64,000 nt of DNA, taken from NCBI RefSeq assembly GCF_947496775.1, contig NZ_CANMDU010000002.1:310001-374000 (forward strand), in the 5' to 3' direction. The notes below the pieces were generated by a model, which was not told the origin of the DNA, searched no databases, and saw only the letters and a program-made list of their open reading frames with translations. Position 1 is the stretch's first letter, and the number at the start of each line of letters is the position of its first letter. The translations under genes and the position numbers were made by a program. The DNA comes from an uncultured Maribacter sp. Lineage in GTDB: Bacteria > Bacteroidota > Bacteroidia > Flavobacteriales > Flavobacteriaceae. Below are positions 1 through 64,000 of this stretch, in pieces.

Positions 1-288
1 TTAGGTTTTATAATGATATTGTTTTTACATTACGTAAACCATATGAATTTAGTACGTGCAAACGTAACCAAAGTGGCAGTGGTATTTATTTATATGCTTT
101 CGGCTTTGGCAGTTTTTGTATTAAATGATAAGGTAAACTGGAAAATAGGTTTAATTTTAGCCATTGGAAATGGTACTGGAGCATGGTTTGCAAGTAGAAT
201 CTCTGTAAATAAGGGAGATGGATTTATAAAAATGTTTTTAATAGTTATGGTCGTTATAATGTCTATTAAACTATGGTTTTTTAATTAA
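1..288 (+). CDS. TauE/SafE-type permease, C-terminal end (cut by window edge)
   Basis: The reading frame is open from base 1 and ends at 288, so only about the last 95 residues are here. The segment is hydrophobic, with three likely membrane spans. It carries the family-typical stretch HMNLVRANVTKV after the first span, then GNGTGAWFASRI in a loop before the last span. TauE/SafE proteins (also called DUF81) are inner-membrane permeases proposed to export sulfite or other organosulfur anions; the substrate cannot be told from this piece. A Met at position 13 is internal and not the start. The next gene begins 11 bases downstream, so the two may be co-transcribed. Confidence 0.7.
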   Translation, partial: LGFIMILFLHYVNHMNLVRANVTKVAVVFIYMLSALAVFVLNDKVNWKIGLILAIGNGTGAWFASRISVNKGDGFIKMFLIVMVVIMSIKLWFFN

Positions 289-299
289 TACAAGAAAAA

Positions 300-935
300 G
301 TGAGTAACACAATAAAAAGTTTAGAATGGCGCTATGCGGTTAAGAAATTTGATGCATCTAAAAGCATTGGAGAGGAAAATGTAGAGAAATTAAAGAAATC
401 ATTTAATTTAACAGCAACATCTTATGGTTTACAACCAATAAAACTAGTAGTTGTAGAGAATAAAGAAGTGCAAGAAAAGTTAGTATCACACTCTTTTAAC
501 CAAGCACAAGTTGGCCAGGCTTCCCATGTATTGGTCTTATGTGTAGAGAAAAGTGTAATTAAGGATAGTGTTAATGGGTATTTTGATAAAGTGAAGGCCG
601 TTCGAGGAACTAGTGATGAAATTATAGAGCCTTATAGAAATATGATGCATACTTCATTTGATAATAAATCCGAAGAAGATATTTTTATATGGTCTAAGCA
701 TCAGGCATATATAGCTTTGGGTAATTTAATGACCGTATGTGCTATAGAGAAAATAGATTCTTGCCCTATGGAAGGATTTATTCCAGAAGGTTATAGCGAA
801 GTATTAGGATTGGAAAAATTAAATTTGATACCAGTTTTAGTGCTACCCGTTGGAATTAGAGCAGAAGATGATATGTTTGCTTCCTTTAAAAAAGTACGTA
901 AAGAAATTTCAGAAAGTGTTATCGATATAAAATAA
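300..935 (+). CDS. NAD(P)H-dependent oxidoreductase, nitroreductase (NfsB-like) family
   Basis: A 211-residue protein, the usual length for the single-domain FMN nitroreductase family. The N-terminus contains RYAVKKFD, the phosphate-side FMN-binding Arg region of NfsB-type enzymes, followed by TSYGLQPIKLVVV in the first strand-helix unit. The C-terminal part has PMEGF and a GIRAEDD loop as in family members. These cytoplasmic homodimers move two electrons from NAD(P)H to quinones or nitro compounds; the natural substrate is unknown. The start is a GTG at 300, because no ATG fits the N-terminus; weak purines precede it. It lies 11 bases after the permease stop, so an operon is plausible. Confidence 0.85.
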   Translation: MSNTIKSLEWRYAVKKFDASKSIGEENVEKLKKSFNLTATSYGLQPIKLVVVENKEVQEKLVSHSFNQAQVGQASHVLVLCVEKSVIKDSVNGYFDKVKAVRGTSDEIIEPYRNMMHTSFDNKSEEDIFIWSKHQAYIALGNLMTVCAIEKIDSCPMEGFIPEGYSEVLGLEKLNLIPVLVLPVGIRAEDDMFASFKKVRKEISESVIDIK

Positions 936-1002
936 AAAGTAAGTTTAAAAGCCAAAAAGCAATTTTTATAGAGATTTCTATTTGTGTTTATTTTTTGATT
1001 TT

Positions 1003-1023
1003 ACCATCAACCATCAACCATCA
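1003..1023 (+). repeat. Three tandem copies of the heptamer ACCATCA in a 5' leader
   Basis: Three exact copies of a 7-base unit end 11 bases before the ATG of the aminotransferase gene. They sit where a 5' leader would be. The array is too short to be CRISPR and could change copy number by slippage; a regulatory effect is only inference. Confidence 0.5.
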
Positions 1024-1034
1024 ACAAAAAAAAT

Positions 1035-2231
1035 ATGCCAGGATTTGAATTATTTGGAGAAGAAGAGAAAAAACAAGTAAATGATGTTTTAGAAACCGGT
1101 GTTTTAATGCGTTATGGTTTCGATGGAATGCGTAATGGGCAATGGAAAGCTAAAGAGTTCGAAAAAACATTGGCGACTCGTATGGAATCTAAGCATGTAC
1201 AAATGGTTAGCAGTGGAACGGCGGCACTTACTGTAGCACTAGCCAGTGCTGGAATTGGTGCTGGTGATGAAGTAATTATGCCAACGTTTACTTTTGTAGC
1301 AAGTTTTGAATCTATTTTAGCTTTAGGTGCTGTTCCTATTCTTGTAGATGTAGATGATACTTTAACGTTAAATCCTGCTGCTGTAGAAAATGCAATAACA
1401 CCAAGGACTAAAGTAGTAATGCCTGTGCATATGTGCGGTTCTATGGCAGATTTAAAGGCTTTAAAAGCTATTTGTGATACACATAATTTATTATTGTTAG
1501 AAGATGCTTGTCAAGCCATTGGAGGAACATTTGAGGGGAAACCTTTAGGTAGTTATGGTGATTTGGGGTGTTTCTCTTTCGATTTTGTAAAAACCATAAC
1601 TAGTGGTGAAGGTGGTGCGATAATTACCAATAATGAAAAGTATTATACTAATGCGGACCATTACTCGGATCATGGTCATGATCATGTTGGTAATGATAGG
1701 GGAGCAGAATCTCATCCATTTTTAGGATATAACTACCGAATATCGGAGCTGCATGCAGCAGTAGGAATAGCGCAATTAAGGCGTTTAGATTCGTTTTTAG
1801 AGAGACAGAAAAAATATTATAATAGTATTCGAAAAGGATTAGCAGCGGTACCAGAAATAACCTTTAGAACAGTTCCAAATGGTGGTGTAGAAAATTATTC
1901 TTTTATAAGTTTCTTTATGCCATCGCAAGAATTGGCAGAAAAAGCGCATAAAGCATTGGGCGAAGCAGGAGTAGATGCTTGTTTTTATTGGTTTAATAAT
2001 AACTGGCACTACTATAAAAAATGGGAGCATTTAACTCATAAAATTTCTTTAGGAAAACTATCAAAAGAGGTGCAAGAACAATTACCAGATTATAGCCAAT
2101 CTGATTTCTCTTTATCGGATAAATGGGTAAGCAGAAATATATCTTGTCTTGTAAAGCTTTCCTGGACAGAAGAAGAGGTAGAGATGAGAGTACAAAAAAT
2201 GGTAAAAGCTATAAAAAGTGTATTGAGTTAG
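1035..2231 (+). CDS. DegT/DnrJ/EryC1/StrS-family PLP aminotransferase
   Basis: A 398-residue fold-type I PLP enzyme of the sugar aminotransferase family. SSGTAALTVAL is the phosphate-binding loop, LLLEDACQAIGG holds the Asp that pairs with the pyridine nitrogen, and SFDFVKTITSGEGG holds the Schiff-base lysine (about K186). Family members transfer an amino group to keto-sugars for surface polysaccharides or to related cyclitols. Here there are no other sugar-nucleotide genes nearby, so the substrate is open. About 40 residues near the C-terminus (HYYKKWEHLTHKISL region) form a loop longer than in classical WecE or ArnB. The ATG follows a heptamer array. The gene converges on ribB, with only 3 bases between stop codons. 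Confidence 0.85.
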   Translation: MPGFELFGEEEKKQVNDVLETGVLMRYGFDGMRNGQWKAKEFEKTLATRMESKHVQMVSSGTAALTVALASAGIGAGDEVIMPTFTFVASFESILALGAVPILVDVDDTLTLNPAAVENAITPRTKVVMPVHMCGSMADLKALKAICDTHNLLLLEDACQAIGGTFEGKPLGSYGDLGCFSFDFVKTITSGEGGAIITNNEKYYTNADHYSDHGHDHVGNDRGAESHPFLGYNYRISELHAAVGIAQLRRLDSFLERQKKYYNSIRKGLAAVPEITFRTVPNGGVENYSFISFFMPSQELAEKAHKALGEAGVDACFYWFNNNWHYYKKWEHLTHKISLGKLSKEVQEQLPDYSQSDFSLSDKWVSRNISCLVKLSWTEEEVEMRVQKMVKAIKSVLS

Positions 2232-2234
2232 GAA

Positions 2235-3371
2235 TTAGTACTTTACGCGTTCTACAATTTCTAATCCGTAACCAATGATACCCACTCTTTTTGTGGCAAC
2301 ACTATTGGTTAATAAGCGTAATTTAGAAATATCTAAATTATGCAGAATTTGTGCACCTATTCCGAAATCTCTGGAATCCATTTCTATATGTGGGGTTTCA
2401 TAAATACCTTTTTTCTGAAGCTCTTTTAAATCTACCAGTCGGGATAGTAAATTCATTGACTCCGTATCTTGGTTTATAAAAATAATGGCTCCTTTTTCTT
2501 CTTGGTTAATAGCATTAAACATAAGCTCTAACTTCTTGTTCGGGTTGTTGGTTAGAGTGCCTAAGATGTCATTATTAACCAGATTAGAATGTATTCTTGT
2601 TAATACTTGTTCGTCTTTGGACCAACTTCCTTTAGTTAAAGCAATATGAATATTGTTGTTTGTAGTTTGTTTAAAAGCACGTAATCTAAAATCTCCAAAA
2701 CGAGTAGTAATATTAAAATCGTTAACTTTTTTAATTAGGCTATCGTGTTCCATGCGATAAGCGACTAGATCTTCTATAGTAACGATTTTTAAATCGAATT
2801 TTTTTGCAACCTTCATTAATTGCGGAAGTCTAGCCATAGAACCATCTTCATTCATTATTTCCACAATATATCCTGCCGGTTTTAATCCTGCTAATCTTGC
2901 AAAATCTATAGCCGCTTCTGTATGGCCAGTTCTTCTTAAAACGCCCCCTTCTTTGGCAACTAATGGAAAAATATGACCAGGCCTAGCTAAATCGTGCGGT
3001 TTTGTATCGTTTTTGGTTAACGCTAAAACAGTTTTTGCTCTATCAGAAGCAGATATTCCAGTAGTAACACCTTCGCCTCGTAGGTCAACAGAAACTGTAA
3101 AAGCGGTTTCCATAGGGTCGGTGTTATTGTTTACCATCATATGTAAACCAAGTTCATTACAACGGCCTTCAGTTAAAGGAGCGCAAATTAATCCTCGACC
3201 ATGCAATGCCATGAAGTTAATGGTTTCTGGAGTTGCTAATTCTGCAGCAGCTAAAAAGTCTCCTTCGTTTTCCCGATTTTCATCATCAACGACAATTATT
3301 ACCTTTCCTTTTCTAATATCTTCAATAGCCTCTTCTATTGTGTTCAATTGTATGGAGTTTTCTTTCATCAT
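2235..3371 (-). CDS. ribB: 3,4-dihydroxy-2-butanone-4-phosphate synthase with degenerate GTP-cyclohydrolase II domain (RibBX type)
   Basis: A 378-residue, two-domain protein. Residues about 10-210 form an intact RibB domain, with VVDDENRENEGD as the acidic metal and ribulose-5-phosphate site and TGISASDRA and RPGHIFPL as further active-site motifs. It makes the four-carbon unit of riboflavin from ribulose 5-phosphate. The C-terminal domain is a GTP cyclohydrolase II fold that keeps RIHS and DFGIGAQIL. It has lost all three zinc cysteines (RIHSNLVNND and LGTLTNNPN replace the usual Cys-bearing stretch) and the RQEGRGIGL-type motif. GTP cyclohydrolase activity is therefore not expected, and a separate ribA should exist elsewhere. 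It is the last gene of the ftsK operon, 2 bases after the permease gene. Confidence 0.92.
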   Translation of the reverse strand: MMKENSIQLNTIEEAIEDIRKGKVIIVVDDENRENEGDFLAAAELATPETINFMALHGRGLICAPLTEGRCNELGLHMMVNNNTDPMETAFTVSVDLRGEGVTTGISASDRAKTVLALTKNDTKPHDLARPGHIFPLVAKEGGVLRRTGHTEAAIDFARLAGLKPAGYIVEIMNEDGSMARLPQLMKVAKKFDLKIVTIEDLVAYRMEHDSLIKKVNDFNITTRFGDFRLRAFKQTTNNNIHIALTKGSWSKDEQVLTRIHSNLVNNDILGTLTNNPNKKLELMFNAINQEEKGAIIFINQDTESMNLLSRLVDLKELQKKGIYETPHIEMDSRDFGIGAQILHNLDISKLRLLTNSVATKRVGIIGYGLEIVERVKY

Positions 3372-3373
3372 TA

Positions 3374-4888
3374 TTAAGAAACCGAAGTTTTATTTTTTTT
3401 TGCAAATATTTTTTTGAAAAAATCAACAATAATTCCTCCAATATTTAGCATCCCTTTATCCGCTGTTGCTCTTCTGGTTAAAAAGATGCTCAAAGGTAAC
3501 ATTATAAGAGTAGATAACCATGCTCCTAAAATAGGATGAATATTACCTTCTTTAGAATAATTTCCTGCAAAAACACCTATAAAATAGTAGATTAAAAACA
3601 GTATAATAGCTATTACCATAGGTAATCCTAGACCTCCTTTTCTAATGATGGCACCCAAAGGAGCTCCCACAAAGAAAAGAATGATACAAGAGAATGCTAA
3701 GGCGTATTTTTTATGTAAGGAGAGAATATGGAGGTTGTATATTTTATAGCGCTTCTGCAATTCCTCTTTTTTTCCTCTTATAGTATTTAAAATATTTGTT
3801 GTATTGTTTTTGGCGGAGTTCAATACCTGCATATGCTGCCAATCTTCATATAAATTAAGTATTTCAAAATCTTCAGCATTAATATCTATAGGAGTTATAT
3901 TAGATACAGAGTCTTTGGCTTTGTTTTTCTCTATAAATTTTATTTTTTCTCTATTTAGTTTGTTTTTTGTAGAATCTTTAGATTTTAATTTATTAAAGAG
4001 TCCTATTCTGTTGGTAATATTTTTAGAAAAAGCTTTTACAATTCTAAAATTGTCTTTTTTTAAGGAATCTATATCCTTATTTAGACGAGAAACATTTTTC
4101 ATTTTATCGGTACTTACGTCTCTGTCTGCTTCTAAATCTTGATTGTTTTCTGGTACTTCCATATTAATGGTGTACGTGTCAAAACTGGCTTTAGCAAAAG
4201 GATGCTTTAGTTTTTTATCATTTTTCTTGGATTGTACATCTTCGTAATAATGCCCATCAGTAAGTACTAATTGTATTATTTCTGATTCTTCGCTACTGAT
4301 TAATTCTCCTTTTTTTGCTTTTATTACGGTACTATTTAAATTTAGGCGAGTCTTTTTATGAATAATTACATTTTTTAAAAATTTATCATTCTCACCAGAT
4401 TTTTCATCTACTTTAATGCTCATTCCTTCAAAATCACTAAAAACTCCTTCTCCAATAATGGCGGCAGGTTTTACTTGAGCAATGTTCTTTCTAAGGTTAT
4501 ATATTTTTCTTTGAGAAGCAGGAATAACAGTATTTGCAAAAAAGAAAGTTACTCCACCGAGAATGGTTACAAAAATGATTAAACTTAACATAGCTCTTTG
4601 TAGAGATATGCCCGAAGCTTTCATTGCGGCAAATTCATAATTTTCTGCAAATGTTCCAAAAGTTAAAATAGAAGATAGCAATACCGTTAGGGGTAAAACT
4701 TTTTCTGTAAGGTCTGGCATTAGGTAAAGTAGAAATTTTCCAATAATCACCACATCCAAGCCTTTGCCTGCAAAATCATCAATAAACAACCAAATCGTTT
4801 GAAATATGAATATGAACATCAATATTATAAACGAGCTGATAAAATTGGATACGAACCTTGATAATATATACCGGTCTAGAATTCTCAA
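3374..4888 (-). CDS. LptF/LptG (YjgP/YjgQ) family LPS-export permease
   Basis: A 504-residue inner-membrane protein. The N-terminal third has about three membrane spans, starting with ILDRYILSRFVSNF, the usual opening of this family. A long periplasmic beta-jellyroll region follows (roughly residues 120-390, with a Lys-rich insert near 260-330). Three more spans come near the C-terminus, including FFVGAPLGAIIRKGG, which is a family hallmark. LptF and LptG pair with the LptB ATPase to extract lipopolysaccharide from the inner membrane. Which of the two paralogs this is cannot be settled here. The insert makes it longer than the roughly 360-residue proteobacterial proteins, as is usual in Bacteroidota. 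It lies between lolA and ribB with gaps of 4 and 2 bases. Confidence 0.9.
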   Translation of the reverse strand: MRILDRYILSRFVSNFISSFIILMFIFIFQTIWLFIDDFAGKGLDVVIIGKFLLYLMPDLTEKVLPLTVLLSSILTFGTFAENYEFAAMKASGISLQRAMLSLIIFVTILGGVTFFFANTVIPASQRKIYNLRKNIAQVKPAAIIGEGVFSDFEGMSIKVDEKSGENDKFLKNVIIHKKTRLNLNSTVIKAKKGELISSEESEIIQLVLTDGHYYEDVQSKKNDKKLKHPFAKASFDTYTINMEVPENNQDLEADRDVSTDKMKNVSRLNKDIDSLKKDNFRIVKAFSKNITNRIGLFNKLKSKDSTKNKLNREKIKFIEKNKAKDSVSNITPIDINAEDFEILNLYEDWQHMQVLNSAKNNTTNILNTIRGKKEELQKRYKIYNLHILSLHKKYALAFSCIILFFVGAPLGAIIRKGGLGLPMVIAIILFLIYYFIGVFAGNYSKEGNIHPILGAWLSTLIMLPLSIFLTRRATADKGMLNIGGIIVDFFKKIFAKKNKTSVS

Positions 4889-4892
4889 ATGT

Positions 4893-5537
4893 CTAATTTC
4901 TTATAATGTAGTAACCATCATTCTTGTACTTACTCTCATCAAAAGTAAATAAGGTTTTTGATAATGTTTGGTCTGTTTTAAAAGAATTAACAGTAATAGT
5001 TGTTTTAGTGCTATTTTTTCCTGTTTCAATTACTTTGTAAATATGTTTTGTTTCTACATCAATCCCTAATAATATAGAACTTATTTCTGTATTGGTTTCT
5101 ATTGGAGTAACCTTAACAAATTGTATTTTTCGACCTTGTACATTTTGTAGAATATCCCATTCGTAAGTATGTCCCGTTTTATAAAAAGTAAGCATTTTAG
5201 AAGGTGTAACTGTGTTTTCATCTTCTGACTTGTTTTCTATGGTAACTTCTTCATTTTCTGGAACAATAGTATATACTTTACTGCCATCAAAAATTTGTTT
5301 TGCACCTAAATAGTTAAATAAGTATTGGTCTCCTTTAATAGTTACGTTTCCTTTGGTTTCTTGGTTAATACCAGCTTCTGTATTGTTTAATACTATTTTA
5401 AAATCTACATATATATTTTCGTAACTTTTTACTTTCGTGTAGACTTCATCTAAAAGTTTTTTTGCTTTTTGTGTATTTTGAGCCAATCCCGAATTAGCAA
5501 TCAGCGCTATTAAACATATAATAAATACTCTCTTCAT
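4893..5537 (-). CDS. lolA: LolA-like outer-membrane lipoprotein carrier protein
   Basis: A 214-residue exported protein. MKRVFIICLIALIANSGLAQ is a clear Sec signal peptide with cleavage expected near A-Q. The mature part has the LolA pattern of an unclosed beta-barrel, with regions such as VTIKGDQYLFNYLGAKQIFDG and TPSKMLTFYKTGHTYEW. LolA ferries lipoproteins across the periplasm from the LolCDE complex to the outer membrane. The gene sits 6 bases after ftsK and 4 bases before the LptF/LptG gene. This links division, lipoprotein and LPS traffic in one transcript, a layout I recall as common in flavobacteria. Confidence 0.87.
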   Translation of the reverse strand: MKRVFIICLIALIANSGLAQNTQKAKKLLDEVYTKVKSYENIYVDFKIVLNNTEAGINQETKGNVTIKGDQYLFNYLGAKQIFDGSKVYTIVPENEEVTIENKSEDENTVTPSKMLTFYKTGHTYEWDILQNVQGRKIQFVKVTPIETNTEISSILLGIDVETKHIYKVIETGKNSTKTTITVNSFKTDQTLSKTLFTFDESKYKNDGYYIIRN

Positions 5538-5543
5538 TTTCTT

Positions 5544-7937
5544 CTACTTTGATTCGTTATTAAATATTTCTTCCAAAGCAATCATATCTGGAACATATAC
5601 CTGTCTAGCTTTGCTTCCTTCAAAAGGGCCTACAATTCCTGCAGCTTCTAATTGATCTATAATTCTTCCTGCTCTATTGTATCCTAGTTTTAATTTTCTT
5701 TGAATAAGAGAGGCAGAACCTTGTTGGGCAATTACTATAACTTCTGCTGCATCGCGGAACATAGAATCTCTTTCAGATATGTTATTATCAAGACTTGTGC
5801 CAGACTCTTCTCCACTATATTCTGGCAGTTCGTGCGCTTCAGGGTAAGCTCTTTGAGAGCCAATAAATTCTGTTATTTTTTCCACTTCAGGAGTATCTAC
5901 AAAAGCACATTGTATACGCGTTACATCGTTTCCTTGGGTGTAAAGCATATCTCCGCGACCTATTAACTGGTCCGCACCAGCGGCATCTAATATAGTCCTA
6001 GAGTCTATTTTAGAAGTTACTCTAAACGCTATTCTGGCAGGGAAATTGGCTTTTATGATACCTGTAATTACGTTTACGGAAGGCCTTTGTGTTGCTATTA
6101 TTAAATGAATACCAATAGCTCTTGCTAATTGTGCTAGTCTGGCTATTGGGGTTTCAACTTCTTTGCCAGCAGTCATAATTAAATCTGCAAATTCATCAAT
6201 AACCAAAACAATATATGGCAAGAATTTATGTCCGTCTTCGGGATTTAATTTTCTAGATTTAAATTTATGATTGTATTCTTTGAGATTACGAACCATAGCT
6301 TTTTTAAGAAGTTCGTAACGGTCGTCCATTTCAATACAAAGAGAATTTAAGGTATTAATAACCTTGCCGTTGTCTGTAAGTATTGCTTCTTCCGTATCTG
6401 GTAATTTTGCTAAGAAATGGCGTTCTATTTTGTTAAAAAGAGTAAGTTCTACTTTTTTAGGGTCTACTAATACAAACTTTACCTCGGCAGGATGTTTTTT
6501 GTATAAAAGTGATGTAAGTACGGCGTTTAAACCAACCGATTTACCTTGTCCAGTAGCACCCGCCATTAATAAGTGTGGCATTTTTGCTAAATCAACTACA
6601 AAGGTCTCGTTGCTAATAGTTTTTCCAAATGCAATTGGCAATTCCATTTCCGCATCTTGGAATTTTTTTGATGCAATTACGGAACGCATGGAAACTATGG
6701 TAGAATTTTTATTTGGGACCTCTATACCAATAGTTCCTTTACCTGGGATAGGAGCAATAATACGTATTCCTAAAGCAGCAAGGGATAAAGCAATGTCATC
6801 TTCTAAGTTTTTAATTTTAGAAATCCGAACACCAGCTTCGGGAACAATTTCATATAAAGTTACTGTAGGGCCAATAGTAGCTTTTATTTGAGCAATACCA
6901 ATCTTATAGTTTTTTAAGGTCTCTACAATTTTATTTTTGTTTTCTTCTAACTCCTCTTGGTTTATGGTAATACTTCCAGTAGATCCATGTTGGTCTAATA
7001 AATCTATAATTGGGAATTTATAACTTCCTAATTCTAAAGTTGGATCAAACTCTCCAAAATCTGCAACTAATTTTTCAGCTTTATTAGTAGGTTCTTCCTT
7101 TTCTTCAACGACAGTTTCTACTTCCATAGCTACATCATCAACTACCGGTCTATTTTTAATTTCAGGTTCTTCAACAGGAAGACTAACCTCTAAATCATTT
7201 ACGATAGGGATATCCTTTTTCAAAGGAGGAATTTCTTCTTTATGTGTATAAGTATTTATAACTATAGGGGTTTCCTCTTCTTTTTCTAATTTGCTTCTAG
7301 TAGTAGATTCTTTCGTGGTATCACTTTTAAAATCAGCTGATAGCGATTCCTTTTTGTCTTTAAAATAAGAGGTTAATACGTCCGGGGAAAATTTAAATAA
7401 GCGAACTAGAATAAAAATGAAACCAAAAATTAATAGTAACAAGACCCCAATTTTACCAGTGTAATCTTGGAGAAAGTCATTCATTTCATATCCTACTAAG
7501 CCTCCCAGTAGAGGTTGTTTAAAAGCAAAAAATCCAAGAGCAATAGAAATCCAAATAATAAAAATTCCACCCCATATCCATTTCTTTAACATGTTTTTCT
7601 TATCCAAGCCAAAGAAAAGATATAATCCCGTTATGCATAATAAAAAAGGAAAAATGAAGGAAGAAACGCCAAATCCTTGATAGATAAAGAAATGACTTAC
7701 ACTTGCCCCAAATTTATTAAGGAGATTACTGGCTTGTTCATTCCTGTTTGTAAATTCGGAAAGCAAACTTTGATCATCTTGCCAGGTAAAAAAGAAAGAG
7801 ACAAAAGAAAAGAATAATGCAATACTAAAAAGTATACATATACTTCCTAATAAAACTTTATTCTGTTTAGATAATTTAAAACTAAGCTCTTTTTTAGGAG
7901 TGCTTGGTTTTGTTTTTTTTGCCTTTTTTTTTGCCAT
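5544..7937 (-). CDS. ftsK: DNA translocase FtsK/SpoIIIE
   Basis: A 797-residue protein. The Lys-rich N-terminus leads into four membrane spans within about residues 25-185, then an acidic linker to about 300. The RecA-like motor has Walker A GATGQGKSVG near residue 457 and Walker B IVLVIDEFADL near 575. A final winged-helix gamma domain lies at about 730-795 (ASLIQRKLKLGYNRAGRI), which reads KOPS-type sequences. It pumps chromosome dimers through the septum and activates XerCD at dif. It heads the ftsK-lolA-lptF-ribB operon, and a promoter -7 box lies 29 bases upstream of the ATG. Confidence 0.96.
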   Translation of the reverse strand: MAKKKAKKTKPSTPKKELSFKLSKQNKVLLGSICILFSIALFFSFVSFFFTWQDDQSLLSEFTNRNEQASNLLNKFGASVSHFFIYQGFGVSSFIFPFLLCITGLYLFFGLDKKNMLKKWIWGGIFIIWISIALGFFAFKQPLLGGLVGYEMNDFLQDYTGKIGVLLLLIFGFIFILVRLFKFSPDVLTSYFKDKKESLSADFKSDTTKESTTRSKLEKEEETPIVINTYTHKEEIPPLKKDIPIVNDLEVSLPVEEPEIKNRPVVDDVAMEVETVVEEKEEPTNKAEKLVADFGEFDPTLELGSYKFPIIDLLDQHGSTGSITINQEELEENKNKIVETLKNYKIGIAQIKATIGPTVTLYEIVPEAGVRISKIKNLEDDIALSLAALGIRIIAPIPGKGTIGIEVPNKNSTIVSMRSVIASKKFQDAEMELPIAFGKTISNETFVVDLAKMPHLLMAGATGQGKSVGLNAVLTSLLYKKHPAEVKFVLVDPKKVELTLFNKIERHFLAKLPDTEEAILTDNGKVINTLNSLCIEMDDRYELLKKAMVRNLKEYNHKFKSRKLNPEDGHKFLPYIVLVIDEFADLIMTAGKEVETPIARLAQLARAIGIHLIIATQRPSVNVITGIIKANFPARIAFRVTSKIDSRTILDAAGADQLIGRGDMLYTQGNDVTRIQCAFVDTPEVEKITEFIGSQRAYPEAHELPEYSGEESGTSLDNNISERDSMFRDAAEVIVIAQQGSASLIQRKLKLGYNRAGRIIDQLEAAGIVGPFEGSKARQVYVPDMIALEEIFNNESK

Positions 7938-7965
7938 GAAATCGGATGTTCTGAGGGCTAAATTA

Positions 7966-7973
7966 CAAATTTA
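7966..7973 (-). promoter_or_regulatory. Promoter -7 element (TAnnTTTG) for the ftsK operon
   Basis: Read on the minus strand, TAAATTTG matches the Bacteroidota -7 consensus TAnnTTTG and ends about 28 bases before the ftsK ATG. It lies in the only sizeable gap between dgkA and ftsK. I do not see a clean TTG -33 box, so this rests on the -7 match and position. Confidence 0.5.
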
Positions 7974-7999
7974 CCCTAGAAGGTGTTTTAATTTATTTT

Positions 8000-8365
8000 T
8001 TAAAATATTTTAGGTAGATATATTATTAGCCCAATAATAGTTGCCGCAATAGAAACAATCATTACTGCTCCAGCGGCAATATCTTTAATGAACCCTATTC
8101 TTTCATCAAAGTTTGGTTGAACAAAATCTGCTATTTTTTCAACAGCAGTATTCATACCTTCAATTCCCATAACCAATGCTATTGCAAAGATTTGAAGAAT
8201 CCATTCTAAATTAGAAATCTCATAGTAAAACCCAGCAATTGTCATTACAATAGCTATAAAACATTGAATTTTAATACTAGCTTCTGTTTTAATTAAAAGA
8301 AAGGCGCCTTTAAGAGCAAAACCAACACTTTTTATTCTATTTACAAGAAAGGATTCTTTAGCCAT
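8000..8365 (-). CDS. dgkA: Diacylglycerol/undecaprenol kinase family membrane protein (DgkA type)
   Basis: A 121-residue protein with three membrane spans, as in the small prokaryotic DgkA family. EGMNTAVEKIADF carries the catalytic and Mg-binding Glu residues, and KDIAAGAV is the conserved Asp-bearing loop. The family phosphorylates diacylglycerol or undecaprenol at the inner membrane with ATP, recycling lipid carriers for envelope synthesis. Sequence alone does not choose between the two substrates. Its ATG overlaps the end of tpx by 8 bases, which suggests translational coupling. Confidence 0.87.
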   Translation of the reverse strand: MAKESFLVNRIKSVGFALKGAFLLIKTEASIKIQCFIAIVMTIAGFYYEISNLEWILQIFAIALVMGIEGMNTAVEKIADFVQPNFDERIGFIKDIAAGAVMIVSIAATIIGLIIYLPKIF

Positions 8366-8864
8366 TTATCAGAGCTTCTAGTGCTGCTTTATAATTAGGC
8401 TCATCTACAGTTTCTGATACTTGTTCGTTGTAAAGAACTTTTCCGTTAGTATCTAAAACTACAACAGCTCGTGAATGAAGTGGTTGTAAAGGACCGTTAG
8501 AAAAATCTACTTCATACGCTTTTCCAAAATTACCGTCTTTAAAATCAGACAGCATTTCTACATTTTCTATTCCTTCAGCGCCACAAAATCTTGCTTGTGC
8601 AAAAGGTAAGTCTTTAGAAATACATAAAACAACCGTATTTTCTAATTCTGCCGCTTCTTGGTTAAACTGGCGAACAGATTGAGCGCAAGTTCCTGTATCT
8701 ACACTTGGAAATATATTTAAAACTACTTTTTTACCACTGTAATCGGATAAAGTTGCAGCAGATAAATCGTTTTTTATTAAAGTGAAATTTGGAGCTTGAG
8801 TACCAGAGGCTGGTAAGTTTCCTATAGTTGATAATGCGTTTCCTTTTAATGTTACTGATGCCAT
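8358..8864 (-). CDS. tpx: Thiol peroxidase (atypical 2-Cys peroxiredoxin)
   Basis: A 168-residue protein, the usual Tpx length. The N-terminus MASVTLKGN and the motif PSVDTGTCAQSVRQFN, with the peroxidatic Cys near residue 60, are diagnostic. The resolving Cys is in ARFCGAEGI near residue 94, and HSRAVVVLD is the conserved C-terminal strand. Tpx reduces lipid and alkyl hydroperoxides in the cytoplasm, recycled by thioredoxin. It is the first gene of a tpx-dgkA pair and sits 239 bases from divergent katG, so the gap between them probably holds both peroxide-responsive promoters. I could not identify an OxyR or PerR box there. Confidence 0.94.
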   Translation of the reverse strand: MASVTLKGNALSTIGNLPASGTQAPNFTLIKNDLSAATLSDYSGKKVVLNIFPSVDTGTCAQSVRQFNQEAAELENTVVLCISKDLPFAQARFCGAEGIENVEMLSDFKDGNFGKAYEVDFSNGPLQPLHSRAVVVLDTNGKVLYNEQVSETVDEPNYKAALEALING

Positions 8865-9100
8865 GGTTAAGATGTTTATTATTATAAGTTGTGAAATTAA
8901 AAAATATAAAGAGGATATGTAACTATTTTATAAATAAATAACGGATGACTTATTTTCTCTTCTTTAAAGAATAGTTAATGGTTATTGATTTCTTGTCTGA
9001 TATAAGAAAAAATGATATAAAGATAAGGGGATTCAATTTTAGACTTAATATAGAGTGATATTTTTAAGTAATTTTATACAAACCTAAAAAAAATATATAA

Positions 9101-11296
<2,196 letters not shown>

Positions 11297-11325
11297 TACT
11301 TTAGTAAAGATTTTATAGTTAATAT

Positions 11326-11355
11326 AAGGAGGCAAGAACACCTTGCCTCTTTTTT
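11326..11355 (+). terminator. Rho-independent terminator after katG
   Basis: A stem of AGGCAAG with CTTGCCT (11330-11336 with 11342-11348), extended outward by one G-C pair, a G-T pair and A-T pairs, closes on a 5-base loop. A run of T residues follows. It lies 30 bases after the katG stop and 15 bases before the ankyrin gene, so that gene is probably expressed by read-through or from a weak local promoter. Confidence 0.8.
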
Positions 11356-11369
11356 AGTTTTATAATAAT

Positions 11370-11843
11370 ATGAAAGAAAATATTACCTCTTTTTTTGAAG
11401 CTATACGTTCCAATAATATAAAGGAAGTAGAGAATAGTATTAAAGCGCAACCCGAACTTGTATCTAGTAGAGATGAAAGAGGCTCAACTCCATTAGTTTT
11501 GGCTACATATTATGGCAATATAGAGGTTGTTGAACTTTTGTTGAAAAATAATGCGGACGTAAATGAAAAGGATAGCTCAGGAAATACACCTTTAATGGGG
11601 GTTTGTTTTAAAGGGTTTTACCACATCGCTGTATATTTAATAAAAAAAGGGGCAGATGTAAATGTGGTAAATAGTTCCGGGGCAACACCATTAATATATG
11701 CTAGTACATTTAATAAAGAGTCCATTGTAAAAATATTATTAGCGCAAAACGCAGATAAGAATATAAAAGATCAGCGAGGAAATACTGCCTTAAATCATGC
11801 TAAAATGCAAGGTTTTGATCATTTGGTAGCATTACTTTCTTAA
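11370..11843 (+). CDS. Ankyrin-repeat protein, katG partner (AnkB-like)
   Basis: A 157-residue protein made almost wholly of four ankyrin repeats. RGSTPLVLATYYGNIEVVELL, SGNTPLMGVCFKGFYHIAVYL, SGATPLIYASTFNKESIVKIL and RGNTALNHAKMQGFDHLVALL-type units follow one another at 33-residue spacing. There is no signal peptide, so it should be cytoplasmic. Small ankyrin proteins next to catalase genes are known (for example AnkB with KatB in Pseudomonas), where they support catalase activity. By position that role is inferred for this one. It lies beyond the katG terminator and converges on a shared bidirectional terminator. Confidence 0.85.
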   Translation: MKENITSFFEAIRSNNIKEVENSIKAQPELVSSRDERGSTPLVLATYYGNIEVVELLLKNNADVNEKDSSGNTPLMGVCFKGFYHIAVYLIKKGADVNVVNSSGATPLIYASTFNKESIVKILLAQNADKNIKDQRGNTALNHAKMQGFDHLVALLS

Positions 11844-11855
11844 TAGTCATAAATA

Positions 11856-11895
11856 AAAAAAGTTGTAATTCTATATGTAGAATTACAACTTTTTT
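11856..11895. terminator. Bidirectional terminator between ankyrin gene and the Prx operon
   Basis: An 18-base perfect inverted repeat (11856-11873 with 11878-11895) with a TATG loop. The stem begins with six A and ends with six T, so it works as an intrinsic terminator on both strands. It sits between two convergent genes. Confidence 0.93.
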
Positions 11896-11920
11896 AATAC
11901 TTCTAGTTTCTAAGAAAATG

Positions 11921-12178
11921 TTACTTATCAATAGAGCCAAGAACTCTTTGCATAAACTGGTTTAGCGCTTCTTTTTCAGGAATTCCTTTTTTAATAGATT
12001 TCTGAACTTCAATTGCACCGTACATATTAGAAATTAACTCTCCAATAACATCCATTTCATCATCCTTTATTGAGGATAATTCTGTTAGAGCTTCTAGAGT
12101 TTCTATAGTCTCCAATACATAATCTTCATCGTTCTCTTTAATAAAACCCGTTAAGTGTTTAATTACTGGTAATTTCAT
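11921..12178 (-). CDS. Small conserved protein of the peroxiredoxin-thioredoxin operon (DUF6952-like)
   Basis: An 85-residue, acidic, mostly helical protein with no cysteine and no signal peptide. It begins MKLPVIKHLTGFI and ends QFMQRVLGSIDK. From memory it fits a small family (DUF6952) that is restricted to Bacteroidota and sits next to thioredoxin and peroxiredoxin; that assignment was not searched. Its ATG lies inside the thioredoxin gene with a 20-base overlap, so translation is likely coupled. A role as adaptor or regulator of the thiol peroxidase pair is inference from context only. Confidence 0.75.
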   Translation of the reverse strand: MKLPVIKHLTGFIKENDEDYVLETIETLEALTELSSIKDDEMDVIGELISNMYGAIEVQKSIKKGIPEKEALNQFMQRVLGSIDK

Positions 12179-12473
12179 TTACAAGTTCTTTTAAAACATC
12201 ATATTTATTAGTCTGCACTTGATTTTTTAAAGTTCCATTTTCAAAAGCAGCAAACGTAGGTAAATTATCTACATTAGCTAACTTTCTGGATTCCGGAAAT
12301 TTTTCTGCATCCGCAAGAATAAATGTAACATCTTCATTGGAAGAAGATTCCTTTTTGAATTTTGGCTTCATTATTCTACAGTTACCGCACCATGTTGCAG
12401 AATACTGAACAACTACTTTGTTATTCTCTGCAATAATTTCAGCTAAATTATCCTTTTCTAATTCTAGTAACAT
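12159..12473 (-). CDS. Thioredoxin-fold protein with CGNC active site
   Basis: A 104-residue single-domain thioredoxin. SATWCGNCRIMKPKF carries the redox motif CGNC in place of the classical CGPC, and NLPTFAAFENG gives the cis-proline loop. No signal peptide is present, so it acts in the cytoplasm. The CGNC variant would change the redox potential. The gene lies 7 bases after the peroxiredoxin gene and overlaps the next small gene by 20 bases. The simplest reading is that it reduces the peroxiredoxin encoded just upstream. Confidence 0.9.
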   Translation of the reverse strand: MLLELEKDNLAEIIAENNKVVVQYSATWCGNCRIMKPKFKKESSSNEDVTFILADAEKFPESRKLANVDNLPTFAAFENGTLKNQVQTNKYDVLKELVNEITSN

Positions 12474-12480
12474 AAGGCTG

Positions 12481-13125
12481 TTAGTTTACGTGAGCCGCTA
12501 AATATTCTGCAGTACCTTTAGAATTTGCTTGCATAGCATCTTTACCTTCTTCCCAGTTTGCAGGACAAACTTCACCTTTTTCTTGTACGTGCGTATAAGC
12601 ATCTACTAAACGTAAAAATTCATTTACATTCCTTCCAACTGGCATGTGGTTTACTCCTTCATGAAAAACAGTACCTTCTTCATCAATTAAGTAGGTAGCT
12701 CTATAGGTAACATTGTCTCCCTCTACAGTAACAATACCTGTTTCTTCGTTGTACTCTTCGTTGGTAACATCTAAAATTCCTAATGTAGCAGCTAAGTTTC
12801 TATTGCTATCTGCTAATAAAGGATACGTAACACCTTCTATTCCGCCGTTGTCTTTTGCAGTGTTTAACCATGCAAAGTGAACCTCAGCAGTATCGCAAGA
12901 AGCGCCAATAACAAGAGTGTTTCTTTTTTCGAACTCGCCTAAAGCAGCTTGGAAAGCATGTAATTCTGTAGGACACACAAAAGTAAAGTCTTTTGGGTAC
13001 CAGAATAATAAAACTTTCTTCTTATTTTTTTGAGCTTCTTCTAATACATTTAATTTAAATGTATCGCCCATTTCATTCATTGCGTTTACTTCTAAATTGG
13101 GGAATTTTTTTCCTACTATAGCCAT
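12481..13125 (-). CDS. Typical 2-Cys peroxiredoxin (AhpC/Prx1 type)
   Basis: A 214-residue peroxiredoxin. The peroxidatic Cys is in FTFVCPTELHAFQ near residue 50, and the resolving Cys is in GEVCPANWEEG near residue 170. The C-terminal tail is long, as in Prx1/AhpC enzymes. It reduces hydrogen peroxide and alkyl peroxides. It is the first gene of a three-gene unit with thioredoxin and a small protein, and no ahpF lies nearby, so thioredoxin is the likely reductant. A good -7 box lies about 34 bases upstream of the ATG. Confidence 0.93.
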   Translation of the reverse strand: MAIVGKKFPNLEVNAMNEMGDTFKLNVLEEAQKNKKKVLLFWYPKDFTFVCPTELHAFQAALGEFEKRNTLVIGASCDTAEVHFAWLNTAKDNGGIEGVTYPLLADSNRNLAATLGILDVTNEEYNEETGIVTVEGDNVTYRATYLIDEEGTVFHEGVNHMPVGRNVNEFLRLVDAYTHVQEKGEVCPANWEEGKDAMQANSKGTAEYLAAHVN

Positions 13126-13158
13126 TTTTTAATTTTTTATGCTGTTAAATTTCAGCTG

Positions 13159-13166
13159 CAAATTTA
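13159..13166 (-). promoter_or_regulatory. Promoter -7 element for the peroxiredoxin operon
   Basis: On the minus strand TAAATTTG fits TAnnTTTG and ends about 33 bases before the peroxiredoxin ATG. A T-rich stretch replaces the usual TTG about 20 bases upstream, so the -33 part is weak. Confidence 0.5.
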
Positions 13167-13331
13167 GAATTAAGCTCGGTAAAAAATGACATAAACTATT
13201 TAAAAATCTAATTGAATTATAGTAATTGCCAATGCAGTTTATAACTCCTTCATTTACAATGTGTAAAGAAGTGTGTTTTTTTAATAAGTATAGAAAATAA
13301 TGCGAAAAATGCTTTTTTAAATAAGAAATTT

Positions 13332-14801
13332 TTAAGATTTATTGCTAGTTAATCTTCTGATTTTAATGTTTAACGCAGCAAATAAAAGTGTGGTAAAAGG
13401 GCTTAACCAATTAAAAATGGCGTATATAAAATACTCTGCAACACCAACTCCTAAAACACTAGACTGGTATGCTCCACAGGTATTCCAGGGTATTAAAACA
13501 GATGTCACCGTTCCCGAGTCCTCTAGGGTTCTACTTAAATTTTCCGGAGCAAGGCCTTTATCTTGGTACGCTTTTTTAAACATTTTACCAGGAATAACTA
13601 GAGCTAAGTATTGGTCACTAGCTATAGCGTTTAATCCTAAACAACTTAATACAGTACTAGCAAAAAGACCTAGAACACTGCTAGCAATAGATAATAAACC
13701 TTTAGTTATTTTAGCTAATGCGCCAATACCATCCATGATTCCTCCAAATACCATTGCACAACAAATAAGATAAATTGTCCAAAGCATCCCTTTCATTCCA
13801 CCAGAGCTAAATAACTCGTTCAACTTTTCATTATCTGTTACAATGGCGGTATCCGCGAAAATAGAATTAAAAACTGCCGTTAAATTAGAATCAGAAAGGC
13901 TACTTAAAATATCTGTTTGAAAGAATATAGCAAAACCTCCAGCAAGTGCAATACCAGTTCCTAAGGCTATTAATGGTTTTGTTTTTAGTAGGATTAGTGC
14001 AATTACACAAATGGGAACTATAAAAAGATAGGGGGTTATATTAAACGTATTATCGATTGTATTTAAGAGTCCGCTCACATCTGCGCTTCCAGTAGTATTA
14101 ATGTTTAGATTTAAAATTATAAAAACTATAAGCGTTACTATAACAGTAGGAATCGTAGTATATCCCATGTATTTTATGTGTGTAAATAGATCTGTTCCGG
14201 CCATTGCAGGGGCAAGGTTTGTTGTGTCACTTAATGGAGACATTTTATCGCCAAAATACGCACCAGAAATTACAGCCCCGGCAATCATACCTGTTGGTAT
14301 ACCTAACGCGGTTCCTATTCCTACTAAAGCAATACCAACAGTAGCAGAAGTAGTCCAAGAGCTTCCTGTAGCAATAGATATTATTGCAGATATTAATACC
14401 GAAGCGGGTAAAAACACTTCAGGACTTAATACTTTTAATCCGTAATATACCATTGCAGGAATAATGCCGCTTACTAACCAAGAGCCAGAAAGGGCTCCGA
14501 CTAAAAACAAAATCATAATAGGAACAAAGACACTTTTAAGATTTTCATATATTTCTTGTCCCATGGTTTTTAGACTTACTTTGTTGAAAAAACCGACAAT
14601 AGCAGCAAAAAAACCTCCAAAAAGTAAAATAAATTGATTGGAGTATTCACCAAGCCATTCCCCGTCAGCATAAAAAATGTTGTAGGCAAGCATAGTCATT
14701 AAAAGAACGACAGGAATTAGTGCCTCCCATATATTAAGTTCTTTGTTTTCTACAATATTTTCGTTCTCTGGTCCTTCAGGGTTTAGTGTATTATTCTGCA
14801 T
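13332..14801 (-). CDS. nhaC: Na+/H+ antiporter, NhaC family
   Basis: A 489-residue polytopic membrane protein with about eleven or twelve spans. Family landmarks include FGGFFAAIVGFFNKVS, ATGSSWTTSATVGIALVGIG and GAYFGDKMSPLSDTTNLAPA, the last being the typical NhaC ion-path segment. VLIPWNTCGAYQSSVLGV lies near the C-terminus. NhaC proteins exchange sodium for protons (and in some relatives lactate for malate), which suits a marine cell. The N-terminus is acidic and cytoplasmic. The gene stands alone between the peroxiredoxin operon and the PLP enzyme gene. Confidence 0.93.
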   Translation of the reverse strand: MQNNTLNPEGPENENIVENKELNIWEALIPVVLLMTMLAYNIFYADGEWLGEYSNQFILLFGGFFAAIVGFFNKVSLKTMGQEIYENLKSVFVPIMILFLVGALSGSWLVSGIIPAMVYYGLKVLSPEVFLPASVLISAIISIATGSSWTTSATVGIALVGIGTALGIPTGMIAGAVISGAYFGDKMSPLSDTTNLAPAMAGTDLFTHIKYMGYTTIPTVIVTLIVFIILNLNINTTGSADVSGLLNTIDNTFNITPYLFIVPICVIALILLKTKPLIALGTGIALAGGFAIFFQTDILSSLSDSNLTAVFNSIFADTAIVTDNEKLNELFSSGGMKGMLWTIYLICCAMVFGGIMDGIGALAKITKGLLSIASSVLGLFASTVLSCLGLNAIASDQYLALVIPGKMFKKAYQDKGLAPENLSRTLEDSGTVTSVLIPWNTCGAYQSSVLGVGVAEYFIYAIFNWLSPFTTLLFAALNIKIRRLTSNKS

Positions 14802-14874
14802 TTAAAATTTCTTGGTTTCCTCGTAATATTACAACTTTGAAAACAGTTCTGCAAACTACTATTTAATTATACAT

Positions 14875-16095
14875 TTAAGCGTTCGTGGTTTCTTTTTTCA
14901 ATATTTTAAGTTTGATCATACAGGATTTCATCATTTTATAGGTTCTTTCAATGTCATTATCTAATCCTATTGAAAAACGGATTAACCCATCTCCTAAGCC
15001 CATTTGTTTTTGTTCTTCCATAGGTATTTCAGACGATGTAGAAGTACCTGGAGCGCTAAATAGTGTTTTATAAAAACCTAAACTTACTGCTAAATAGCCT
15101 AGTTTTTCATTTTGCATCATTTCCATTAGTGCATTGGCACTTTCTAAGGAGCCAACATCTAAAGTTAAAAGTCCACCAAAACCAAATTGTGTGTTCATTT
15201 GCTTTTTCAGCACTTTATGTCCAGAATGCGATTCTAATCCAGGATATACAACTCTTAATCCGTCCTCTTCAAATTTATTAGCAAGGAACATAGCATTATC
15301 ACTGTGTTTCTGAATACGTAAATGAAGGGTTCTCATGTTTTTTAGAATGGATGCGGCTCTTAAACTATCTAAAGTACTACCAAGTAACATTCCGGCACCA
15401 GAGTTTACATCTTTAAGAGCTAAACAAAACTCTTTTGTTCCACAAACTACTCCCGCAACACAGTCGCTTGTGCCATTAATGAATTTAGTTAAACTATGGA
15501 TAACAATATCTGCCCCTAATTTTGCAGGTGCTATTGTTAATGGAGAAAAAGTATTGTCGACCACTAGAGGAATACCATATTTTTTTGCAACTTTCGATAA
15601 TGCCTCAATGTCTGCCACTTCTAATAAAGGATTACTAACACTTTCGCAGTATATCATTTTTGTTTTAGGAGTAATAGCGTTCTCAACGGCTTTTATATCT
15701 GTAATATCCAGAAAAGTAGTTCCGATTCTAAATTTTCTTAAGAAGTTTTTCATAAAAGCATAGGTGCCACCATAAATAGTTCTGCTGCTTACAATATGGT
15801 CATCAGTATCACATAATTGTAAAATTACGGCTGTTATAGCACCCATACCACTGGCTGTTACATTAGCTGTCTCTGTCCCTTCAATAGCAGCAAGAGCCTC
15901 TCCTAAATATAGGTTAGATGGGGAAGAATGCCTACTATATAAATAACAGCCTTCTGTATTACCTTCAAAAGTATCGAACATGGTTTTTGCAGAAATAAAG
16001 GTATAGGTAGATGAATCGGATATAGAGGGGTTAACCCCTCCGTATTCTCCAAAATATTGTAAGTCTTGTAAATTATTAGAAGCGTTATCTGACAT
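14875..16095 (-). CDS. Cys/Met metabolism PLP enzyme (methionine gamma-lyase / cystathionine gamma-lyase-like)
   Basis: A 406-residue transsulfuration-type PLP enzyme. SRHSSPSNLYLGEALAAIEG is the substrate loop and VIHSLTKFINGTSD holds the Schiff-base lysine near residue 203. LVVDNTFSPL has the ring-stacking Asp, and PGLESHSGHKV and FYKTLFSAPGT(S) complete the family. Members cleave or swap sulfur side chains of methionine, homocysteine or cystathionine. The loop IYGGTYAF has Gly where classical methionine gamma-lyase has a catalytic Cys (YGC), so strict methionine gamma-lyase activity is doubtful. It is divergent from an Lrp-type regulator, which probably controls it. A TTG-N20-TATTTTTA promoter-like pair is visible upstream. 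Confidence 0.85.
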   Translation of the reverse strand: MSDNASNNLQDLQYFGEYGGVNPSISDSSTYTFISAKTMFDTFEGNTEGCYLYSRHSSPSNLYLGEALAAIEGTETANVTASGMGAITAVILQLCDTDDHIVSSRTIYGGTYAFMKNFLRKFRIGTTFLDITDIKAVENAITPKTKMIYCESVSNPLLEVADIEALSKVAKKYGIPLVVDNTFSPLTIAPAKLGADIVIHSLTKFINGTSDCVAGVVCGTKEFCLALKDVNSGAGMLLGSTLDSLRAASILKNMRTLHLRIQKHSDNAMFLANKFEEDGLRVVYPGLESHSGHKVLKKQMNTQFGFGGLLTLDVGSLESANALMEMMQNEKLGYLAVSLGFYKTLFSAPGTSTSSEIPMEEQKQMGLGDGLIRFSIGLDNDIERTYKMMKSCMIKLKILKKETTNA

Positions 16096-16248
16096 AATTG
16101 TATTTCTTTTATGCTATAAAAATAGAATTATGATGTATTTTTATCAACCAAATAGTAGTTATTTAGAAAATAAAATTGTAAATATCGAGTTTTGTAGTGT
16201 AATAATAAGTTAATATGTTATGTTTATTGTTTAATTAGAAAATATCAC

Positions 16249-16710
16249 ATGTTTAAGTTCGACGAAATTGACCAAGAGCTATTAAGAATGCTGCAAGCAG
16301 ATAGTAAAAAGACAAATAAAGAATATGCAAATAAGCTAGGTCTTTCTACTACTGCCGTATACGAACGTATTAAGCGGTTAGAAAAATCTCATGTTATAAA
16401 CAAGTATGTTGCTCTGGTCGATAAGAAAAAAGTAAATAAGGCGTTTGTTGTTTTATGTCATGTAAAATTAGTACAGCATATAAAGGATAATGTGCTGCAA
16501 TTTGAGCGTGAAATTTTAAAATTAGAAGAAATCGCCGAATGTTATCATGTTAGTGGAGATTACGACTATATTTTAAAGATTCATGTAGAAGATATGGAAG
16601 CATATAGAGCATTTATGGTATCTAAACTAACAGTCATAGCTAATATTGGTAGTACACAAAGCACATTTATTATAAATGAAGTTAAGCATACAACAGCAAT
16701 AGATATTTAA
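16249..16710 (+). CDS. Lrp/AsnC family transcriptional regulator
   Basis: A 153-residue protein of standard Lrp layout. The N-terminal winged helix contains DEIDQELLRMLQADS and LGLSTTAVYERIKRLEK, the DNA-recognition helix. The C-terminal RAM domain has EIAECYHVSGDYDYILKI, the effector-binding and oligomer segment. Such proteins sense amino acids. Divergence from the transsulfuration-type gene (153-base gap) suggests that this regulator controls that enzyme, perhaps in response to methionine or a related amino acid. The lpd gene follows on the same strand with its own promoter. Confidence 0.94.
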   Translation: MFKFDEIDQELLRMLQADSKKTNKEYANKLGLSTTAVYERIKRLEKSHVINKYVALVDKKKVNKAFVVLCHVKLVQHIKDNVLQFEREILKLEEIAECYHVSGDYDYILKIHVEDMEAYRAFMVSKLTVIANIGSTQSTFIINEVKHTTAIDI

Positions 16711-16727
16711 AAATCAGAAAATAACAC

Positions 16728-16735
16728 TAATTTTG
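16728..16735 (+). promoter_or_regulatory. Promoter -7 element for lpd
   Basis: TAATTTTG matches TAnnTTTG and lies 26 bases before the lpd ATG, in the short gap after the Lrp gene. No clear TTG at -33 is present. Confidence 0.45.
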
Positions 16736-16761
16736 TTTATCAAATAAAACAATACAATTTT

Positions 16762-18168
16762 ATGAGTTCATATGATGTAGCCGTTATCGGTTCAGGCCCT
16801 GGAGGATATGTAGCAGCAATTCGTTGTGCACAATTAGGAATGAAAACAGCAATTATAGAAAAATATGCCACGCTTGGTGGTACTTGTCTTAATGTGGGTT
16901 GTATTCCGTCTAAAGCTTTATTAGATTCTTCTCACCATTACGAAGATGCCATAAAACATTTTGATACTCATGGAATAGAAATCCCTGGAGAGGTTAAGGT
17001 GAATTTAGAAAAAATGATAGCTCGTAAGCAAGCAGTTGTGGACCAAACGATTGGAGGTATTGATTTTTTAATGAAAAAGAATGAGATTGATGTTTTTCAG
17101 GGTATTGGTAGTTTTAAAGATGCAACCAATATTAATATAACAAAAGAAGATGGTAAGGTAGAGACTATCCAGGCTAAAAATACAATTATAGCAACGGGTT
17201 CTAAGCCTTCTAGTTTACCTTTTATTAAAATAGATAAAGAGCGTGTTATTACTTCTACCGAAGCTTTAAAATTAAAAGAAGTGCCAAAGCACATGATCGT
17301 AATCGGTGGAGGTGTAATTGGTCTAGAATTGGGGCAAGTATATAAGCGTTTAGGCGCTGAAGTTACTGTTGTGGAGTATTTAGACCGCATAATTCCTGGA
17401 ATGGATAGGGCATGTTCTAAAGAATTGACAAAAGTTCTTAAAAAACAAAAAATAAAATTTGCATTATCGCACAAAGTAAAGTCCGTAGAACGTAATGGTA
17501 ATGAAGTAGTGGTTAAGGCAGATAACAAAAAAGGAGAAGAAGTTACTTTTACTGGCGATTATTGTTTGGTTGCTGTTGGTCGCCATGCATATACGGATGG
17601 CTTAAATTTAGAAGCTGCAGGCGTTAAACAAGAAGAAAGAGGTAGAGTAGCGGTTAATGAGCATTTACAAACCAATGTCCCTAACATATACGCTATTGGT
17701 GATGTTATTAAAGGAGCTATGCTTGCTCATAAAGCGGAAGAAGAAGGAACTTTAGTGGCAGAAGTTTTAGCCGGACAAAAACCACATATAGATTACAACC
17801 TTATTCCAGGTGTAGTGTATACTTGGCCAGAAGTTGCTGCTGTAGGTAAAACGGAGGAGCAGTTGAAGGAAGCAGGTGTTGATTATAAAGTTGGTCAATT
17901 CCCTATGCGCGCCTTAGGTAGAGCAAGAGCAAGTATGGACATTGACGGATTTGTTAAAATTATAGCAGACAAAAAGACTGATGAGGTTTTAGGAGTACAT
18001 ATGGTAGGAGCACGTGTGGCAGATTTAATATCTGAAGCCGTTGTAGCCATGGAATTCCGTGCATCTGCAGAGGATATAGCTCGTATGAGTCATGCGCACC
18101 CAACATACGCAGAAGCGGTAAAAGAAGCAGCGTTAGGAGCTACAGAAGACCGTTCGATACATATGTAA
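16762..18168 (+). CDS. lpdA: Dihydrolipoyl dehydrogenase (E3)
   Basis: A 468-residue pyridine nucleotide-disulfide oxidoreductase. GSGPGGYVAAIRCAQLG is the FAD Rossmann loop and GGTCLNVGCIPSKALL carries the redox-active Cys pair near residues 43 and 48. IGGGVIGLELGQVYKRLG is the NAD loop, and HAHPTYAEAVKEAAL holds the catalytic His-Glu dyad near the C-terminus. It reoxidises lipoamide in the pyruvate, 2-oxoglutarate and branched-chain dehydrogenase complexes and the glycine cleavage system. No E1 or E2 genes are next to it, so it is probably the shared E3 subunit. Confidence 0.96.
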   Translation: MSSYDVAVIGSGPGGYVAAIRCAQLGMKTAIIEKYATLGGTCLNVGCIPSKALLDSSHHYEDAIKHFDTHGIEIPGEVKVNLEKMIARKQAVVDQTIGGIDFLMKKNEIDVFQGIGSFKDATNINITKEDGKVETIQAKNTIIATGSKPSSLPFIKIDKERVITSTEALKLKEVPKHMIVIGGGVIGLELGQVYKRLGAEVTVVEYLDRIIPGMDRACSKELTKVLKKQKIKFALSHKVKSVERNGNEVVVKADNKKGEEVTFTGDYCLVAVGRHAYTDGLNLEAAGVKQEERGRVAVNEHLQTNVPNIYAIGDVIKGAMLAHKAEEEGTLVAEVLAGQKPHIDYNLIPGVVYTWPEVAAVGKTEEQLKEAGVDYKVGQFPMRALGRARASMDIDGFVKIIADKKTDEVLGVHMVGARVADLISEAVVAMEFRASAEDIARMSHAHPTYAEAVKEAALGATEDRSIHM

Positions 18169-18183
18169 AAAAACAGCGTTTAT

Positions 18184-18217
18184 AAAAAATCCCGTCTATT
18201 TTTAGACGGGATTTTTT
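18184..18217. terminator. Bidirectional terminator between lpd and the CDGSH gene
   Basis: A perfect 15-base stem (18184-18198 with 18203-18217) with a TTTT loop, A-rich on the left and T-rich on the right. It lies between two convergent genes and ends transcription from both sides. Confidence 0.93.
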
Positions 18218-18221
18218 TGTT

Positions 18222-18452
18222 TTAGTTTTTATGCGAACCATCGCAGAATGGTGGATTGCTTGTTAGTTTACAAGTACATATACCAGCTGTTTTGTCTTCT
18301 TCTACCTGGAAAACCAAAGAGCCTGGTTTTTCGTGTTGTTTATGGGAACCATCACAAAAAACATTGGTTTCGGAATGTCCGCAAGTACACCATGCGTATC
18401 TCTTATCTTTTTCTAATGCTAATTTAACGGGGGCAAATTTTTTATCACTCAT
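18222..18452 (-). CDS. Small double-CDGSH iron-sulfur protein
   Basis: A 76-residue protein with two CDGSH zinc-finger-like motifs that each bind a [2Fe-2S] cluster by three Cys and one His. The first is CTCGHSETNVFCDGSH and the second CTCKLTSNPPFCDGSH. In the first, Val stands where the consensus C-x-C-x2-(S/T)-x3-P-x-C-D-G-S-H has Pro; the ligands are intact. There is no membrane anchor, so it is soluble. Members are proposed to act in redox sensing and electron or cluster transfer. It is monocistronic and shares a terminator with lpd. Confidence 0.93.
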   Translation of the reverse strand: MSDKKFAPVKLALEKDKRYAWCTCGHSETNVFCDGSHKQHEKPGSLVFQVEEDKTAGICTCKLTSNPPFCDGSHKN

Positions 18453-18699
18453 GTAGTTGCTTTTATTTATAGTTGAAAGGGTTAAAAATAAAAGAATCTG
18501 GCATATACACTCCCTTTAGGCTTTAATTTGAAATCAATCCAAATAAAAATATCAAAGGAAACTACTCCAGGATAGGGATTGAAGTATTTAAAACTCCATT
18601 ATCGAATAATTAATTAATGCTTTTAAGGCGAATACGTTTGTTCTTAAATCTGGACTCGTAAATATTATTTTTCTATGTAACTTTAGGTTTTTAAAAATA
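18453..18699. other. Non-coding stretch between CDGSH gene and dispersed repeat
   Basis: No coding potential is seen. A short GC-richer block (about 18555-18600, containing CTCCAGGATAGGGATTGAAG) stands out from the AT-rich background and resembles intergenic motifs I recall from other Bacteroidota. I cannot name it and no second copy was seen in this window. Confidence 0.35.
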
Positions 18700-18797
18700 G
18701 TAAATTACCTCGGGGTAAGCCTGCGAGGAATTTATAGGAAACTAATTTTGATTTCGAGGCAAGCTTAGCAGCTTTTGTATCTCGAATATCGAGTAAA
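18700..18797 (+). repeat. Dispersed intergenic repeat, copy A
   Basis: The segment starts ACCTCGGGGTAAGCC, continues CGAGGAA and TTTGATTTCGAGGCAAGC, and ends ATCTCGAATATCGAG. It aligns along its length with copies at 37857 and 57450-57556, with about three quarters identity in the core. The first part folds through CCTCG and CGAGG. It lies just upstream of the aldo/keto reductase start. Confidence 0.75.
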
Positions 18798-18815
18798 ATA
18801 AGGAAAGGTATTTTT

Positions 18816-19826
18816 ATGAAGATAAATGATAAATCTGGTGTTATTAATTATGTGGCTGATTCTGAACGGTATAATACCATGACGTATAATCGCTGTGGAA
18901 AGAGTGGTGTTTTGTTGCCAGCAATTTCTTTGGGCTTATGGCATAACTTTGGTTTTGTCGATAATCAAAATAATGCAAGAGAAATTTTAAGAACCGCTTT
19001 CGATTTAGGAATTACGCATTTTGATTTAGCAAATAATTATGGCCCACCATATGGTTCTGCTGAGGAGAATTTTGGTATGCTGTATAAAAAAGATTTTAAA
19101 CCCTATAGAGATGAATTATTTATAGCATCTAAGGCAGGTTATGATATGTGGCCAGGACCTTATGGTAATTTAGGTTCTAGAAAGTATATAATGGCAAGTA
19201 TAGATCAGAGTCTCAAAAGAATGGGCTTAGATTATGTAGATATTTTTTACCACCATAGACCAGACCCCGACACACCTTTAGAAGAAACTATGGTTGCGCT
19301 AGCGGATATAGTTCGTCAAGGCAAAGCGCTTTATGTAGGGATATCTAACTACCAGCCCAAAGAAACGGCGGAAGCGGCAGCCCTTTTAAAAGAATTGCGT
19401 GTTCCTTTTGTATTACACCAAGCAAGATATTCTATTTTTGATAGATGGGTAGAAGACGGACTTTTAAATACATTAGAAAATAATGGAGTAGGATGTATTG
19501 CTTTTTCTCCTCTTGCCCAAGGTATGCTTACTAATAAATATGTTAATGGTATTCCAGAAGATTCTAGAGCAGCAAAGAATTTAACCTATTTAGATAGGGA
19601 ACAAGTAGAGAATAATTTACATAAGATTAAAAACTTAGCAGCTGTTGCGGAAAAGCGAGGACAGAAACTATCGCAAATGGCTATTGCATGGCTTTTGAAT
19701 AGACCAGCTATTACATCTGTATTGGTTGGTGCTAGTTCTGCAAAACAATTAATAGAAAATGTAAAGGCTTTAGATAATTTAGTGTTTTCTGAAGAGGAAA
19801 AGAAAATAATAAATGCCAACTCTTAG
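18816..19826 (+). CDS. Aldo/keto reductase (YghZ / L-glyceraldehyde-3-phosphate reductase type)
   Basis: A 336-residue TIM-barrel oxidoreductase. RCGKSGVLLPAISLGLWHNF is the typical opening of the YghZ/Kv-beta-like group. DLANNYGPPYGSAEENFG holds the catalytic Asp and Tyr, IASKAGYDMWPGPYG holds the catalytic Lys, and YHHRPDPDTPLEET the following His. NADPH binding is shown by SVLVGASSAKQLIENV. Enzymes of this group reduce small aldehydes such as L-glyceraldehyde 3-phosphate and methylglyoxal. Its stop overlaps the convergent acyltransferase gene by 4 bases. A dispersed repeat occupies its upstream region. Confidence 0.92.
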   Translation: MKINDKSGVINYVADSERYNTMTYNRCGKSGVLLPAISLGLWHNFGFVDNQNNAREILRTAFDLGITHFDLANNYGPPYGSAEENFGMLYKKDFKPYRDELFIASKAGYDMWPGPYGNLGSRKYIMASIDQSLKRMGLDYVDIFYHHRPDPDTPLEETMVALADIVRQGKALYVGISNYQPKETAEAAALLKELRVPFVLHQARYSIFDRWVEDGLLNTLENNGVGCIAFSPLAQGMLTNKYVNGIPEDSRAAKNLTYLDREQVENNLHKIKNLAAVAEKRGQKLSQMAIAWLLNRPAITSVLVGASSAKQLIENVKALDNLVFSEEEKKIINANS

Positions 19827-21010
19827 TTCTTTACCGCACCTAAAAATTTAAGTATTTTGTTACTAAAAGATTTAATGACTTTCAATAGTAGTAATAATCC
19901 GGGTTCTATAGCTCGGATTTTTTCTGCAATAACTTCTGTGATTTTCCTTATAATAACTTGTTTGTGTTTCTCATAGAACAAGGCGAGAGTAGAGCAAACA
20001 ACCATAAATACTGCCGCTCCCACTATAACTAGAGTAGGAGACAAGGAATGATTTAAAAATCGATATAATCCTACTCCAGTGAAGCTACCATATAAAATTA
20101 TAAAGTGAATAATATAAATAGACAAAGTGCTTTGTCCTAGTTTTATAATAGTCTTATTGGTTAACAATTGACGAATAGTCATAAAAACAGCGAAAACAAC
20201 CAATACGTCTCCAAAACGTATAAAGAGGTAGTTGTTATAGTATATAGAAGCAAAGAGAGAAATATTTGAGGTTTTAGACAAGCTCATAAATAGATCAGAA
20301 GAAAAGAAAATTAACACCAATCCAATAGCAAGACTCCCTATTATACTTACGGGATAAAAAAAGTCCTTTTCTTTATACTTTTTAAACAAAAAGGAAATTG
20401 TTCCACCAAGAGCGGTATAACCAAACCAAGGTATTATAGTAAAAACAGAGCCGCTAGATTTTGCAAAATAATTGGCCATTGCTTGCGGTAGAAAACTAAA
20501 AGAAGATTTTTCGTATAAGGGCTCAAAAATAAAAAGAGTAACTCCTATTAAACCTAAAACTGTTGGAAATACATAGTTTTTTTGTTTACAGGTAAGTATG
20601 TATATGGTAATAATCCCAAGGAGAGAAACACCAATACAATGTAGTACATCTACCAAATAAAAAGCATCGTATATTTCGCCATGCAAAAGACCTAATAAAT
20701 TTATTCGTAACAAATAACCAATACCAATTAATTGTAATCCACGAGTAATACCTTTTTTAACTCTAGGATTATTTAACCCTTTAATTGGATTTTTTATTAA
20801 AAGAAAAGTAAAAATAAACCCTGAAACTGTAAAAAATACAGGAGCAGTTATTCCTCTAAAGTATTTCCAAACACTATAAAATAGATTAGTGTCATCTCTA
20901 AAAATTGGGTCTAACAAACCATCAATAAAATGTCCTTGAAGCATCATAAGGATAGCCCAAGCTCTTATTGCATCAATAAAATAAAGACGTTTTTTATCTA
21001 TATTCATCAC
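19823..21010 (-). CDS. Polytopic membrane acyltransferase (HGSNAT/DUF1624-like)
   Basis: A 395-residue membrane protein with about ten spans. It begins RLYFIDAIRAWAILMMLQGH, the conserved Asp-Arg-(x)n-His signature of acyltransferase-3 and heparan-alpha-glucosaminide N-acetyltransferase-like families. FFTVSGFIFTFLL follows in the third span. QSTLSIYIIHF near residue 300 is the late-span motif. Such proteins move acyl groups across the inner membrane onto sugars or lipids; the acceptor is unknown here. The C-terminal 50 residues are cytoplasmic and basic. It is convergent and overlapping with the aldo/keto reductase gene. Confidence 0.8.
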   Translation of the reverse strand: MMNIDKKRLYFIDAIRAWAILMMLQGHFIDGLLDPIFRDDTNLFYSVWKYFRGITAPVFFTVSGFIFTFLLIKNPIKGLNNPRVKKGITRGLQLIGIGYLLRINLLGLLHGEIYDAFYLVDVLHCIGVSLLGIITIYILTCKQKNYVFPTVLGLIGVTLFIFEPLYEKSSFSFLPQAMANYFAKSSGSVFTIIPWFGYTALGGTISFLFKKYKEKDFFYPVSIIGSLAIGLVLIFFSSDLFMSLSKTSNISLFASIYYNNYLFIRFGDVLVVFAVFMTIRQLLTNKTIIKLGQSTLSIYIIHFIILYGSFTGVGLYRFLNHSLSPTLVIVGAAVFMVVCSTLALFYEKHKQVIIRKITEVIAEKIRAIEPGLLLLLKVIKSFSNKILKFLGAVKN

Positions 21011-21058
21011 CTCTTTTTAAGATATTGTATTGAATAACAATTATTTAGGTTTTTTATT

Positions 21059-21087
21059 GTCGCAAAATTATGTAAAAAAGTCGCAAA
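21059..21087. promoter_or_regulatory. Direct repeat GTCGCAAA x2 in a divergent promoter region
   Basis: Two exact GTCGCAAA copies start 21 bases apart (21059 and 21080), two helical turns, between the divergent acyltransferase and FMN reductase genes. A minus-strand TAATTTTG (-7-like) lies between them at 21063-21070. This geometry suits a regulator binding one face of the DNA; which regulator is unknown. Confidence 0.45.
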
Positions 21088-21136
21088 TAAGGCGTAATTG
21101 CTTTATTTTCGTTAAATAATCATTTTAGATAAAAAT

Positions 21137-21673
21137 ATGGCATCTATATTGGCTTTTGCAGGTAGTAATTCATCTACATCCATAAATTATAAATTAATAA
21201 AGTATACTGCTGCTTTGGCTAAAGAACATACAGTTCAAACCTTAAACCTTGCAAATTATCCTTTTCCAATGTATAGTGAGGATTATGAAAAAGAAAAAGG
21301 TTTTTCTAATTCCCTTGTAGAATTTAAAGAAGATATACAAAAAGCGGATGGTATTATTATCTCTGTAAATGAGCATAACGGAGGTTTATCGGCCTATTTT
21401 AAAAATGTATTAGATTGGCTTTCTCGTTTAGAAAGGAACTGTTTTGAAGGTAAAAAAGTAATACTAATGGCTACTTCTCCAGGAAAAAGAGGAGGCGTCG
21501 GAGCACTTGCTATGATAGAAGGGATGCTCCCAAGAATGGGTGCAGAAATAGTTACTACTTTTTCCTTGCCAGAATTCCATTTAAATTATAAGGAAGAGGA
21601 AGGAATTGTAAATGAAGAATTAGCTAAAAAGCACCAAAAGGTTTTAAATTTACTTATTGATAAAATAGCTTAA
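21137..21673 (+). CDS. NADPH-dependent FMN reductase (flavodoxin-like)
   Basis: A 178-residue protein of the FMN_red family. ILAFAGSNSSTSINYKL is the phosphate loop for FMN, and VNEHNGGLSAYFKNVLDWLSR is the characteristic segment before the flavin-binding loop ATSPGKRGG. Members reduce FMN, quinones or azo compounds with NAD(P)H. The gene heads a tight run with pabB, 3 bases downstream. A functional link with folate synthesis is not evident, so it may simply share the transcript. Confidence 0.9.
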   Translation: MASILAFAGSNSSTSINYKLIKYTAALAKEHTVQTLNLANYPFPMYSEDYEKEKGFSNSLVEFKEDIQKADGIIISVNEHNGGLSAYFKNVLDWLSRLERNCFEGKKVILMATSPGKRGGVGALAMIEGMLPRMGAEIVTTFSLPEFHLNYKEEEGIVNEELAKKHQKVLNLLIDKIA

Positions 21674-21676
21674 AAT

Positions 21677-22972
21677 TTGAGAAAAACCATAGCGTATTCT
21701 ATCGCTAATATTACCCAATTTAAAAAAGCTGCGTTGCAATGGTCGCAACAGTTTGATGAGGTTACTTGGTTAGATAGTAACAACCATACATCTAAATACA
21801 GTTCTTTCGATGCCCTTTTGGCAGTAGATGGTTTAACCGCTTTTGTTACCGATACAAAAAACGCCTTTCATGATTTTAAAGAATACCAGAAAACAACCAA
21901 AGATTGGTTGTTTGGCTATTTGTCTTATGATTTAAAAAATGATGTAGAACGCCTTTCTTCTTCTAATTTAGATAATCTGCATTTTCCAGAGCTTTATTTT
22001 TATCAGCCTAAAAAAATTATAAAAATAATAGGGTATACCGTTGAGTTTATTTACTTAAATATGGTTGATGATGAAATTGAGGAAGATTTTGATACTATTT
22101 CTTCATTAGCTTTAGTAGAAGACGAAAAAAAATCGAAGGATATTAAAATAAAGATGAGAATCTTTAAGGATGAATATTTTAGAAAAGTAAAGAAAATGCT
22201 TGCTTATATTCAACGAGGAGATATTTACGAAGCTAATTTTTGTCAAGAGTTTTACGCAGAAAATACTGAGATTAACCCGTTAAAGGTATTTAATAAACTA
22301 AATAATATTTCAGAAGCCCCTTTTGCTACTTTTTTAAAAGTACAAGATAAATATGTGTTATCTGCTTCTCCCGAGCGATACTTAAAAAAAGTAAGGAATA
22401 CTCTTATTTCTCAGCCTATTAAAGGAACAGCAAAGCGATCTAAAGATACAGAAGAGGATGAAGAGTTAAAAAAATATTTATCCCAAGATGAAAAAGAAAG
22501 AGCGGAGAATATTATGATTGTAGATTTGGTTCGCAATGATTTATCTAAAAGTGCTACCAAGGGTTCTGTAAGAGTAGAGGAATTGTGTAAAGTATATTCC
22601 TTTGAGCAGGTACACCAAATGATATCAACAATTACTGCTGAAATTCCACTGGATAAGAATGTGGTAGATGTACTAAAAGAAACCTTTCCGATGGGAAGTA
22701 TGACGGGTGCTCCAAAAGTCTCTGCTATGGAAATTATAGAGGAGTTAGAATCTTTTAAAAGAGGAGTGTATAGCGGTGCGGTTGGTTATATAACACCAGA
22801 ACAAGATTTCGATTTTAATGTTATCATCCGTAGTATTTTGTATAACGCCACGGAAAAGTACGTTTCTTATGCTGTGGGGGGAGCAATTACCGCCAAGGCT
22901 ATTCCAGAAAGGGAATATGAAGAGTGCTTATTAAAAGCAAAGGCTATGCGCCAAGTTTTAGAAAGTAAATAA
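21677..22972 (+). CDS. pabB: Aminodeoxychorismate synthase component I (PabB)
   Basis: A 431-residue chorismate-utilising enzyme. RGDIYEANFCQEF, SASPERYLK, SQPIKGTAKR, ENIMIVDLVRNDL and GSMTGAPKVSAMEIIEELE follow in family order. The Lys in PIKGT (near residue 248) is the PabB signature; anthranilate synthases have Ala there. It converts chorismate with ammonia to 4-amino-4-deoxychorismate for folate. No glutaminase (PabA) or lyase (PabC) gene adjoins. The start is TTG at 21677, 3 bases after the previous stop, because the first ATG would remove the N-terminal sheet. Translational coupling is likely. Confidence 0.9.
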   Translation: MRKTIAYSIANITQFKKAALQWSQQFDEVTWLDSNNHTSKYSSFDALLAVDGLTAFVTDTKNAFHDFKEYQKTTKDWLFGYLSYDLKNDVERLSSSNLDNLHFPELYFYQPKKIIKIIGYTVEFIYLNMVDDEIEEDFDTISSLALVEDEKKSKDIKIKMRIFKDEYFRKVKKMLAYIQRGDIYEANFCQEFYAENTEINPLKVFNKLNNISEAPFATFLKVQDKYVLSASPERYLKKVRNTLISQPIKGTAKRSKDTEEDEELKKYLSQDEKERAENIMIVDLVRNDLSKSATKGSVRVEELCKVYSFEQVHQMISTITAEIPLDKNVVDVLKETFPMGSMTGAPKVSAMEIIEELESFKRGVYSGAVGYITPEQDFDFNVIIRSILYNATEKYVSYAVGGAITAKAIPEREYEECLLKAKAMRQVLESK

Positions 22973-23000
22973 GGCATTGGGTAAAGGGCAAGACTTTAAG

Positions 23001-23008
23001 TACCTTTG
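23001..23008 (+). promoter_or_regulatory. Internal promoter for tilS (TTG-N21-TACCTTTG)
   Basis: TACCTTTG is an exact TAnnTTTG box, with a TTG at 22977-22979 placed 21 bases upstream as the -33 element. It sits inside what a naive reading would call the first codons of tilS, and suggests that tilS has its own promoter within the operon and a later start codon. Confidence 0.6.
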
Positions 23009-23012
23009 TAAA

Positions 23013-24314
23013 GTGCAAGAATTGTTTTATAAACATATAGAAAATAAGTTTCCGGAATTAAAAAAAACTAAGTTCCTACTTGCCTGTAGTGGTGGAATAG
23101 ATAGTATTGTTTTGGCTCATTTATGTGCTAATGTAAATCTAGATTTTGAAATAGCACATTGTAATTTTAATTTGCGAGGAATAGAGAGTGATAAAGATGC
23201 TGAATTTGTACAGAATTTCTCAAAAAAAATAAACAAAAAAATATATATAACTCGTTTTGATACAGTTGATTACGTTAATAATAATAAGGTGTCTGTTCAA
23301 ATAGCAGCAAGAGAGCTTCGTTATAAGTGGTTTGCCAAAATTCAAGAAGAAAATTCTATACAATATTTAGTTACTGCACATCATGCAGATGACGATTTAG
23401 AAACTTTTATTATTAACCTTTCCAGAGGAACCGGTATAGATGGTTTAAAGGGGATTCCATCTAACACCACTAATATAAAAAGGCCGTTATTAAAATTTTC
23501 ACAAGAGCAAATAATGATTTTTGCGCAGACCCAAAAATTAGAATGGAGAGAAGACCAGAGTAACGGAGATACTAAATATTTAAGAAACAAAATAAGACAT
23601 CAGATAGTGCCTCTTTTAAAAGAATTACACCCTTCTTTTTTAGATAATTTTATAAAGACGCAACGGTATTTAGAACAAACCGCAGCTATTTCAGAAGATG
23701 CAATTCAAAATACTAGAAACAACCTATTTGTATCTGAAGGAGATAACATTAAAATAGACATAGAAGAATTGCAACATCTGAAACCTTTAAAAGGCTACAT
23801 TCATGGCCTTTTTAAAAGGTACGGATTTACGGAATGGCAAAATGTTGCAGATTTGCTTACAGCCATGTCTGGAAAGGAAATTCATTCGGACACCTACCGT
23901 TTATTAAAGGATAGAAAACATTTATTACTAGCTCCTTTACATAAGGCTTCTCAGAAAACATTTAATATTTCGGAGGATAATACGTTTATTAAAGAACCTG
24001 TAACTATTAAGGTAGAAGAAGTAGTTTCATTAGAGAAGAGCACTTCTAACACCCTTTTTGTAGATAAAGAAAAGTTAAAATACCCTTTAACGATAAGGAA
24101 ATGGAAAAAAGGCGACTACTTTTATCCTTTTGGTATGCATGGCAAAAAAAAGTTAGCAAAATACTTTAAGGATGAGAAAGTAGATGTTTTGTCTAAAGAA
24201 AATCAATGGTTGCTCTGCAGTGAGGATCAAATAGTTTGGGTTATTGGTAAGCGAGGAGACAATCGTTTTAAAGTAACTTCTACAACAAAAAATATTTTAA
24301 AATTTCAGTTATAA
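23013..24314 (+). CDS. tilS: tRNA(Ile)-lysidine synthase
   Basis: The N-terminal N-type ATP-pyrophosphatase domain shows LLACSGGIDSIVLAHLC (PP-loop), IAHCNFNLRG, and TAHHADDDLETFIINLSRGTG. The C-terminal substrate-binding domain has TIRKWKKGDYFYPFGMHGKKK near residue 370. TilS puts lysine on C34 of the CAU-anticodon tRNA-Ile so that it reads AUA; it is essential. A TTG at 22977 would add 12 residues, but that TTG is better explained as a promoter -33 box. GTG at 23013 or TTG at 23022 fits the usual N-terminus. It lies between pabB and dsbD, with only 1 base before the latter. Confidence 0.93.
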   Translation: MQELFYKHIENKFPELKKTKFLLACSGGIDSIVLAHLCANVNLDFEIAHCNFNLRGIESDKDAEFVQNFSKKINKKIYITRFDTVDYVNNNKVSVQIAARELRYKWFAKIQEENSIQYLVTAHHADDDLETFIINLSRGTGIDGLKGIPSNTTNIKRPLLKFSQEQIMIFAQTQKLEWREDQSNGDTKYLRNKIRHQIVPLLKELHPSFLDNFIKTQRYLEQTAAISEDAIQNTRNNLFVSEGDNIKIDIEELQHLKPLKGYIHGLFKRYGFTEWQNVADLLTAMSGKEIHSDTYRLLKDRKHLLLAPLHKASQKTFNISEDNTFIKEPVTIKVEEVVSLEKSTSNTLFVDKEKLKYPLTIRKWKKGDYFYPFGMHGKKKLAKYFKDEKVDVLSKENQWLLCSEDQIVWVIGKRGDNRFKVTSTTKNILKFQL

Positions 24315-24315
24315 A

Positions 24316-26286
24316 ATGAAGCGTATTATAGCAGTGTTTTTTTCGTTTGTTTTTAGTTTTATAGGTCTTGCGCAAGATGAAGACAATCCCGTAGTATGGA
24401 GTCAAGAAATACATAAAGTATCGGATACAGATTATGAGTTAATCCTTATTGGGAAATTAGCTCCTGAATGGCATTTGTATTCCCAGCATACTGCAGAAGG
24501 AGGGTCTTTAGCAACGGAATTTAGTTTTGTAAATGTTAATGAGGATTACCAGTTGATAGGAAAAACTGAAGAAAGCAAGACTCATTCTGAGTTTAGTGAA
24601 GTTTTCGAAGTAGAAGAAACGTTCTTTTCTGAAAAAGCAATCTTTAAGCAAAAAATAAAAGCACTGAAGCCAGGACTAGCGCAGGTAGAGGTAAAGATGT
24701 TTTTTCAAGTATGTAAAGAAGTTTGTATTACTAGAGACGAGTCGTTTACTTTTTCTTTGAATGGAGCCCCAATAGTAAAAGCAGAAGATAAAGTTGATGA
24801 CCACAGTTTAGCAATGAGTTCTGCTTTAAAGTTAGATTTAAAGAATAAAGAACTATTAAATAATGAGGAAACCGATGTACAGCAGAAATCAGGGCTTTGG
24901 GTTATTTTTGGATTGGGTTTTTTAGGAGGATTAATTGCACTTTTAACCCCATGTGTTTTTCCAATGATTCCGCTTACGGTTTCTTTTTTTACTAAACAAT
25001 CGCAAAATAAATCTAAAGGGGTCGTCAATGCATTGCTCTATGGTTTTTTTATAGTTCTTATATATTTTCTATTGAGTTTGCCTTTCCATTTGTTCGATTC
25101 GGTGGACTCGCAAATACTAAATACCATAGCTACTAATGTATGGTTAAACCTAGCATTTTTCATTGTTTTTGTGTTTTTTGCGTTTTCGTTTTTTGGGTAT
25201 TACGAACTTACATTACCAAGTTCTTGGGCTAATAAAATGGATGCAGCTTCCACTAAGGTTGGTGGTTTTATTGGCATCTTTTTTATGGCAGTAACACTAG
25301 CAATTGTATCTTTTTCTTGTACAGGTCCAATATTAGGAGGACTATTAGGCAGCACAACACTTGCCGAAGGTGATGTTGCAAATAATCTTTCCGCAGGAAT
25401 GACTGGTTTTGGAGTAGCTTTAGCTTTACCATTTGCATTATTTGCCATGTTCCCAGCTTGGTTAAATTCCTTACCTAAATCTGGTGGATGGATGACCACA
25501 GTAAAAGTTGTTCTTGGTTTTCTAGAACTAGGTTTAGCACTTAAATTTTTATCCAATGCCGATTTAGTTGGAAATTGGGGGATATTAAAAAGAGAAGTGT
25601 TTTTAGGAATTTGGGTAGTGCTTTCTTTATTAATGGGGCTTTATTTGTTAGGAGTCTTTAAATTTCCGCATGACGGGCCAAAGCAAAAATTATCATTTGG
25701 AAGAAAATTAACTGGAATCTTAAGTTTTTCCTTCATGCTATATTTGGTATTAGGAATGACGAAGGTTGTTAATTTAAAATTGTTGAGCGGATTTCCGCCC
25801 CCAGAATTCTATAGTATAATTTCGCAGGAAAGCGATTGTCCCTTAGGATTAGATTGTTACAAAGATTTTGAATCGGGTCTAGCTTATGCTAAAAAAGTAA
25901 ATAAACCTATTTTGTTAGATTTTACGGGTATGGCATGTGTAAACTGCCGTAAGATGGAAGAAAATGTATGGAGCGAGCCAGCTGTATATGAGCTATTAAA
26001 AGAGGAGTATGTGCTTATTTCGCTGTATGTAGATTATAGAAAAGAACTACCAAAAGAGGAACAATTTAAGTTTAAGTACGACTCTGGTCGTGTTAAAATC
26101 ATAGAAACCATTGGCCAGAAATGGGGGACTTTTCAGGATATAAACTTCAATGCCGCTTCCCAGCCTTATTATGTTCTTATTTCTTCGGATATGGAAATTC
26201 TAAATAAAGCCATTCAAAGTACAGATAGCGATACTTATGAAAAATGGTTAAGACTAGGTGTAGAAAATTTTAAGAAAAAGCAATAA
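24316..26286 (+). CDS. dsbD: Thiol:disulfide interchange protein DsbD
   Basis: A 656-residue protein with three parts. A signal peptide (ending SFIGLAQ) leads to an N-terminal periplasmic domain whose FQVCKEVCITRDE bears the redox Cys pair near residue 135. Eight or so membrane spans (about 195-480) include LTPCVFPMIPLTVSFF and SFSCTGPILGGLLG, each with a redox Cys. The C-terminal thioredoxin domain has TGMACVNCRKMEENVW. DsbD carries electrons from cytoplasmic thioredoxin to periplasmic thiols, for disulfide isomerases and cytochrome c maturation. It is the last gene of the FMN reductase-pabB-tilS-dsbD run. Confidence 0.95.
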   Translation: MKRIIAVFFSFVFSFIGLAQDEDNPVVWSQEIHKVSDTDYELILIGKLAPEWHLYSQHTAEGGSLATEFSFVNVNEDYQLIGKTEESKTHSEFSEVFEVEETFFSEKAIFKQKIKALKPGLAQVEVKMFFQVCKEVCITRDESFTFSLNGAPIVKAEDKVDDHSLAMSSALKLDLKNKELLNNEETDVQQKSGLWVIFGLGFLGGLIALLTPCVFPMIPLTVSFFTKQSQNKSKGVVNALLYGFFIVLIYFLLSLPFHLFDSVDSQILNTIATNVWLNLAFFIVFVFFAFSFFGYYELTLPSSWANKMDAASTKVGGFIGIFFMAVTLAIVSFSCTGPILGGLLGSTTLAEGDVANNLSAGMTGFGVALALPFALFAMFPAWLNSLPKSGGWMTTVKVVLGFLELGLALKFLSNADLVGNWGILKREVFLGIWVVLSLLMGLYLLGVFKFPHDGPKQKLSFGRKLTGILSFSFMLYLVLGMTKVVNLKLLSGFPPPEFYSIISQESDCPLGLDCYKDFESGLAYAKKVNKPILLDFTGMACVNCRKMEENVWSEPAVYELLKEEYVLISLYVDYRKELPKEEQFKFKYDSGRVKIIETIGQKWGTFQDINFNAASQPYYVLISSDMEILNKAIQSTDSDTYEKWLRLGVENFKKKQ

Positions 26287-26372
26287 GTAGGAATAATACT
26301 ACGTTTTAAGCATAAGAACCTTTATGGTTTATACGGTAATGTTATTTGTTTTACCTTAAAATATTATGCTTT

Positions 26373-26471
26373 ATGATAAAATTAAAAAAACTTGCAGTTT
26401 TGCTACTAATGCTTTTTGGTGTGGTATTTTACAGTATAATGTTTATTAGTTATGTAATAAAATTATTCTAA
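26373..26471 (+). CDS. 32-residue single-span membrane peptide resembling the N-terminus of the next gene's product
   Basis: A complete small frame starting MIKLKKLAVLLLMLFGVV and ending YVIKLF. It has a basic start and one hydrophobic span. Its first 50 bases closely match the 5' end of the penicillin-acylase gene 209 bases downstream, whose product begins MIKFKKVAVYVLMFIGVL. A terminator follows, so it would be its own transcript end. It is either a real micro-protein or the leftover of a partial duplication of that gene's start. Expression cannot be judged from sequence. Confidence 0.4.
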   Translation: MIKLKKLAVLLLMLFGVVFYSIMFISYVIKLF

Positions 26472-26505
26472 TTCGGAACATTTAATTATGGAATATAAAA
26501 CGTGT

Positions 26506-26531
26506 AAAGCACCAAGTTGGGTGCTTTTTTT
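26506..26531 (+). terminator. Rho-independent terminator upstream of penicillin acylase gene
   Basis: The stem AAAGCACC with GGTGCTTT (26506-26513 and 26520-26527) has a 6-base loop and is followed by more T. It should end the dsbD operon and the small frame at 26373. Confidence 0.85.
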
Positions 26532-26581
26532 ATGAAATAATTTTTTATCTTTCCAGAGTACCCTCAAAGTTATTTTAATAG

Positions 26582-28993
26582 ATGATAAAATTTAAAAAAG
26601 TAGCAGTTTATGTACTAATGTTTATAGGAGTTCTTCTCCTATTACTTTTTGTATCTATATCTTTTCTTAAGCCAAATTATAAAGGTGAAGTAAAATTTTT
26701 GTCTCTTAAAAAGGAAGTCTCTGTACATTATGATACCTATGGAATACCACATATTTACGGCGAAACAGAAGAGGATGCTTATAAGGCCTTAGGGTATGTA
26801 CACGCGCAAGATAGGCTTTGGCAAATGGAACTTATGCGTAGAATTAGCACGGGTAGATTATCTCAAGTATTTGGAAAAGATTTAATAGGTATGGATAAAT
26901 TCTTTCTTTCCTTAGGAATAGCAGATGCAGCAGAGAAAACAGTTGCAACCTTAGATTTAAATAGTGAGATAATAGCATTGTCTAAAGCTTATTTGGAAGG
27001 GGTTAATAAGTTTATAAAAGACGGACCAACACCAATAGAATATTATCTTACGGGAATAGAAAAGCAAGACTTTACTCTGGTAGATATGTATAATACAGTA
27101 GGTTACATGGCTTTTAGCTTTGCTATGGCACATAAAACGGATCCTTTACTAACCAATATAAAAGATAAGTTAGGCGTTGCATATTTAGCTGATTTAGAAA
27201 TAAATGTAGATCCTAATACTACATGGATAAAAAACTACGCATCGCAAGAAACCGATTCATTAACCCGTAAAACGGAAATTCAGAATACAATTGCTTCTAC
27301 AGTAAATACTACTCTTGGTAAAATGGCACTTCCTTTGTTCGAGGGAAGTAATAGTTGGGTTATAGCTCCTGAGAAAACTAAAAATGGAGCAGTAATATTC
27401 GCTAATGACCCACATATTGGTTTTGCACAACCCTCAGTTTGGTATGAGGCGCACATAAGTACACCAACCTACAAAAAGTATGGTTATCATTTAGGAGGAG
27501 TCCCATTTCCTCTTTTAGGGCATAATAGAAAACTCGCGTATGGTTTAACTATGTTCGAGAATGACGATGTGGATTTTTATTATGAAGAAACTAACCCAGC
27601 GGATAGCACTCAGTATAAAACCCCGACGGGTTGGGAGCCATATACTTTGGTAACCAAGAGTATTAAGGTTAAAGACGAAGAAGATGTTATTTTTACCTAC
27701 AAGAAAACAAGACATGGACCTGTATTAAATGGGATTGCAAATCAAATTACCGGAGAAAGACCCATTAGTATGTCTTGGACGTATACTAGCCAAGAAAACA
27801 AAGTATTTAGTGCTTTGTATAGTATGTCTCATGCTAATAATTTAGAAGAATTTAAAAGAGGCTTACCTAATATTCATGCCCCAGGCCTGAACGTTATGTA
27901 CGGAGATGCTAAAGGAAATATTGCTTGGTTTGCCACGGCAAAATTGCATACGTTACCAGATAGGGTAAATTCCAAAATGATTATGAATGGCAGCTCTGGT
28001 GCTTATGAAAGATTAGGATATTTAGATTTTAGTAAAAATCCAAAAGCGATTAATCCGCCATGGAATTATGTGTATTCTGCAAATAACCAGCCAGATTCCG
28101 TGGAAGGAAGTTTATATCCGGGATATTATTTACCAGAAAATAGAGCCAAACGTATTACTCAATTATTAGAGCCGAAAAACGATTGGGATAAGAAATCGGC
28201 AAGTAAAATGATAACTGATGCTGCGTCACCCGTGAACCTTTTAGTGCTTACAGGTTTATGTAAGGTAATAGATGTTAAAAATCTGAATAGCAATGAGTTG
28301 TCGTTGTTAGATGATTTAAATAAGTGGCAAGGAGATTATCCCTTAAATAGTTACTCCGCAACGGTTTATCATCGTTGGGTGTATTACTTTTTAAAAAATA
28401 CATTTTCCGATGAATTAGGGGAGGAAATGTTCAACCAATTATTATCCACACACTTACATAAAAGACTTATAGCTCCAATGGCAAGTAAGAACTCTTCTGT
28501 CTGGTGGGATAATGTAAACACCAAAGAAAAAAAGGAAACGCAAGCTGATATAATTAATACTTCTTTTAAAGAAGCATGGGCATCTTTAGAAGACGATTTT
28601 GGAGCTAATTATAAAAAATGGACTTGGGATAAAGTGCATACCTTGGAACACGAGCATCCTATTGGAAAAGTAAAAGCGTTACGTTCTTTTTTCAATGTTG
28701 GTCCTTTTCCAGTTATGGGTAGCCGAGAAGTAATTAATAATATGTTTTTTGGCTATAATAACACAGGAAAGTATAAAGTAAGTTCCGGCCCTTCTACACG
28801 TAGAATTATAGATTTCTCTGATGTAGAAAATAGTATAAGTATTCTTCCAACCGGGCAATCTGGTAATCCATTTAGTAGACATTACAAAGACCAAGCCCAA
28901 ATGTTTGTTAATGGAGAGTTTCGAAAAATGTTAATGAATAAGAAAGAGATAGAAGAGACTTCAAAATCATTGCTTATATTTAGTCCAAACTAA
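26582..28993 (+). CDS. Penicillin acylase family N-terminal-nucleophile hydrolase
   Basis: An 803-residue precursor. The N-terminus has one hydrophobic span or uncleaved signal. VHYDTYGIPHIYGETEEDAY and LGYVHAQDRLWQMELMRR are the alpha-subunit signatures. EGSNSWVIAPEKTKNG near residue 255 gives the Gly-Ser cleavage point; the Ser becomes the nucleophile of the beta subunit. FANDPHIGF and the late NNQPDS region match the family. Members cleave amide bonds of acylated amines, including quorum-signal lactones in some relatives; the natural substrate here is unknown. It likely sits in the periplasm. The gene is 8 bases before comM. Confidence 0.93.
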   Translation: MIKFKKVAVYVLMFIGVLLLLLFVSISFLKPNYKGEVKFLSLKKEVSVHYDTYGIPHIYGETEEDAYKALGYVHAQDRLWQMELMRRISTGRLSQVFGKDLIGMDKFFLSLGIADAAEKTVATLDLNSEIIALSKAYLEGVNKFIKDGPTPIEYYLTGIEKQDFTLVDMYNTVGYMAFSFAMAHKTDPLLTNIKDKLGVAYLADLEINVDPNTTWIKNYASQETDSLTRKTEIQNTIASTVNTTLGKMALPLFEGSNSWVIAPEKTKNGAVIFANDPHIGFAQPSVWYEAHISTPTYKKYGYHLGGVPFPLLGHNRKLAYGLTMFENDDVDFYYEETNPADSTQYKTPTGWEPYTLVTKSIKVKDEEDVIFTYKKTRHGPVLNGIANQITGERPISMSWTYTSQENKVFSALYSMSHANNLEEFKRGLPNIHAPGLNVMYGDAKGNIAWFATAKLHTLPDRVNSKMIMNGSSGAYERLGYLDFSKNPKAINPPWNYVYSANNQPDSVEGSLYPGYYLPENRAKRITQLLEPKNDWDKKSASKMITDAASPVNLLVLTGLCKVIDVKNLNSNELSLLDDLNKWQGDYPLNSYSATVYHRWVYYFLKNTFSDELGEEMFNQLLSTHLHKRLIAPMASKNSSVWWDNVNTKEKKETQADIINTSFKEAWASLEDDFGANYKKWTWDKVHTLEHEHPIGKVKALRSFFNVGPFPVMGSREVINNMFFGYNNTGKYKVSSGPSTRRIIDFSDVENSISILPTGQSGNPFSRHYKDQAQMFVNGEFRKMLMNKKEIEETSKSLLIFSPN

Positions 28994-29001
28994 ATAGGAT
29001 T

Positions 29002-30537
29002 ATGCTTACAAAAGTTTATGGTAGTTCTGTCTTTGGGGTAGAGGCTACCACGATTATCGTTGAAGTTAATGTAGATAAAGGAGTTGGTTATCATTTGGTG
29101 GGTTTACCAGATAATGCCATAAAAGAAAGTAATTACAGAATTGCAGCGGCGCTTTTAAATAATGGTTTTAAAATTCCGGGAAAAAAGATTACCATAAATA
29201 TGGCACCTGCCGATTTACGAAAAGAGGGGTCGGCTTACGATTTAACTTTGGCATTAGGAATTCTTACTGCATCGAACCAAATACAATCTAAGGATTTGGA
29301 AAAGTATATTATCATGGGAGAACTATCCTTGGACGGTAGTTTGCAACCTATAAAAGGAGCTTTGCCCATTGCAATAAAGGCTAGGGAAGAGGGCTTTAAA
29401 GGATTTATTCTTCCTAATGAAAATGCAAAAGAAGCAGCAATAGTATCTGATTTAGAAGTTTTTGGTGTAGAAAATATAAAAGAGGTTATCGATTTTTTTG
29501 ATAAAGGAACGCCCTTAAAACAGACTATTGTAAATACTAGAGAAGAGTTTGCTAAGAATTTGGATTTTCCGGAGTTCGATTTTTCCGATGTAAAAGGACA
29601 AGAAAGCATAAAACGGTGTATGGAAATTGCAGCAGCAGGCGGGCATAATATTATTCTTATCGGCCCTCCGGGAGCGGGAAAAACTATGCTGGCCAAGAGA
29701 TTACCTTCTATTTTACCTCCGATGACCCTAAATGAGGCTTTGGAAACCACTAAAATACATAGTGTGGTAGGAAAGGTAAAGAATATGGGGTTAATGAGTC
29801 AACGGCCATTTAGAAGTCCCCATCATACCATTTCCGATGTAGCATTGGTAGGAGGAGGGGCATACCCGCAACCCGGAGAAATATCTTTATCGCATAACGG
29901 AGTTTTGTTTTTAGATGAATTGCCGGAATTTAAACGTGGTGTATTAGAAGTCATGCGCCAACCGTTAGAAGACAGAGAAGTAACTATTTCTAGAGCAAGA
30001 TTTACGGTTACGTATCCTAGTAGTTTTATGTTGGTTGCTAGTATGAATCCTAGTCCTGGAGGGTATTTTAATGACCCAGATGCTCCAGTAACTTCATCGC
30101 CAGCAGAAATGCAGCGGTATCTTGGAAAAATATCGGGTCCTTTATTGGATAGAATAGATATTCATATAGAGGTTACTCCTGTACCTTTTGAAAAGCTTTC
30201 TGAAGAACGTAAAGGAGAAAGTAGTGTGGAGATACGAAAACGAGTAACGGTGGCAAGAGAACTGCAAACAGAACGTTTTAAAGATTTAGATAATGTGCAT
30301 TACAATGCCCAAATGAATACCAAGCAAATACGGGAATACTGTAAGTTAGACGAAGCTTCTAAGCAACTTTTAAAAAACGCCATGGAAAGACTAAACCTTT
30401 CTGCCAGAGCCTATGACAGGATACTAAAAGTAGCACGTACCATTGCCGATTTAGAAAATAAAAAAGAAGTAAATGGCACCCATATAGGCGAAGCCATTCA
30501 ATATAGAAGTTTAGATAGGGAAGGCTGGTTGGGGTAA
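29002..30537 (+). CDS. comM: YifB/ComM-family Mg-chelatase-like AAA+ ATPase
   Basis: A 511-residue protein. The N-terminal S5/Lon-like domain (about 1-170) has VDKGVGYHLVGLPDNAIKES. The AAA+ core has Walker A GPPGAGKTMLAKRLP near residue 222, HTISDVALVGGGAYPQPGEIS, and Walker B GVLFLDELPEF. RDFTVTYPSS-like strands and a C-terminal lid (LNLSARAYDRILKVARTIADLE) complete the ComM family. ComM is a hexameric helicase that drives branch migration during integration of taken-up DNA in naturally transforming bacteria. No other competence genes are near. It follows the acylase gene closely. Confidence 0.93.
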   Translation: MLTKVYGSSVFGVEATTIIVEVNVDKGVGYHLVGLPDNAIKESNYRIAAALLNNGFKIPGKKITINMAPADLRKEGSAYDLTLALGILTASNQIQSKDLEKYIIMGELSLDGSLQPIKGALPIAIKAREEGFKGFILPNENAKEAAIVSDLEVFGVENIKEVIDFFDKGTPLKQTIVNTREEFAKNLDFPEFDFSDVKGQESIKRCMEIAAAGGHNIILIGPPGAGKTMLAKRLPSILPPMTLNEALETTKIHSVVGKVKNMGLMSQRPFRSPHHTISDVALVGGGAYPQPGEISLSHNGVLFLDELPEFKRGVLEVMRQPLEDREVTISRARFTVTYPSSFMLVASMNPSPGGYFNDPDAPVTSSPAEMQRYLGKISGPLLDRIDIHIEVTPVPFEKLSEERKGESSVEIRKRVTVARELQTERFKDLDNVHYNAQMNTKQIREYCKLDEASKQLLKNAMERLNLSARAYDRILKVARTIADLENKKEVNGTHIGEAIQYRSLDREGWLG

Positions 30538-30667
30538 TAGTGCATTTGTGTTAAATTGCTTTTAAATACAGTATAAGAGTTATAGAATAAATAAATTTAA
30601 ATCATTAACCATTTAATTTGATTATAAAATGGTTAACCAATATCAGGATAATACAGAATCACTCTTA

Positions 30668-31303
30668 ATGAAAATAATATCAACTAATATAGGGAAGCGA
30701 ACTACTTTCATTTGGAATGGAAAAGAAGAAGCTACAGGAATATATAAAAATCCAACAAACAAGCCTATTTACTTAACAAAGAATGATGTAATAAGTGATG
30801 AAATTTCTAACCGGTTAAATCACGGAGGTTATTATAAAGCTTGTTATATTTTTTCATCTGAACAATATCCGTATTGGAAAAAATTATACCCTAAACTTGA
30901 TTGGACTTGGGGAATGTTTGGAGAAAATTTAACGGTTTCTGGCTTTGATGAACGACAAGTGTATTTGGGAGATATTTATAAAGTTGGACAAGCTGTAGTA
31001 CAAATTTCGCAATATAGAGAACCTTGTTATAAGCTGGGACACAAATTTGGAACTCAAAAAGTACTTAAACAATTCATTGAACACGGATTTGGAGGAACTT
31101 ATTTAAGTATTCTTGAAGAAGGATATGTTACCATTAATGATGAATTTGATTTAATAGAACGTCCGAAAAAAAGTTTAACTGTATCAGAATTGTTTCATTT
31201 AGTTCATGCAAAAGAAAAAAATCAGGAATTATTGAAAATAATTGTTGACAGTAAGGCCATACCGCCGAAAAAAAGAATATTATTTAGTAAGTTTTTAAAA
31301 TAG
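30668..31303 (+). CDS. MOSC domain protein (YiiM-like)
   Basis: About 211 residues starting MKIISTNIGK. An upstream ATG at 30629 would add 13 residues without family support, so the later ATG is chosen. WGMFGENLTVSGFDE and YREPCYKLGHKFG are MOSC signatures; the Cys in REPC is the conserved residue thought to bind the molybdenum cofactor. YiiM-type proteins reduce N-hydroxylated compounds such as 6-hydroxylaminopurine. The C-terminal 40 residues form the extra helical 3-alpha domain of this subgroup. A long non-coding gap follows. Confidence 0.88.
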   Translation: MKIISTNIGKRTTFIWNGKEEATGIYKNPTNKPIYLTKNDVISDEISNRLNHGGYYKACYIFSSEQYPYWKKLYPKLDWTWGMFGENLTVSGFDERQVYLGDIYKVGQAVVQISQYREPCYKLGHKFGTQKVLKQFIEHGFGGTYLSILEEGYVTINDEFDLIERPKKSLTVSELFHLVHAKEKNQELLKIIVDSKAIPPKKRILFSKFLK

Positions 31304-31865
31304 ACTGTTAAAAAACGAAAGTAACAACTTATATAAAATAGTGGTTTAATTACTTAAACGGAAATGATTTTTGTAATGAACACTTTCTACGGAAATACCC
31401 TTTTAAAATAACAATCACCTCCTAGAAGCATAAAAGATAGGCTAAATGTTTAGCAACAAAGAAGGGATAGTTATTGGAACACAACGGACCGTTTGGATCA
31501 AGTTGAAAGTATGTTAAACGATTATATGAGCCAATCGTAATTGAAAAATCGCTGCGAAAATATGATTTTAAAAATTAATGAGTTCAATCAAGGAACTTAT
31601 AGTATTAAAACAAATGAGAGAGAAGAACTTTGTTCATTTTTGTGATAAAACGATTAATGCAACGGGAATTGAATTACCATAAAAAAGCGACCCTACATCA
31701 AATTCATAAAGATTAGTAAATTAACTGGTTACAAGGTGCTATGTACATAATGAACTAAAATTTTTCAGCCCTAATTGGGGCATTGATTATATCCTAAACC
31801 GTTAGGTGTCAATAAATAATAGACGAAATTTGATTAAATTTATTAAAATATTATAGCGTAAATCC
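31304..31865. other. Gap with short decayed frames
   Basis: No intact gene. Two short open stretches lie in different frames, one ending NDYMSQS (stop at 31540) and one at 31541-31645 containing KINEFNQGTYSIKTN and REELCSFL, with the shifted continuation CDKTINATGIELP up to about 31681. Their composition looks coding, so this is probably the remains of one gene of an unrecognised family broken by frameshifts. Confidence 0.4.
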
Positions 31866-32888
31866 ATGAATAAGAAACTAAAAATTAATTTTTTATTTCT
31901 TTTCTTATTAATAGGTTGTGGTTCTAAAAAACAACCGTTAATACAAGATGTAAACGGAACACACCGATTAACTTCTAATCAAATATGGTTATCACACGAA
32001 CATATTTTAGTCGATTTTATAGGAGCAGACAGTATACAACCAAATAAATGGAACCATGATACGATAATTAAAGAAGTAATGCCTTATCTCCAGGAGCTTA
32101 AAGAGTTTAATGTTACTTATTTCGTTGACGCTACGCCAGATTACTTAGGAAGAGATGTATTACTTCTTGAGAAGATTGCCAATAAAACGGGTATCAATAT
32201 TATTACAAATACTGGTCTTTATGGAGCTCGAAATAATAAATTTATTCCTGAATATGCTCAAGAAATGGCAGCAGAAGATCTTGCTAAGATGTGGATTAAT
32301 GAATATAAGAATGGTATTGATGGAACTTCAATAAGACCAGGCTTTATTAAGATTGGTATAGATACTTCTGATTCCTTACCTGTAATACATAAAAAGTTGG
32401 TAAAAGCTGCAGCTCTATCTCATCTAAAAACAGGTTTAACTATAGCATCACACACGGGAAAAGCGATAGGTTTATGGTCGCAATTAGACATTCTTAAAGA
32501 AATTGGAGTTTCGCCGGAGGCTTTTATTTGGGTGCATGCGCAGGAAGAAGATAATAATGACAATTATCTTAAAGCAGCAAAGTTGGGATGTTGGATAAGT
32601 CTTGATGGATTAGGCTGGGAATTGGAAAAACATGTTGAAAAACTATTATTCGCAAAAAGAAATGGAATTTTAGACAGAATTTTAATTTCGCACGATTCTG
32701 GTTGGTATGATCCGCAAAGAGAAAATCAAGCAATCAGACCATATACAAATATTTTTAAGAAACTCTATCCAGAACTAAAAACTCATGGGTTTACAGAGGA
32801 AGAATTCAAAGTATTGCTAAGCGTCAATCCGTCAAAGGCCTTTTTAATAGAAGTCAGAAAATCTCCTTCGGACAAAAATAGTCAGTAA
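31866..32888 (+). CDS. Phosphotriesterase-family lipoprotein hydrolase
   Basis: A 340-residue amidohydrolase-superfamily protein. The N-terminus FLFLLIGCGSKK is a lipoprotein signal with lipidation Cys near residue 18. SHEHILVDF gives the first two metal His residues. FIKIGIDTSD has the lysine expected to be carbamylated, IASHTGKA and VHAQEEDN give the next His residues, and LISHDSGWYD has the final Asp. The two-metal site is therefore complete. Relatives hydrolyse lactones or phosphotriesters; the native substrate is unknown. It should be an outer- or inner-membrane lipoprotein. It is monocistronic and precedes a TetR unit. Confidence 0.88.
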   Translation: MNKKLKINFLFLFLLIGCGSKKQPLIQDVNGTHRLTSNQIWLSHEHILVDFIGADSIQPNKWNHDTIIKEVMPYLQELKEFNVTYFVDATPDYLGRDVLLLEKIANKTGINIITNTGLYGARNNKFIPEYAQEMAAEDLAKMWINEYKNGIDGTSIRPGFIKIGIDTSDSLPVIHKKLVKAAALSHLKTGLTIASHTGKAIGLWSQLDILKEIGVSPEAFIWVHAQEEDNNDNYLKAAKLGCWISLDGLGWELEKHVEKLLFAKRNGILDRILISHDSGWYDPQRENQAIRPYTNIFKKLYPELKTHGFTEEEFKVLLSVNPSKAFLIEVRKSPSDKNSQ

Positions 32889-32948
32889 TACATCAAGACA
32901 TTGTAAAACATATAAAAAATAACATATTTTGAAAAGAGTAGCGTAATT

Positions 32949-32968
32949 CTTGGAATAATCATTCCAAG
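32949..32968. promoter_or_regulatory. TetR operator O1 (CTTGGAAT-N4-ATTCCAAG) within tetR promoter
   Basis: A perfect 8+8 inverted repeat with a 4-base spacer. It lies between a TTG (32950-32952) and the -7 box TACATTTG (32974-32981), which are 21 bases apart. A bound repressor would block this promoter. The half-site TGGAAT recurs at 33557-33576 before the SDR gene. Confidence 0.75.
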
Positions 32969-32985
32969 TGTTATACATTTGCAAA

Positions 32986-33537
32986 GTGGAAAAAAAACAA
33001 ATCATATTATCAGCTGCCCTTAAAATTCTAGTGAAAAAAGGGGTACATAACACACCTATGTCTGCTATTGGAAAAGCTGCTGAAACGGGAATGGGAACTA
33101 TTTATAATTACTTCCCAAATAAAGATGCCCTAATTAATGAAATTTACACAGATATAAAAAAGCAAGAAAAATTGCTGTTTGAAAATTTTGAAGCGGATAA
33201 GCCGATCAAGACTCAATTTGAAAACTATTTTACCATAGCGGTCGATTTTTTCATAAATAATCCCAATTATTTCCTATTTATGGAGCAACTACAAGCTTCT
33301 CCTATTATAACGGAAAGGAGCAAAGAAGAAGGCAGAAAATCTATAACTCCTATTTTTGAACTTTTATCAGTAGGAAAAGAACAACGTATTATAAAAGAAA
33401 TGGACACAGAAGAAATTTTGATGTTTATAGGTGGAGCTATTTTGTCGTATTTAAGATGGTATTTTAATCAAACCAAGAAAAATGAAACCTCACTTAAGAA
33501 TCAAGTAATAATGGTTTGGGACGCAATTAAGGAATAA
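32986..33537 (+). CDS. TetR/AcrR-family repressor (first of three)
   Basis: About 183 residues with the GTG at 32986 as start; a GTG at 32968 lies inside the operator and before the -7 box, so it cannot be the start of that transcript. The N-terminal HTH reads KQIILSAALKILVKKG through MGTIYNYFPNKDALINEIY. The C-terminal ligand domain is helical and diverged. The transcript would begin within a few bases of the GTG, so translation may be leaderless. It is followed by an SDR gene and a DoxX-like gene on the same strand; matching palindromes before both suggest self-repression and control of those genes. Confidence 0.88.
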   Translation: MEKKQIILSAALKILVKKGVHNTPMSAIGKAAETGMGTIYNYFPNKDALINEIYTDIKKQEKLLFENFEADKPIKTQFENYFTIAVDFFINNPNYFLFMEQLQASPIITERSKEEGRKSITPIFELLSVGKEQRIIKEMDTEEILMFIGGAILSYLRWYFNQTKKNETSLKNQVIMVWDAIKE

Positions 33538-33556
33538 AAAAAAATTATCAACATTT

Positions 33557-33576
33557 TGGAATGAACATTCATTCCA
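33557..33576. promoter_or_regulatory. TetR operator O2 (TGGAATGA-N4-TCATTCCA) before the SDR gene
   Basis: A perfect 8+8 inverted repeat with 4-base spacer, 13 bases before the SDR ATG. It shares the outer half-sites TGGAAT and ATTCCA with O1, though 4 bases further apart. It is the probable second target of the TetR encoded at 32986. Confidence 0.7.
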
Positions 33577-33589
33577 TTAACTAACAATT

Positions 33590-34450
33590 ATGAAAAAGAA
33601 CATATTAATTACAGGAACATCAACAGGAGTAGGATTTGAAAGTGCTCTTCTATTCGCCAAAAACAACTATAAGGTTTATGCTACAATGCGTAATCTTAAA
33701 AAAGCAGAGAATCTTAAGCAGAGAATCTTGGAAGAAAATCTTGATATAGAAATACTTCCTTTAGATGTAACTAAAATAGATTCTATTAAAGCTGCTGTAA
33801 ATAGTATTATAGAAAAAGATGGGAAAATAGACGTGTTACTTAATAATGCAGGAGCTGGTTTTGCAAAAACAACAGAACAGGCTTCTGAAGAAGAAATTAG
33901 ATGGGTTACAGATGTAAATTATCACGGAGTTGTATTTTGTACGCAAGCTGTATTACCTTATATGAGAAAACAAAAATCGGGTCAAATAATTAGTATTACT
34001 TCTGTTGGTGGTTTGGTTGGACAACCTTTTAACGAATTGTATTGCGGTGCCAAATTTGCTGTAGAAGGATATATGGAAGGACTAGCAACTTATATTGGAA
34101 ATGCTTTCAATATCAAAATCACTTGTATTGAACCGGGAGGAATAGCTACCGAATTTATGACTTCTGCAATTGAAAAAACAGCTGTTAATGGACAATTTGC
34201 AACAGGCGAGTATGCACCAATATTTGAAAGATATATGGCGGGAAACCAAAAAAGAGCAAATGAAAGCAAAGAGCAAGTGTACCAAACAGGGATAGAAGTA
34301 GCAGAAGCTACTTTAGGTATTGCTCAAAACGAAAATCCACCTTTAAGAATCCGAACTTCCCAATGGGCCGAAGCTTTTTGTGAATTAAAAACAAAAGCTG
34401 ATCCAGATGGACATAAAATAGTGAAACAATTACAAGATACTTTTTTATAA
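33590..34450 (+). CDS. Short-chain dehydrogenase/reductase
   Basis: A 286-residue classical SDR. TGTSTGVGFESALLFAK is the NAD(P) loop and LLNNAGAGFAKT the NNAG motif. Catalytic residues appear as Ser in ISITSVGG, and Tyr and Lys in YCGAKFAVEG. EPGGIATEF follows the active site. Arg after the first strand (ATMRN) favours NADP. The substrate is unknown. It lies behind a TetR operator and one base before a DoxX-like gene, so an inducible two-gene detoxification unit is likely. Confidence 0.92.
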   Translation: MKKNILITGTSTGVGFESALLFAKNNYKVYATMRNLKKAENLKQRILEENLDIEILPLDVTKIDSIKAAVNSIIEKDGKIDVLLNNAGAGFAKTTEQASEEEIRWVTDVNYHGVVFCTQAVLPYMRKQKSGQIISITSVGGLVGQPFNELYCGAKFAVEGYMEGLATYIGNAFNIKITCIEPGGIATEFMTSAIEKTAVNGQFATGEYAPIFERYMAGNQKRANESKEQVYQTGIEVAEATLGIAQNENPPLRIRTSQWAEAFCELKTKADPDGHKIVKQLQDTFL

Positions 34451-34451
34451 T

Positions 34452-34805
34452 ATGAAAGTAATTTATTGGTCTTCAACAGCAATAATATCCGCTTTTCTTT
34501 TCTTAAGCTCTTATAGTTATTTTTTTAGTAAAAGTACAATTCAAGGGATTAAAAATTTAGGCTTTCCTGATTTTTTCAGAGTAGAATTAGCTGTTTTAAA
34601 GTTAATAGCTGCAATTATATTGCTAATACCTTTAGCTTCAACGCAACTAAAAGAATGGGCGTATGCAGGTGTTGGATTATTTTTAATAACGGCCTTAGTT
34701 GCACATATTAAACATAAGGATTCTATCTTTATTATGATTCTATTACTAATTTTATTGGGAATTCTAATAATATCTAACATATATATGAATAAGTTTTTTA
34801 AATAA
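34452..34805 (+). CDS. DoxX-like small membrane protein
   Basis: A 117-residue protein with four membrane spans, the size and layout of the DoxX_2/DoxX-like family. GIKNLGFPDFFRVELAVLKLIAA and LKEWAYAGVGLFLITALVAHI are typical segments. The biochemical role of the family is poorly known; many members sit beside oxidoreductases in redox-stress units. It starts 1 base after the SDR stop, so the two are co-translated. Confidence 0.85.
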   Translation: MKVIYWSSTAIISAFLFLSSYSYFFSKSTIQGIKNLGFPDFFRVELAVLKLIAAIILLIPLASTQLKEWAYAGVGLFLITALVAHIKHKDSIFIMILLLILLGILIISNIYMNKFFK

Positions 34806-35124
34806 ATACGGTGGGTAACATGGTTTTTAAAAAATAGCTGGGCTAGCACAAATCAGCATGGTTTGTGCTTTTATATAAACGGACTGGTAGAGAAAACACA
34901 AAAAAACAGACATAACTGCAGCGCTAAATAATATTGGAATTGTGTTTTTACCCAATGGAGAACACTTTATATCTAGAGTTATTGTCTTTTTACATTCGAT
35001 TATCTATACACAAGTCTGTTTTTCATCAGCTTTGAAAAAAAAATGCAAAAAAAATTCACAGTTTCCATTTTTACTTGTCTAAACTTATGTAACCAAAAAT
35101 AATAGGATACATAAATTAAAAACA
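34806..35124. other. Non-coding gap with a terminator-like hairpin
   Basis: A stem of AGCACAAA with TTTGTGCT (34845-34852 and 34862-34869) followed by T residues probably ends the TetR-SDR-DoxX transcript. The rest, to 35124, has no coding frame or recognisable element. Confidence 0.6.
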
Positions 35125-35610
35125 ATGTTTAAGACAAAAAGTTATTTACTTATTGCATTGACTTTTAGCCTAATTTGGGTTGGCAATGCGCAAACAAACA
35201 AAAAAATGGAAACAAATTTTAACTCACAACAAAAGGAAGTCTACAGTACTATTGAAAAAATGGTAATTGCATTTGAAAGCAAAGACATTGATGGTGTTTT
35301 GTCAACTTATGAAAAGAATGCAATAGTCATGTTTGAACCGGGCAAACCAATAACAGGTCATAATGAATTAAGACAAGCGTTTACGCAATTTGTAAACTTC
35401 AATCCAAACTATACTTTCTCTAGTCACGAGGTTTATATTTCAGGAGATATTGCTACTCATATTGCTCCATGGAACATGGTAGGTACTTTACCTGATGGTA
35501 ATAAAATTGAGCAGAATGGACTATCAGTGGCTATCCTTAGAAGACAAACAGATGGAAGTTGGTTAATGATTCAGGATAATCCTCATGGTCAATTTCGTTT
35601 AAATAATTAA
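35125..35610 (+). CDS. Secreted NTF2/SnoaL-like (SgcJ/DUF4440 type) protein
   Basis: A 161-residue protein. MFKTKSYLLIALTFSLIWVGNAQ is a signal peptide. The mature domain of about 130 residues is a cone-shaped NTF2-like fold, with MVIAFESKDIDGVLSTYEKNA, ARHGHNEL-like turn (TGHNELRQAF) and a C-terminal GSWLMIQDNPHG strand. Such proteins bind small hydrophobic molecules or act as isomerases; function here is unknown. A strong hairpin terminator follows directly, so it is a single-gene unit just ahead of an ECF sigma gene. Confidence 0.83.
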   Translation: MFKTKSYLLIALTFSLIWVGNAQTNKKMETNFNSQQKEVYSTIEKMVIAFESKDIDGVLSTYEKNAIVMFEPGKPITGHNELRQAFTQFVNFNPNYTFSSHEVYISGDIATHIAPWNMVGTLPDGNKIEQNGLSVAILRRQTDGSWLMIQDNPHGQFRLNN

Positions 35611-35625
35611 ATTACTAGATACAAT

Positions 35626-35657
35626 ACAGGTTATTTTAATAACCTGTGTTTCTTTTT
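35626..35657 (+). terminator. Rho-independent terminator after the NTF2-like gene
   Basis: A perfect 9-base stem ACAGGTTAT with ATAACCTGT and a TTTA loop, followed by a T-rich tail. It ends 15 bases before the sigma factor ATG. Confidence 0.88.
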
Positions 35658-35671
35658 ATATATTTTAGGAT

Positions 35672-36466
35672 ATGAACGAAGAAGAATTAATAAAGAAATC
35701 CTTAGACGGAGATAGAAAAAGCTTAGAAGAACTGATTAATTCAGTTAGAGATTCTATTTTCAATATGGCCATTAGGTTCCTTTATTCAAGAGAAGATTCG
35801 GAAGACGCCACTCAAGAAATTTTAATAAAAATAGTAACCAACCTTAGTAAGTTTAAAGCAAAAAGTAAATTTAAAACTTGGACATATCGTATTGCAACAA
35901 ATTATCTTATTAATTTTAAAAAAACAAAAATAGAGCAACAAAACATATCCTTCGATTACTATGCAAATGACCTAAAAACATTTATAGCCCCTAAAGATTA
36001 TAATTTACCAGATAAGAACCTTTTGGAAAAAGAAATGAAAACGAATTGTACGCTAGCCATGTTACAATGTTTAAATAGAGAACATAGAATAGCTTTCATT
36101 TTAGGAAGTATTTTAAAGATAAAAAGTAATGTTGGAGCAGAAATCACCAATACAAGTTCTTCAAATTTCAGAAAAAAAGTAGAAAAATCGAGAAAACTTA
36201 TTGGTAACTTTATGAATAATAACTGTGGAGTTTACAATCCGAAAAACCCTTGTAGATGTAATGCAAGAATCAATACAGGAATGAAATGCGGTAGAATAAA
36301 AAGAGGAAATTTGCAATTTTTAAGCCATATTGAACTGTATAATGAAGAAATGGAAGAATTACATTCACTTACAGGGATATATCAAAATCATGGTTCTTTT
36401 GAAAGTAAGTTAAATTTCAACTCTCAATTGAGTCAACTTATTGCTTCAAAAAAAATAATGAATTGA
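35672..36466 (+). CDS. ECF-like sigma-70 factor with Cys-rich C-terminal tail (paralog 1)
   Basis: A 264-residue protein. Region 2 is clear: FNMAIRFLYSREDSEDATQEILIKI and FKTWTYRIATNYLINF, for core binding and -10 recognition. Region 4 (about residues 125-180) is degenerate but keeps the FRKKVEKSRKLI helix. A tail then adds NNNCGVYNPKNPCRCNARI and about 70 further residues, far beyond a normal ECF sigma. Four cysteines in this motif could bind metal or sense redox. The same motif occurs in the paralog at 46299. No anti-sigma gene adjoins; the downstream frame is a decayed ankyrin gene. Confidence 0.85.
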   Translation: MNEEELIKKSLDGDRKSLEELINSVRDSIFNMAIRFLYSREDSEDATQEILIKIVTNLSKFKAKSKFKTWTYRIATNYLINFKKTKIEQQNISFDYYANDLKTFIAPKDYNLPDKNLLEKEMKTNCTLAMLQCLNREHRIAFILGSILKIKSNVGAEITNTSSSNFRKKVEKSRKLIGNFMNNNCGVYNPKNPCRCNARINTGMKCGRIKRGNLQFLSHIELYNEEMEELHSLTGIYQNHGSFESKLNFNSQLSQLIASKKIMN

Positions 36467-36491
36467 AATAGCCGATCGCGCAACACTGGGC

Positions 36492-36766
36492 ATGATTAAT
36501 TTGAGATTAGGTATGATTCCTAGTTTAATTTTTGGAGCAAATAAAACGGAACCAAAACCATATAAAGTTGAATTCGTAAAGGAATTTGTTCTTGCTGGGT
36601 ATTTTAGTTTAGACAAAGTAAAGACTGGGATAATCGAATTAGATTAAATACAACAATAGGAACGTAGCCGAATCTAATATTATTAAAAGACCCTCATGGT
36701 TCGACCTCGCTTAATTATGCAGAAATTGAAAGAGAAGAGGCTAAACAACTATATATTTTTTCTTAA
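36492..36766 (+). pseudogene. Decayed copy of the exported ankyrin-repeat protein encoded at 53259-53759
   Basis: Two coding fragments in different frames. The first (36492-36647) includes EPKPYKVEFVKEFVLAG, matching EPEPIDIKLVKEFVVAG near the N-terminus of the intact gene. The second (36668-36766) reads PNLILLKDPHGSTSL, matching PELIFAKGPHGFTLL near its C-terminus. The middle, about 70 residues, is deleted and the frame shifts. The intact homolog lies 17 kb away. It follows the Cys-tail sigma gene directly, so a sigma-ankyrin pair may once have existed here. Confidence 0.72.
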
Positions 36767-36807
36767 ATGACATAAATTTTAGTAAATAAAAACCCTTATA
36801 TTAGTGT

Positions 36808-37218
36808 ATGAGGTCAAAACAATGCAGCGTTTGTTCAGGTTTAGGAGAAAGAAATTTTGTGGCTGGGAGTAGCTCAACTTACGAACAATGCTATGCTTGT
36901 GATGGAACAGGTTACATTCAAGTAGCTGAACAAATAAGAGAAGAAACAGATGGAAGAACAAATGGTGGTAAAGCTATAGATCTTAAAGGAAAAAAAACTA
37001 CCCCACCTGTAAGCTTAAGAGTTATTAAAATAGGTTGGTCAGTAGTTGTATTTGTAGTCACTTGTTTTCTTTCTAAAGGTGTAACGTCAAATAGTATTTA
37101 TGTTTCCCTTGCTATTGGTCTTTTTGCAGCTTTTGTAATGTATAAGTGGTATAAAATACTTGCGCCTATTATAGGCTTTAGCTTATTAGCCTATGGTATT
37201 TATACAATTTTTGGGTAA
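36808..37218 (+). CDS. Membrane protein with DnaJ-type zinc-finger motifs
   Basis: A 136-residue protein. The first 35 residues hold two CxxCxGxG elements, CSVCSGLG and CYACDGTG, which together resemble the central zinc-binding domain of DnaJ. A polar linker of about 35 residues leads to two or three membrane spans from about residue 75 on (WSVVVFVVTCFL and later). No J-domain is present. Such stand-alone zinc ribbons on membrane anchors may bind unfolded thiol-bearing proteins; no function is assigned. Confidence 0.7.
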   Translation: MRSKQCSVCSGLGERNFVAGSSSTYEQCYACDGTGYIQVAEQIREETDGRTNGGKAIDLKGKKTTPPVSLRVIKIGWSVVVFVVTCFLSKGVTSNSIYVSLAIGLFAAFVMYKWYKILAPIIGFSLLAYGIYTIFG

Positions 37219-37315
37219 AACAATTCAGCTCTCTGAAGTTTACAACTTTAAACTATTTACACAGTTTTTCTAAAATAAAAGAGACATGCCGGTTGTCTTA
37301 ATGGTTAAATCTTTT

Positions 37316-37339
37316 AAAAAATGATAGTTATCATTTTTT
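37316..37339 (+). terminator. Hairpin with T tract, probable terminator
   Basis: AAAAAATGATA and TATCATTTTTT form an 11-base inverted repeat around a minimal loop, with T residues at the 3' side. It lies about 100 bases after the zinc-finger gene. Confidence 0.55.
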
Positions 37340-37483
37340 TAAGCTATTTTTTGTTTAAATTATAAGTGATTCTACAAGATTAATTGGTTTTTATTAATTA
37401 ATTATGAAAGCCTTTATAGTGAGAGCTTTTACTTTCATTTATGCAAACTAGGTTTTGTTATTACACTTTTAAATAAAAGAATA

Positions 37484-37816
37484 ATGTTTATAGAAAAACA
37501 AATTTCTACATCAAAAAGGGATTTAGACATTTCCAAATTTTTAGTAAAAATAGAGCATAGCTATATACATATTATACAGCTAAAAGGTAGATTATGTTCT
37601 TATACATATGAGCCGCGAACATCTGATTTACATGAAAAATTAGAAGAGTTGAAATTACGAATAGAGTTGCTATGCATTTCGCATTTAAACCTTATGACTA
37701 AATTAAAAACTCCGGTTAATTTTATAGAAGTTCCCAAACAACAAGTAGAAGAACAGATAAGGGAAGCGTTGTTAATAGAAAAAGCTATTTCAGCGTATAT
37801 GATTATGGCAAAATAA
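37484..37816 (+). CDS. Hypothetical 110-residue helical protein
   Basis: I do not recognise this protein. It is soluble, with no signal peptide, and mostly helical with heptad-like Leu/Ile spacing from about residue 20 to 70 (HEKLEELKLRIELLCISHLNL), so a coiled coil is plausible. The codon use is like its neighbours. The stop codon lies within the left arm of a strong terminator hairpin. A 265-base gap without genes precedes it, so it is probably a single-gene unit. Confidence 0.6.
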   Translation: MFIEKQISTSKRDLDISKFLVKIEHSYIHIIQLKGRLCSYTYEPRTSDLHEKLEELKLRIELLCISHLNLMTKLKTPVNFIEVPKQQVEEQIREALLIEKAISAYMIMAK

Positions 37817-37851
37817 TACTTCGAGGCTAATAGCTTCGAAGTATTATTTTT
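37811..37851. terminator. Terminator hairpin after the hypothetical gene
   Basis: AATAATACTTCGA (37812-37824) pairs with TCGAAGTATTATT (37836-37848), and the loop has a further GCT/AGC pairing. The T-rich right arm and A-rich left arm allow action on both strands, between convergent genes. Confidence 0.85.
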
Positions 37852-37856
37852 AAAAC

Positions 37857-37954
37857 GTAAACAACCTCGGGGCAAGCCCACGAGGCACTAGAAGGAAAAT
37901 TAGCATTGATTTCGACGCAAGCTTCTAACAATATAAATCTCTATTATCGATTAA
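37857..37954 (+). repeat. Dispersed intergenic repeat, copy B
   Basis: The first 66 bases (37857-37922) match copy C at 57491-57556 with a single difference. Within it, CCTCGGGGCAAGCCC and ACGAGG fold into a hairpin with one bulged A. The less conserved tail contains TAAATCTC and ATTATCGATTAAAA. It lies between convergent genes, right after a terminator. Confidence 0.85.
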
Positions 37955-37958
37955 AAAA

Positions 37959-38948
37959 TTACTTTGCCAATTTTCTAAGGGTAACCCATTGTTTTAGCAT
38001 TTCTCTAGAATCGCAAGCTGGGTAGCCAAGTACGGTTTTGCCAGCAGCAACATCACTAACCACGCCAGAACCTGCACCAACAGTTACGCCAGAGTGTAAG
38101 GTGGTATGGTCATTTATAGAGGCACTACCACCAATAATTACCCCATCTCCTAAAGTAACAGAACCAGCTAAACCACTATGACCAGCCATAATACAAGAAC
38201 GACCCATAACGGAGTTGTGGCCTATTTGTACTAGATTATCTATTTTGCAACCATCACCGATTATGGTAGAACTAAATTTACCACGATCTACACAAGAATT
38301 AGAACCTATTTCTACTGCATTACCAATAACAACATTTCCTATTTGCGGAATTTTCACTAATCCTTTACCATCTGTACTTGGTCTAAATCCAAAACCATCA
38401 GCACCAATACTTACGTTGGTATGGATAATACAGCTATGCCCTATAATAGTACGTTCTCGAATTACGGTTCCAGACCAAATAGTACATCCGTTACCAAGAG
38501 TAGTATCGTCCATAATAGTAACATTAGGATATAAAATGGTATTATCACCAAGTATAACATTTTTACCTACATAAGTATTAGCTCCAATTTGGCACCCTTT
38601 TCCTAGAGTGGCTGTTTTATGTACTACGGCTGTTGGGTGAATATCCTCTTCAAATGCAGGTAGGCCTGGGTCAAATAATTCTAGAATTTTAGCCATAGCT
38701 AAATCTGCATTAGGAACTTTAATAAGGGCTTTGTTTTCTCCGGGTTCTAAATCTATTTTTTCATCAATTACGGCAACACTGGCATTGGAAGATGCCCAAA
38801 GTTTAGCATATTTTCTATTTCCTATAATAGTAATTTCTCCTTCTTTAGCATTTTCTAATTGCTCTGGTGCAGTAATAATTGCGGATGTATTGCCTAAAAT
38901 TTCTCCATTTAATTCAGAATTAATTTCTGCTACGGTGAATGATTTCAT
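37959..38948 (-). CDS. lpxD: UDP-3-O-acylglucosamine N-acyltransferase
   Basis: A 329-residue left-handed parallel beta-helix protein. An N-terminal uridine-binding domain (about 1-100) is followed by hexapeptide repeats from HPTAVVHKTATLGKGCQIG on. GADGFGFRP and DNLVQIGHNSVMGRSC mark LpxD; the His in QIGHN is the catalytic base. The C-terminus has a short helical tail. It adds a 3-hydroxyacyl chain to UDP-3-O-acyl-glucosamine in lipid A synthesis. Flavobacteria often carry more than one LpxD-like gene, and this one is not beside lpxA or lpxC, so it may be the secondary copy. Confidence 0.88.
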   Translation of the reverse strand: MKSFTVAEINSELNGEILGNTSAIITAPEQLENAKEGEITIIGNRKYAKLWASSNASVAVIDEKIDLEPGENKALIKVPNADLAMAKILELFDPGLPAFEEDIHPTAVVHKTATLGKGCQIGANTYVGKNVILGDNTILYPNVTIMDDTTLGNGCTIWSGTVIRERTIIGHSCIIHTNVSIGADGFGFRPSTDGKGLVKIPQIGNVVIGNAVEIGSNSCVDRGKFSSTIIGDGCKIDNLVQIGHNSVMGRSCIMAGHSGLAGSVTLGDGVIIGGSASINDHTTLHSGVTVGAGSGVVSDVAAGKTVLGYPACDSREMLKQWVTLRKLAK

Positions 38949-39450
38949 AATGGTTAATAGTTTATTTATTTTTTAACAATATAGGTATAATTAATTGGGA
39001 GAATCCTATATGAATTAAATTTTTGGCAAATGTAGGGATTCCGTAGAGGCTTTATATTGAGATTTGTTTTTAGGCATTGTTTCCGCTACAATAAGTAATT
39101 ATTTACTAGAATTAATTAAGCTTTACAGGTAATCTTGGATAAGGTTATCTTGTTTCTCAAATAGAGGTGAATAGGTACTTGTGACAAATGTTCTTAGGGT
39201 TTCTTTTTTCTCAATCGGTACTAATTTCAGTACCGAAGAAGTACCTTTTTGCTATTTCTGGATTAATCAGCGCTTTTCATATTTGAGAGGGGGGTAACTT
39301 TAAGGTCTAACGAGGGTACCGATATGAATTGTTTTTACCAAGTTACTTTTTTAGTATGTATAAACGATTGGTTATAATGATGAATTTTGAATATGCTTAC
39401 TTGGGAGAGCAAAGATGTAGTCTCCGTAATGTATATTTTGTCCTTAATAT
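38949..39450. other. Non-coding gap with one perfect inverted repeat
   Basis: No coding frame is convincing. TCGGTACT and AGTACCGA (39215-39222 and 39229-39236) form an 8-base perfect inverted repeat with a 6-base loop but no T tract, so it is more like an operator or RNA hairpin than a terminator. Short upstream frames that overlap the next gene are shadows. Confidence 0.45.
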
Positions 39451-39753
39451 TTACAATAGCTCACCTTGTATTAAAATAGAAGATTTTATAGACTGTTCTT
39501 TTAAATGCAAGAATTTTTTTCTTTTTTCATCTTGCTTAAAATTGTCGAAATCTTGTTGTGTGCTAAACTCTACTAAATGAATTTCATAGGGTTTTTCGAT
39601 ATTTCTTTCGATAATGGAATCTTCACTTGGTCGTATTCTTAAAGTTAACCGACCATTATATTTTAATAGGGTAGGGATTGCTATATTTTCGAATTCATTG
39701 AAAACCTTTTCTTGTCCATTTACGATGTATATTAATTGGGTTATATAAATCAT
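39451..39753 (-). CDS. DUF1330-like small protein (dimeric alpha-beta barrel)
   Basis: About 100 residues starting MIYITQLIYIVNGQEKVF. An ATG at 39783 would add a basic, unsupported leader. The pattern FNEFENIAIPTLLKYNGRLTLRIRP and PYEIHLVEFSTQQDFDNFKQDE is that of DUF1330 and related ferredoxin-like dimeric barrel proteins, with no known catalytic residue. Function is unknown. It stands downstream of two membrane-protein genes on the same strand but with a separate 70-base gap. Confidence 0.68.
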   Translation of the reverse strand: MIYITQLIYIVNGQEKVFNEFENIAIPTLLKYNGRLTLRIRPSEDSIIERNIEKPYEIHLVEFSTQQDFDNFKQDEKRKKFLHLKEQSIKSSILIQGELL

Positions 39754-39826
39754 GATTTTTCTTTTTTTGTTATACCAATTCACAGCTAACCATTAGCATA
39801 TAAAAAGTAAGATAGTTGTTTTTATC

Positions 39827-40144
39827 TTATTTTTCATTTGTCTTTATATGACGAAGAATTTTGTAGTCGAGGTAAAAGGTACCAAAAGGAATAAGGCATG
39901 CTATAAGGAATTGCCAAGTTATTTTTTTAAAACTCCATTGTTTTTCTACACTAACACTTAAAGCATTTAGAATATAAAAAATAAATAATGCTCCATGAAT
40001 TGGCCCCATACTTTTAGTTAGTGAAGGATTATGGTAATAATGTTTTAATGGAGCGGCTATAAAAACTAGAATAATTAAAGAAATACCCTCTAGAAAACCA
40101 AAAAGGCGTAAACGACCTACGGATGATGAAAAATATTTTATCAT
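39827..40144 (-). CDS. DUF3817 family membrane protein
   Basis: A 105-residue protein with three membrane spans. LRLFGFLEGISLIILVFIAAPLK and MGPIHGALFIFYIL match the DUF3817 signatures (Gly-Glu-Gly-x-Ser, Pro-Leu-Lys, His-Gly). Family function is unknown. It starts 2 bases after the upstream membrane-protein gene, so the two form an operon likely controlled by the TetR encoded at 40685. Confidence 0.85.
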   Translation of the reverse strand: MIKYFSSSVGRLRLFGFLEGISLIILVFIAAPLKHYYHNPSLTKSMGPIHGALFIFYILNALSVSVEKQWSFKKITWQFLIACLIPFGTFYLDYKILRHIKTNEK

Positions 40145-40146
40145 AA

Positions 40147-40611
40147 TTAAAAAACTCTATAAATTGGTCTACTAGCAAAAGGAGAAAAAGGCCATGGAAT
40201 GGCAATTAAAATGATAAAAAGCGCAACGCAAAACCACACCAGCGTGGTTTTAAACTTTTCTTTGTCCGTTAATTTCCTTTTAGCTAATGCGGAACCAATG
40301 GTTAAAACAATAATAGCTATGAACATTAGGCCCATATGAATGAGGCCATAAAATACTGCGTCAAAGTTTAATATGCTAGTTTTAGTATTAGACCAAAAAC
40401 TCTTTACTACAGGACTTTGAAAATAGAGAATCATACCCAACATTAATTGAATATGGGCAATCGTCGCTGTCCAATGCCTAAAACTATTGTCGGTTTTGGA
40501 GTAGGTTTTTTTATAAGTATACCCTATGTATACTCTATATATAGAATACAATAAGAAAGTAAGTACAAGCCAACGAATTATGGAATGTAAAACTAATATA
40601 GTAGAATACAT
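40147..40611 (-). CDS. Four-span conserved membrane protein
   Basis: About 154 residues starting MYSTILVLHSIIRWLVL; the TTG at 40638 is a poorer start because it would begin beside the promoter -7 box. Four membrane spans are seen. RHWTATIAHIQLMLGMILYF holds two conserved His residues, and His also occurs in LHSIIRW and LIHMGLM. This looks like a small family common in Bacteroidota, perhaps a cytochrome b561-like or CopD-like helix bundle, but haem binding is not shown. It heads the two-gene unit with DUF3817 under a TetR operator. Confidence 0.75.
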   Translation of the reverse strand: MYSTILVLHSIIRWLVLTFLLYSIYRVYIGYTYKKTYSKTDNSFRHWTATIAHIQLMLGMILYFQSPVVKSFWSNTKTSILNFDAVFYGLIHMGLMFIAIIVLTIGSALAKRKLTDKEKFKTTLVWFCVALFIILIAIPWPFSPFASRPIYRVF

Positions 40612-40647
40612 TTTCAGACTTTTTTTGATGATTAACAAAATTAAACT

Positions 40648-40673
40648 AAAAACATACTACTTAGTATGTTTTT
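40648..40673. promoter_or_regulatory. TetR operator (12-base arms) before the membrane-protein operon
   Basis: AAAAACATACTA and TAGTATGTTTTT form a perfect inverted repeat with a CT spacer. It lies directly upstream of a minus-strand -7 box TAATTTTG (40636-40643), between the TetR gene and its likely target. The core TACTA-N2-TAGTA recurs at 41282-41293. Confidence 0.8.
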
Positions 40674-40684
40674 AAATAAAAAAA

Positions 40685-41275
40685 TTATTGTAAAGTATGT
40701 AAATAGGTTTTGAGTTGATTTAAATAGGGGAGGTATGCTTTTTTAGTATTCTCTAATTTTCCAAAATTTCGTATACCCCAATAACCAGAAATTACGAATA
40801 CGGTTACGTGTTTTGCATTTACATCCTTGCGAACAAATGCATTTTCCTTTCCTTTTTCAATCAAGGAAGTCATACTTTGTATCCACAGTTTGGTTATTTC
40901 CTTTAAAGCTCTTCCAAAATCTACATTCCAAGGAGTCATTTCTTGCGTAAAGTTTGAAGTTGGGCAACCATATTCAACTTTTAAAAATTCGGTTTTCATT
41001 AAGAGGTTTTCCATTAAGGTGTAAATAGCATCTAACGGATTTTCTATAGTATATAGTGGGTCTATAAAACTTTCAGTAAGGGAGGGTTTTAGAATTTCGT
41101 TGATAATTGCAAGTCCCATTTCGTCTTTTGTCTTAAAATGATAATAAAAGGCACCTTTTGTTACTTGCGTTGTGGCAATAATTTCATCAATACTTGTTGT
41201 TTGGTAGCCTTTCGTATAAATCAGTTTAAACGCTTTGTGTAAAATGCTAAGTCGTGTAGTTTCTGCTTTTTTCAT
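40685..41275 (-). CDS. TetR/AcrR-family repressor (second of three)
   Basis: A 196-residue protein. The HTH spans ILHKAFKLIYTKGYQTTSIDEI to VTKGAFYYHFKTKDEMGLAI, a textbook TetR N-terminus. The C-terminal domain has YGCPTSNFTQEM, a segment seen in the TetR_C subgroup near YcdC/NemR-like proteins; its Cys could sense electrophiles, which is inference. It is followed on the same strand by two membrane-protein genes, and matched palindromes sit before it and before them. Confidence 0.9.
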   Translation of the reverse strand: MKKAETTRLSILHKAFKLIYTKGYQTTSIDEIIATTQVTKGAFYYHFKTKDEMGLAIINEILKPSLTESFIDPLYTIENPLDAIYTLMENLLMKTEFLKVEYGCPTSNFTQEMTPWNVDFGRALKEITKLWIQSMTSLIEKGKENAFVRKDVNAKHVTVFVISGYWGIRNFGKLENTKKAYLPYLNQLKTYLHTLQ

Positions 41276-41281
41276 AAAAGG

Positions 41282-41293
41282 TACTATATAGTA
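41282..41293. promoter_or_regulatory. TetR operator upstream of its own gene
   Basis: TACTATATAGTA is a perfect palindrome 6 bases before the TetR ATG. It keeps the core TACTA-N2-TAGTA of the site at 40648-40673, so the repressor probably controls itself as well. Confidence 0.65.
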
Positions 41294-41353
41294 TTTTTAC
41301 AAAGAAAAGATAAAATGATTGGGTTCCAAAATTCGGATAGCTTCGACTATTAT

Positions 41354-42316
41354 TTACCATTCCACGTTCGGGAAATGGGCAATATTTTTTTGCGCATTAA
41401 AATCATGAGCTGGTATAACTTTTAAATTGGGCTTCTCTTTTATTAGGTGATGTATCATTACAATAGTCTTTTTAATGTTCTCTCTATCCCCATCTACTTT
41501 TCTTCTTGGAATAGCATGCTTTTCTGATGGACCATTAAAGGCTTCTACTGCCCAAGTTAAGTCGCCAGTAAAGAAGTAGCGCTTACCCGATTTTAGGTTA
41601 ACGAACATTCCTAAAGAACCTTTGGTGTGTCCTGGTAGTTTTACTAGAACTACAGTTCCATCATTGAAAACATCATAACTTTCTTTAAATATTTCGTATT
41701 CCGTTGTGCTAAAATCTAGAAACTTCCATTTTATAAAATCCGCATTATATTGTTCTTTGATAAATGCAGGAGGAGTTGCTCCCTTGCTAATAGCATGGTT
41801 GTATTCTTCTCTTGTTGTCCAAACCGTAGCGTTTGGAAAATCTTTTATTCCACTAGCATGATCAAAGTGAAGATGACTAGGTATAATAAAATCAATAGAA
41901 TCTGGATTGAATTTATTAGTAACTAACATCTCTTTCATGGATTTTAGTTTTGTAAACTTAAAAAGTTGACGGTCTATAAAAGAAAAATTATCATGAAACT
42001 GTTCTTTTATTTCACTACCCAAACCAGTATCAAACGCAAATGTTCCCTTTGGATGTTGAATCAATACAGAAACATGTGACAACTTACGTGTTTTAAATAA
42101 ATTTCCTCCTCTATACACAAATGCTTCCGGGGTTTTTGCAAAACCAGTTTCAATGATGGATAGAGAAAATGTAACTTCTTGGTTTATGGGGTAGCTTTTT
42201 TTTGAAAATTTGGGAGTTGTATATGTACTAACATCAATCGTAGTCTTACAAGATAAAATGAAAAAGAGAATACTAGCTACTAATAAGACCGACGATATGA
42301 TTTTAAATTTCTTCAT
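41354..42316 (-). CDS. MBL-fold metallo-hydrolase lipoprotein (lactonase-like)
   Basis: A 320-residue protein with a lipoprotein signal ending in FFILSCKTT. HLHFDHASG is the metallo-beta-lactamase HxHxDH metal motif. LPGHTKGSLGMFV adds the third-position His, TGDLTW the bridging Asp, and PAHDFNAQ the last His. The order and spacing fit quorum-quenching lactonase and related families. It should be tethered in the envelope. The substrate cannot be assigned. It lies 63 bases after a Crp/Fnr-type gene on the same strand. Confidence 0.85.
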   Translation of the reverse strand: MKKFKIISSVLLVASILFFILSCKTTIDVSTYTTPKFSKKSYPINQEVTFSLSIIETGFAKTPEAFVYRGGNLFKTRKLSHVSVLIQHPKGTFAFDTGLGSEIKEQFHDNFSFIDRQLFKFTKLKSMKEMLVTNKFNPDSIDFIIPSHLHFDHASGIKDFPNATVWTTREEYNHAISKGATPPAFIKEQYNADFIKWKFLDFSTTEYEIFKESYDVFNDGTVVLVKLPGHTKGSLGMFVNLKSGKRYFFTGDLTWAVEAFNGPSEKHAIPRRKVDGDRENIKKTIVMIHHLIKEKPNLKVIPAHDFNAQKNIAHFPNVEW

Positions 42317-42379
42317 TATTCTTTAGGTTTATCAAAACACAAAAGAACGCCATGAGGATTTTTTTTGCATTACCATTTG

Positions 42380-42955
42380 TTAAGAAATGAATATTTCTTT
42401 TTTTATTCTACTTAATGATTCTGGAGTAATACCTAAAAAAGTAGCAATCATATGTTGTGGAACTCTTTGAACAATTTTTGTCTCGTAATTTTTAATGAAT
42501 TCTAGGTATTTTTCTTTTGCATTTTTGGTTTGCATAGTCAGTGTTCTATCAAGAACACATAAATAGTTTTTTTCTGCTAATATTCGCCCAAGTTTTTCAA
42601 ACTTCGAAGATTCTTGGTATAAAATATTAAGTTTTTTATAGGATAACTCATATACTATACTATGTTCAATTACCTCTAAAGTTTCGAACGAGGGTGCCTG
42701 ACTAATAAAACTTGAAAAAGTAGATATGAATTGCGTATCGCAAGCAAAGTAGGTGTTCATTTCTTTTCCGTCCTGTAAATGATACGTTCTTAGTAGGCCA
42801 TTTTCTATGAAGTATAAATTTTGAGCAATGCTTCCTTCATTAATTATTACGGTTTTCGCATTATACTCTTTTCTGTTTAGTTTAGTGTAAAAATCTTGCC
42901 ATTCCTCTTTTGTTAACCCTATTAATTTGTTTAAAATTTGATACAGTTCGTTCAT
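42380..42955 (-). CDS. Crp/Fnr-family transcriptional regulator
   Basis: A 191-residue protein. The N-terminal cyclic-nucleotide-like barrel shows INEGSIAQNLYFIENGLLRTYHLQ. The C-terminal winged helix has VPQHMIATFLGITPESLSRIKKE as the recognition helix. It lacks Fnr-type cysteines, so no iron-sulfur cluster is expected. This short version with weak nucleotide-binding residues is common in Bacteroidota; the ligand is unknown. It lies between a DUF2200 gene (16-base gap) and the MBL hydrolase. Confidence 0.9.
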   Translation of the reverse strand: MNELYQILNKLIGLTKEEWQDFYTKLNRKEYNAKTVIINEGSIAQNLYFIENGLLRTYHLQDGKEMNTYFACDTQFISTFSSFISQAPSFETLEVIEHSIVYELSYKKLNILYQESSKFEKLGRILAEKNYLCVLDRTLTMQTKNAKEKYLEFIKNYETKIVQRVPQHMIATFLGITPESLSRIKKEIFIS

Positions 42956-42971
42956 TTTTATAGTAGATGGT

Positions 42972-43349
42972 TTATTTCTTTTCTTCTCGCAATATTTTAT
43001 TCATTTTACGACCTTTTGCCAATTCATCAATTAGCTTTTCCATTTGCCTACATTCCTTATACAGTTTAAATTCATCTTCTATTTCTTCAATTTTATAACC
43101 GCAAACCACCCCTTTAATTAAATGTGCATTAGGATGTATATTGGCTTTTTCGAAAAAAGTTTTAAAAGTTACTTTCTCTTTAATAAGCTCTTGTAATTTG
43201 TTTTCATTAAAACCAGTAAACCATTCTATTATTTGGTGAAACTCTTCTTTTGTTCTCCCATTTTTCTCTAACCTGTTTAAATAAAGTGGATAAATAGATG
43301 CAAATATCATATTCCCTATTTTTTCATTTTTCTCTGCTGTTACTTTCAT
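42972..43349 (-). CDS. DUF2200 family protein
   Basis: A 125-residue protein that matches DUF2200 throughout: IYPLYLNRLEKNGRTKEEFH, IIEWFTGFNENKLQ, PNAHLIKGVVCGYKIEEIED and LIDELAKGRKMNKILR. No signal peptide or membrane span is present. Family function is unknown. It is on the same strand as, and close to, the Crp/Fnr gene, so shared transcription is likely. Confidence 0.9.
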   Translation of the reverse strand: MKVTAEKNEKIGNMIFASIYPLYLNRLEKNGRTKEEFHQIIEWFTGFNENKLQELIKEKVTFKTFFEKANIHPNAHLIKGVVCGYKIEEIEDEFKLYKECRQMEKLIDELAKGRKMNKILREEKK

Positions 43350-43461
43350 CCTTTTTGGTTTTAAATTAGTTGCTATTAATGGTTTGCTAATAAAAGCGAG
43401 GAAGTTTTTATAACCTACTTACAATAAAGTTTTTTTTCTATAAAAAACAAAAAAATGCATT

Positions 43462-44412
43462 TTATTTTTCCCATGTCATAACTACTTTTCCTCGTGTTCT
43501 CATAGATTCTATATATTTAATAGCTTCAGGAATTTGAGAGTAGGAATAAGTTTTTTCAATATGCGGTTTAATGCCCCCTTTTTCTATAAGATTGGCTAAG
43601 GTATTTAAGTCATTATAATTGGCTTTAGCAGTAAATTGTGTTAAAGGAAATTTACTAAAACCAGCATTTATCAGTACAGAAAACATATGTTTCATGGTTG
43701 TAAAACCTACCATAATACCACGTTTCCCCATTCTTTTGTAATCGGAAAACTTAAGATTGCCATTTGTATCCAATACCAAATCATACTTTCCGTTATGTTG
43801 GTGAATATTTACTTTATCATAAGCAACGACTTTGTCAGCGCCAATAGATTTTACAAAATCAATATTTTTGTTGGAACATATAGCTGTTATATGAGCACCA
43901 TAAACTTTTGCAATTTGTACTGCAAAATGGCCAACTCCTCCAGAAGAGCCATTAATTAGCACTGTTTCTCCCTTTTTTAGCTTTCCATATGTTAATAAAC
44001 TTTGCCATGCTGTTAAACCGGCAAGTGGTACACATGCCATATCGTTATATGTTGTTCCTTCAGGCATTAGCCCGCAAACATGTTCAGGAGCACAAATATA
44101 CTGAGCAAATGCTCCTTCTCCGAGCATTTCTCCAAAAACACGATCACCAACCTTAAAATTTGTAATATCTGTCCCTACTTCTTGAACAATGCCAGAAAAG
44201 TCAGCTCCAAGAACTTTATTTTTTGGTTTAAACAGACCGAAAGTAAATCTAGAAAAAAAAGGTTTTCCTCTTAAAATATGCCAGTCAGCAGGATTTGCAG
44301 AATTTGCTTTGACTTTAATTAATACATGTTTTTTTTTCAATATTGGTTGTTCAATTTCTTCTAAACCAAGCACTTCAGGACCTCCGTATATATGTTTTGT
44401 TATAGCTTTCAT
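43462..44412 (-). CDS. NAD(P)-dependent zinc-independent alcohol dehydrogenase / quinone reductase
   Basis: A 316-residue medium-chain dehydrogenase. The N-terminal GroES-like fold has ANPADWHILRG and GADFSGIVQEVG; the cofactor domain has GSSGGVGHFAVQIAKVYG. The usual zinc ligands are absent, as in quinone oxidoreductases. Such enzymes reduce quinones or enones with NADPH. It stands alone with a long gap upstream. Confidence 0.9.
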   Translation of the reverse strand: MKAITKHIYGGPEVLGLEEIEQPILKKKHVLIKVKANSANPADWHILRGKPFFSRFTFGLFKPKNKVLGADFSGIVQEVGTDITNFKVGDRVFGEMLGEGAFAQYICAPEHVCGLMPEGTTYNDMACVPLAGLTAWQSLLTYGKLKKGETVLINGSSGGVGHFAVQIAKVYGAHITAICSNKNIDFVKSIGADKVVAYDKVNIHQHNGKYDLVLDTNGNLKFSDYKRMGKRGIMVGFTTMKHMFSVLINAGFSKFPLTQFTAKANYNDLNTLANLIEKGGIKPHIEKTYSYSQIPEAIKYIESMRTRGKVVMTWEK

Positions 44413-44884
44413 CGTAAGTTAAAAATTATGTTATGCCTTTTAGTGATTCTTTATTTAATTTGTACGATAGTCACAACTTCAAATTGTTTAACTACTTTAG
44501 ATTCATTATGATCGTATCCTGCATTTATGCGCTACCGAATCCGCTATGGATAAAAAGAATTACAGACTTTGATACATCGTCATCTTTTATAGTAATTCAT
44601 TGTTCTATTTCTTCAGTAAAAACAAATTTGTTTTCATTGGTAGATTTGTTTTGGGCTATTGAAAAAAAATGTAATCAATAAAGTCAGGAAGATTGAACAT
44701 GCTATTTTCATAGGAACGTAATATTATGCCACAAGAATAAGACGCTAAAGGAGCTAAATTGTTACTAAAGAGCTATATATTAAACTATAAATAAGATTTG
44801 GGGAACTAATACTTTTGTAACTAGATTAAAGCTAGTAGAGCATTATACAAACTCTTGTCTTTTGTTGTTATAAATATTTTGTTT
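44413..44884. other. Long gap with no convincing gene
   Basis: A plus-strand frame (44433-44681) has no family signs and poor composition. On the minus strand, short broken stretches such as YDHNESKVVKQFEVVTIVQ look coding and could be remains of a small gene, but no family is recognised. No terminator is clear. Confidence 0.35.
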
Positions 44885-45562
44885 CTATGTTGGTTCTTCG
44901 TTTAGCTCTTCAATAGTCCGATCTAAGTCCTGCAATATACTAGTATATTGTTTAGCATTCATTTTAACGATAAATGGCATAGCAAAAATCATAATCATCA
45001 GAAATAGTGCAAAGTATGATTCAAAAATATATGATCCATTAGATGAAAAATTCATATTACTAATCCCTCCAATTTTCATCAATGTATCAATCTCAATTAG
45101 GACGAATATAGCAATCAATGATATTGTACCTATCCAATTGCCTTTTTTTGTTATAGTTTTAAAATAGGTTTTAACATTTATTAGTGATTCCTTCAACGTA
45201 CCAGTATTGTATGAGTACTTAGTAAAATTTAAATTTCTTTTTAAACTTATTAGTACGTAAATAATAAATGCTTCCATAAGGCATGGAATAAGATACGCCC
45301 CACCAAGTCTTGAATTTGTTTTAGACAGTAGTCCAAGACTATCACGATATATGAGAAATAGTATAACAAATAACATGAAGATAGCAATACTCATATAAAC
45401 ATTAAAGTCATGCTTGTGTTTTCTTTCTAATTTGCTAATAATTCCGTTTCCTTTTTTTGTAATTATTTCTAGAATGTGTTCTTTTGCTAAATTCTTATCT
45501 ATTAATTTTTCTTCAGCAAGAATACTCCATATTTTTTTTAATTCAACTGTTTCCATTTTCAA
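44885..45562 (-). CDS. Four-span membrane protein, probable anti-sigma partner
   Basis: A 225-residue protein. A cytoplasmic N-terminal part of about 55 residues (KKIWSILAEEKLIDKNLAKEHIL) precedes two pairs of membrane spans (about 55-110 and 140-205), then a short acidic tail. Its ATG lies within the end of the ECF sigma gene (20-base overlap), so translation is coupled. Position and layout suggest that it holds the sigma factor at the membrane, although no classical zinc-binding anti-sigma motif (H-x3-C-x2-C) is seen. Confidence 0.7.
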   Translation of the reverse strand: MKMETVELKKIWSILAEEKLIDKNLAKEHILEIITKKGNGIISKLERKHKHDFNVYMSIAIFMLFVILFLIYRDSLGLLSKTNSRLGGAYLIPCLMEAFIIYVLISLKRNLNFTKYSYNTGTLKESLINVKTYFKTITKKGNWIGTISLIAIFVLIEIDTLMKIGGISNMNFSSNGSYIFESYFALFLMIMIFAMPFIVKMNAKQYTSILQDLDRTIEELNEEPT

Positions 45563-46031
45563 ATGATTTTAAAATTTTAGATTTAATTCTTTTTATTTTA
45601 ACCCCTGTATTGTTTTTTGAGATACCAATAATCTCAGAAATTTCTTCATAACTATATTCATCTAGATACAATGTAATTATGGCTTTATCGACATTAGATA
45701 GTTTACTGATGGCCTCATATAGTTTTTCTTGATTACTACAATTTGTATCGTCGTTATTGGGTAAGTTATGTAGATTACTGTCGAATAATTTTACTTGCGT
45801 TACTTGCTTTTTTTCTTTTTTAGTTATATTAATTGCTGCATTAACACAGACGCGATACATCCATGTAGAAAACTTAGAAGTATTATTAAAACTGGGAAAT
45901 GCCTTCCATAATTGAATGATAAGTTCTTGGTGATAATCTTCTTTTTCAAGCCTATCTCTAAAATATATATTACATATTTTATGAACTATTCCTTGATTTT
46001 CATATAACAGCTCGGTAAACTTGTCTTTCAT
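45543..46031 (-). CDS. ECF RNA polymerase sigma factor
   Basis: A 162-residue sigma-70 family protein of normal ECF length. Region 2 reads FRDRLEKEDYHQELIIQLWKA and FSTWMYRVCVNAAINI. Region 4 reads LSNVDKAIITLYLDEYSYEEI, followed by IGISKNNTGVKIKRIK as the -35 recognition helix. It overlaps the downstream membrane-protein gene by 20 bases, a typical sigma/anti-sigma pair. It differs from the two Cys-tail sigma factors elsewhere in this window. Confidence 0.93.
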   Translation of the reverse strand: MKDKFTELLYENQGIVHKICNIYFRDRLEKEDYHQELIIQLWKAFPSFNNTSKFSTWMYRVCVNAAINITKKEKKQVTQVKLFDSNLHNLPNNDDTNCSNQEKLYEAISKLSNVDKAIITLYLDEYSYEEISEIIGISKNNTGVKIKRIKSKILKSFENGNS

Positions 46032-46298
46032 AAATTGTGAACATTTTTATACCCTATTAGACAAATATTAAGTGTTAGAAATTACAGATTCGAAAACTAT
46101 TTTTAAAAAAAATAGAAAAAGTGCTAGTTAGAAAGAAAAAAAGAAATAATTAAAGTATTGAATATTGGAACCTAAAATAATATTGTTTCTAGTTAAAAAG
46201 GAATTTATATGTTTTTTACTCAAATTCTTTGTCAGCGAATAATTTTTCTTCACCAATTGTCACACTTCGTATCTTTTCCATGTCTAATTAACAGAGAT

Positions 46299-47105
46299 AT
46301 GAAAGATACATTAGAAATTTTAGTGGAAAAGGCCAATTTGGGCGACAGAAAAGCTTTGGAATCGGTAGTGCTAAACATCAAGGATTACATTTACAACCTA
46401 TCCTTGAAAATGTTGCTCTACTCTGAGGATGCTGAAGATGCAACGCAAGAAATACTTATCAAGGTGATAACTCATTTGAGCACTTTCAATCATAAAAGCA
46501 AGTTTGTGACTTGGGTTTATCGAGTAGCAACTAATTATTTAATAACCTATAAAGGTAAAAAAAGTAAAGAGTTTGCAATGTCTTTTGGTGATTATGCAGA
46601 CTTAATAGATACCGGTCGTTCCGATACAGTTAGATATTCGAGCAATGAAGGTGAACTTTCTCTTTTAGAAGAAGAGGTAAAGGTAAGTTGTACGCAAGGT
46701 TTGTTGCTTTGTTTGAATTCCGTGGATAGAATGGTGTACATTTTGACTGAAATTTTAGAGTTTAATAGTGTTGAAGGTTCAGAAATAATGGAAATTACGG
46801 CTGAAAATTATAGAAAGAAAGTGTCACGCTCGAGAGCCAAAATTCGAAATTTTTTAAATAATAAATGTGGGCTGTCAAACCCTAAAAACCCCTGTCGCTG
46901 TAATAAAAAGATTGATTTTCTTGTTGACCAAAAAATTGTAAATCCAAAAGAATTAAGGTTTGCTGGTTTTTCGAAAAGAAGTATCGATTTGGTTGAGAAA
47001 TTAGGCGAATTAGAGAAGTCCATTGCCATTTACCGTTCTGTTCCTAAAGCTCATGCACCAATGACAATTTTTAATAATATAAAACAAGCGTTAGCACTCG
47101 ATTAA
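46299..47105 (+). CDS. ECF-like sigma-70 factor with Cys-rich C-terminal tail (paralog 2)
   Basis: About 268 residues starting MKDTLEILVEKANLGDRKAL; the upstream ATG at 46209 adds 30 unrelated residues and is rejected by comparison with the paralog at 35672. Region 2 is YNLSLKMLLYSEDAEDATQEI and FVTWVYRVATNYLITY. Region 4 is weak, with the YRKKVSRSRAKIRNFL helix. The tail has NNKCGLSNPKNPCRCNKKI, then about 80 residues (KELRFAGFSKRSIDLVEKLGE). The four-Cys motif is shared with paralog 1. Two genes follow closely: a membrane protein and an MGMT-like protein. Confidence 0.87.
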   Translation: MKDTLEILVEKANLGDRKALESVVLNIKDYIYNLSLKMLLYSEDAEDATQEILIKVITHLSTFNHKSKFVTWVYRVATNYLITYKGKKSKEFAMSFGDYADLIDTGRSDTVRYSSNEGELSLLEEEVKVSCTQGLLLCLNSVDRMVYILTEILEFNSVEGSEIMEITAENYRKKVSRSRAKIRNFLNNKCGLSNPKNPCRCNKKIDFLVDQKIVNPKELRFAGFSKRSIDLVEKLGELEKSIAIYRSVPKAHAPMTIFNNIKQALALD

Positions 47106-47107
47106 AT

Positions 47108-47554
47108 ATGATTACCAAAAAATTCAATAGGAAACACTTTGTTGTCATTACGTTGCTGACCAGTATTTGGATTAACATTTCCGAGGTTTTTAGATATTTT
47201 GTATTTGTTAAACCACGTATAAAGTCTTTTTTTGACTATAAGCAGGGTGTTGCGGATATGGACTTAGGTATTTTCGCTATTTGGGGGTTTTGGGACACTC
47301 TTTTAACAGGTTTCCTAGTTTTTGTTTTTTGGCTCTATTCTAGGGTTTTTAGGAGTTCCAATTGGTCAGTTTTCATTTCGGGCACTATAGTTTGGTCGGC
47401 TGTTTTCGTTATTTTTTGGGTTGCAACAGCAAATATGGGATTGTCGGAATGGAAAATTCTATGGATAACATTGCCTTTAAGTTGGCTGGAAATGACAATT
47501 GGTGCTTGGATTGCATCTAAACTTTATAAAAAATACGAAAATGACGAAATGTAA
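47108..47554 (+). CDS. Four-span membrane protein of the Cys-tail sigma run
   Basis: A 148-residue protein with four membrane spans and a short, charged C-terminus (KLYKKYENDEM). Landmarks are IWINISEVFRYFVFVKPRI after the first span and FWDTLLTGFLVFVFW in the middle. I do not recognise the family. It starts 2 bases after the sigma gene and overlaps the MGMT-like gene by 14 bases, so the three are one operon. A role as membrane-bound regulator of the sigma factor is inference. Confidence 0.7.
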   Translation: MITKKFNRKHFVVITLLTSIWINISEVFRYFVFVKPRIKSFFDYKQGVADMDLGIFAIWGFWDTLLTGFLVFVFWLYSRVFRSSNWSVFISGTIVWSAVFVIFWVATANMGLSEWKILWITLPLSWLEMTIGAWIASKLYKKYENDEM

Positions 47555-47957
47555 AATAATAGATATCCCAACAAAGATGGAAAAGTTTTATGGGAAAGGA
47601 AAAATGTTACACCCTTCGATCGAAGAAATAGAAGAACTTGTAAAAACCATTCCTAAAGGTTTCGTGGCTACGATAGATGCACTCGCAAAGCGTCTGGCAA
47701 AAGATTTTGGCACGGACGTAACTTGTCCAATGAGAACAGGAAATGCTATAAAGAAAATCTCTGAACGCTATTCAAATGATAATATCGATTTGAAAACTCC
47801 GTTTTGGCGTGTAATCCGTTCTGATAAAATGATTATTAAGTCGAAAAATTTTGATTTTTGTGCATCTAAAATCGAGGACGAAGGCTTCAAATTACTTTTC
47901 ACAAAATCTGGTGCTATAAAACTAGATGTCAATGGCAACAGAATGTTCTTTTTTTAG
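47541..47957 (+). CDS. MGMT/Ada DNA-binding-like protein
   Basis: About 138 residues starting MTKCKIIDIPTKMEKFYGKG; the upstream ATG at 47499 is inside the preceding membrane gene and unlikely. TIPKGFVATIDALAKRLA, CPMRTGNAIKKI and FWRVIRSDKMI follow the order of the winged-helix DNA-binding domain of O6-alkylguanine transferases. The PCHR active-site Cys motif is absent, so it cannot repair by alkyl transfer; it is like alkyltransferase-like proteins that only bind DNA. The family assignment is from memory. It is the last gene of the sigma run. Confidence 0.65.
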   Translation: MTKCKIIDIPTKMEKFYGKGKMLHPSIEEIEELVKTIPKGFVATIDALAKRLAKDFGTDVTCPMRTGNAIKKISERYSNDNIDLKTPFWRVIRSDKMIIKSKNFDFCASKIEDEGFKLLFTKSGAIKLDVNGNRMFFF

Positions 47958-48147
47958 AAAAATAGACCCTAACGATTACTATTATTCTTAATGCAGCTAA
48001 AACATTTTTTTCCACTTTTTTTATTATTAACACTTTAATGTTTAATTAAAACTGAGGCGAAATTATCATGATAAGAAGTTCCTAAGATAGGAAGATAGCG
48101 TTGGGCCTATTGAGGGCATAGTTTTTATTGTAGTGCTTTTTAAAATT

Positions 48148-48600
48148 TTAGTGTTTTTCGGAATCATTGAATTGCCATAATACATTAACAATTTTCCATC
48201 TGTCATTCAGTTTTACTATATGCATATAATCAATCCAATCTTCAGCAATAAGCTTCACTGAAGCCGTCTTGTCAAAAACATCCAGTATTATAACTTCTTT
48301 TTTAGAGTTTTTTAAAAATCTTTTGCCATCCTTATTATACGTTTCTGAAAGTAGAATCATATAATCCCTAAAAGATTCTCTTAAATATTCTTTTCCAGTT
48401 TTTTTATGCGTCCAAAAAGTTCTTTTAACCATTCTGGGATGAGCAGCTCTCTCAAATTGTTCGGGTTTAGCATCGTATTGAGACTCTATATAGTCTAAAG
48501 CAGCTTGTCTAATATCCAAAGAATCTTGTTTTGTTTGACCCAAAACATAAAAAGTTGAAAAAAAAAGAAGTGATACTGTAAGAATCAAAGATTGTTTCAT
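48148..48600 (-). CDS. Exported lumazine-binding-like (NTF2-fold) protein
   Basis: A 150-residue protein. MKQSLILTVSLLFFSTFYVLGQ is a signal peptide. QAALDYIESQYDAKPEQFERAAHPRMVKR and AEDWIDYMHIVKLNDRWKIVNVLW match the putative lumazine-binding (Lumazine_bd_2) group of the NTF2-like fold. Function is unknown; it is periplasmic by its leader. An IS481 remnant lies 36 bases upstream of the ATG, so its promoter may have been changed by that insertion. Confidence 0.82.
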   Translation of the reverse strand: MKQSLILTVSLLFFSTFYVLGQTKQDSLDIRQAALDYIESQYDAKPEQFERAAHPRMVKRTFWTHKKTGKEYLRESFRDYMILLSETYNKDGKRFLKNSKKEVIILDVFDKTASVKLIAEDWIDYMHIVKLNDRWKIVNVLWQFNDSEKH

Positions 48601-48636
48601 AATAAATTTTTATAGATATCTTATTTTGTTAGAAAA

Positions 48637-48656
48637 GGGACATAGTTTACATAAGT
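48637..48656. mobile_element. IS481-element end (inverted-repeat-like)
   Basis: GGGACATAGTTTACATAAGT lies 24 bases beyond the stop of the transposase remnant at 48680. It matches 19 of 20 bases at 60169-60188, which supports its reading as a transposon end. Confidence 0.6.
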
Positions 48657-48679
48657 AAAATATTAGGGTTTACACTAAA

Positions 48680-49034
48680 TTAGTTTTTAACCTTGTAAAT
48701 TGTTGTTTTTCTAAGATGTTTTTCATCAAAGTATCCTAAAAGTACGTTTCTATAAAACACTCTCCAAATTCCATTTCCAAGTTCTTCAATGGAGGCGTAT
48801 TTTCTTTTTGAGGCTGCTTACCCAAAAATAGGGCTTTTATCTCACCGCTCCTCTTTCTTTAACTTTAAGAACTATAAATTTGATATCATATTAAAAATTG
48901 GGTATTCTTTCCACAAAAGGTCTGGTGGTAAAATCATGTAAATCAGCAGCTGTTTGCATATCTAAAACTTCATGTGGTCTTGTTTTATTATATAGATTTT
49001 CCAGGTGATTAAAACGTATTTGCTGTGTTTCCAT
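48680..49034 (-). pseudogene. IS481-family transposase remnant (C-terminal part, frameshifted)
   Basis: On the minus strand, 49034-48891 encodes METQQIRFNHLENLYNKTRP followed by HEVLDMQTAADLHDF, which is the end of the DDE integrase domain with its YNxxRPHExL signature. A shifted frame down to 48680 continues with SIEELGNGIWRVFYRN and VLLGYFDEKHL, the usual IS481 tail. The first two thirds of the gene are missing. The remnant begins exactly at the stop codon of the SRPBCC gene, so that gene's end may mark a deletion junction. Confidence 0.82.
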
Positions 49035-50164
49035 TATTTTTTATTTTTATTCAATTTCGAAATCCGTATTTTTTTTTCTTCAGAAATTTCTCCTGTTTCG
49101 GCATATATTTTCAGGTCATTTAATACTAATAAAACCTGTTTAGTCATTGTTTTTGTAATTACTCTTCCTAAAATAAATCCCATAAATTTGGTTAAATGCA
49201 TAGTTACATTCATTTCTACTACCGATTTATTTTGACTGATTTTATACACTTTCCAATGATTTTGGGCAAGCTTCACAAAACCAGGAGCACCTTCAGTTAA
49301 TTCGTATGCCAATTCTTTTTTCTCATCGCTAAACATAATCAACTCTTCTACCAACTTCTTATGATTTGATACACACACTCTTTCATTACAAGTGGTTCCT
49401 TCAAATTTTGCTTCTCCAGCTCCTTCTGAATGATCTAAAGTAGAAGTCCAATCACTTACTTTATCAAACTCTCTGAGGATTGCCCAAAGTGAGTCGGCCG
49501 AAACATTGATAGTGTCACTTTTTAGTTTCTTCTTAACAATCCTGTATTTCGATTTTTGATTGGCCTCATCTTTTTCAAGTTCTTTAATTCTATCCTTTTT
49601 TGAGGGTGAAACATCTTCATTTTCGGCATAATATTTTATATCATATGATAATTCATCACCATTTTTATTTATTACTTTTAACATAGGCTTTTTTAGGAAA
49701 AAGGCATGAAATTTTTTCATATTCATCAGAGTTGTCGTTTTGAGTGCTGACTTGTTATGTCCGTAATCAATAACCTCATAATGTGTCTCGTTAGAAATAA
49801 TAAACCTAGGGAATTTGGTGGAAGCAAATTTTATTATTCTATTAACAGGATCGTAAACAATCAAGTCTTCATGAGATTCATGATGACCTTTAGTGTTCAC
49901 AATGCTAACCCTCTTACTCCAAGGAACACCTTTAAATTTTTCTGCCCCAAAAAACTTCGTGCTGTCTAGTAATGTACTCCAAACAGAGATGTCGGGCTGG
50001 TTGATTATTTTCCAAAGTGAATCGGCCGATACATCTATTATTTCACTTGTTCTTACTGTTTTTATCTCGGTATATTTCTCTCCATTCTGTGCCATAATTT
50101 TCGAAGTAATTGTTGCAATTGATAATGCGATTACCATTAAAATGTTCAGTCGCTTTATTTTCAT
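49034..50164 (-). CDS. Exported protein with two tandem SRPBCC domains
   Basis: About 376 residues starting MKIKRLNILMVIALSIATIT, a signal peptide ending near IMAQ. Two homologous domains follow. The first opens IIDVSADSLWKIINQPDISV and the second INVSADSLWAILREFDKVSD, an internal duplication of the START-like polyketide-cyclase type. Such folds bind hydrophobic ligands in a deep cavity. The product is periplasmic or secreted. A putative AraC binding site lies 48 bases upstream, shared in sequence with one before the AraC gene. The ending KLNKNKK abuts an IS481 remnant. Confidence 0.8.
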   Translation of the reverse strand: MKIKRLNILMVIALSIATITSKIMAQNGEKYTEIKTVRTSEIIDVSADSLWKIINQPDISVWSTLLDSTKFFGAEKFKGVPWSKRVSIVNTKGHHESHEDLIVYDPVNRIIKFASTKFPRFIISNETHYEVIDYGHNKSALKTTTLMNMKKFHAFFLKKPMLKVINKNGDELSYDIKYYAENEDVSPSKKDRIKELEKDEANQKSKYRIVKKKLKSDTINVSADSLWAILREFDKVSDWTSTLDHSEGAGEAKFEGTTCNERVCVSNHKKLVEELIMFSDEKKELAYELTEGAPGFVKLAQNHWKVYKISQNKSVVEMNVTMHLTKFMGFILGRVITKTMTKQVLLVLNDLKIYAETGEISEEKKIRISKLNKNKK

Positions 50165-50211
50165 GTTTTTATTTTTAATACTACAAAAATATGCGACCAA
50201 GCAGGCATAAA

Positions 50212-50229
50212 CTTGTCTAGAAAGTTTTA
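50212..50229. promoter_or_regulatory. Putative AraC site before the SRPBCC gene
   Basis: CTTGTCT-AGA-AAGTTTTA lies 48 bases before the SRPBCC ATG, in the short gap after the AraC gene. The same 7+8 bases with a different 3-base spacer occur at 51114-51131. A third, weaker copy (TCTGAGAAGTTTGA) overlaps the AraC 3' end about two turns away at 50236-50249. Confidence 0.6.
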
Positions 50230-51078
50230 GCTTTTATCTGAGAAGTTTGATCTATACTCAGATGGAGAAATTCCATATTTGGCTTTAAACACTCTTGACA
50301 TGTGTGCAAGAGTTTTAAATTCACAATCGAAGGCAATATTACTTATAGAATCATTAGAAACAGGAAGAAGCTCTGCAACCTTTTCTATGCGCCTTCGAAT
50401 TAAGTAATTGTTTGGAGTATCTCCGTAAATCTTTTTGAAGGTCTTTTTGAAAGTAGACAGGCTTTGGTTTGTTAATTGAGCCAATTCTTTAATTCCAAGG
50501 GAGGAGCAAATATGAGCATTAATAACTTCTTTGAATTCGAATGTTTTCTTTTCATAAAGGTTAGCCATTATGCTGAGTACCTGAGAACTATTGTTAGAAT
50601 CTAGCAGATGAATGATGAGTTCATTTAGTTTCAACTTAAGCAATTCATCAGATACTAATTCAGGGTTCTCGAAAAAAGAAATAAGACTATTTACGTATTG
50701 CTCCAATAATTTATTAGTACCAATCATTGCTGAATTTACAGTAAGCTCATGAGCTGATTCTGTTGGGAAAGGAAGGGGAGAGCTATCATGAAGCTTTTCA
50801 AGAACGTCCTTATGAAATTTAATAACAATGGCTTTGTAATTGGTTCTGCCATCTACAGCTGTTGTACTAAATGTGCTATTACCGGATTTGGCTAATACTG
50901 CCTGATTCTTATTTAAATGAAGTTCTTCGGTTTCAGAGTAATTTATACAGCCACCTTCAAGGATATAGACAAACCCAGCCTCATCTTCTGGCATTGGTGT
51001 GGCCATTTTAATGGGTCGTGTTATTGTAACTAAATTGAACAGCGGTTTTCCAAATAGTTCTATTGTTTTTATTTCCAT
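50227..51078 (-). CDS. AraC-family transcriptional regulator
   Basis: A 283-residue protein. The N-terminal sensor half is a cupin-like fold (GFVYILEGGCINY), and the C-terminal double HTH covers about 185-280. GIKELAQLTNQSLSTFKKTFK and SISNIAFDCEFKTLAHMSRVFK give the two recognition helices, and YGISPSEYR the closing signature. It shares a 62-base gap with the SRPBCC gene downstream, and near-identical 18-base elements lie before each of them. Confidence 0.93.
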   Translation of the reverse strand: MEIKTIELFGKPLFNLVTITRPIKMATPMPEDEAGFVYILEGGCINYSETEELHLNKNQAVLAKSGNSTFSTTAVDGRTNYKAIVIKFHKDVLEKLHDSSPLPFPTESAHELTVNSAMIGTNKLLEQYVNSLISFFENPELVSDELLKLKLNELIIHLLDSNNSSQVLSIMANLYEKKTFEFKEVINAHICSSLGIKELAQLTNQSLSTFKKTFKKIYGDTPNNYLIRRRIEKVAELLPVSNDSISNIAFDCEFKTLAHMSRVFKAKYGISPSEYRSNFSDKS

Positions 51079-51113
51079 AATAGTTCAAAACTAAACTGAA
51101 AATTTCATTTGAG

Positions 51114-51131
51114 CTTGTCTGAGAAGTTTTA
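51114..51131. promoter_or_regulatory. Putative AraC site before the araC-type gene
   Basis: CTTGTCT-GAG-AAGTTTTA lies 35 bases before the AraC ATG and repeats the element at 50212-50229, in the same orientation relative to the gene. This suggests that the AraC protein controls both itself and the SRPBCC gene. Confidence 0.6.
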
Positions 51132-51302
51132 TTTATCCGATATATGAAACACTACTTTGTTGTGTACTTGTTATTTTTTAACATTCTGTATATCATATCT
51201 CTATAAGAGAATTTAACACTAAATGTTAAAAATAGTTTACATTATGTAAATAATTGTTAACTTTGAGTTATGATTAACTAACTTAGTTAAAAAGAAGTGA
51301 TA

Positions 51303-51758
51303 ATGACCATACAAGTACAAAAGGTAGTTTTTAATTTCGTTACAACCATTTTAATAATGGGAGGATATCTATTTTATGTTTTTGAAATTCAAGGAGATAT
51401 TAATCTTCCGAAGGTTTTGGATATTAAATTTTGGGGTGTTTTCATATTAGAATTAACAATGTTAATGGTTCTTGCAAAAATCATCCTGTTCATTTTATTT
51501 GCGATTTTCAAAAAAGTAAATAACAGAAATAAAGATGAAGAAGATTTAGGTTTTATAGATGAGCGAGATAAGCTCATAGAAATGAAATCGGATCGTTACA
51601 GTCATTGGATTGCAATGTTTGGATTTATGGTTTCAATGATTCCTGTATCTATGGGTTATTCTGTCCATTATATGTTTATAACCATTTTGAGTTTTGGGTT
51701 TGTGTCATCAGTAATGAGTGACGTTTGGAAAATCTATTTTTACAATAAAGGACTTTAA
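51303..51758 (+). CDS. DUF2178-like membrane protein
   Basis: About 151 residues starting MTIQVQKVVFNFVTTIL; a GTG two codons earlier is not needed. Four membrane spans in two pairs flank a cytoplasmic loop containing FIDERDKLIEMKSDRYSHW, the DERD-type motif of the DUF2178 group. It starts one base before its XRE-type partner (TAA at 51756, ATG at 51760). Membrane protein plus XRE regulator is a recurrent two-gene unit in bacteria; its function is not known. Confidence 0.78.
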   Translation: MTIQVQKVVFNFVTTILIMGGYLFYVFEIQGDINLPKVLDIKFWGVFILELTMLMVLAKIILFILFAIFKKVNNRNKDEEDLGFIDERDKLIEMKSDRYSHWIAMFGFMVSMIPVSMGYSVHYMFITILSFGFVSSVMSDVWKIYFYNKGL

Positions 51759-51759
51759 G

Positions 51760-51996
51760 ATGGGCAAAGACCATATTCAAAACAAGATAAGAACCTTACG
51801 TTTTTTCAAAGACGAAATGACACAAAAACAATTGGCCGAGGAAGTTGGGGTTACAAGACAAACCGTGGCTGCTATCGAAAGTGGGAAGTATTCTCCCTCT
51901 CTTGAACTAGCCTTTAGAATCTCAAGCGTTTTTAATGTCACTTTGGATGAAGTATTTACTTATGATTCGTCAAAGGATAAATTCAAAAAAAAATGA
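51760..51996 (+). CDS. XRE-family HTH regulator (YgzD/YozG-like)
   Basis: A 78-residue protein starting MGKDHIQNKIRTLRFFKDEM; the upstream ATG at 51718 lies within the membrane gene and is unlikely. TQKQLAEEVGVTRQTVAAIE and GKYSPSLELAFRISSVF make the classical five-helix Cro/CI fold. There is no ligand domain. It is coupled to the preceding membrane protein gene, which may sequester or sense for it. Confidence 0.9.
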   Translation: MGKDHIQNKIRTLRFFKDEMTQKQLAEEVGVTRQTVAAIESGKYSPSLELAFRISSVFNVTLDEVFTYDSSKDKFKKK

Positions 51997-52206
51997 TTCA
52001 AGCCCAAATGCAATTAGTTTGTCCGTGGATATAGAAGATGCCGATTAGGACCTTGTAGTCTCATCTAATTTCCGCAAAGAGCAAGATATTATATAAATGG
52101 TTAAAAGTGTAGGCATTGTATGTGAAGCTCTAATAGACTAATGATTTTATAATATCAAAATTGGAGTTGTAATTGATAAATACTTAAAATCTAAAAATTG
52201 TAAAAA

Positions 52207-52845
52207 ATGAGTAAGTCGAAAAAATTCTGGGATAATGCATCAAAAAACTATGATAATACGGAGGAACGTTTTGAATATATTCACAGTAAGTCTAGAGAAA
52301 ATGCAAAAAAGTACCTTAATGACAGTGATATTGTCCTAGATTTTGGATGTGGAACAGGGACCACGTCATGTGAGCTTTCTAGTCATGTGAAACAGATTCA
52401 TGCTATAGATATATCACCCAAGATGATTGAAATAGCAAAAGAGAAAGCAATTGTTAATAAAGTTGAAAATGTAAACTTCGAGCATGGCGAAATTTTTGAT
52501 AAAAAATATGAAAAGGAATCATTTGATAAGATTTTGGCATTCAATATGTTACATACAGTTCCTGATCCGCATTTAGTCTTGAATAAAATCAATGAATTAC
52601 TAAAACCAGAAGGGTTATTTATTTCTATAACACCTTGCTTACGCGATAAAATGTCATTTCTGGTTAGTATGCAGATTCAGCTCGTACGAATCATGTGTAA
52701 AGTTGGAATAATTCCTGTTCCAATTAGGCGGCTTAAAAGTATAGAATTGGATGATTTAATGGTAAAGGGTAATTTTAAGACTGTTGAAACCGAAATGATA
52801 TATAAAGATGCATCAAGCTATTTTATCGTAGCAAAAAAAGTATAG
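52207..52845 (+). CDS. Class I SAM-dependent methyltransferase
   Basis: A 212-residue protein. VLDFGCGTGTTSCEL is motif I for S-adenosylmethionine. AIDISPKMIEIAKEKA holds the acidic ribose-binding residue, and ILAFNMLHTVPDP is motif IV. The start WDNASKNYDNTEERFEYI is common in ubiquinone- or lipid-type and small-molecule methyltransferases. Substrate unknown. It lies 210 bases after the XRE gene. Confidence 0.9.
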   Translation: MSKSKKFWDNASKNYDNTEERFEYIHSKSRENAKKYLNDSDIVLDFGCGTGTTSCELSSHVKQIHAIDISPKMIEIAKEKAIVNKVENVNFEHGEIFDKKYEKESFDKILAFNMLHTVPDPHLVLNKINELLKPEGLFISITPCLRDKMSFLVSMQIQLVRIMCKVGIIPVPIRRLKSIELDDLMVKGNFKTVETEMIYKDASSYFIVAKKV

Positions 52846-53065
52846 ATTGAAAAAATGAGTGAAAAGCAAAATGCCGAAAAAAATTATTCTTAAAGTTTAG
52901 ATATTTCTTTTATAGCTTCTTTCAGGGCTGGTTATAATGAGACACAGAGCGTTTGTGTGGAACATAAGTGCAAAAATGGACTTACTGGTTTTTACTCACA
53001 AGTGTTTTCAATGCAATTCAGTCAGGTTTTGTTTCGGTTCAAAATTTTCAATAAAGCCATGTAAA

Positions 53066-53100
53066 GCAGGGGGAGTAAACTAGCATTTACTTTCCCCTGC
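53066..53100. other. Long stem-loop of unknown role
   Basis: GCAGGGGGAGTAAA and TTTACTTTCCCCTGC pair over nearly their full length around a 6-base loop, with one bulge. There is no T tract, so it is not a standard terminator. It overlaps the 3' end of a decayed minus-strand frame. Confidence 0.6.
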
Positions 53101-53285
53101 GCACATAATTAAATCCTTTTGTTTTGTATTTCTTATCCTTGTTTAAAGCAAAAACCCAAAGATTTTGTTGATCTTCATAAAAATACAAAACCCTGCGTTT
53201 AAGCCCGAATACCGTATTGTTTATAAGTTGTGTTATAAAGTGCTTTTTAATGGTATGTTTATCTGATATTAATGCGAGTCTCGTT
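53087..53285 (-). pseudogene. Orphan 3' coding fragment, family unknown
   Basis: An open minus-strand frame with coding-like composition but no start codon: INNTVFGLKRRVLYFYEDQQ, then NLWVFALNKDKKYKTKGFNY and a final VRRGK before the stop. It is truncated upstream where it meets the end of the ankyrin gene. I cannot name the family; it looks like the C-terminus of a larger protein left by a deletion. Confidence 0.45.
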
Positions 53286-53759
53286 TAGACCTTTATCTTT
53301 TAAATAATAACCTAATTCCTTGACATCACCAACATTTGCATGATGTAGTAATGTAAAACCATGGGGCCCCTTAGCAAATATTAATTCAGGATAAGTCTCT
53401 AAAGTAAGCTTTACTAAGTCTGTTTTTCCTAACATAGTAAGCGTAAATAAATTGACTCTTGCTCCTTTCGAAATTAGGTAATTGGCAATTTCTTTGTTGC
53501 CTAAATGAGCTGCCCCTTCAATCGCTTCTTCATAATCCGAATTACCCCAGTCATAACTGGAATATAGTAAGTTTGGATGTTCATTCAGCATTTCTTTTAC
53601 CAAAGGCAAGTTTTTATGACCAGCAACTACAAATTCTTTAACTAACTTTATGTCAATAGGTTCTGGTTCTTTAAACTCTTGAGCAAATGAAAAAGTTGGA
53701 GTAAAACTAGCTAAGGCAATTCCTCCCAATGAGTTTTTAATAAATGTTTTTCTATTCAT
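53259..53759 (-). CDS. Exported ankyrin-repeat protein
   Basis: About 166 residues starting MNRKTFIKNSLGGIALASF; an ATG 33 bases earlier adds an unlikely leader. The start looks like a Tat-type or Sec signal (Arg-Lys-x-Phe-x-Lys) ending near FSFAQ. Ankyrin units then follow: VVAGHKNLPLVKEMLNEHPN, EEAIEGAAHLGNKEIANYLI, and PHGFTLLHHANVGDVKELGYYL. A broken copy with the same opening and ending lies at 36492-36766. Its partner is unknown; it is upstream of a decayed frame and downstream of an AraC-type gene. Confidence 0.82.
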   Translation of the reverse strand: MNRKTFIKNSLGGIALASFTPTFSFAQEFKEPEPIDIKLVKEFVVAGHKNLPLVKEMLNEHPNLLYSSYDWGNSDYEEAIEGAAHLGNKEIANYLISKGARVNLFTLTMLGKTDLVKLTLETYPELIFAKGPHGFTLLHHANVGDVKELGYYLKDKGLNETRINIR

Positions 53760-53842
53760 GAAATTGATTTTAATTATAAGAGCTAAAATCAATGTTTAAA
53801 AGCTAAAATTCTTTAAGAAACCTGTTTCTTAAGATGAAAAAC

Positions 53843-54907
53843 TTAATTAAAAATATTTTCTCTTCGATATTCGGATGGTGTTAAGCCAGTAATTTTCTTA
53901 AAAGCAACATTGAATGCTGTAACAGTACCAAAACCCGAATCATAGGCAATGGCAGCCATTTTTTTATTTTCTAAATCGACCAATAATATTTTTGCTTTTT
54001 CTACTCTAAAGTGATTTACAAATTCTCTAAAATTTTGTTGGGCATTTTCGTTAACAGATTGAGAAATTTCTTTTGAATTTATTGAAAGTTTCTCTGATAT
54101 CGTTTTTATTGAAATAGTAGGCTCTAAAAAAAGATTCTCGTTTTCAATTAGGTATTTAATCTTTTTAAACAAAGCTTTTGAACTATCTGAATTTAAATTT
54201 GAATTGTCATATTTCTCCAGATTAAAACTCTTACGGTTTAGAAAAAGATAGGTAAAGGCGTAAATCAGAAATGAATAAAAAATTGGCCCGGATATATAAT
54301 GAAATTTTAAGTTTAAAAAATTACTTAAAAAATAAGCCCATATTAATGTTACTCCGATTAAAATATTTCTGTACCATATTAATTTTTTTGAAGCAATTTT
54401 TGAGTTACTTTTTGTTAAATTAATCCAAGAAATAATAATATAAACAGCTAAATGAAAAACTACTAGACCATAATTCCAAAACGTCTCTAAATTACCATTA
54501 CTTGGGATGACTGTTAGTATTAAAGCAAAAATGAAAAAAGGCAATAAATGCAAGTAATAGTTTTTAGGTATAGTTTTTCTTTTTTGAAACAAGATGAGCC
54601 CATAAAACCATAAAAAAGGTCCGACAATTAGGCTACCAGAGATACCAATGTTCTTTTGCCAGACTTCTAATGGAATGTAATAACCAAGTAATGACTTTCC
54701 AATTCTTATTGTTAGACCCAATAAAATTAAACTCAAATAAATATTTAACTTCCTATTACCTTCTTTTAATGTAATAAGATAAATAGAAAGGAATATCCCT
54801 TGAAATAGACCTAAAGATGCAAGAACTAGTATAATATTATTTGGGCCCACTAATAAGTGCGAAGTTTGTTTTTTAAATACAGTATTGTTGGTATATGAAA
54901 GTAGCAA
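53843..54907 (-). CDS. Membrane-bound AraC-family regulator (7TM + HTH)
   Basis: A 354-residue protein. About seven membrane spans occupy residues 20-230, followed by a cytoplasmic AraC-type HTH domain at about 245-350. The HTH has TISIKTISEKLSINSKEISQ and MAAIAYDSGFGTVTAFNVAF, and ends GLTPSEYRRE. This one-component membrane receptor layout is frequent in Bacteroidota. The signal is unknown. It is monocistronic and adjoins an AhpD-like gene. Confidence 0.9.
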   Translation of the reverse strand: MLLSYTNNTVFKKQTSHLLVGPNNIILVLASLGLFQGIFLSIYLITLKEGNRKLNIYLSLILLGLTIRIGKSLLGYYIPLEVWQKNIGISGSLIVGPFLWFYGLILFQKRKTIPKNYYLHLLPFFIFALILTVIPSNGNLETFWNYGLVVFHLAVYIIISWINLTKSNSKIASKKLIWYRNILIGVTLIWAYFLSNFLNLKFHYISGPIFYSFLIYAFTYLFLNRKSFNLEKYDNSNLNSDSSKALFKKIKYLIENENLFLEPTISIKTISEKLSINSKEISQSVNENAQQNFREFVNHFRVEKAKILLVDLENKKMAAIAYDSGFGTVTAFNVAFKKITGLTPSEYRRENIFN

Positions 54908-55000
54908 ATGGATTACTATTTTTTCATAAACTAAATATAAATAAAAAGCACAAACTTACCTATGAGCTTGTGCTTACTTAGTTATTTTTTATATGGCCTT

Positions 55001-55573
55001 TTATTTCTTTTTCCAAATTCTACTTTTAAAAGCATCATCTACAGGTGTGTTAAAAATATGGTTGTAATAATTACTCATAGTTTTAATTCCTACACCAGCG
55101 ATTACGCCTAAAATATGTTTTTCGGTATAACCTGCGTTTATAAAATCATTAATATCTGTTTGAGTAGGAAGTCCTCTTTTTAAGGTTATTGCTTTCGAAA
55201 ATAGGCTTAGTGCTTTTAATTTTACATCTTGTATGTCGGTATTATTTCTTATAGCATTAGTAACCTCAGTAGGTACTTTAGTCATATTATCAGCAACAAA
55301 GCTATGTGCAGCCATACAATATTCACATCCATTTTCAAAAGCTATTGATAAAAATATTACCTCTTGCTCCTGTGGACTAAATCCGGAATTTGCCCTGAAT
55401 GAGTTGTATGCTGATACATAGCCGTCAAGTAGTGCTGTATTATTTGCCATGCCTGCATACATATTAGGAATTAGGCCTAATTTTTGTTTTGTTTTTTCTA
55501 AAATTTTACTTGAAATGGCATCGGCATTTTCTTGGGTCTTAGGTTTCAAATTCATTGTTTTTGTAGTATTCAT
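55001..55573 (-). CDS. Carboxymuconolactone decarboxylase / AhpD-like protein
   Basis: A 190-residue protein with an all-helical alkyl-hydroperoxidase D-like fold. ENGCEYCMAAHSFVAD gives the CxxC-x3-H redox motif near residue 85. QEVIFLSIAFENG and NAGYTEKHILGVIAGVG flank it in the typical way. Such proteins act as peroxidase partners or (in carboxymuconolactone decarboxylase) on ring intermediates. A perfect TetR-type palindrome lies 23 bases upstream and matches one before the TetR gene. Confidence 0.9.
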   Translation of the reverse strand: MNTTKTMNLKPKTQENADAISSKILEKTKQKLGLIPNMYAGMANNTALLDGYVSAYNSFRANSGFSPQEQEVIFLSIAFENGCEYCMAAHSFVADNMTKVPTEVTNAIRNNTDIQDVKLKALSLFSKAITLKRGLPTQTDINDFINAGYTEKHILGVIAGVGIKTMSNYYNHIFNTPVDDAFKSRIWKKK

Positions 55574-55595
55574 AATTATTAATTATTTAAATTTT

Positions 55596-55615
55596 AACTA
55601 AGCAGACGCTTAGTT
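55596..55615. promoter_or_regulatory. TetR operator before the AhpD-like gene
   Basis: AACTAAGC-AGAC-GCTTAGTT is a perfect 8+8 palindrome. It lies between the TetR gene's stop and the AhpD-like ATG, and agrees at 15 of 20 positions with 56219-56238. Confidence 0.78.
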
Positions 55616-55631
55616 ATCGAACAAAAAAAAG

Positions 55632-56198
55632 TTATATATTTTTGAATGTATTTTCTATAAAATCATCTAATTCTCCTTGGTTGAACATTTTTGAAGCAAC
55701 AGATAGTCCTTGCAACGAAACCATTAAATAATTTGCTTGTTTATTAATTATTTCTGTTGTTTTTAAATTGTCAAATTCTAATTTTTCTATGAATAATGTT
55801 TTAACATTTGTAGCGAAATTCACAATTTCAGACATTATTTCTTGGTCTGCTTTTTCGCCTAATTCGTTTACGGTATTTGTAATTAAACATCCTTTATTAA
55901 GTCTACTTTCTTTAGAGAAGTTTATAAAATCATAGAAATACTGCTTAATTGCATTAATTCCGTCAGTGGAATTTTGTAATTTATTAATAAGTTCAAGTTT
56001 AGCCTTTGCTTTATAGCAGGCTAAGCTTTTTATAAATACACCTTTTTTATTTCCAAAGCTTGCATAGATTGAAAATTGGTTAATTCCCATTTCTTTTTCT
56101 AGCATTCGAACTGAAGTGGATTCATAGCCATTTCGCCAAAATAATTCCATAGCTTTCTCAATAACTTCCTCTTCTATGTATTCTTTTTTTCTAGCCAT
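55632..56198 (-). CDS. TetR/AcrR-family repressor (third of three)
   Basis: About 188 residues starting MARKKEYIEEEVIEKAMELF; an ATG ten codons earlier lies beyond the promoter box and is rejected. The HTH continues YESTSVRMLEKEMGINQFSI and ends YASFGNKKGVFIKSL. The C-terminal part has LNKGCLITNTVNELG, typical of the TetR subgroup next to AhpD-like or reductase genes. Palindromes before itself and before the AhpD-like gene mark its likely targets. Confidence 0.92.
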   Translation of the reverse strand: MARKKEYIEEEVIEKAMELFWRNGYESTSVRMLEKEMGINQFSIYASFGNKKGVFIKSLACYKAKAKLELINKLQNSTDGINAIKQYFYDFINFSKESRLNKGCLITNTVNELGEKADQEIMSEIVNFATNVKTLFIEKLEFDNLKTTEIINKQANYLMVSLQGLSVASKMFNQGELDDFIENTFKNI

Positions 56199-56218
56199 TA
56201 TTATTCTTAATGGCACAA

Positions 56219-56238
56219 AACTAATCAATTGCTTAGAA
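56219..56238. promoter_or_regulatory. TetR operator before its own gene
   Basis: AACTAATC-AATT-GCTTAGAA has the same spacing as the site at 55596-55615. It overlaps a minus-strand -7 box TAGTTTTG (56216-56223), so binding would block transcription of the TetR gene. Confidence 0.7.
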
Positions 56239-56354
56239 ATAAAAAAATGACTTACCGTAATTTATTAGAATGATTATGCTTTTGTATTTGTGAAAATGAT
56301 GTTTGGCATTTGTTTTTATATGATACGTTTTGTTCTGTATTATGTTTAGGCCTT

Positions 56355-56792
56355 TTAACAGAAATCTTGACTGTCAAAGTTTCTAACCGAAACGATTAAT
56401 TCGTCTAAAAGAGCTTCTTTGTCATTCCAAATTCTGTCTACAATACTTATTCTGTCTTCTGGAATAGGTAAAGTTTCATCATTACTGAACCCCCAAGCCA
56501 TCATTTCTAACAAAATCGGAATTAGTCCAATACCTTTTTCTGTCAGTTTATATAGTTTCTTAGTCTTTAAGTGTTGATATTTTTCACTTGTTATAAATTG
56601 GTTTAGCTCTAATTTTTTTAATCTATCAGACAATACATTTGTCGCAATGCCTTCTCCTGATTCTAAAAATTCATTGTAAAAATGATATCCTTTAAAAACA
56701 ATATCTCTTATAATAAGTAGAGACCATTTATCTCCAAATAACTCTAAAGACGCACTAATAGGGCACTCAGAACGTTTTTCTTTTATTTTCAT
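56355..56792 (-). CDS. HxlR-family HTH regulator
   Basis: A 145-residue protein. CPISASLELFGDKWSLLIIR is the HxlR signature with its conserved Cys near residue 10. The winged helix continues GYHFYNEFLESGEGIATNVL and LSDRLKKLE. In relatives the Cys senses electrophiles or quinones. Its ATG is divergent from an NTF2-like gene; two copies of a 17-base palindrome lie between them. Confidence 0.93.
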   Translation of the reverse strand: MKIKEKRSECPISASLELFGDKWSLLIIRDIVFKGYHFYNEFLESGEGIATNVLSDRLKKLELNQFITSEKYQHLKTKKLYKLTEKGIGLIPILLEMMAWGFSNDETLPIPEDRISIVDRIWNDKEALLDELIVSVRNFDSQDFC

Positions 56793-56797
56793 TAGTT

Positions 56798-56850
56798 ACT
56801 TGTTTTTTGCAAGTTAATTTATATATTTGAACCACTTGCTTTTTGCAAGT
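56798..56850. promoter_or_regulatory. HxlR operators and divergent promoter
   Basis: Two 17-base palindromes, ACTTG-TTTTTTG-CAAGT (56798-56814) and ACTTG-CTTTTTG-CAAGT (56834-56850), lie 36 bases apart. Between them, a plus-strand promoter TTG (56800-56802)-N19-TATATTTG (56822-56829) fits the Bacteroidota consensus. The first operator covers the -33 box and the second lies just after the -7 box, so the HxlR protein probably represses the NTF2-like gene and itself. Confidence 0.8.
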
Positions 56851-56881
56851 AACAAATTTACTAATTATAATTTACTTAAAA

Positions 56882-57238
56882 ATGGAAAACGTAAACAATG
56901 CGATAGAGGTAGTGGAAAATTTTTTTAAGGCAATAAACAAAGGCGATTTCGAAGAAGCAAAAACATTTATGTCTAATAATCATCATTATTCTGGTCCTAT
57001 GTTCTCAACTGAAAACCCAGAAGATTATTTTGAGAAATTAAGAGCTTTCGAAATGGAATTTGAAGTCGAGACGCAAGATATGTTAGTTGCAAAAACTGGT
57101 GTTACTCATAGGTCTTTGTTAAAGGTTATTTCTCCTGTGAAGGCGACTATTCCTTGCTGTGAAGTATTTGTTGTTTCCGATAATAAGATTACGCATCAAT
57201 ATTTCTACTTTGATACCGCTTTATTTCCGAAACCGTAA
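56882..57238 (+). CDS. NTF2/SnoaL-like protein under HxlR control
   Basis: About 118 residues starting MENVNNAIEVVENFFKAINK; a TTG 39 bases earlier falls in an operator and is not used. The SnoaL-like fold shows AINKGDFEEAKTFMSNNHHY and a final VSDNKITHQYFYFDTALF. It lacks a signal peptide and is cytoplasmic. Relatives bind or isomerise small cyclic compounds. The promoter and operators upstream tie it to the HxlR regulator. Confidence 0.85.
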   Translation: MENVNNAIEVVENFFKAINKGDFEEAKTFMSNNHHYSGPMFSTENPEDYFEKLRAFEMEFEVETQDMLVAKTGVTHRSLLKVISPVKATIPCCEVFVVSDNKITHQYFYFDTALFPKP

Positions 57239-57449
57239 AATTTATTCGTATTAAGTACAATGTATAAGCAAATGTTAGCGCGTTTTACGAATCTATAAAG
57301 ATTTCGTCATAGCGCTTTGGCATAGCTTTTTTGTTGGCTTTTTTTTGAGTAGCTATTCAATTTGGCGGCTTATAAAAGTAGGCAAAACTTGGGTTTAAAG
57401 CCGAACCCTCCGATTATAAATTCTTTTGTTTTTGTAGAAGTAATGACGA
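57239..57449. other. Non-coding stretch after the NTF2-like gene
   Basis: No gene is seen. A block with AACTTGGGTTTAAAGCCGAA and CCCTCCGATTATAAATTC resembles a weaker one near 63630-63670 (CACCAAACCTCCCGCATTAA). These may be boundary sequences of small inserted gene units, which is inference. Confidence 0.35.
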
Positions 57450-57556
57450 TTTCCTGTTTTATTAGATAATCGAGATTTAAATGCTCCGACGCTTGCGTCG
57501 AAATCAATGCTAATTTTCCTTCTAATGCCTCGTGGGCTTGCCCCGAGGTTGTTTAC
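57450..57556 (-). repeat. Dispersed intergenic repeat, copy C
   Basis: Read on the minus strand, 57556-57491 matches copy B (37857-37922) at 65 of 66 bases, then continues with GGAGCATTTAAATCTCGATT, which aligns with the tails of copies A and B. The extra GACGCTTGCGTC here makes a second hairpin. Confidence 0.85.
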
Positions 57557-57633
57557 TTTGATTGTTTTTCGAGATTAGATTCTATTTTTCTACAACTAAG
57601 ACAATCTATTTGTAAAATGTTACGAAAATACTC

Positions 57634-57906
57634 CTAACAAGAATAATCTGGCTGCCCAGTATTTTTCTTGAATTTACCGAGATGACTAGTCCAATCCGCA
57701 GATTTATTATGTAATATTGCTTAAATAGTATTTTTTGATTCTTTATTCGATAATTCCTCAATAGGTTTTTCTATCATTGATAAAGTATCACAAATTTCAG
57801 TTGTTATTTTTTTAGTTATTTGTTGCTGACTAAATGCGGTTACTGTTATCAAGAATAGAATAATCTTCAATATAACCTTCTTTCTCTTGCTTTTTAAACA
57901 ACTCAT
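57634..57906 (-). pseudogene. Broken secreted protein gene
   Basis: An N-terminal part of 61 residues begins with a signal peptide (KVILKIILFLITVTAFSQ) and a mature start ITKKITTEICDTLSM, then meets TAA at 57721. The same frame goes on without further stops to 57634, with NKSADWTSHLGKFKKNTGQP. The readthrough part is coding-like, so a nonsense change probably split a small exported protein, and the 3' end may be missing too. The family is not recognised. Confidence 0.55.
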
Positions 57907-57926
57907 TTTCTATCTGCGGTTTATTT

Positions 57927-58169
57927 TTATTCTTCCATTATTTCGCAATTAAGTTGTAACTTTTTTGCCATTAATATAATCTGCTCCGTATATATATCTT
58001 CACCTTCTACTCGCAATACAGTATGTCCTTCCGGAAAAGGTAAACCCGTTTCATCCATATCAAAATTAACTTTTAGTTTGGGATAAGCCTTCTTCATAGA
58101 TGTTACAATTTCCATGGCCTGACATTTTCTTTTAATATCTGTTATGAACACTTCAACCATAATTTTCAT
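57927..58169 (-). CDS. Small 80-residue protein beside a thioredoxin-reductase-like gene
   Basis: I do not recognise it with certainty. The pattern MVEVFITDIKRKCQAMEIVT, then YPKLKVNFDMDETGLPFPEG and a final LRVEGEDIYTEQIILMAKKL, suggests a ferredoxin-like beta-alpha-beta fold like heavy-metal-associated domains, but without the CxxC metal site. It lies 6 bases after the oxidoreductase gene on the same strand, so it is probably translated from the same message. Confidence 0.65.
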   Translation of the reverse strand: MKIMVEVFITDIKRKCQAMEIVTSMKKAYPKLKVNFDMDETGLPFPEGHTVLRVEGEDIYTEQIILMAKKLQLNCEIMEE

Positions 58170-58175
58170 GTTCTC

Positions 58176-59183
58176 CTAAAAATGTTCATTAGAAAGTTCC
58201 ATATTTATAATAGCGCCAACCATATTTCCTGAGGAAATTGCATTGGCAACCGAACGTATTCTTGTACAGTTATCTCCACTGGCAAAAATATTTTCTATAG
58301 TTGTTTTGTTCATCATATCCACTTCAATATACCCTTGTTCATTAAGTTTGCATCCCAATGTTTCAGGCATGTCAGAGTGTTGTTCAAAAGGAAGTGCAGC
58401 ATAAGTTGCTTCAAAATGTTGTTTGCTATTGTCCTCAAAAACTACATTTTTAACATATCCATTATCATGTTCAATTTCAATAATCTCTTTTTCGATAATT
58501 GGTATATTATTTTTTTTAAGTTTTGATAATTGTTCAGGATTAAACGTTGCTTTTCCATTTGTTAAAATTATCAGGTCATCGGTAAGGTTTTTTGCCATAG
58601 GAGCCAGATGAAATGCTGTATCACCATTAGCAATAATCCCTGTTTTTTTATTTCTTATTTCATAACCATGACAATATGGGCAATGAACTACAGAAATTCC
58701 CCAACAATCAGAAAAACCTTTAATTTCAGGCATTAAATCTTTAATTCCAGTTGCGAAAATTAACTTTGAAGCTTTGAAATTTTGATTTTTAGCAGTTTTG
58801 ATTTTAAAACCATTCTTTGTCTTTGTTCCTGAAGTGGCAAAATCATTCACAAATTTTACGGTTTCGTATCTTGCCACTTGTTGTTTTCCAATGGTTGCTA
58901 TCTCATGCGGAGGAACTCCGTCCTGTGTTAAAAAATTATGCGAATGTGGTGTTTGTCGGTTGCATGGTAATCCACTATCAATTATTAAAATATTGCGCAA
59001 TGAACGTCCAAGTGTCATTGCAGCTGATAAACCCGAATAGCTCCCACCGATAATAATTACGTCAAAATGTTGTGAATCACTCATAGAATTGTGTTGTAAG
59101 ATTTCCAAACTCAAGGGAAATGAAAAAGCCGTTAAAGCCATTCCGATTTGTTTAACAAATGTTCGCCTGCCGGTGCTATTCAT
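58176..59183 (-). CDS. Thioredoxin-reductase-like FAD oxidoreductase with Tat-like leader
   Basis: A 335-residue protein. The core begins DVIIIGGSYSGLSAAMTLG (FAD loop) near residue 42. CPYCHGYEIR is the redox-active CxxC near residue 168, and ANGDTAFHLAPMAKNL follows as NAD(P) region. IENIFASGDNCTR closes the FAD site. Unlike typical members, 33 residues precede the core: TGRRTFVKQIGMALTAFSFP, which looks like a twin-arginine signal. A second Met (residue 34) would give the usual cytoplasmic start. The leader is followed by no obvious cleavage site, so export is uncertain. It is co-directional with a small protein gene. Confidence 0.85.
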   Translation of the reverse strand: MNSTGRRTFVKQIGMALTAFSFPLSLEILQHNSMSDSQHFDVIIIGGSYSGLSAAMTLGRSLRNILIIDSGLPCNRQTPHSHNFLTQDGVPPHEIATIGKQQVARYETVKFVNDFATSGTKTKNGFKIKTAKNQNFKASKLIFATGIKDLMPEIKGFSDCWGISVVHCPYCHGYEIRNKKTGIIANGDTAFHLAPMAKNLTDDLIILTNGKATFNPEQLSKLKKNNIPIIEKEIIEIEHDNGYVKNVVFEDNSKQHFEATYAALPFEQHSDMPETLGCKLNEQGYIEVDMMNKTTIENIFASGDNCTRIRSVANAISSGNMVGAIINMELSNEHF

Positions 59184-59270
59184 TCCTTAGTTTATTCCGT
59201 TTTGTCATAGCAAAATTAGAGTGAATATCTTTTGACGAATAGGACAACCTTAAAGTGGAATAGGATATTT

Positions 59271-60137
59271 TTAAAGTTGTTTAAATTCTTGCCGAAAACT
59301 CTCTGGAGAACGCCCCGTATTTTTTTTAAAAAATCGAATAAAATAAGACGGGTCGTCATAACCCAGTGCAAAAGCAACTTCATTTATTTGGTTCGAGGTT
59401 GCCAATAAGCTTCTTTTTGCTTCCAAAATGATTTGCGCATTGATAAGCTTTGAGCAAGTTGCTCCAACCATAGCTTTAGTTATTGCATTTAGTTGATAGC
59501 TTGTTAAATTCATCATTTTAGCATAATCAGAGACTTTTTTATGGGTGGTAAAACTTATCTCTACCTTCTCCATAAGTTCTTCAAAACGTTCCTGATGGTA
59601 CAAATTTTCAGAATCCATATTTGATATTTTATTATAGCCATGGCGAATGATTTCAGTAAATAGAATATCTACGTATGACTTAATCGAATAGCGATAATTA
59701 AACGCTTTTTCATTATACTCTCGAAGTATAGTATTAAGTATTTTTTCTAGTTCTTCAAAACCTTTTTTGCTGAAAACATAATGACTTTTTCGTCCCAATT
59801 TTCTAATCAGCATGTTGCTTTGTTCTTTTGCCGAATTGTAAAACTCGCGGTTGAACTGAATTAAGTAACCCTGTGCTGGAGAAGTAAATTGTACTTGATG
59901 TACTTGACCTGGTTTTAAAAAGAAAAATGTATTTTCTGCAATTGGATATGCATTAAAGTCAATGTTATGTGAACCTGTTCCTTTTTGTACAAACAATAGA
60001 TAATAGAAATTATGACGATGTGGTTTTGATACGGGCAAGTCTTGAAAATCTACGATTGTAGATTTTCTGATAACAAATTTCATCGGCAACTCTTGGTCGA
60101 TATGTACAATTGGGATTTGTTTATGTTTTCTTTTCAC
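59271..60137 (-). CDS. AraC-family regulator with cupin sensor
   Basis: A 288-residue protein. The N-terminal cupin has KPHRHNFYYLLFVQKGTGSH and FFLKPGQVHQVQF, with the His residues of a possible metal or ligand site. The C-terminal HTH pair is VSDYAKMMNLTSYQLNAITK and INEVAFALGYDDPSYFIRFF, ending NTGRSPESFRQE. It lies 87 bases from the thioredoxin-reductase-like gene on the same strand, and may control it. An IS-end-like sequence lies 31 bases upstream of its ATG. Confidence 0.92.
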   Translation of the reverse strand: MKRKHKQIPIVHIDQELPMKFVIRKSTIVDFQDLPVSKPHRHNFYYLLFVQKGTGSHNIDFNAYPIAENTFFFLKPGQVHQVQFTSPAQGYLIQFNREFYNSAKEQSNMLIRKLGRKSHYVFSKKGFEELEKILNTILREYNEKAFNYRYSIKSYVDILFTEIIRHGYNKISNMDSENLYHQERFEELMEKVEISFTTHKKVSDYAKMMNLTSYQLNAITKAMVGATCSKLINAQIILEAKRSLLATSNQINEVAFALGYDDPSYFIRFFKKNTGRSPESFRQEFKQL

Positions 60138-60168
60138 TAGGCTGTTTATTTGTTGTAATGTTCTTAAA

Positions 60169-60188
60169 GGGACATAGTTTACACAAGT
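60169..60188. mobile_element. Solitary IS481-end-like sequence
   Basis: GGGACATAGTTTACACAAGT matches 19 of 20 bases of the sequence beside the IS481 remnant at 48637. No transposase remains here, so it is either a solo end left by excision or a target-like copy. It lies between the AraC promoter and a secreted-protein gene. Confidence 0.5.
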
Positions 60189-60269
60189 TAAAGATCTTAG
60201 TGAGGCTTATATTAGTACTATATTTTATGAATTAATAGCTTGCGCAACGGATGGCGTTATTGGCGTACG

Positions 60270-60827
60270 TTATTTTTCCGTTAATATTCTCAATTCTTTT
60301 ATTTGTTTTTCAGCATGTTCTATATGACATGAATTTCCATTACAATAGAAATAAGGATACTCTTGAATTTCACCTTCTATTGCATAAATCAAATATTTTT
60401 TGTTAAGCATTAAAAGAGGAGAAATGGTACTATAGATTCTTGAATAAACTTTATAACTGTCTTTTTTTTCTCCTTTGAAAACTTCTTCGGTTTGCAATAC
60501 ATACCAATAATGCTGTATAGGTTCAATATAGTCAGAAGGAATGTTTATTAATTCTTGATTTTCGGATACAGGAGGTGGAAGAGAGTCAATTGCAGAAGGG
60601 TTGTCTAATGTTTCAACCCGAATTATTTCAATTACTTTTCCAGTAAAAATAATTTTAGATTCTTCGAATGCTTCTTTGGTAGACATAATTCTTGTTAAAC
60701 CAGGGTAACAAGTGCAAAGACGTTTGGAGTGAACACTGTCAATTATTTCTCTATTCCAATATCTTTCATCTGTTTGCGAGAGCATGATAGTAGGTAAGAA
60801 AAATATTAAATAGAGTAATATTTTCAT
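60270..60827 (-). CDS. Secreted NTR/TIMP-like protein
   Basis: About 185 residues starting MKILLYLIFFLPTIMLSQ, a Sec signal peptide; an ATG 54 bases earlier reads through a non-coding boundary sequence. The mature part shows KRLCTCYPGLTRIMSTKEAF and ESKIIFTGKVIEIIRV, the N-terminal Cys-x-Cys and strand of the OB-fold netrin/TIMP-like group. VFKGEKKDSYKVYSR and YFYCNGNSCHIEH supply later elements. The cysteines probably form disulfides in the periplasm. Function unknown. Confidence 0.65.
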   Translation of the reverse strand: MKILLYLIFFLPTIMLSQTDERYWNREIIDSVHSKRLCTCYPGLTRIMSTKEAFEESKIIFTGKVIEIIRVETLDNPSAIDSLPPPVSENQELINIPSDYIEPIQHYWYVLQTEEVFKGEKKDSYKVYSRIYSTISPLLMLNKKYLIYAIEGEIQEYPYFYCNGNSCHIEHAEKQIKELRILTEK

Positions 60828-61042
60828 AATGTGCGCCAAAGGCTCGTATAAGAAACGTAGGGTAGTGGGTAAGCTATACATTTCGGATTGGTACTAAACC
60901 AAATATAAATATTTTGTTTTTATCTTTTTTTACTATAAATGCCAAATTATGTATTTAGAGGACTTTATTAATATGCAAGACCTTTCGATTTCGGACAAAC
61001 GCCCTATGTTTTTTATACATCTTAAGTTTAATTTTCATTAAT

Positions 61043-61672
61043 TTAATTCTCTAATTGAAATCGTAAAACCGTCTTTAATTTGTCTTCTGGTACTTTTCTA
61101 AAATCAGTTAAATAAATCTCTCGATGAATTTTAGATTCACGAATCAAACCTTGGTTTTTTGCAAAATTCTCCATTATTCCAAATGTTTCAGGCTCATTAT
61201 TATAACTCCCAATGTGCATCATCTGAATACATTTTCCTTCTATTACTTTTTCAAATCTCAACTTTTCTAAAAGTCTATGTGGTTTTTTCTTTTTGGTAAA
61301 TTCGAGCATTTCGTAGAAAAAGGTATCGTTTATAAAATTCGGTTGTCTAATCATTAAATCAAAAACTAAATCGTCTTTATTAATTTTTCCGTTAAAATTT
61401 TCTTTCGCTTTTTCGGAAATATCCCAAACACCTTCTAATGGATAAACCGTCCAATCGTTATAATTCATAGGCTTTTCTTTAAGTGTTTTGATGTTCATTT
61501 TTATAGCATAGGCTACACTATATAAAACACCTATACATTCAGCAAAAAAATCGCCATTTGGATTTCCTTCTCCACTTAATGTTATAAAACGATATTCAGG
61601 AATATCTATTAGTTCAGGTTTTTCTTTTGGTAAATAAGTTGTCTTTTCTTTTTTCCTCCATTCGTGTTTCAT
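61043..61672 (-). CDS. GyrI-like small-molecule-binding protein
   Basis: About 209 residues starting MKHEWRKKEKTTYLPKEKPE; a TTG three codons earlier is possible. IDIPEYRFITLSGEGNPNGD and LYSVAYAIKMNIKTLKEKP are the GyrI-like (SOUL/BmrR effector type) signatures. YPLEGVWDISEKAKENFNGK and HIGSYNNEPETFGIMENF follow in order. Such domains bind aromatic or cationic drugs. A -7 box TAAATTTG lies at 61698-61705, 26 bases upstream. The broken HTH-WYL regulator adjoining may once have controlled it. Confidence 0.9.
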   Translation of the reverse strand: MKHEWRKKEKTTYLPKEKPELIDIPEYRFITLSGEGNPNGDFFAECIGVLYSVAYAIKMNIKTLKEKPMNYNDWTVYPLEGVWDISEKAKENFNGKINKDDLVFDLMIRQPNFINDTFFYEMLEFTKKKKPHRLLEKLRFEKVIEGKCIQMMHIGSYNNEPETFGIMENFAKNQGLIRESKIHREIYLTDFRKVPEDKLKTVLRFQLEN

Positions 61673-61697
61673 ATTGTTCAATGTTTAAGTTATTAAA

Positions 61698-61705
61698 CAA
61701 ATTTA
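61698..61705 (-). promoter_or_regulatory. Promoter -7 element for the GyrI-like gene
   Basis: On the minus strand TAAATTTG fits TAnnTTTG, 26 bases before the ATG. The -33 TTG candidates are 14 or 25 bases away, so only the -7 part is well supported. Confidence 0.5.
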
Positions 61706-61733
61706 AATTACAAGACAGACAACACTATGTCAA

Positions 61734-62419
61734 CTATGATTGATATTTTTTTTGAAAATATTGGGTTAAATCAAAATCTGCTTTATATGAAATTACTTCC
61801 TCAATCAATTTTTTATTTGTAATTCTATCTAATCTAAACTCTCTTAAATCATTTCTTAATGAACAAAATGCAATAACTACCCAAGCGTTACTTGTAAAGT
61901 AGATTCCTAAGGGTTTTATTTTTCGAGTAGTTATATTCTCTTTATTTACTGCTCGATATGAAATTTCTAATGTTTTATTATATGATATTGCTTTTTGAAT
62001 TATAGAAAGAGAATCGCTTTTAATGGCTCTTTTAAATATGATGGTGATATTCTTTTTTCTAATAATTCGATATTTTCTTTTTGTAATGTTCGAAGTGCGG
62101 CTTTAATCTTAAAAAGTAAAGAGGAAAAATCTTTTCTCAAGGAAGAATCTCCTTGATTCTCTATAAGTTTTTCTGAAATAATTAACGCATTCGCTTCTTC
62201 TTCGGTAATCATAATCGGTGGTAAAGAAAACCCTTCTACCAAAAAATAGCCGATTCCATTTTCCGACCCAATTGGTATTCCTGCATCTTGAAGCGTTTTA
62301 ATATCTCGGTATACGGTTCGCAAACTAATTTCAAATCGTTCAGCAATATCTTTAGCAACAATTACTTTTTTTGATTGTAATTGAATTAAAATTGATGTTA
62401 ATCTGGTTAATCTATTCAC
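61734..62419 (-). pseudogene. Frameshifted YafY/DeoR-type HTH-WYL regulator
   Basis: The first part, 62419-62000, has IAERFEISLRTVYRDIKTL (HTH) and GIGYFLVEGFSLPPIMITEE, the YafY linker. It then shifts frame around 62000-62030 and ends early. The other frame continues without a break to 61734 with SLSIIQKAISYNKTLEISYR, and DRITNKKLIEEVI and a final QYFQKKYQS, which are the WYL domain and its end. Both halves look well conserved, so a recent frameshift or a sequencing error is likely. The gene would be about 228 residues if repaired. Confidence 0.75.
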
Positions 62420-62572
62420 TATTTTTAATTAAATGAAGATGTTTTGTCTTGTTTTTCCATAGATTTCTAAAAATGATTAAATTTTTAGTCAGCCTATTTC
62501 AGGGCGATGCATTGTTTTAAATTAAAGAAGATTTTATTTGTTTTTACCTCAGTTATTTGCGGCAATAGTTTA

Positions 62573-63451
62573 TTACTCTAAAAGCCATTTCTTAACAGCA
62601 TTTTTATTTTTTATTTTCCCTTTAAATCGCTTCATATACATAGTTTTATCAAATCGAGTATCTAAAATAGTTTCTATTTCCTCAATAACTAGTTTTAAAT
62701 TTCTTAATGAAGGTTCTATTTTTAAAACATAATTCTTTCGTTTTTTTTCAAGTCTGATTTCATTTTTAAAAAGAGTAGGCCACCTAGCAGAAACAGTATT
62801 GTTCCAATTTTTAAGTTCAATTTCCCAGCATTTTCCCCCTTGAAGAGGATAAACAGAAGTTGTTATTCTTAATCTGCTTTCTTTTTCTTTGGGTGTTAAA
62901 TCATTTCCAAATCGAAACCTTCCATCTGTAGATATTTCAAAAAACAATGCCCAATTATTGTCATTGGGTAATTCCAATCCTATTTCCTTTGCCCATTTAT
63001 AGGACTCCAAGTCATTTTGTTTCGATAAAAAGTAATTCTCTATATTTTTAGTTAATACTTTAAATTTTGGATTATCAATAAATTCCAACAATCGTCTAAA
63101 TTGCCATAAATCATTATGATTCTTTTCAAGAAATTGGTTTCCTAAATTTATACTAAACTCTGTGGCTTTATCTTGATTAGATAAAATCAAAAAACACAAA
63201 CAGTACCAATAAGAAATAATGTCAAAAGGATATTTGCTTTCTCTTGGGTACTTATAGTTCTCTATTATTTGAAGTACGAAGCTTACAAGAAACTCATTAG
63301 ATATAAAGGAGTTCATTCGTTCAATTTCCTTTTTGTTCGTTGGAACGTGAGTGTAAGATTCAAGTCTTTTGGAAAACTTTAGAGCTTCCTTTTTCTCAAG
63401 TTTTGAGAGGTTAATTGTACTTTTATTTAGTTTTTCAATTAGTTCGCGCAT
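62573..63451 (-). CDS. Hypothetical 292-residue protein
   Basis: I do not recognise this family. The first half (about 1-150) is helical, with repeated charged Leu-rich segments. The second half has ELPNDNNWALFFEISTDGRF and RITTSVYPLQGGKCWEIELK, a mixed beta region, and it ends with a basic helix (KNKNAVKKWLLE). No signal peptide, membrane span or known catalytic motif is seen. It stands alone between gaps with boundary-like sequences, so it may be a captured accessory gene. Confidence 0.55.
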   Translation of the reverse strand: MRELIEKLNKSTINLSKLEKKEALKFSKRLESYTHVPTNKKEIERMNSFISNEFLVSFVLQIIENYKYPRESKYPFDIISYWYCLCFLILSNQDKATEFSINLGNQFLEKNHNDLWQFRRLLEFIDNPKFKVLTKNIENYFLSKQNDLESYKWAKEIGLELPNDNNWALFFEISTDGRFRFGNDLTPKEKESRLRITTSVYPLQGGKCWEIELKNWNNTVSARWPTLFKNEIRLEKKRKNYVLKIEPSLRNLKLVIEEIETILDTRFDKTMYMKRFKGKIKNKNAVKKWLLE

Positions 63452-63817
63452 TTAGTTTAATTATTGCTTACGCCCGAGCTAAAGTTAGTGCGGAGAGCAA
63501 GGAAACACTTTTGTTTCAGTCTACGCACGAAGCCAAAGTTTTTTGTTTGCGTTTATTTTTTTAATAATTAAAATGTCAAATCAAACTGATTTGGCGACAT
63601 TATAAAATTACATAACCCTTTGGAATAAACACCAAACCTCCCGCATTAATTTTAGGTTTTGTTAGGCGTAGTTTTTGTATTTAAATAGATAATTAGGTAA
63701 GTTTATCAAATAAATTTAGCTAAACTTATATAAGTTACTATATTTGTTTCGTTATATTTAAAGAGGTGAGTTTTCCCTAAACGGATAATTTAAAGCTTTT
63801 TATATCAATTACACCTG
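63452..63817. other. Gap with imperfect hairpin and GTTAGGC
   Basis: AATGTCAAATCA (63572-63583) pairs with TGATTT and GACATT (63587-63601) with three unpaired bases on one side. GTTAGGC occurs at about 63661-63667. An unpaired-base hairpin plus GTTRRRY is a loose likeness to integron attC sites, but the partner RYYYAAC is not found. A TATATTTG box at 63739-63746 may drive the last gene. Confidence 0.35.
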
Positions 63818-64000
63818 GTGAACAATACAATACAAAATTCTAAAATTGCTGATAATAACAGCATAATTGCTTTTTTAGTCGAACAGTATGGCGAAAAAGT
63901 AAGTGAGCTATTGGATAAAATTCAAAGTAGCGTTGTTAAATTGGATTTGAAAGGTGAAAAAGATGAAATTGCTAAAAATATAGAGCAAATTCATAGCCAC
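63818..64000 (+). CDS. Start of an unidentified gene (cut by window end)
   Basis: From GTG at 63818 the frame stays open for 61 codons to the last base. It opens VNNTIQNSKIADNNSIIAFL and continues EQYGEKVSELLDKIQSS and LDLKGEKDEIAKNIEQIHSH, soluble, helical and charged. No family is recognised from this part. A -7-like box about 72 bases upstream supports a gene start here. Confidence 0.5.
   Translation, partial: MNNTIQNSKIADNNSIIAFLVEQYGEKVSELLDKIQSSVVKLDLKGEKDEIAKNIEQIHSH

Follow-up and report, generated by a model that had tools for sequence, protein, structure and literature searches.

A family of ECF sigma factors with five invariant cysteines and a promoter-like site before most of its operons

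The sequence analysed here (the window) is a 64,000-nucleotide stretch from an uncultured Maribacter sp., which encodes two ECF sigma factors with cysteine-containing tails on its forward strand, P0001 (264 amino acids; 35672..36466) and P0002 (268 amino acids; 46299..47105), sharing 40-41% identity. An earlier note, made from the letters alone, had described both as possessing a clear sigma region 2, a weak region 4 and a shared tail motif of four cysteines. Both frames are open and uninterrupted over these coordinates, and the description of the domains was correct, since Sigma70_r2 scored above the Pfam cut-off in both proteins (E values of 3.7e-12 and 1.9e-11), whereas region 4 stayed under the curated threshold in P0002 (E 0.0014) and went unreported in P0001. 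Both also exceeded the cut-off of 42.9 for the ECF superfamily model TIGR02937 (scores of 51.5 and 57.1), and the best-scoring NCBIfam equivalog models, PRK12513 for P0001 and SigW for P0002, were far below their cut-offs. A longer open frame at 46209 starts upstream of the conserved promoter described below, and the conserved start of P0002 is at 46299.

The motif CG-x2-NPKNPCRC is indeed present in both proteins, at 36224..36259 (+ strand; residues 185-196) in P0001 and 46866..46901 (+ strand; residues 190-201) in P0002, and is followed by 68 and 67 residues, respectively, after its last cysteine. It holds three cysteines, the earlier figure of four being a miscount. A further invariant pair lies outside the motif, where sigma region 4 begins, at residues 131 and 138 of P0002 (Cys131-x6-Cys138; 46689..46712, + strand) and 126 and 133 of P0001. 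The invariant set comprises Cys 126, 133, 185, 194 and 196 in P0001 and Cys 131, 138, 190, 199 and 201 in P0002; P0002 contains no others, and P0001 has one more, the unconserved Cys 206.

The two genes have different neighbours, largely as first described. The P0001 operon begins with a SnoaL/NTF2-like protein bearing a signal-peptide-like start (35125..35610, + strand; Pfam SnoaL_2, E 1.2e-9), and proteins 48-54% identical to it are encoded 57-66 nt ahead of family sigma genes at four other loci (L096, L112, L113 and L115). The decayed ankyrin gene reported behind P0001 was not found with the one ankyrin query employed, the ankyrin protein of locus L130. P0002 is followed after 2 nt by a 148-aa membrane protein (47108..47554, + strand) which is conserved in its clade, occupying the +1 position in 19 of 20 P0002-type loci (two of which, L025 and L106, are on the same contig), and which reached the cut-off of no Pfam or NCBIfam model. 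The third gene (47541..47957, + strand) encodes a protein resembling the DNA-binding domain of MGMT (PF01035, E 1e-4, below cut-off), with relatives in 13 of the 20 loci. Active MGMT carries the motif PCHRV. This protein has PFWRV in its place, and a catalytic MGMT partner was rejected. Elsewhere in the family, the partners are ABM/YdhR, SRPBCC, DinB or SDR proteins, with SDR, NmrA and one weak CMD match confined to some loci. No metal-related family was found amongst the neighbour representatives scanned with Pfam, and a metal regulon was likewise rejected.

The motif extends well beyond the window. All five cysteines were retained in 55 of 55 distinct family members (28/28 and 48/48 in earlier, overlapping sets), with identities to P0002 as low as 28%, and so the motif cysteines do not vary freely among relatives. 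They constitute five of the 16 positions that are invariant in the 55 proteins, the others including core sigma residues. The five-cysteine set occurred in none of 41 other ECF open reading frames aligned to the same profile, most of which stop short of the tail columns; two of these (L054 and L004) have a cysteine at the position of residue 131 and none at that of 138. An ordinary ECF sigma factor with chance cysteines was rejected on these two counts. Family membership was set at 250 bits, and as no reading frame scored between 131 and 294 bits, this cut-off hid no cysteine-less relatives in the fetched loci. Relatives are sporadic in the Bacteroidota and were also found on Leptospira, Runella and Enterococcus plasmids, whole genomes having been sampled within the Bacteroidota only; the genomes with intact members do not include G477, where a contig end truncates the gene to a fragment, or G709, which has an ordinary ECF sigma factor.

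The same layout, with the ligands moved by a helix turn, recurs in a second family, which is represented by one member in this genome: in all four sequences read, H-x3-C-x2-C lies in region 4.1 and C-x8-C-x2-C behind it, and its neighbours at the three loci scanned were SnoaL, SRPBCC or NmrA proteins. No family members were found in viral contigs, nor were any when another sigma gene of the window served as the query; a tblastn search against phages returned six records, each covering less than 80% of the query, and a phage origin was rejected. The deeper alignment used 34 of 70 viral ECF loci; L142 and L175 were excluded because of stops. A search for NPCRC or PCRC in the sigma-factor literature, which stopped short of the 2021 ECF classification, found no paper, and among the matches listed for ECF, cysteine and Flavobacterium, the excerpts describe no such family. 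The family appears coherent and little described, and we do not claim that it is unpublished.

A promoter-like site directly precedes most operons of the family, and this is the new observation here. Upstream of P0002 the site is TGTCACA-N16-TGTCTAA (46258..46287, + strand), ending 11 nt before the ATG and predicted to be autoregulatory and near-leaderless; in the P0001 operon ATTCACA-N15-TGTCTAA (35054..35082, + strand) lies 42 nt before the SnoaL ATG and is the predicted autoregulatory promoter. Sites were compared with the family consensus TGT(C/A)ACA-N15/16-TGTCTAA, taking the best one at a spacing of 15-16 within 200 nt upstream of operon genes; 37 of 50 family operons had no more than two mismatches to it, and 23 matched it perfectly, the Enterococcus operon L065 among them. 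By comparison, 37 of 490 control gene groups from the same loci, which overlap one another, had at most two mismatches (none perfect, eight with one mismatch), as did 5 of 1000 shuffled sets, none of which had fewer than two. These counts exclude L106, which shares a contig with L025, and L125, which lacks upstream sequence, and use corrected starts for W2 and L029. Across 49 loci, 17 non-sigma genes had a site with no more than one mismatch, and each of them lies on the strand of a family sigma gene, no more than two genes away from it.

The version of the promoter goes with the sub-clade: TGTCACA in the P0002 clade and Enterococcus, mostly TGTAACA in clade II, some spacers of which measured 14 here, and ATTCACA for P0001, the full form ATTCACA-N15-TGTCTAA also standing before the sister gene's operon in L130. 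The -10 element is mostly TGTC; of the sites listed, L032 and L102 alone carry CGTC. Thirteen of the 50 operons had no site with two or fewer mismatches at a spacing of 15-16; five of these (L066, L099, L102, L104 and L105) have a one-mismatch site at a spacing of 14, another (L064) has a two-mismatch site before a gene 305 nt upstream, and nothing comparable was found for the rest.

Within the window, TGTCNNA-N14-17-TGTCTAA matched once, versus no match in 100 shuffles. In the whole genome the exact pattern occurred twice, versus zero for its reversed control, the second copy lying inside a reading frame. TTCACA-N15-TGTCTAAA had one exact match, and only this is informative since its one-mismatch matches were no better than those of the reversed pattern (2 vs 3); one-mismatch matches were in general near background (5 vs 1, 5 vs 2 and 2 vs 3 against reversed patterns). 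Further regulon members in this genome were rejected, eight of nine further matches falling within reading frames longer than 100 aa. Behind the ninth (L231, one mismatch) a 312-aa frame begins after 39 nt, but the site also overlaps a 360-aa frame of the same strand at that frame's end, and we think the match is due to chance. Another one-mismatch candidate, L234, was discarded, there being no frame of at least 60 aa starting within 300 nt behind it.

The earlier note had further proposed that the tail acts in cis in place of a separate anti-sigma factor. For none of 52 family sigma genes was an HxxxCxxC (ZAS-type) protein encoded three genes away or closer, in a scan that non-ZAS anti-sigma factors would escape. 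ZAS genes were present in 19 of 32 ECF loci scanned from other genomes, a figure that omits L221 and L222 from a total of 34, these two having been fetched because they are annotated with a SigW/anti-sigma pair. None was present in the other ECF loci of the same genome (L003-L019), and absence of a ZAS gene is hence not special to the family. Nevertheless, with the motif family-wide, its cysteines fixed and no ZAS protein nearby, a cis-acting tail is the best reading, and this part of the proposal stands; metal binding or redox sensing by the cysteine site is what we infer beyond it.

No Pfam domain was detected in the tail at cut-offs, the HxxxCxxC zinc motif is absent from the aligned family tails, and no SnoaL match was obtained for P0001, P0002, L064, L065, L043 or 18 P0002-clade tails. 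The end of the P0002-clade tail may weakly resemble the anti-sigma factor RsiW, as judged from profile comparisons: searched against 177,635 PDB sequences, its best match was RsiW (E 0.0079), and in hhalign it scored 24.8 against 21 ZAS anti-sigma factors, with 22.4 the highest score of 250 column-shuffled decoys. The stretch resembling RsiW residues 39-70 covers about residues 233-264 of P0002 (46995..47090, + strand). For the whole-family tail, the anti-sigma score was reached by 18/250 and 29/250 decoys, and the likeness fails; the clade II tail (32 of 33 tails aligned, the near-duplicate L127 being left out) had no anti-sigma factor among its eight PDB matches. Tests with one-sequence HMMs overlapped with shuffled controls, and a profile of the reversed tail by itself gave a PDB match at E 0.02. 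A further run drew on 16 of 18 shuffled tails. AlphaFold2 models built with 15 and 50 alignment rows had mean pLDDT values of 51.7 and 66.5, with block means of 39-59 in the tail in both runs; in a model of such low confidence, the first helix of the tail opens with Cys 199 and 201.

We consider it rather probable that these proteins are ECF sigma factors of a one-component kind, each with its regulator built in as a tail, and that they act mainly on their own operons. The tail is most likely a built-in inhibitor, joined to region 4 by the five-cysteine site, which is probably a metal-thiolate one; the metal, the signal and inhibition by the tail are what we infer. The tail would fold back on regions 2 and 4 and keep the sigma factor off. 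The region 4 pair (i, i+7, on the same face of a helix) would combine with the three cysteines of the tail into a single metal-thiolate site, most likely for zinc, by which the tail is anchored to region 4. A signal causing loss of the metal, or oxidation or alkylation of the thiols, would free the tail. The sigma factor would then read its own promoter-like site, which makes the circuit a positive loop, and the partners (the membrane and MGMT-like proteins for P0002, the SnoaL protein for P0001) would be made together with more sigma factor. The tail end in the P0002 clade may descend from an RsiW-type anti-sigma helix. A bolder version, which we regard as possible but doubtful, is that the family arose by fusion of a sigma gene to an RsiW-type anti-sigma factor, after which the zinc ligands of the ZAS type disappeared and a metal site was rebuilt across the joint, from two cysteines early in region 4 and three where the tail begins, so that region 4 is locked to its own inhibitor until opened by oxidation, alkylation or demetallation. 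If true, opening a thiol-metal lock would throw a self-amplifying switch of a single operon, and the second family would be an independent or sister solution.

Invariance of the cysteines would suit a purely structural site equally well, in which a zinc staple merely holds region 4 and tail together, the tail senses nothing, and control is transcriptional or runs through the membrane protein. The zinc motif of RsiW has been ascribed a structural role in the part of that study available (PMC7406223), and given its coupling to the P0002 type in 19 of the 20 loci, the conserved membrane gene could itself encode the regulator. Such a staple is nonetheless unlikely, as there are five invariant cysteines rather than four, and clustering placed no relative of the membrane protein at the other loci, where the cysteines persist. 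We hold it improbable to a similar degree that the site is a metal sensor proper, binding Cu, Cd/Zn or Fe to switch the sigma factor on or off. The precedents with cysteine tails behind region 4, CorE/CorE2 (PMC8999054) and OrbS (PMC9023288) as excerpted, and the CorE-like topology of cysteines before and a cluster after region 4 speak for it, but the Pfam-scanned neighbour representatives include no metal efflux, metallochaperone or siderophore family, being SnoaL, ABM, YdhR, SRPBCC, DinB, SDR, NmrA and MGMT-like proteins.

These ligand-binding folds (SnoaL, ABM, SRPBCC) might instead provide the sensor in trans by binding the tail, much as a SnoaL-like domain is described in cis in ECF41 (PMC8999054, in excerpt), and SnoaL pairing does span the deepest split in the tree (clade I, P0001; clade II, L096, L112, L113 and L115). 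This is quite improbable: the SnoaL protein of the window and the YdhR-like proteins have, by eye, signal-peptide-like N-termini and should consequently miss a cytoplasmic sigma factor, partners vary between clades, and the position of the promoter makes the partner genes look like targets. Least credible by far is that the cysteines are a functionless quirk inherited in one lineage. Nothing beyond relatedness was found for it, and it sits poorly with their place among the 16 never-varying positions, beside core sigma residues, and with the shifted version in the second family.

Control in cis makes a sigma factor a compact switch, but few of the mechanisms have been worked out; in the excerpted review, described mechanisms cover 11 of at least 26 groups bearing extensions, with the other 15 awaiting study (PMC8999054). 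The present family offers a defined promoter-like site, five candidate switch residues and, in ECF41, a comparison group with the same -35 box and single-operon logic but a different tail, so that the proposed silencing by the tail and its opening can now be tested.

Amongst known systems, CorE and CorE2 (ECF238, formerly ECF44) similarly have cysteines before and behind region 4 and, as the ZAS-type scan suggests here too, no anti-sigma gene, in the sections of the review available (PMC8999054). The definition given there requires a CXC in the sigma2-sigma4 linker along with a C-terminal Cys-rich domain, whereas the sole conserved CXC here, C199-x-C201, is in the tail, a distinction drawn from the published CorE description; nor do the scanned neighbours include a metal-homeostasis family. 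For ECF240 the same review mentions a member from Chryseobacterium, and for ECF287/288 an abundance of cysteines. OrbS, an ECF243 member, is described in excerpt as an on-board Fe(II) sensor inhibited by Fe(II) and governing a siderophore regulon (PMC9023288); its cysteine cluster likewise begins at the region 4.2 boundary, but its tail is short and has four cysteines (196, 199, 203 and 209). Residues 233-264 of P0002 may correspond to RsiW 39-70, and the modelled position of Cys 199/201, at low confidence, would match that of Cys11 of RsrA at the start of a first helix (PMC4960319, in part). Unlike these ZAS factors, the family tail is fused to the sigma factor and lacks HxxxCxxC, and the likeness is not significant outside the P0002 clade.

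The nearest parallel is ECF41, with Ecf41Bli, R. sphaeroides Ecf41 and SigJ as the examples named. In the portions of the published account available (PMC3426412), its -35 box is TGTCACA, described as ECF41-specific, with a spacer of 16 +/- 1; the target is its own or a neighbouring operon, no obvious anti-sigma gene is present, the partners are an oxidoreductase, epimerase or CMD protein, and the C-terminal extension is regulatory. The present family shares the TGTCACA box and spacer (P0002 clade and Enterococcus), a site before its own or partner operon, a C-terminal extension and, at some loci only, SDR, NmrA or one weak CMD-like partner. It differs in its -10 element (mostly TGTC rather than CGTC), in an extension without a SnoaL domain and in its five invariant cysteines. 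From the site before the operons and the same published -35 box, the family members look like ECF41-type self-activating sigma factors of a single operon, in which a cysteine tail would take the place of the SnoaL domain.

P0001 (264 aa; 35672-36466) and P0002 (268 aa; 46299-47105) are ECF sigma factors encoded by intact genes, with 40-41% identity between the two proteins. Pfam searches returned a strong region 2 in both, with region 4 below threshold for P0002 and not reported for P0001, in agreement with the clear region 2 and weak region 4 described in an earlier note. Behind region 4, both proteins carry the motif CG-x2-NPKNPCRC followed by 67-68 residues; the earlier note had correctly placed a common cysteine motif and a further tail here, but credited the motif with four cysteines rather than three, and the tail with 70-80 residues.

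When 395 Bacteroidota genomes were searched with a profile, 15 proteins from 11 genomes matched at E <= 4.4e-53, sharply separated from the next matches at 2.6e-26. Among 397 genomes of the same taxonomic family, 19 gave a match at E 1e-30 and 17 held an intact member, the remaining two being a fragment at a contig end (G477) and an ordinary ECF sigma factor (G709). At the genus level, the family was found in 4 of 8 genomes. Plasmid-borne relatives covering at least 84% of P0002 originated from Leptospira (14), Enterococcus raffinosus (5) and one Runella record, and none was found in the phage records and viral contigs searched. This sporadic presence suggests transfer and loss. The members on all 14 Leptospira plasmid records are 41.1-41.6% identical to P0002. 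Two or three members were encoded in each of six genomes (G103, G726, G419, G753, G283 and G146), and those of G103 and G726 lie a few kb apart, like the window pair.

The motif occurs in sigma proteins well beyond the two window genes, a point the earlier note had set as a test, with 55 distinct members found. A tree of these proteins, rooted at the midpoint for drawing only, splits deeply into clade I and clade II. The 22 rows of clade I are 19 P0002-type proteins, P0001 with its sister from locus L130, and one Enterococcus row on a long branch; the 33 rows of clade II include those of Leptospira and Runella.

Cysteines at P0002 positions 131, 138, 190, 199 and 201, which are the only cysteines of that protein, were present in all 55 proteins and make up five of the 16 invariant positions; the constancy among relatives that the earlier note had proposed to check was thus without variation. 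Forty-one other ECF ORFs were aligned to the family profile for comparison: none has the full set, two have a cysteine at the 131 position and none at 138, and most stop before the tail columns. A low-confidence model places C131 within helix 117-137, at the start of region 4, and C138 just behind it. Being seven residues apart, the two would lie on the same side of a helix, the position of C138 in that helix being somewhat uncertain.

A second cysteine-bearing ECF family is represented by L004 (1471-2259 of its locus; G000:C4:161489-162277), the third such sigma factor of the own genome, with three relatives in 148 genomes (L202, L203 and L204), one of them 56% identical to a Haliscomenobacter plasmid gene. 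All four have H-x3-C-x2-C, the signature of ZAS anti-sigma factors, within region 4.1 of the sigma factor, and region 4 is followed by C-x8-C-x2-C. The former sits in the same place as the region 4 cysteine pair of P0001 and P0002, and ligands shifted by one helix turn with the layout kept are what would be expected of a metal site. The L004-family neighbours are SnoaL, SRPBCC or NmrA genes (three loci scanned), and no TGTMACA promoter lies within 200 nt of the four genes, the best candidates having 4-5 mismatches.

Alignment of the 200 nt upstream of 12 P0002-type genes revealed TGTCACA-N16-TGTCTAA near the ATG, the gap in P0002-type loci being mostly 9-12 nt, which would leave room for a very short leader at most. 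Where a clade II operon has an upstream partner gene, that partner is mostly preceded by TGTAACA-N14/15-(T/G)GTCTAA, and P0001 and its L130 sister have ATTCACA-N15-TGTCTAA in common, so that the -35 box varies with sub-clade. For each operon, the best-scoring site was sought in the 200 nt preceding the sigma gene and as many as three genes upstream of it on the same strand. A perfect site was present in 23 of 50 family operons, and one with two mismatches or fewer in 37. Among 490 control groups made of other genes at these loci, which overlap one another and may include true targets, the corresponding counts were 0 and 37, and among 1000 shuffled sets 0 and 5. No site with up to two mismatches at spacing 15-16 was found in 13 of the 50 operons; allowing spacing 14 gives five of these a site with a single mismatch.

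Sites with one mismatch or none, at spacing 14-16, also precede 17 other genes in 49 loci, all on the sigma gene's strand and no more than two genes from it. At L122 a downstream SRPBCC-like gene (+2) has its own one-mismatch copy, and at L103 the sole good site precedes the membrane gene at +1; some regulons may therefore be larger than the sigma operon. On the Leptospira interrogans plasmid (L064), a two-mismatch site precedes the gene 305 nt upstream of the sigma gene. The own genome contains the exact TGTCACA-type pattern twice, the second copy within a reading frame, and the exact P0001 version once; one-mismatch matches were near the background of the reversed pattern, and none was convincing as a further target.

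Around 52 sigma genes of the family, at 50 loci that include one contig twice, no HxxxCxxC protein was encoded within three genes either side, compared with its presence at 19 of 32 loci of other ECFs in other genomes; L221 and L222, which also hold a ZAS protein, were chosen for that annotation and kept outside the 32. In the own genome, the loci of further ECF sigma factors (L003-L019) likewise yielded none, so that the absence is by itself weak evidence; the search is also blind to anti-sigmas without the motif. Divergent from P0002, on the minus strand, is a separate canonical ECF gene with a coupled membrane protein (44885-46031), by position likely its anti-sigma partner.

Of the neighbours named in the earlier note, the NTF2-like protein beside P0001, of SnoaL type, and the membrane and MGMT-like proteins beside P0002 were confirmed. 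Across 20 P0002-type loci (L025 and L106 being one contig), a 148-aa membrane protein lies directly downstream in 19 and an MGMT-like protein occurs in 13. That of the P0002 operon (47541-47957) reads PFWRV instead of the expected PCHRV, and is probably not a methyltransferase. The SnoaL protein upstream of P0001 has counterparts of 48-54% identity in four clade II loci, and SnoaL proteins were also seen at L126 and L127. Pfam scans of chosen representatives identified ABM, YdhR, polyketide-cyclase (SRPBCC), DinB, SDR and cupin neighbours, a weak, sub-threshold CMD match and no metal-related family; the neighbour proteins are small ligand-binding or detoxification folds. Downstream of P0001, a small membrane protein contains a CxxC stretch resembling DnaJ (36808-37218; Pfam E 0.001, below cut-off). 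The L130 sister gene is followed by an ankyrin-repeat protein (L130 2680-3441; Ank_2 E 8.7e-17), no remnant of which was found behind P0001 when it served as query; the earlier note had listed a decayed ankyrin gene among the neighbours of P0001.

Sequence comparison establishes the family, its invariant cysteines, the promoter-like sites and the lack of a nearby ZAS gene. We propose a control in cis, in which the sigma factor would read its own promoter, the tail would inhibit it, a thiol-metal site would join tail and region 4, and loss or modification of that site would release the sigma factor; self-reading, inhibitory tail and thiol-metal site taken jointly, we consider this reading somewhat better than an even bet. 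As to where the tail came from, a tail-only profile of the P0002 clade ranked RsiW first among 177,635 PDB sequences (E 0.0079), and at E <= 1 all PDB matches of a region-4-plus-tail profile of P0002 relatives were PhyR-type, sigma or RsiW chains (RsiW at 0.36). In profile-profile comparison with 21 ZAS anti-sigmas, the P0002-clade tail scored above all 250 column shuffles, with the same outcome against 19 of them without two Bacillales proteins. What speaks for an anti-sigma origin is the hit itself, RsiW being the anti-sigma of SigW, which among solved structures is closest to the sigma part. Against this, a reversed tail and a shuffled tail matched unrelated proteins at E 0.02 and 0.24, the score of the whole-family tail alignment lacked significance, being reached by 18 and 29 of 250 decoys, the clade II tail matched no anti-sigma in the PDB profile search, and one-sequence HMM scores of tails overlapped those of shuffled controls. 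For the P0002 clade, the chances of an anti-sigma origin are about even, and elsewhere in the family they are lower; a fusion of a sigma factor with an RsiW-type anti-sigma, its ZAS ligands lost and a metal site rebuilt across the joint, seems rather improbable.

Sigma factors with regulatory tails are of a known kind. Precedents for the proposed cis control by a cysteine tail are CorE/CorE2 (PMC8999054) and OrbS (PMC9023288), and in the anti-sigma RsrA a zinc-thiolate site serves as the redox switch, helix I carrying the fourth ligand at its start (PMC4960319). P0001 and P0002 might fall in ECF240, with a Chryseobacterium model protein, or the Cys-rich ECF288 (PMC8999054). The 2021 classification aside, the literature passages contain no description of a five-cysteine, region-4-tied tail together with an ECF41-type promoter and a single-operon circuit. 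ECF41 itself is described as lacking an obvious anti-sigma factor and having COE genes nearby (PMC3426412). The present family appears to follow this regulon logic, and the -35 box of the P0002 clade is identical; unlike ECF41, its -10 element is mostly TGTC and its extension has no SnoaL domain (proteins and tails scanned). On these features, the family lies outside ECF41 by defining domain and resembles it in regulon design.
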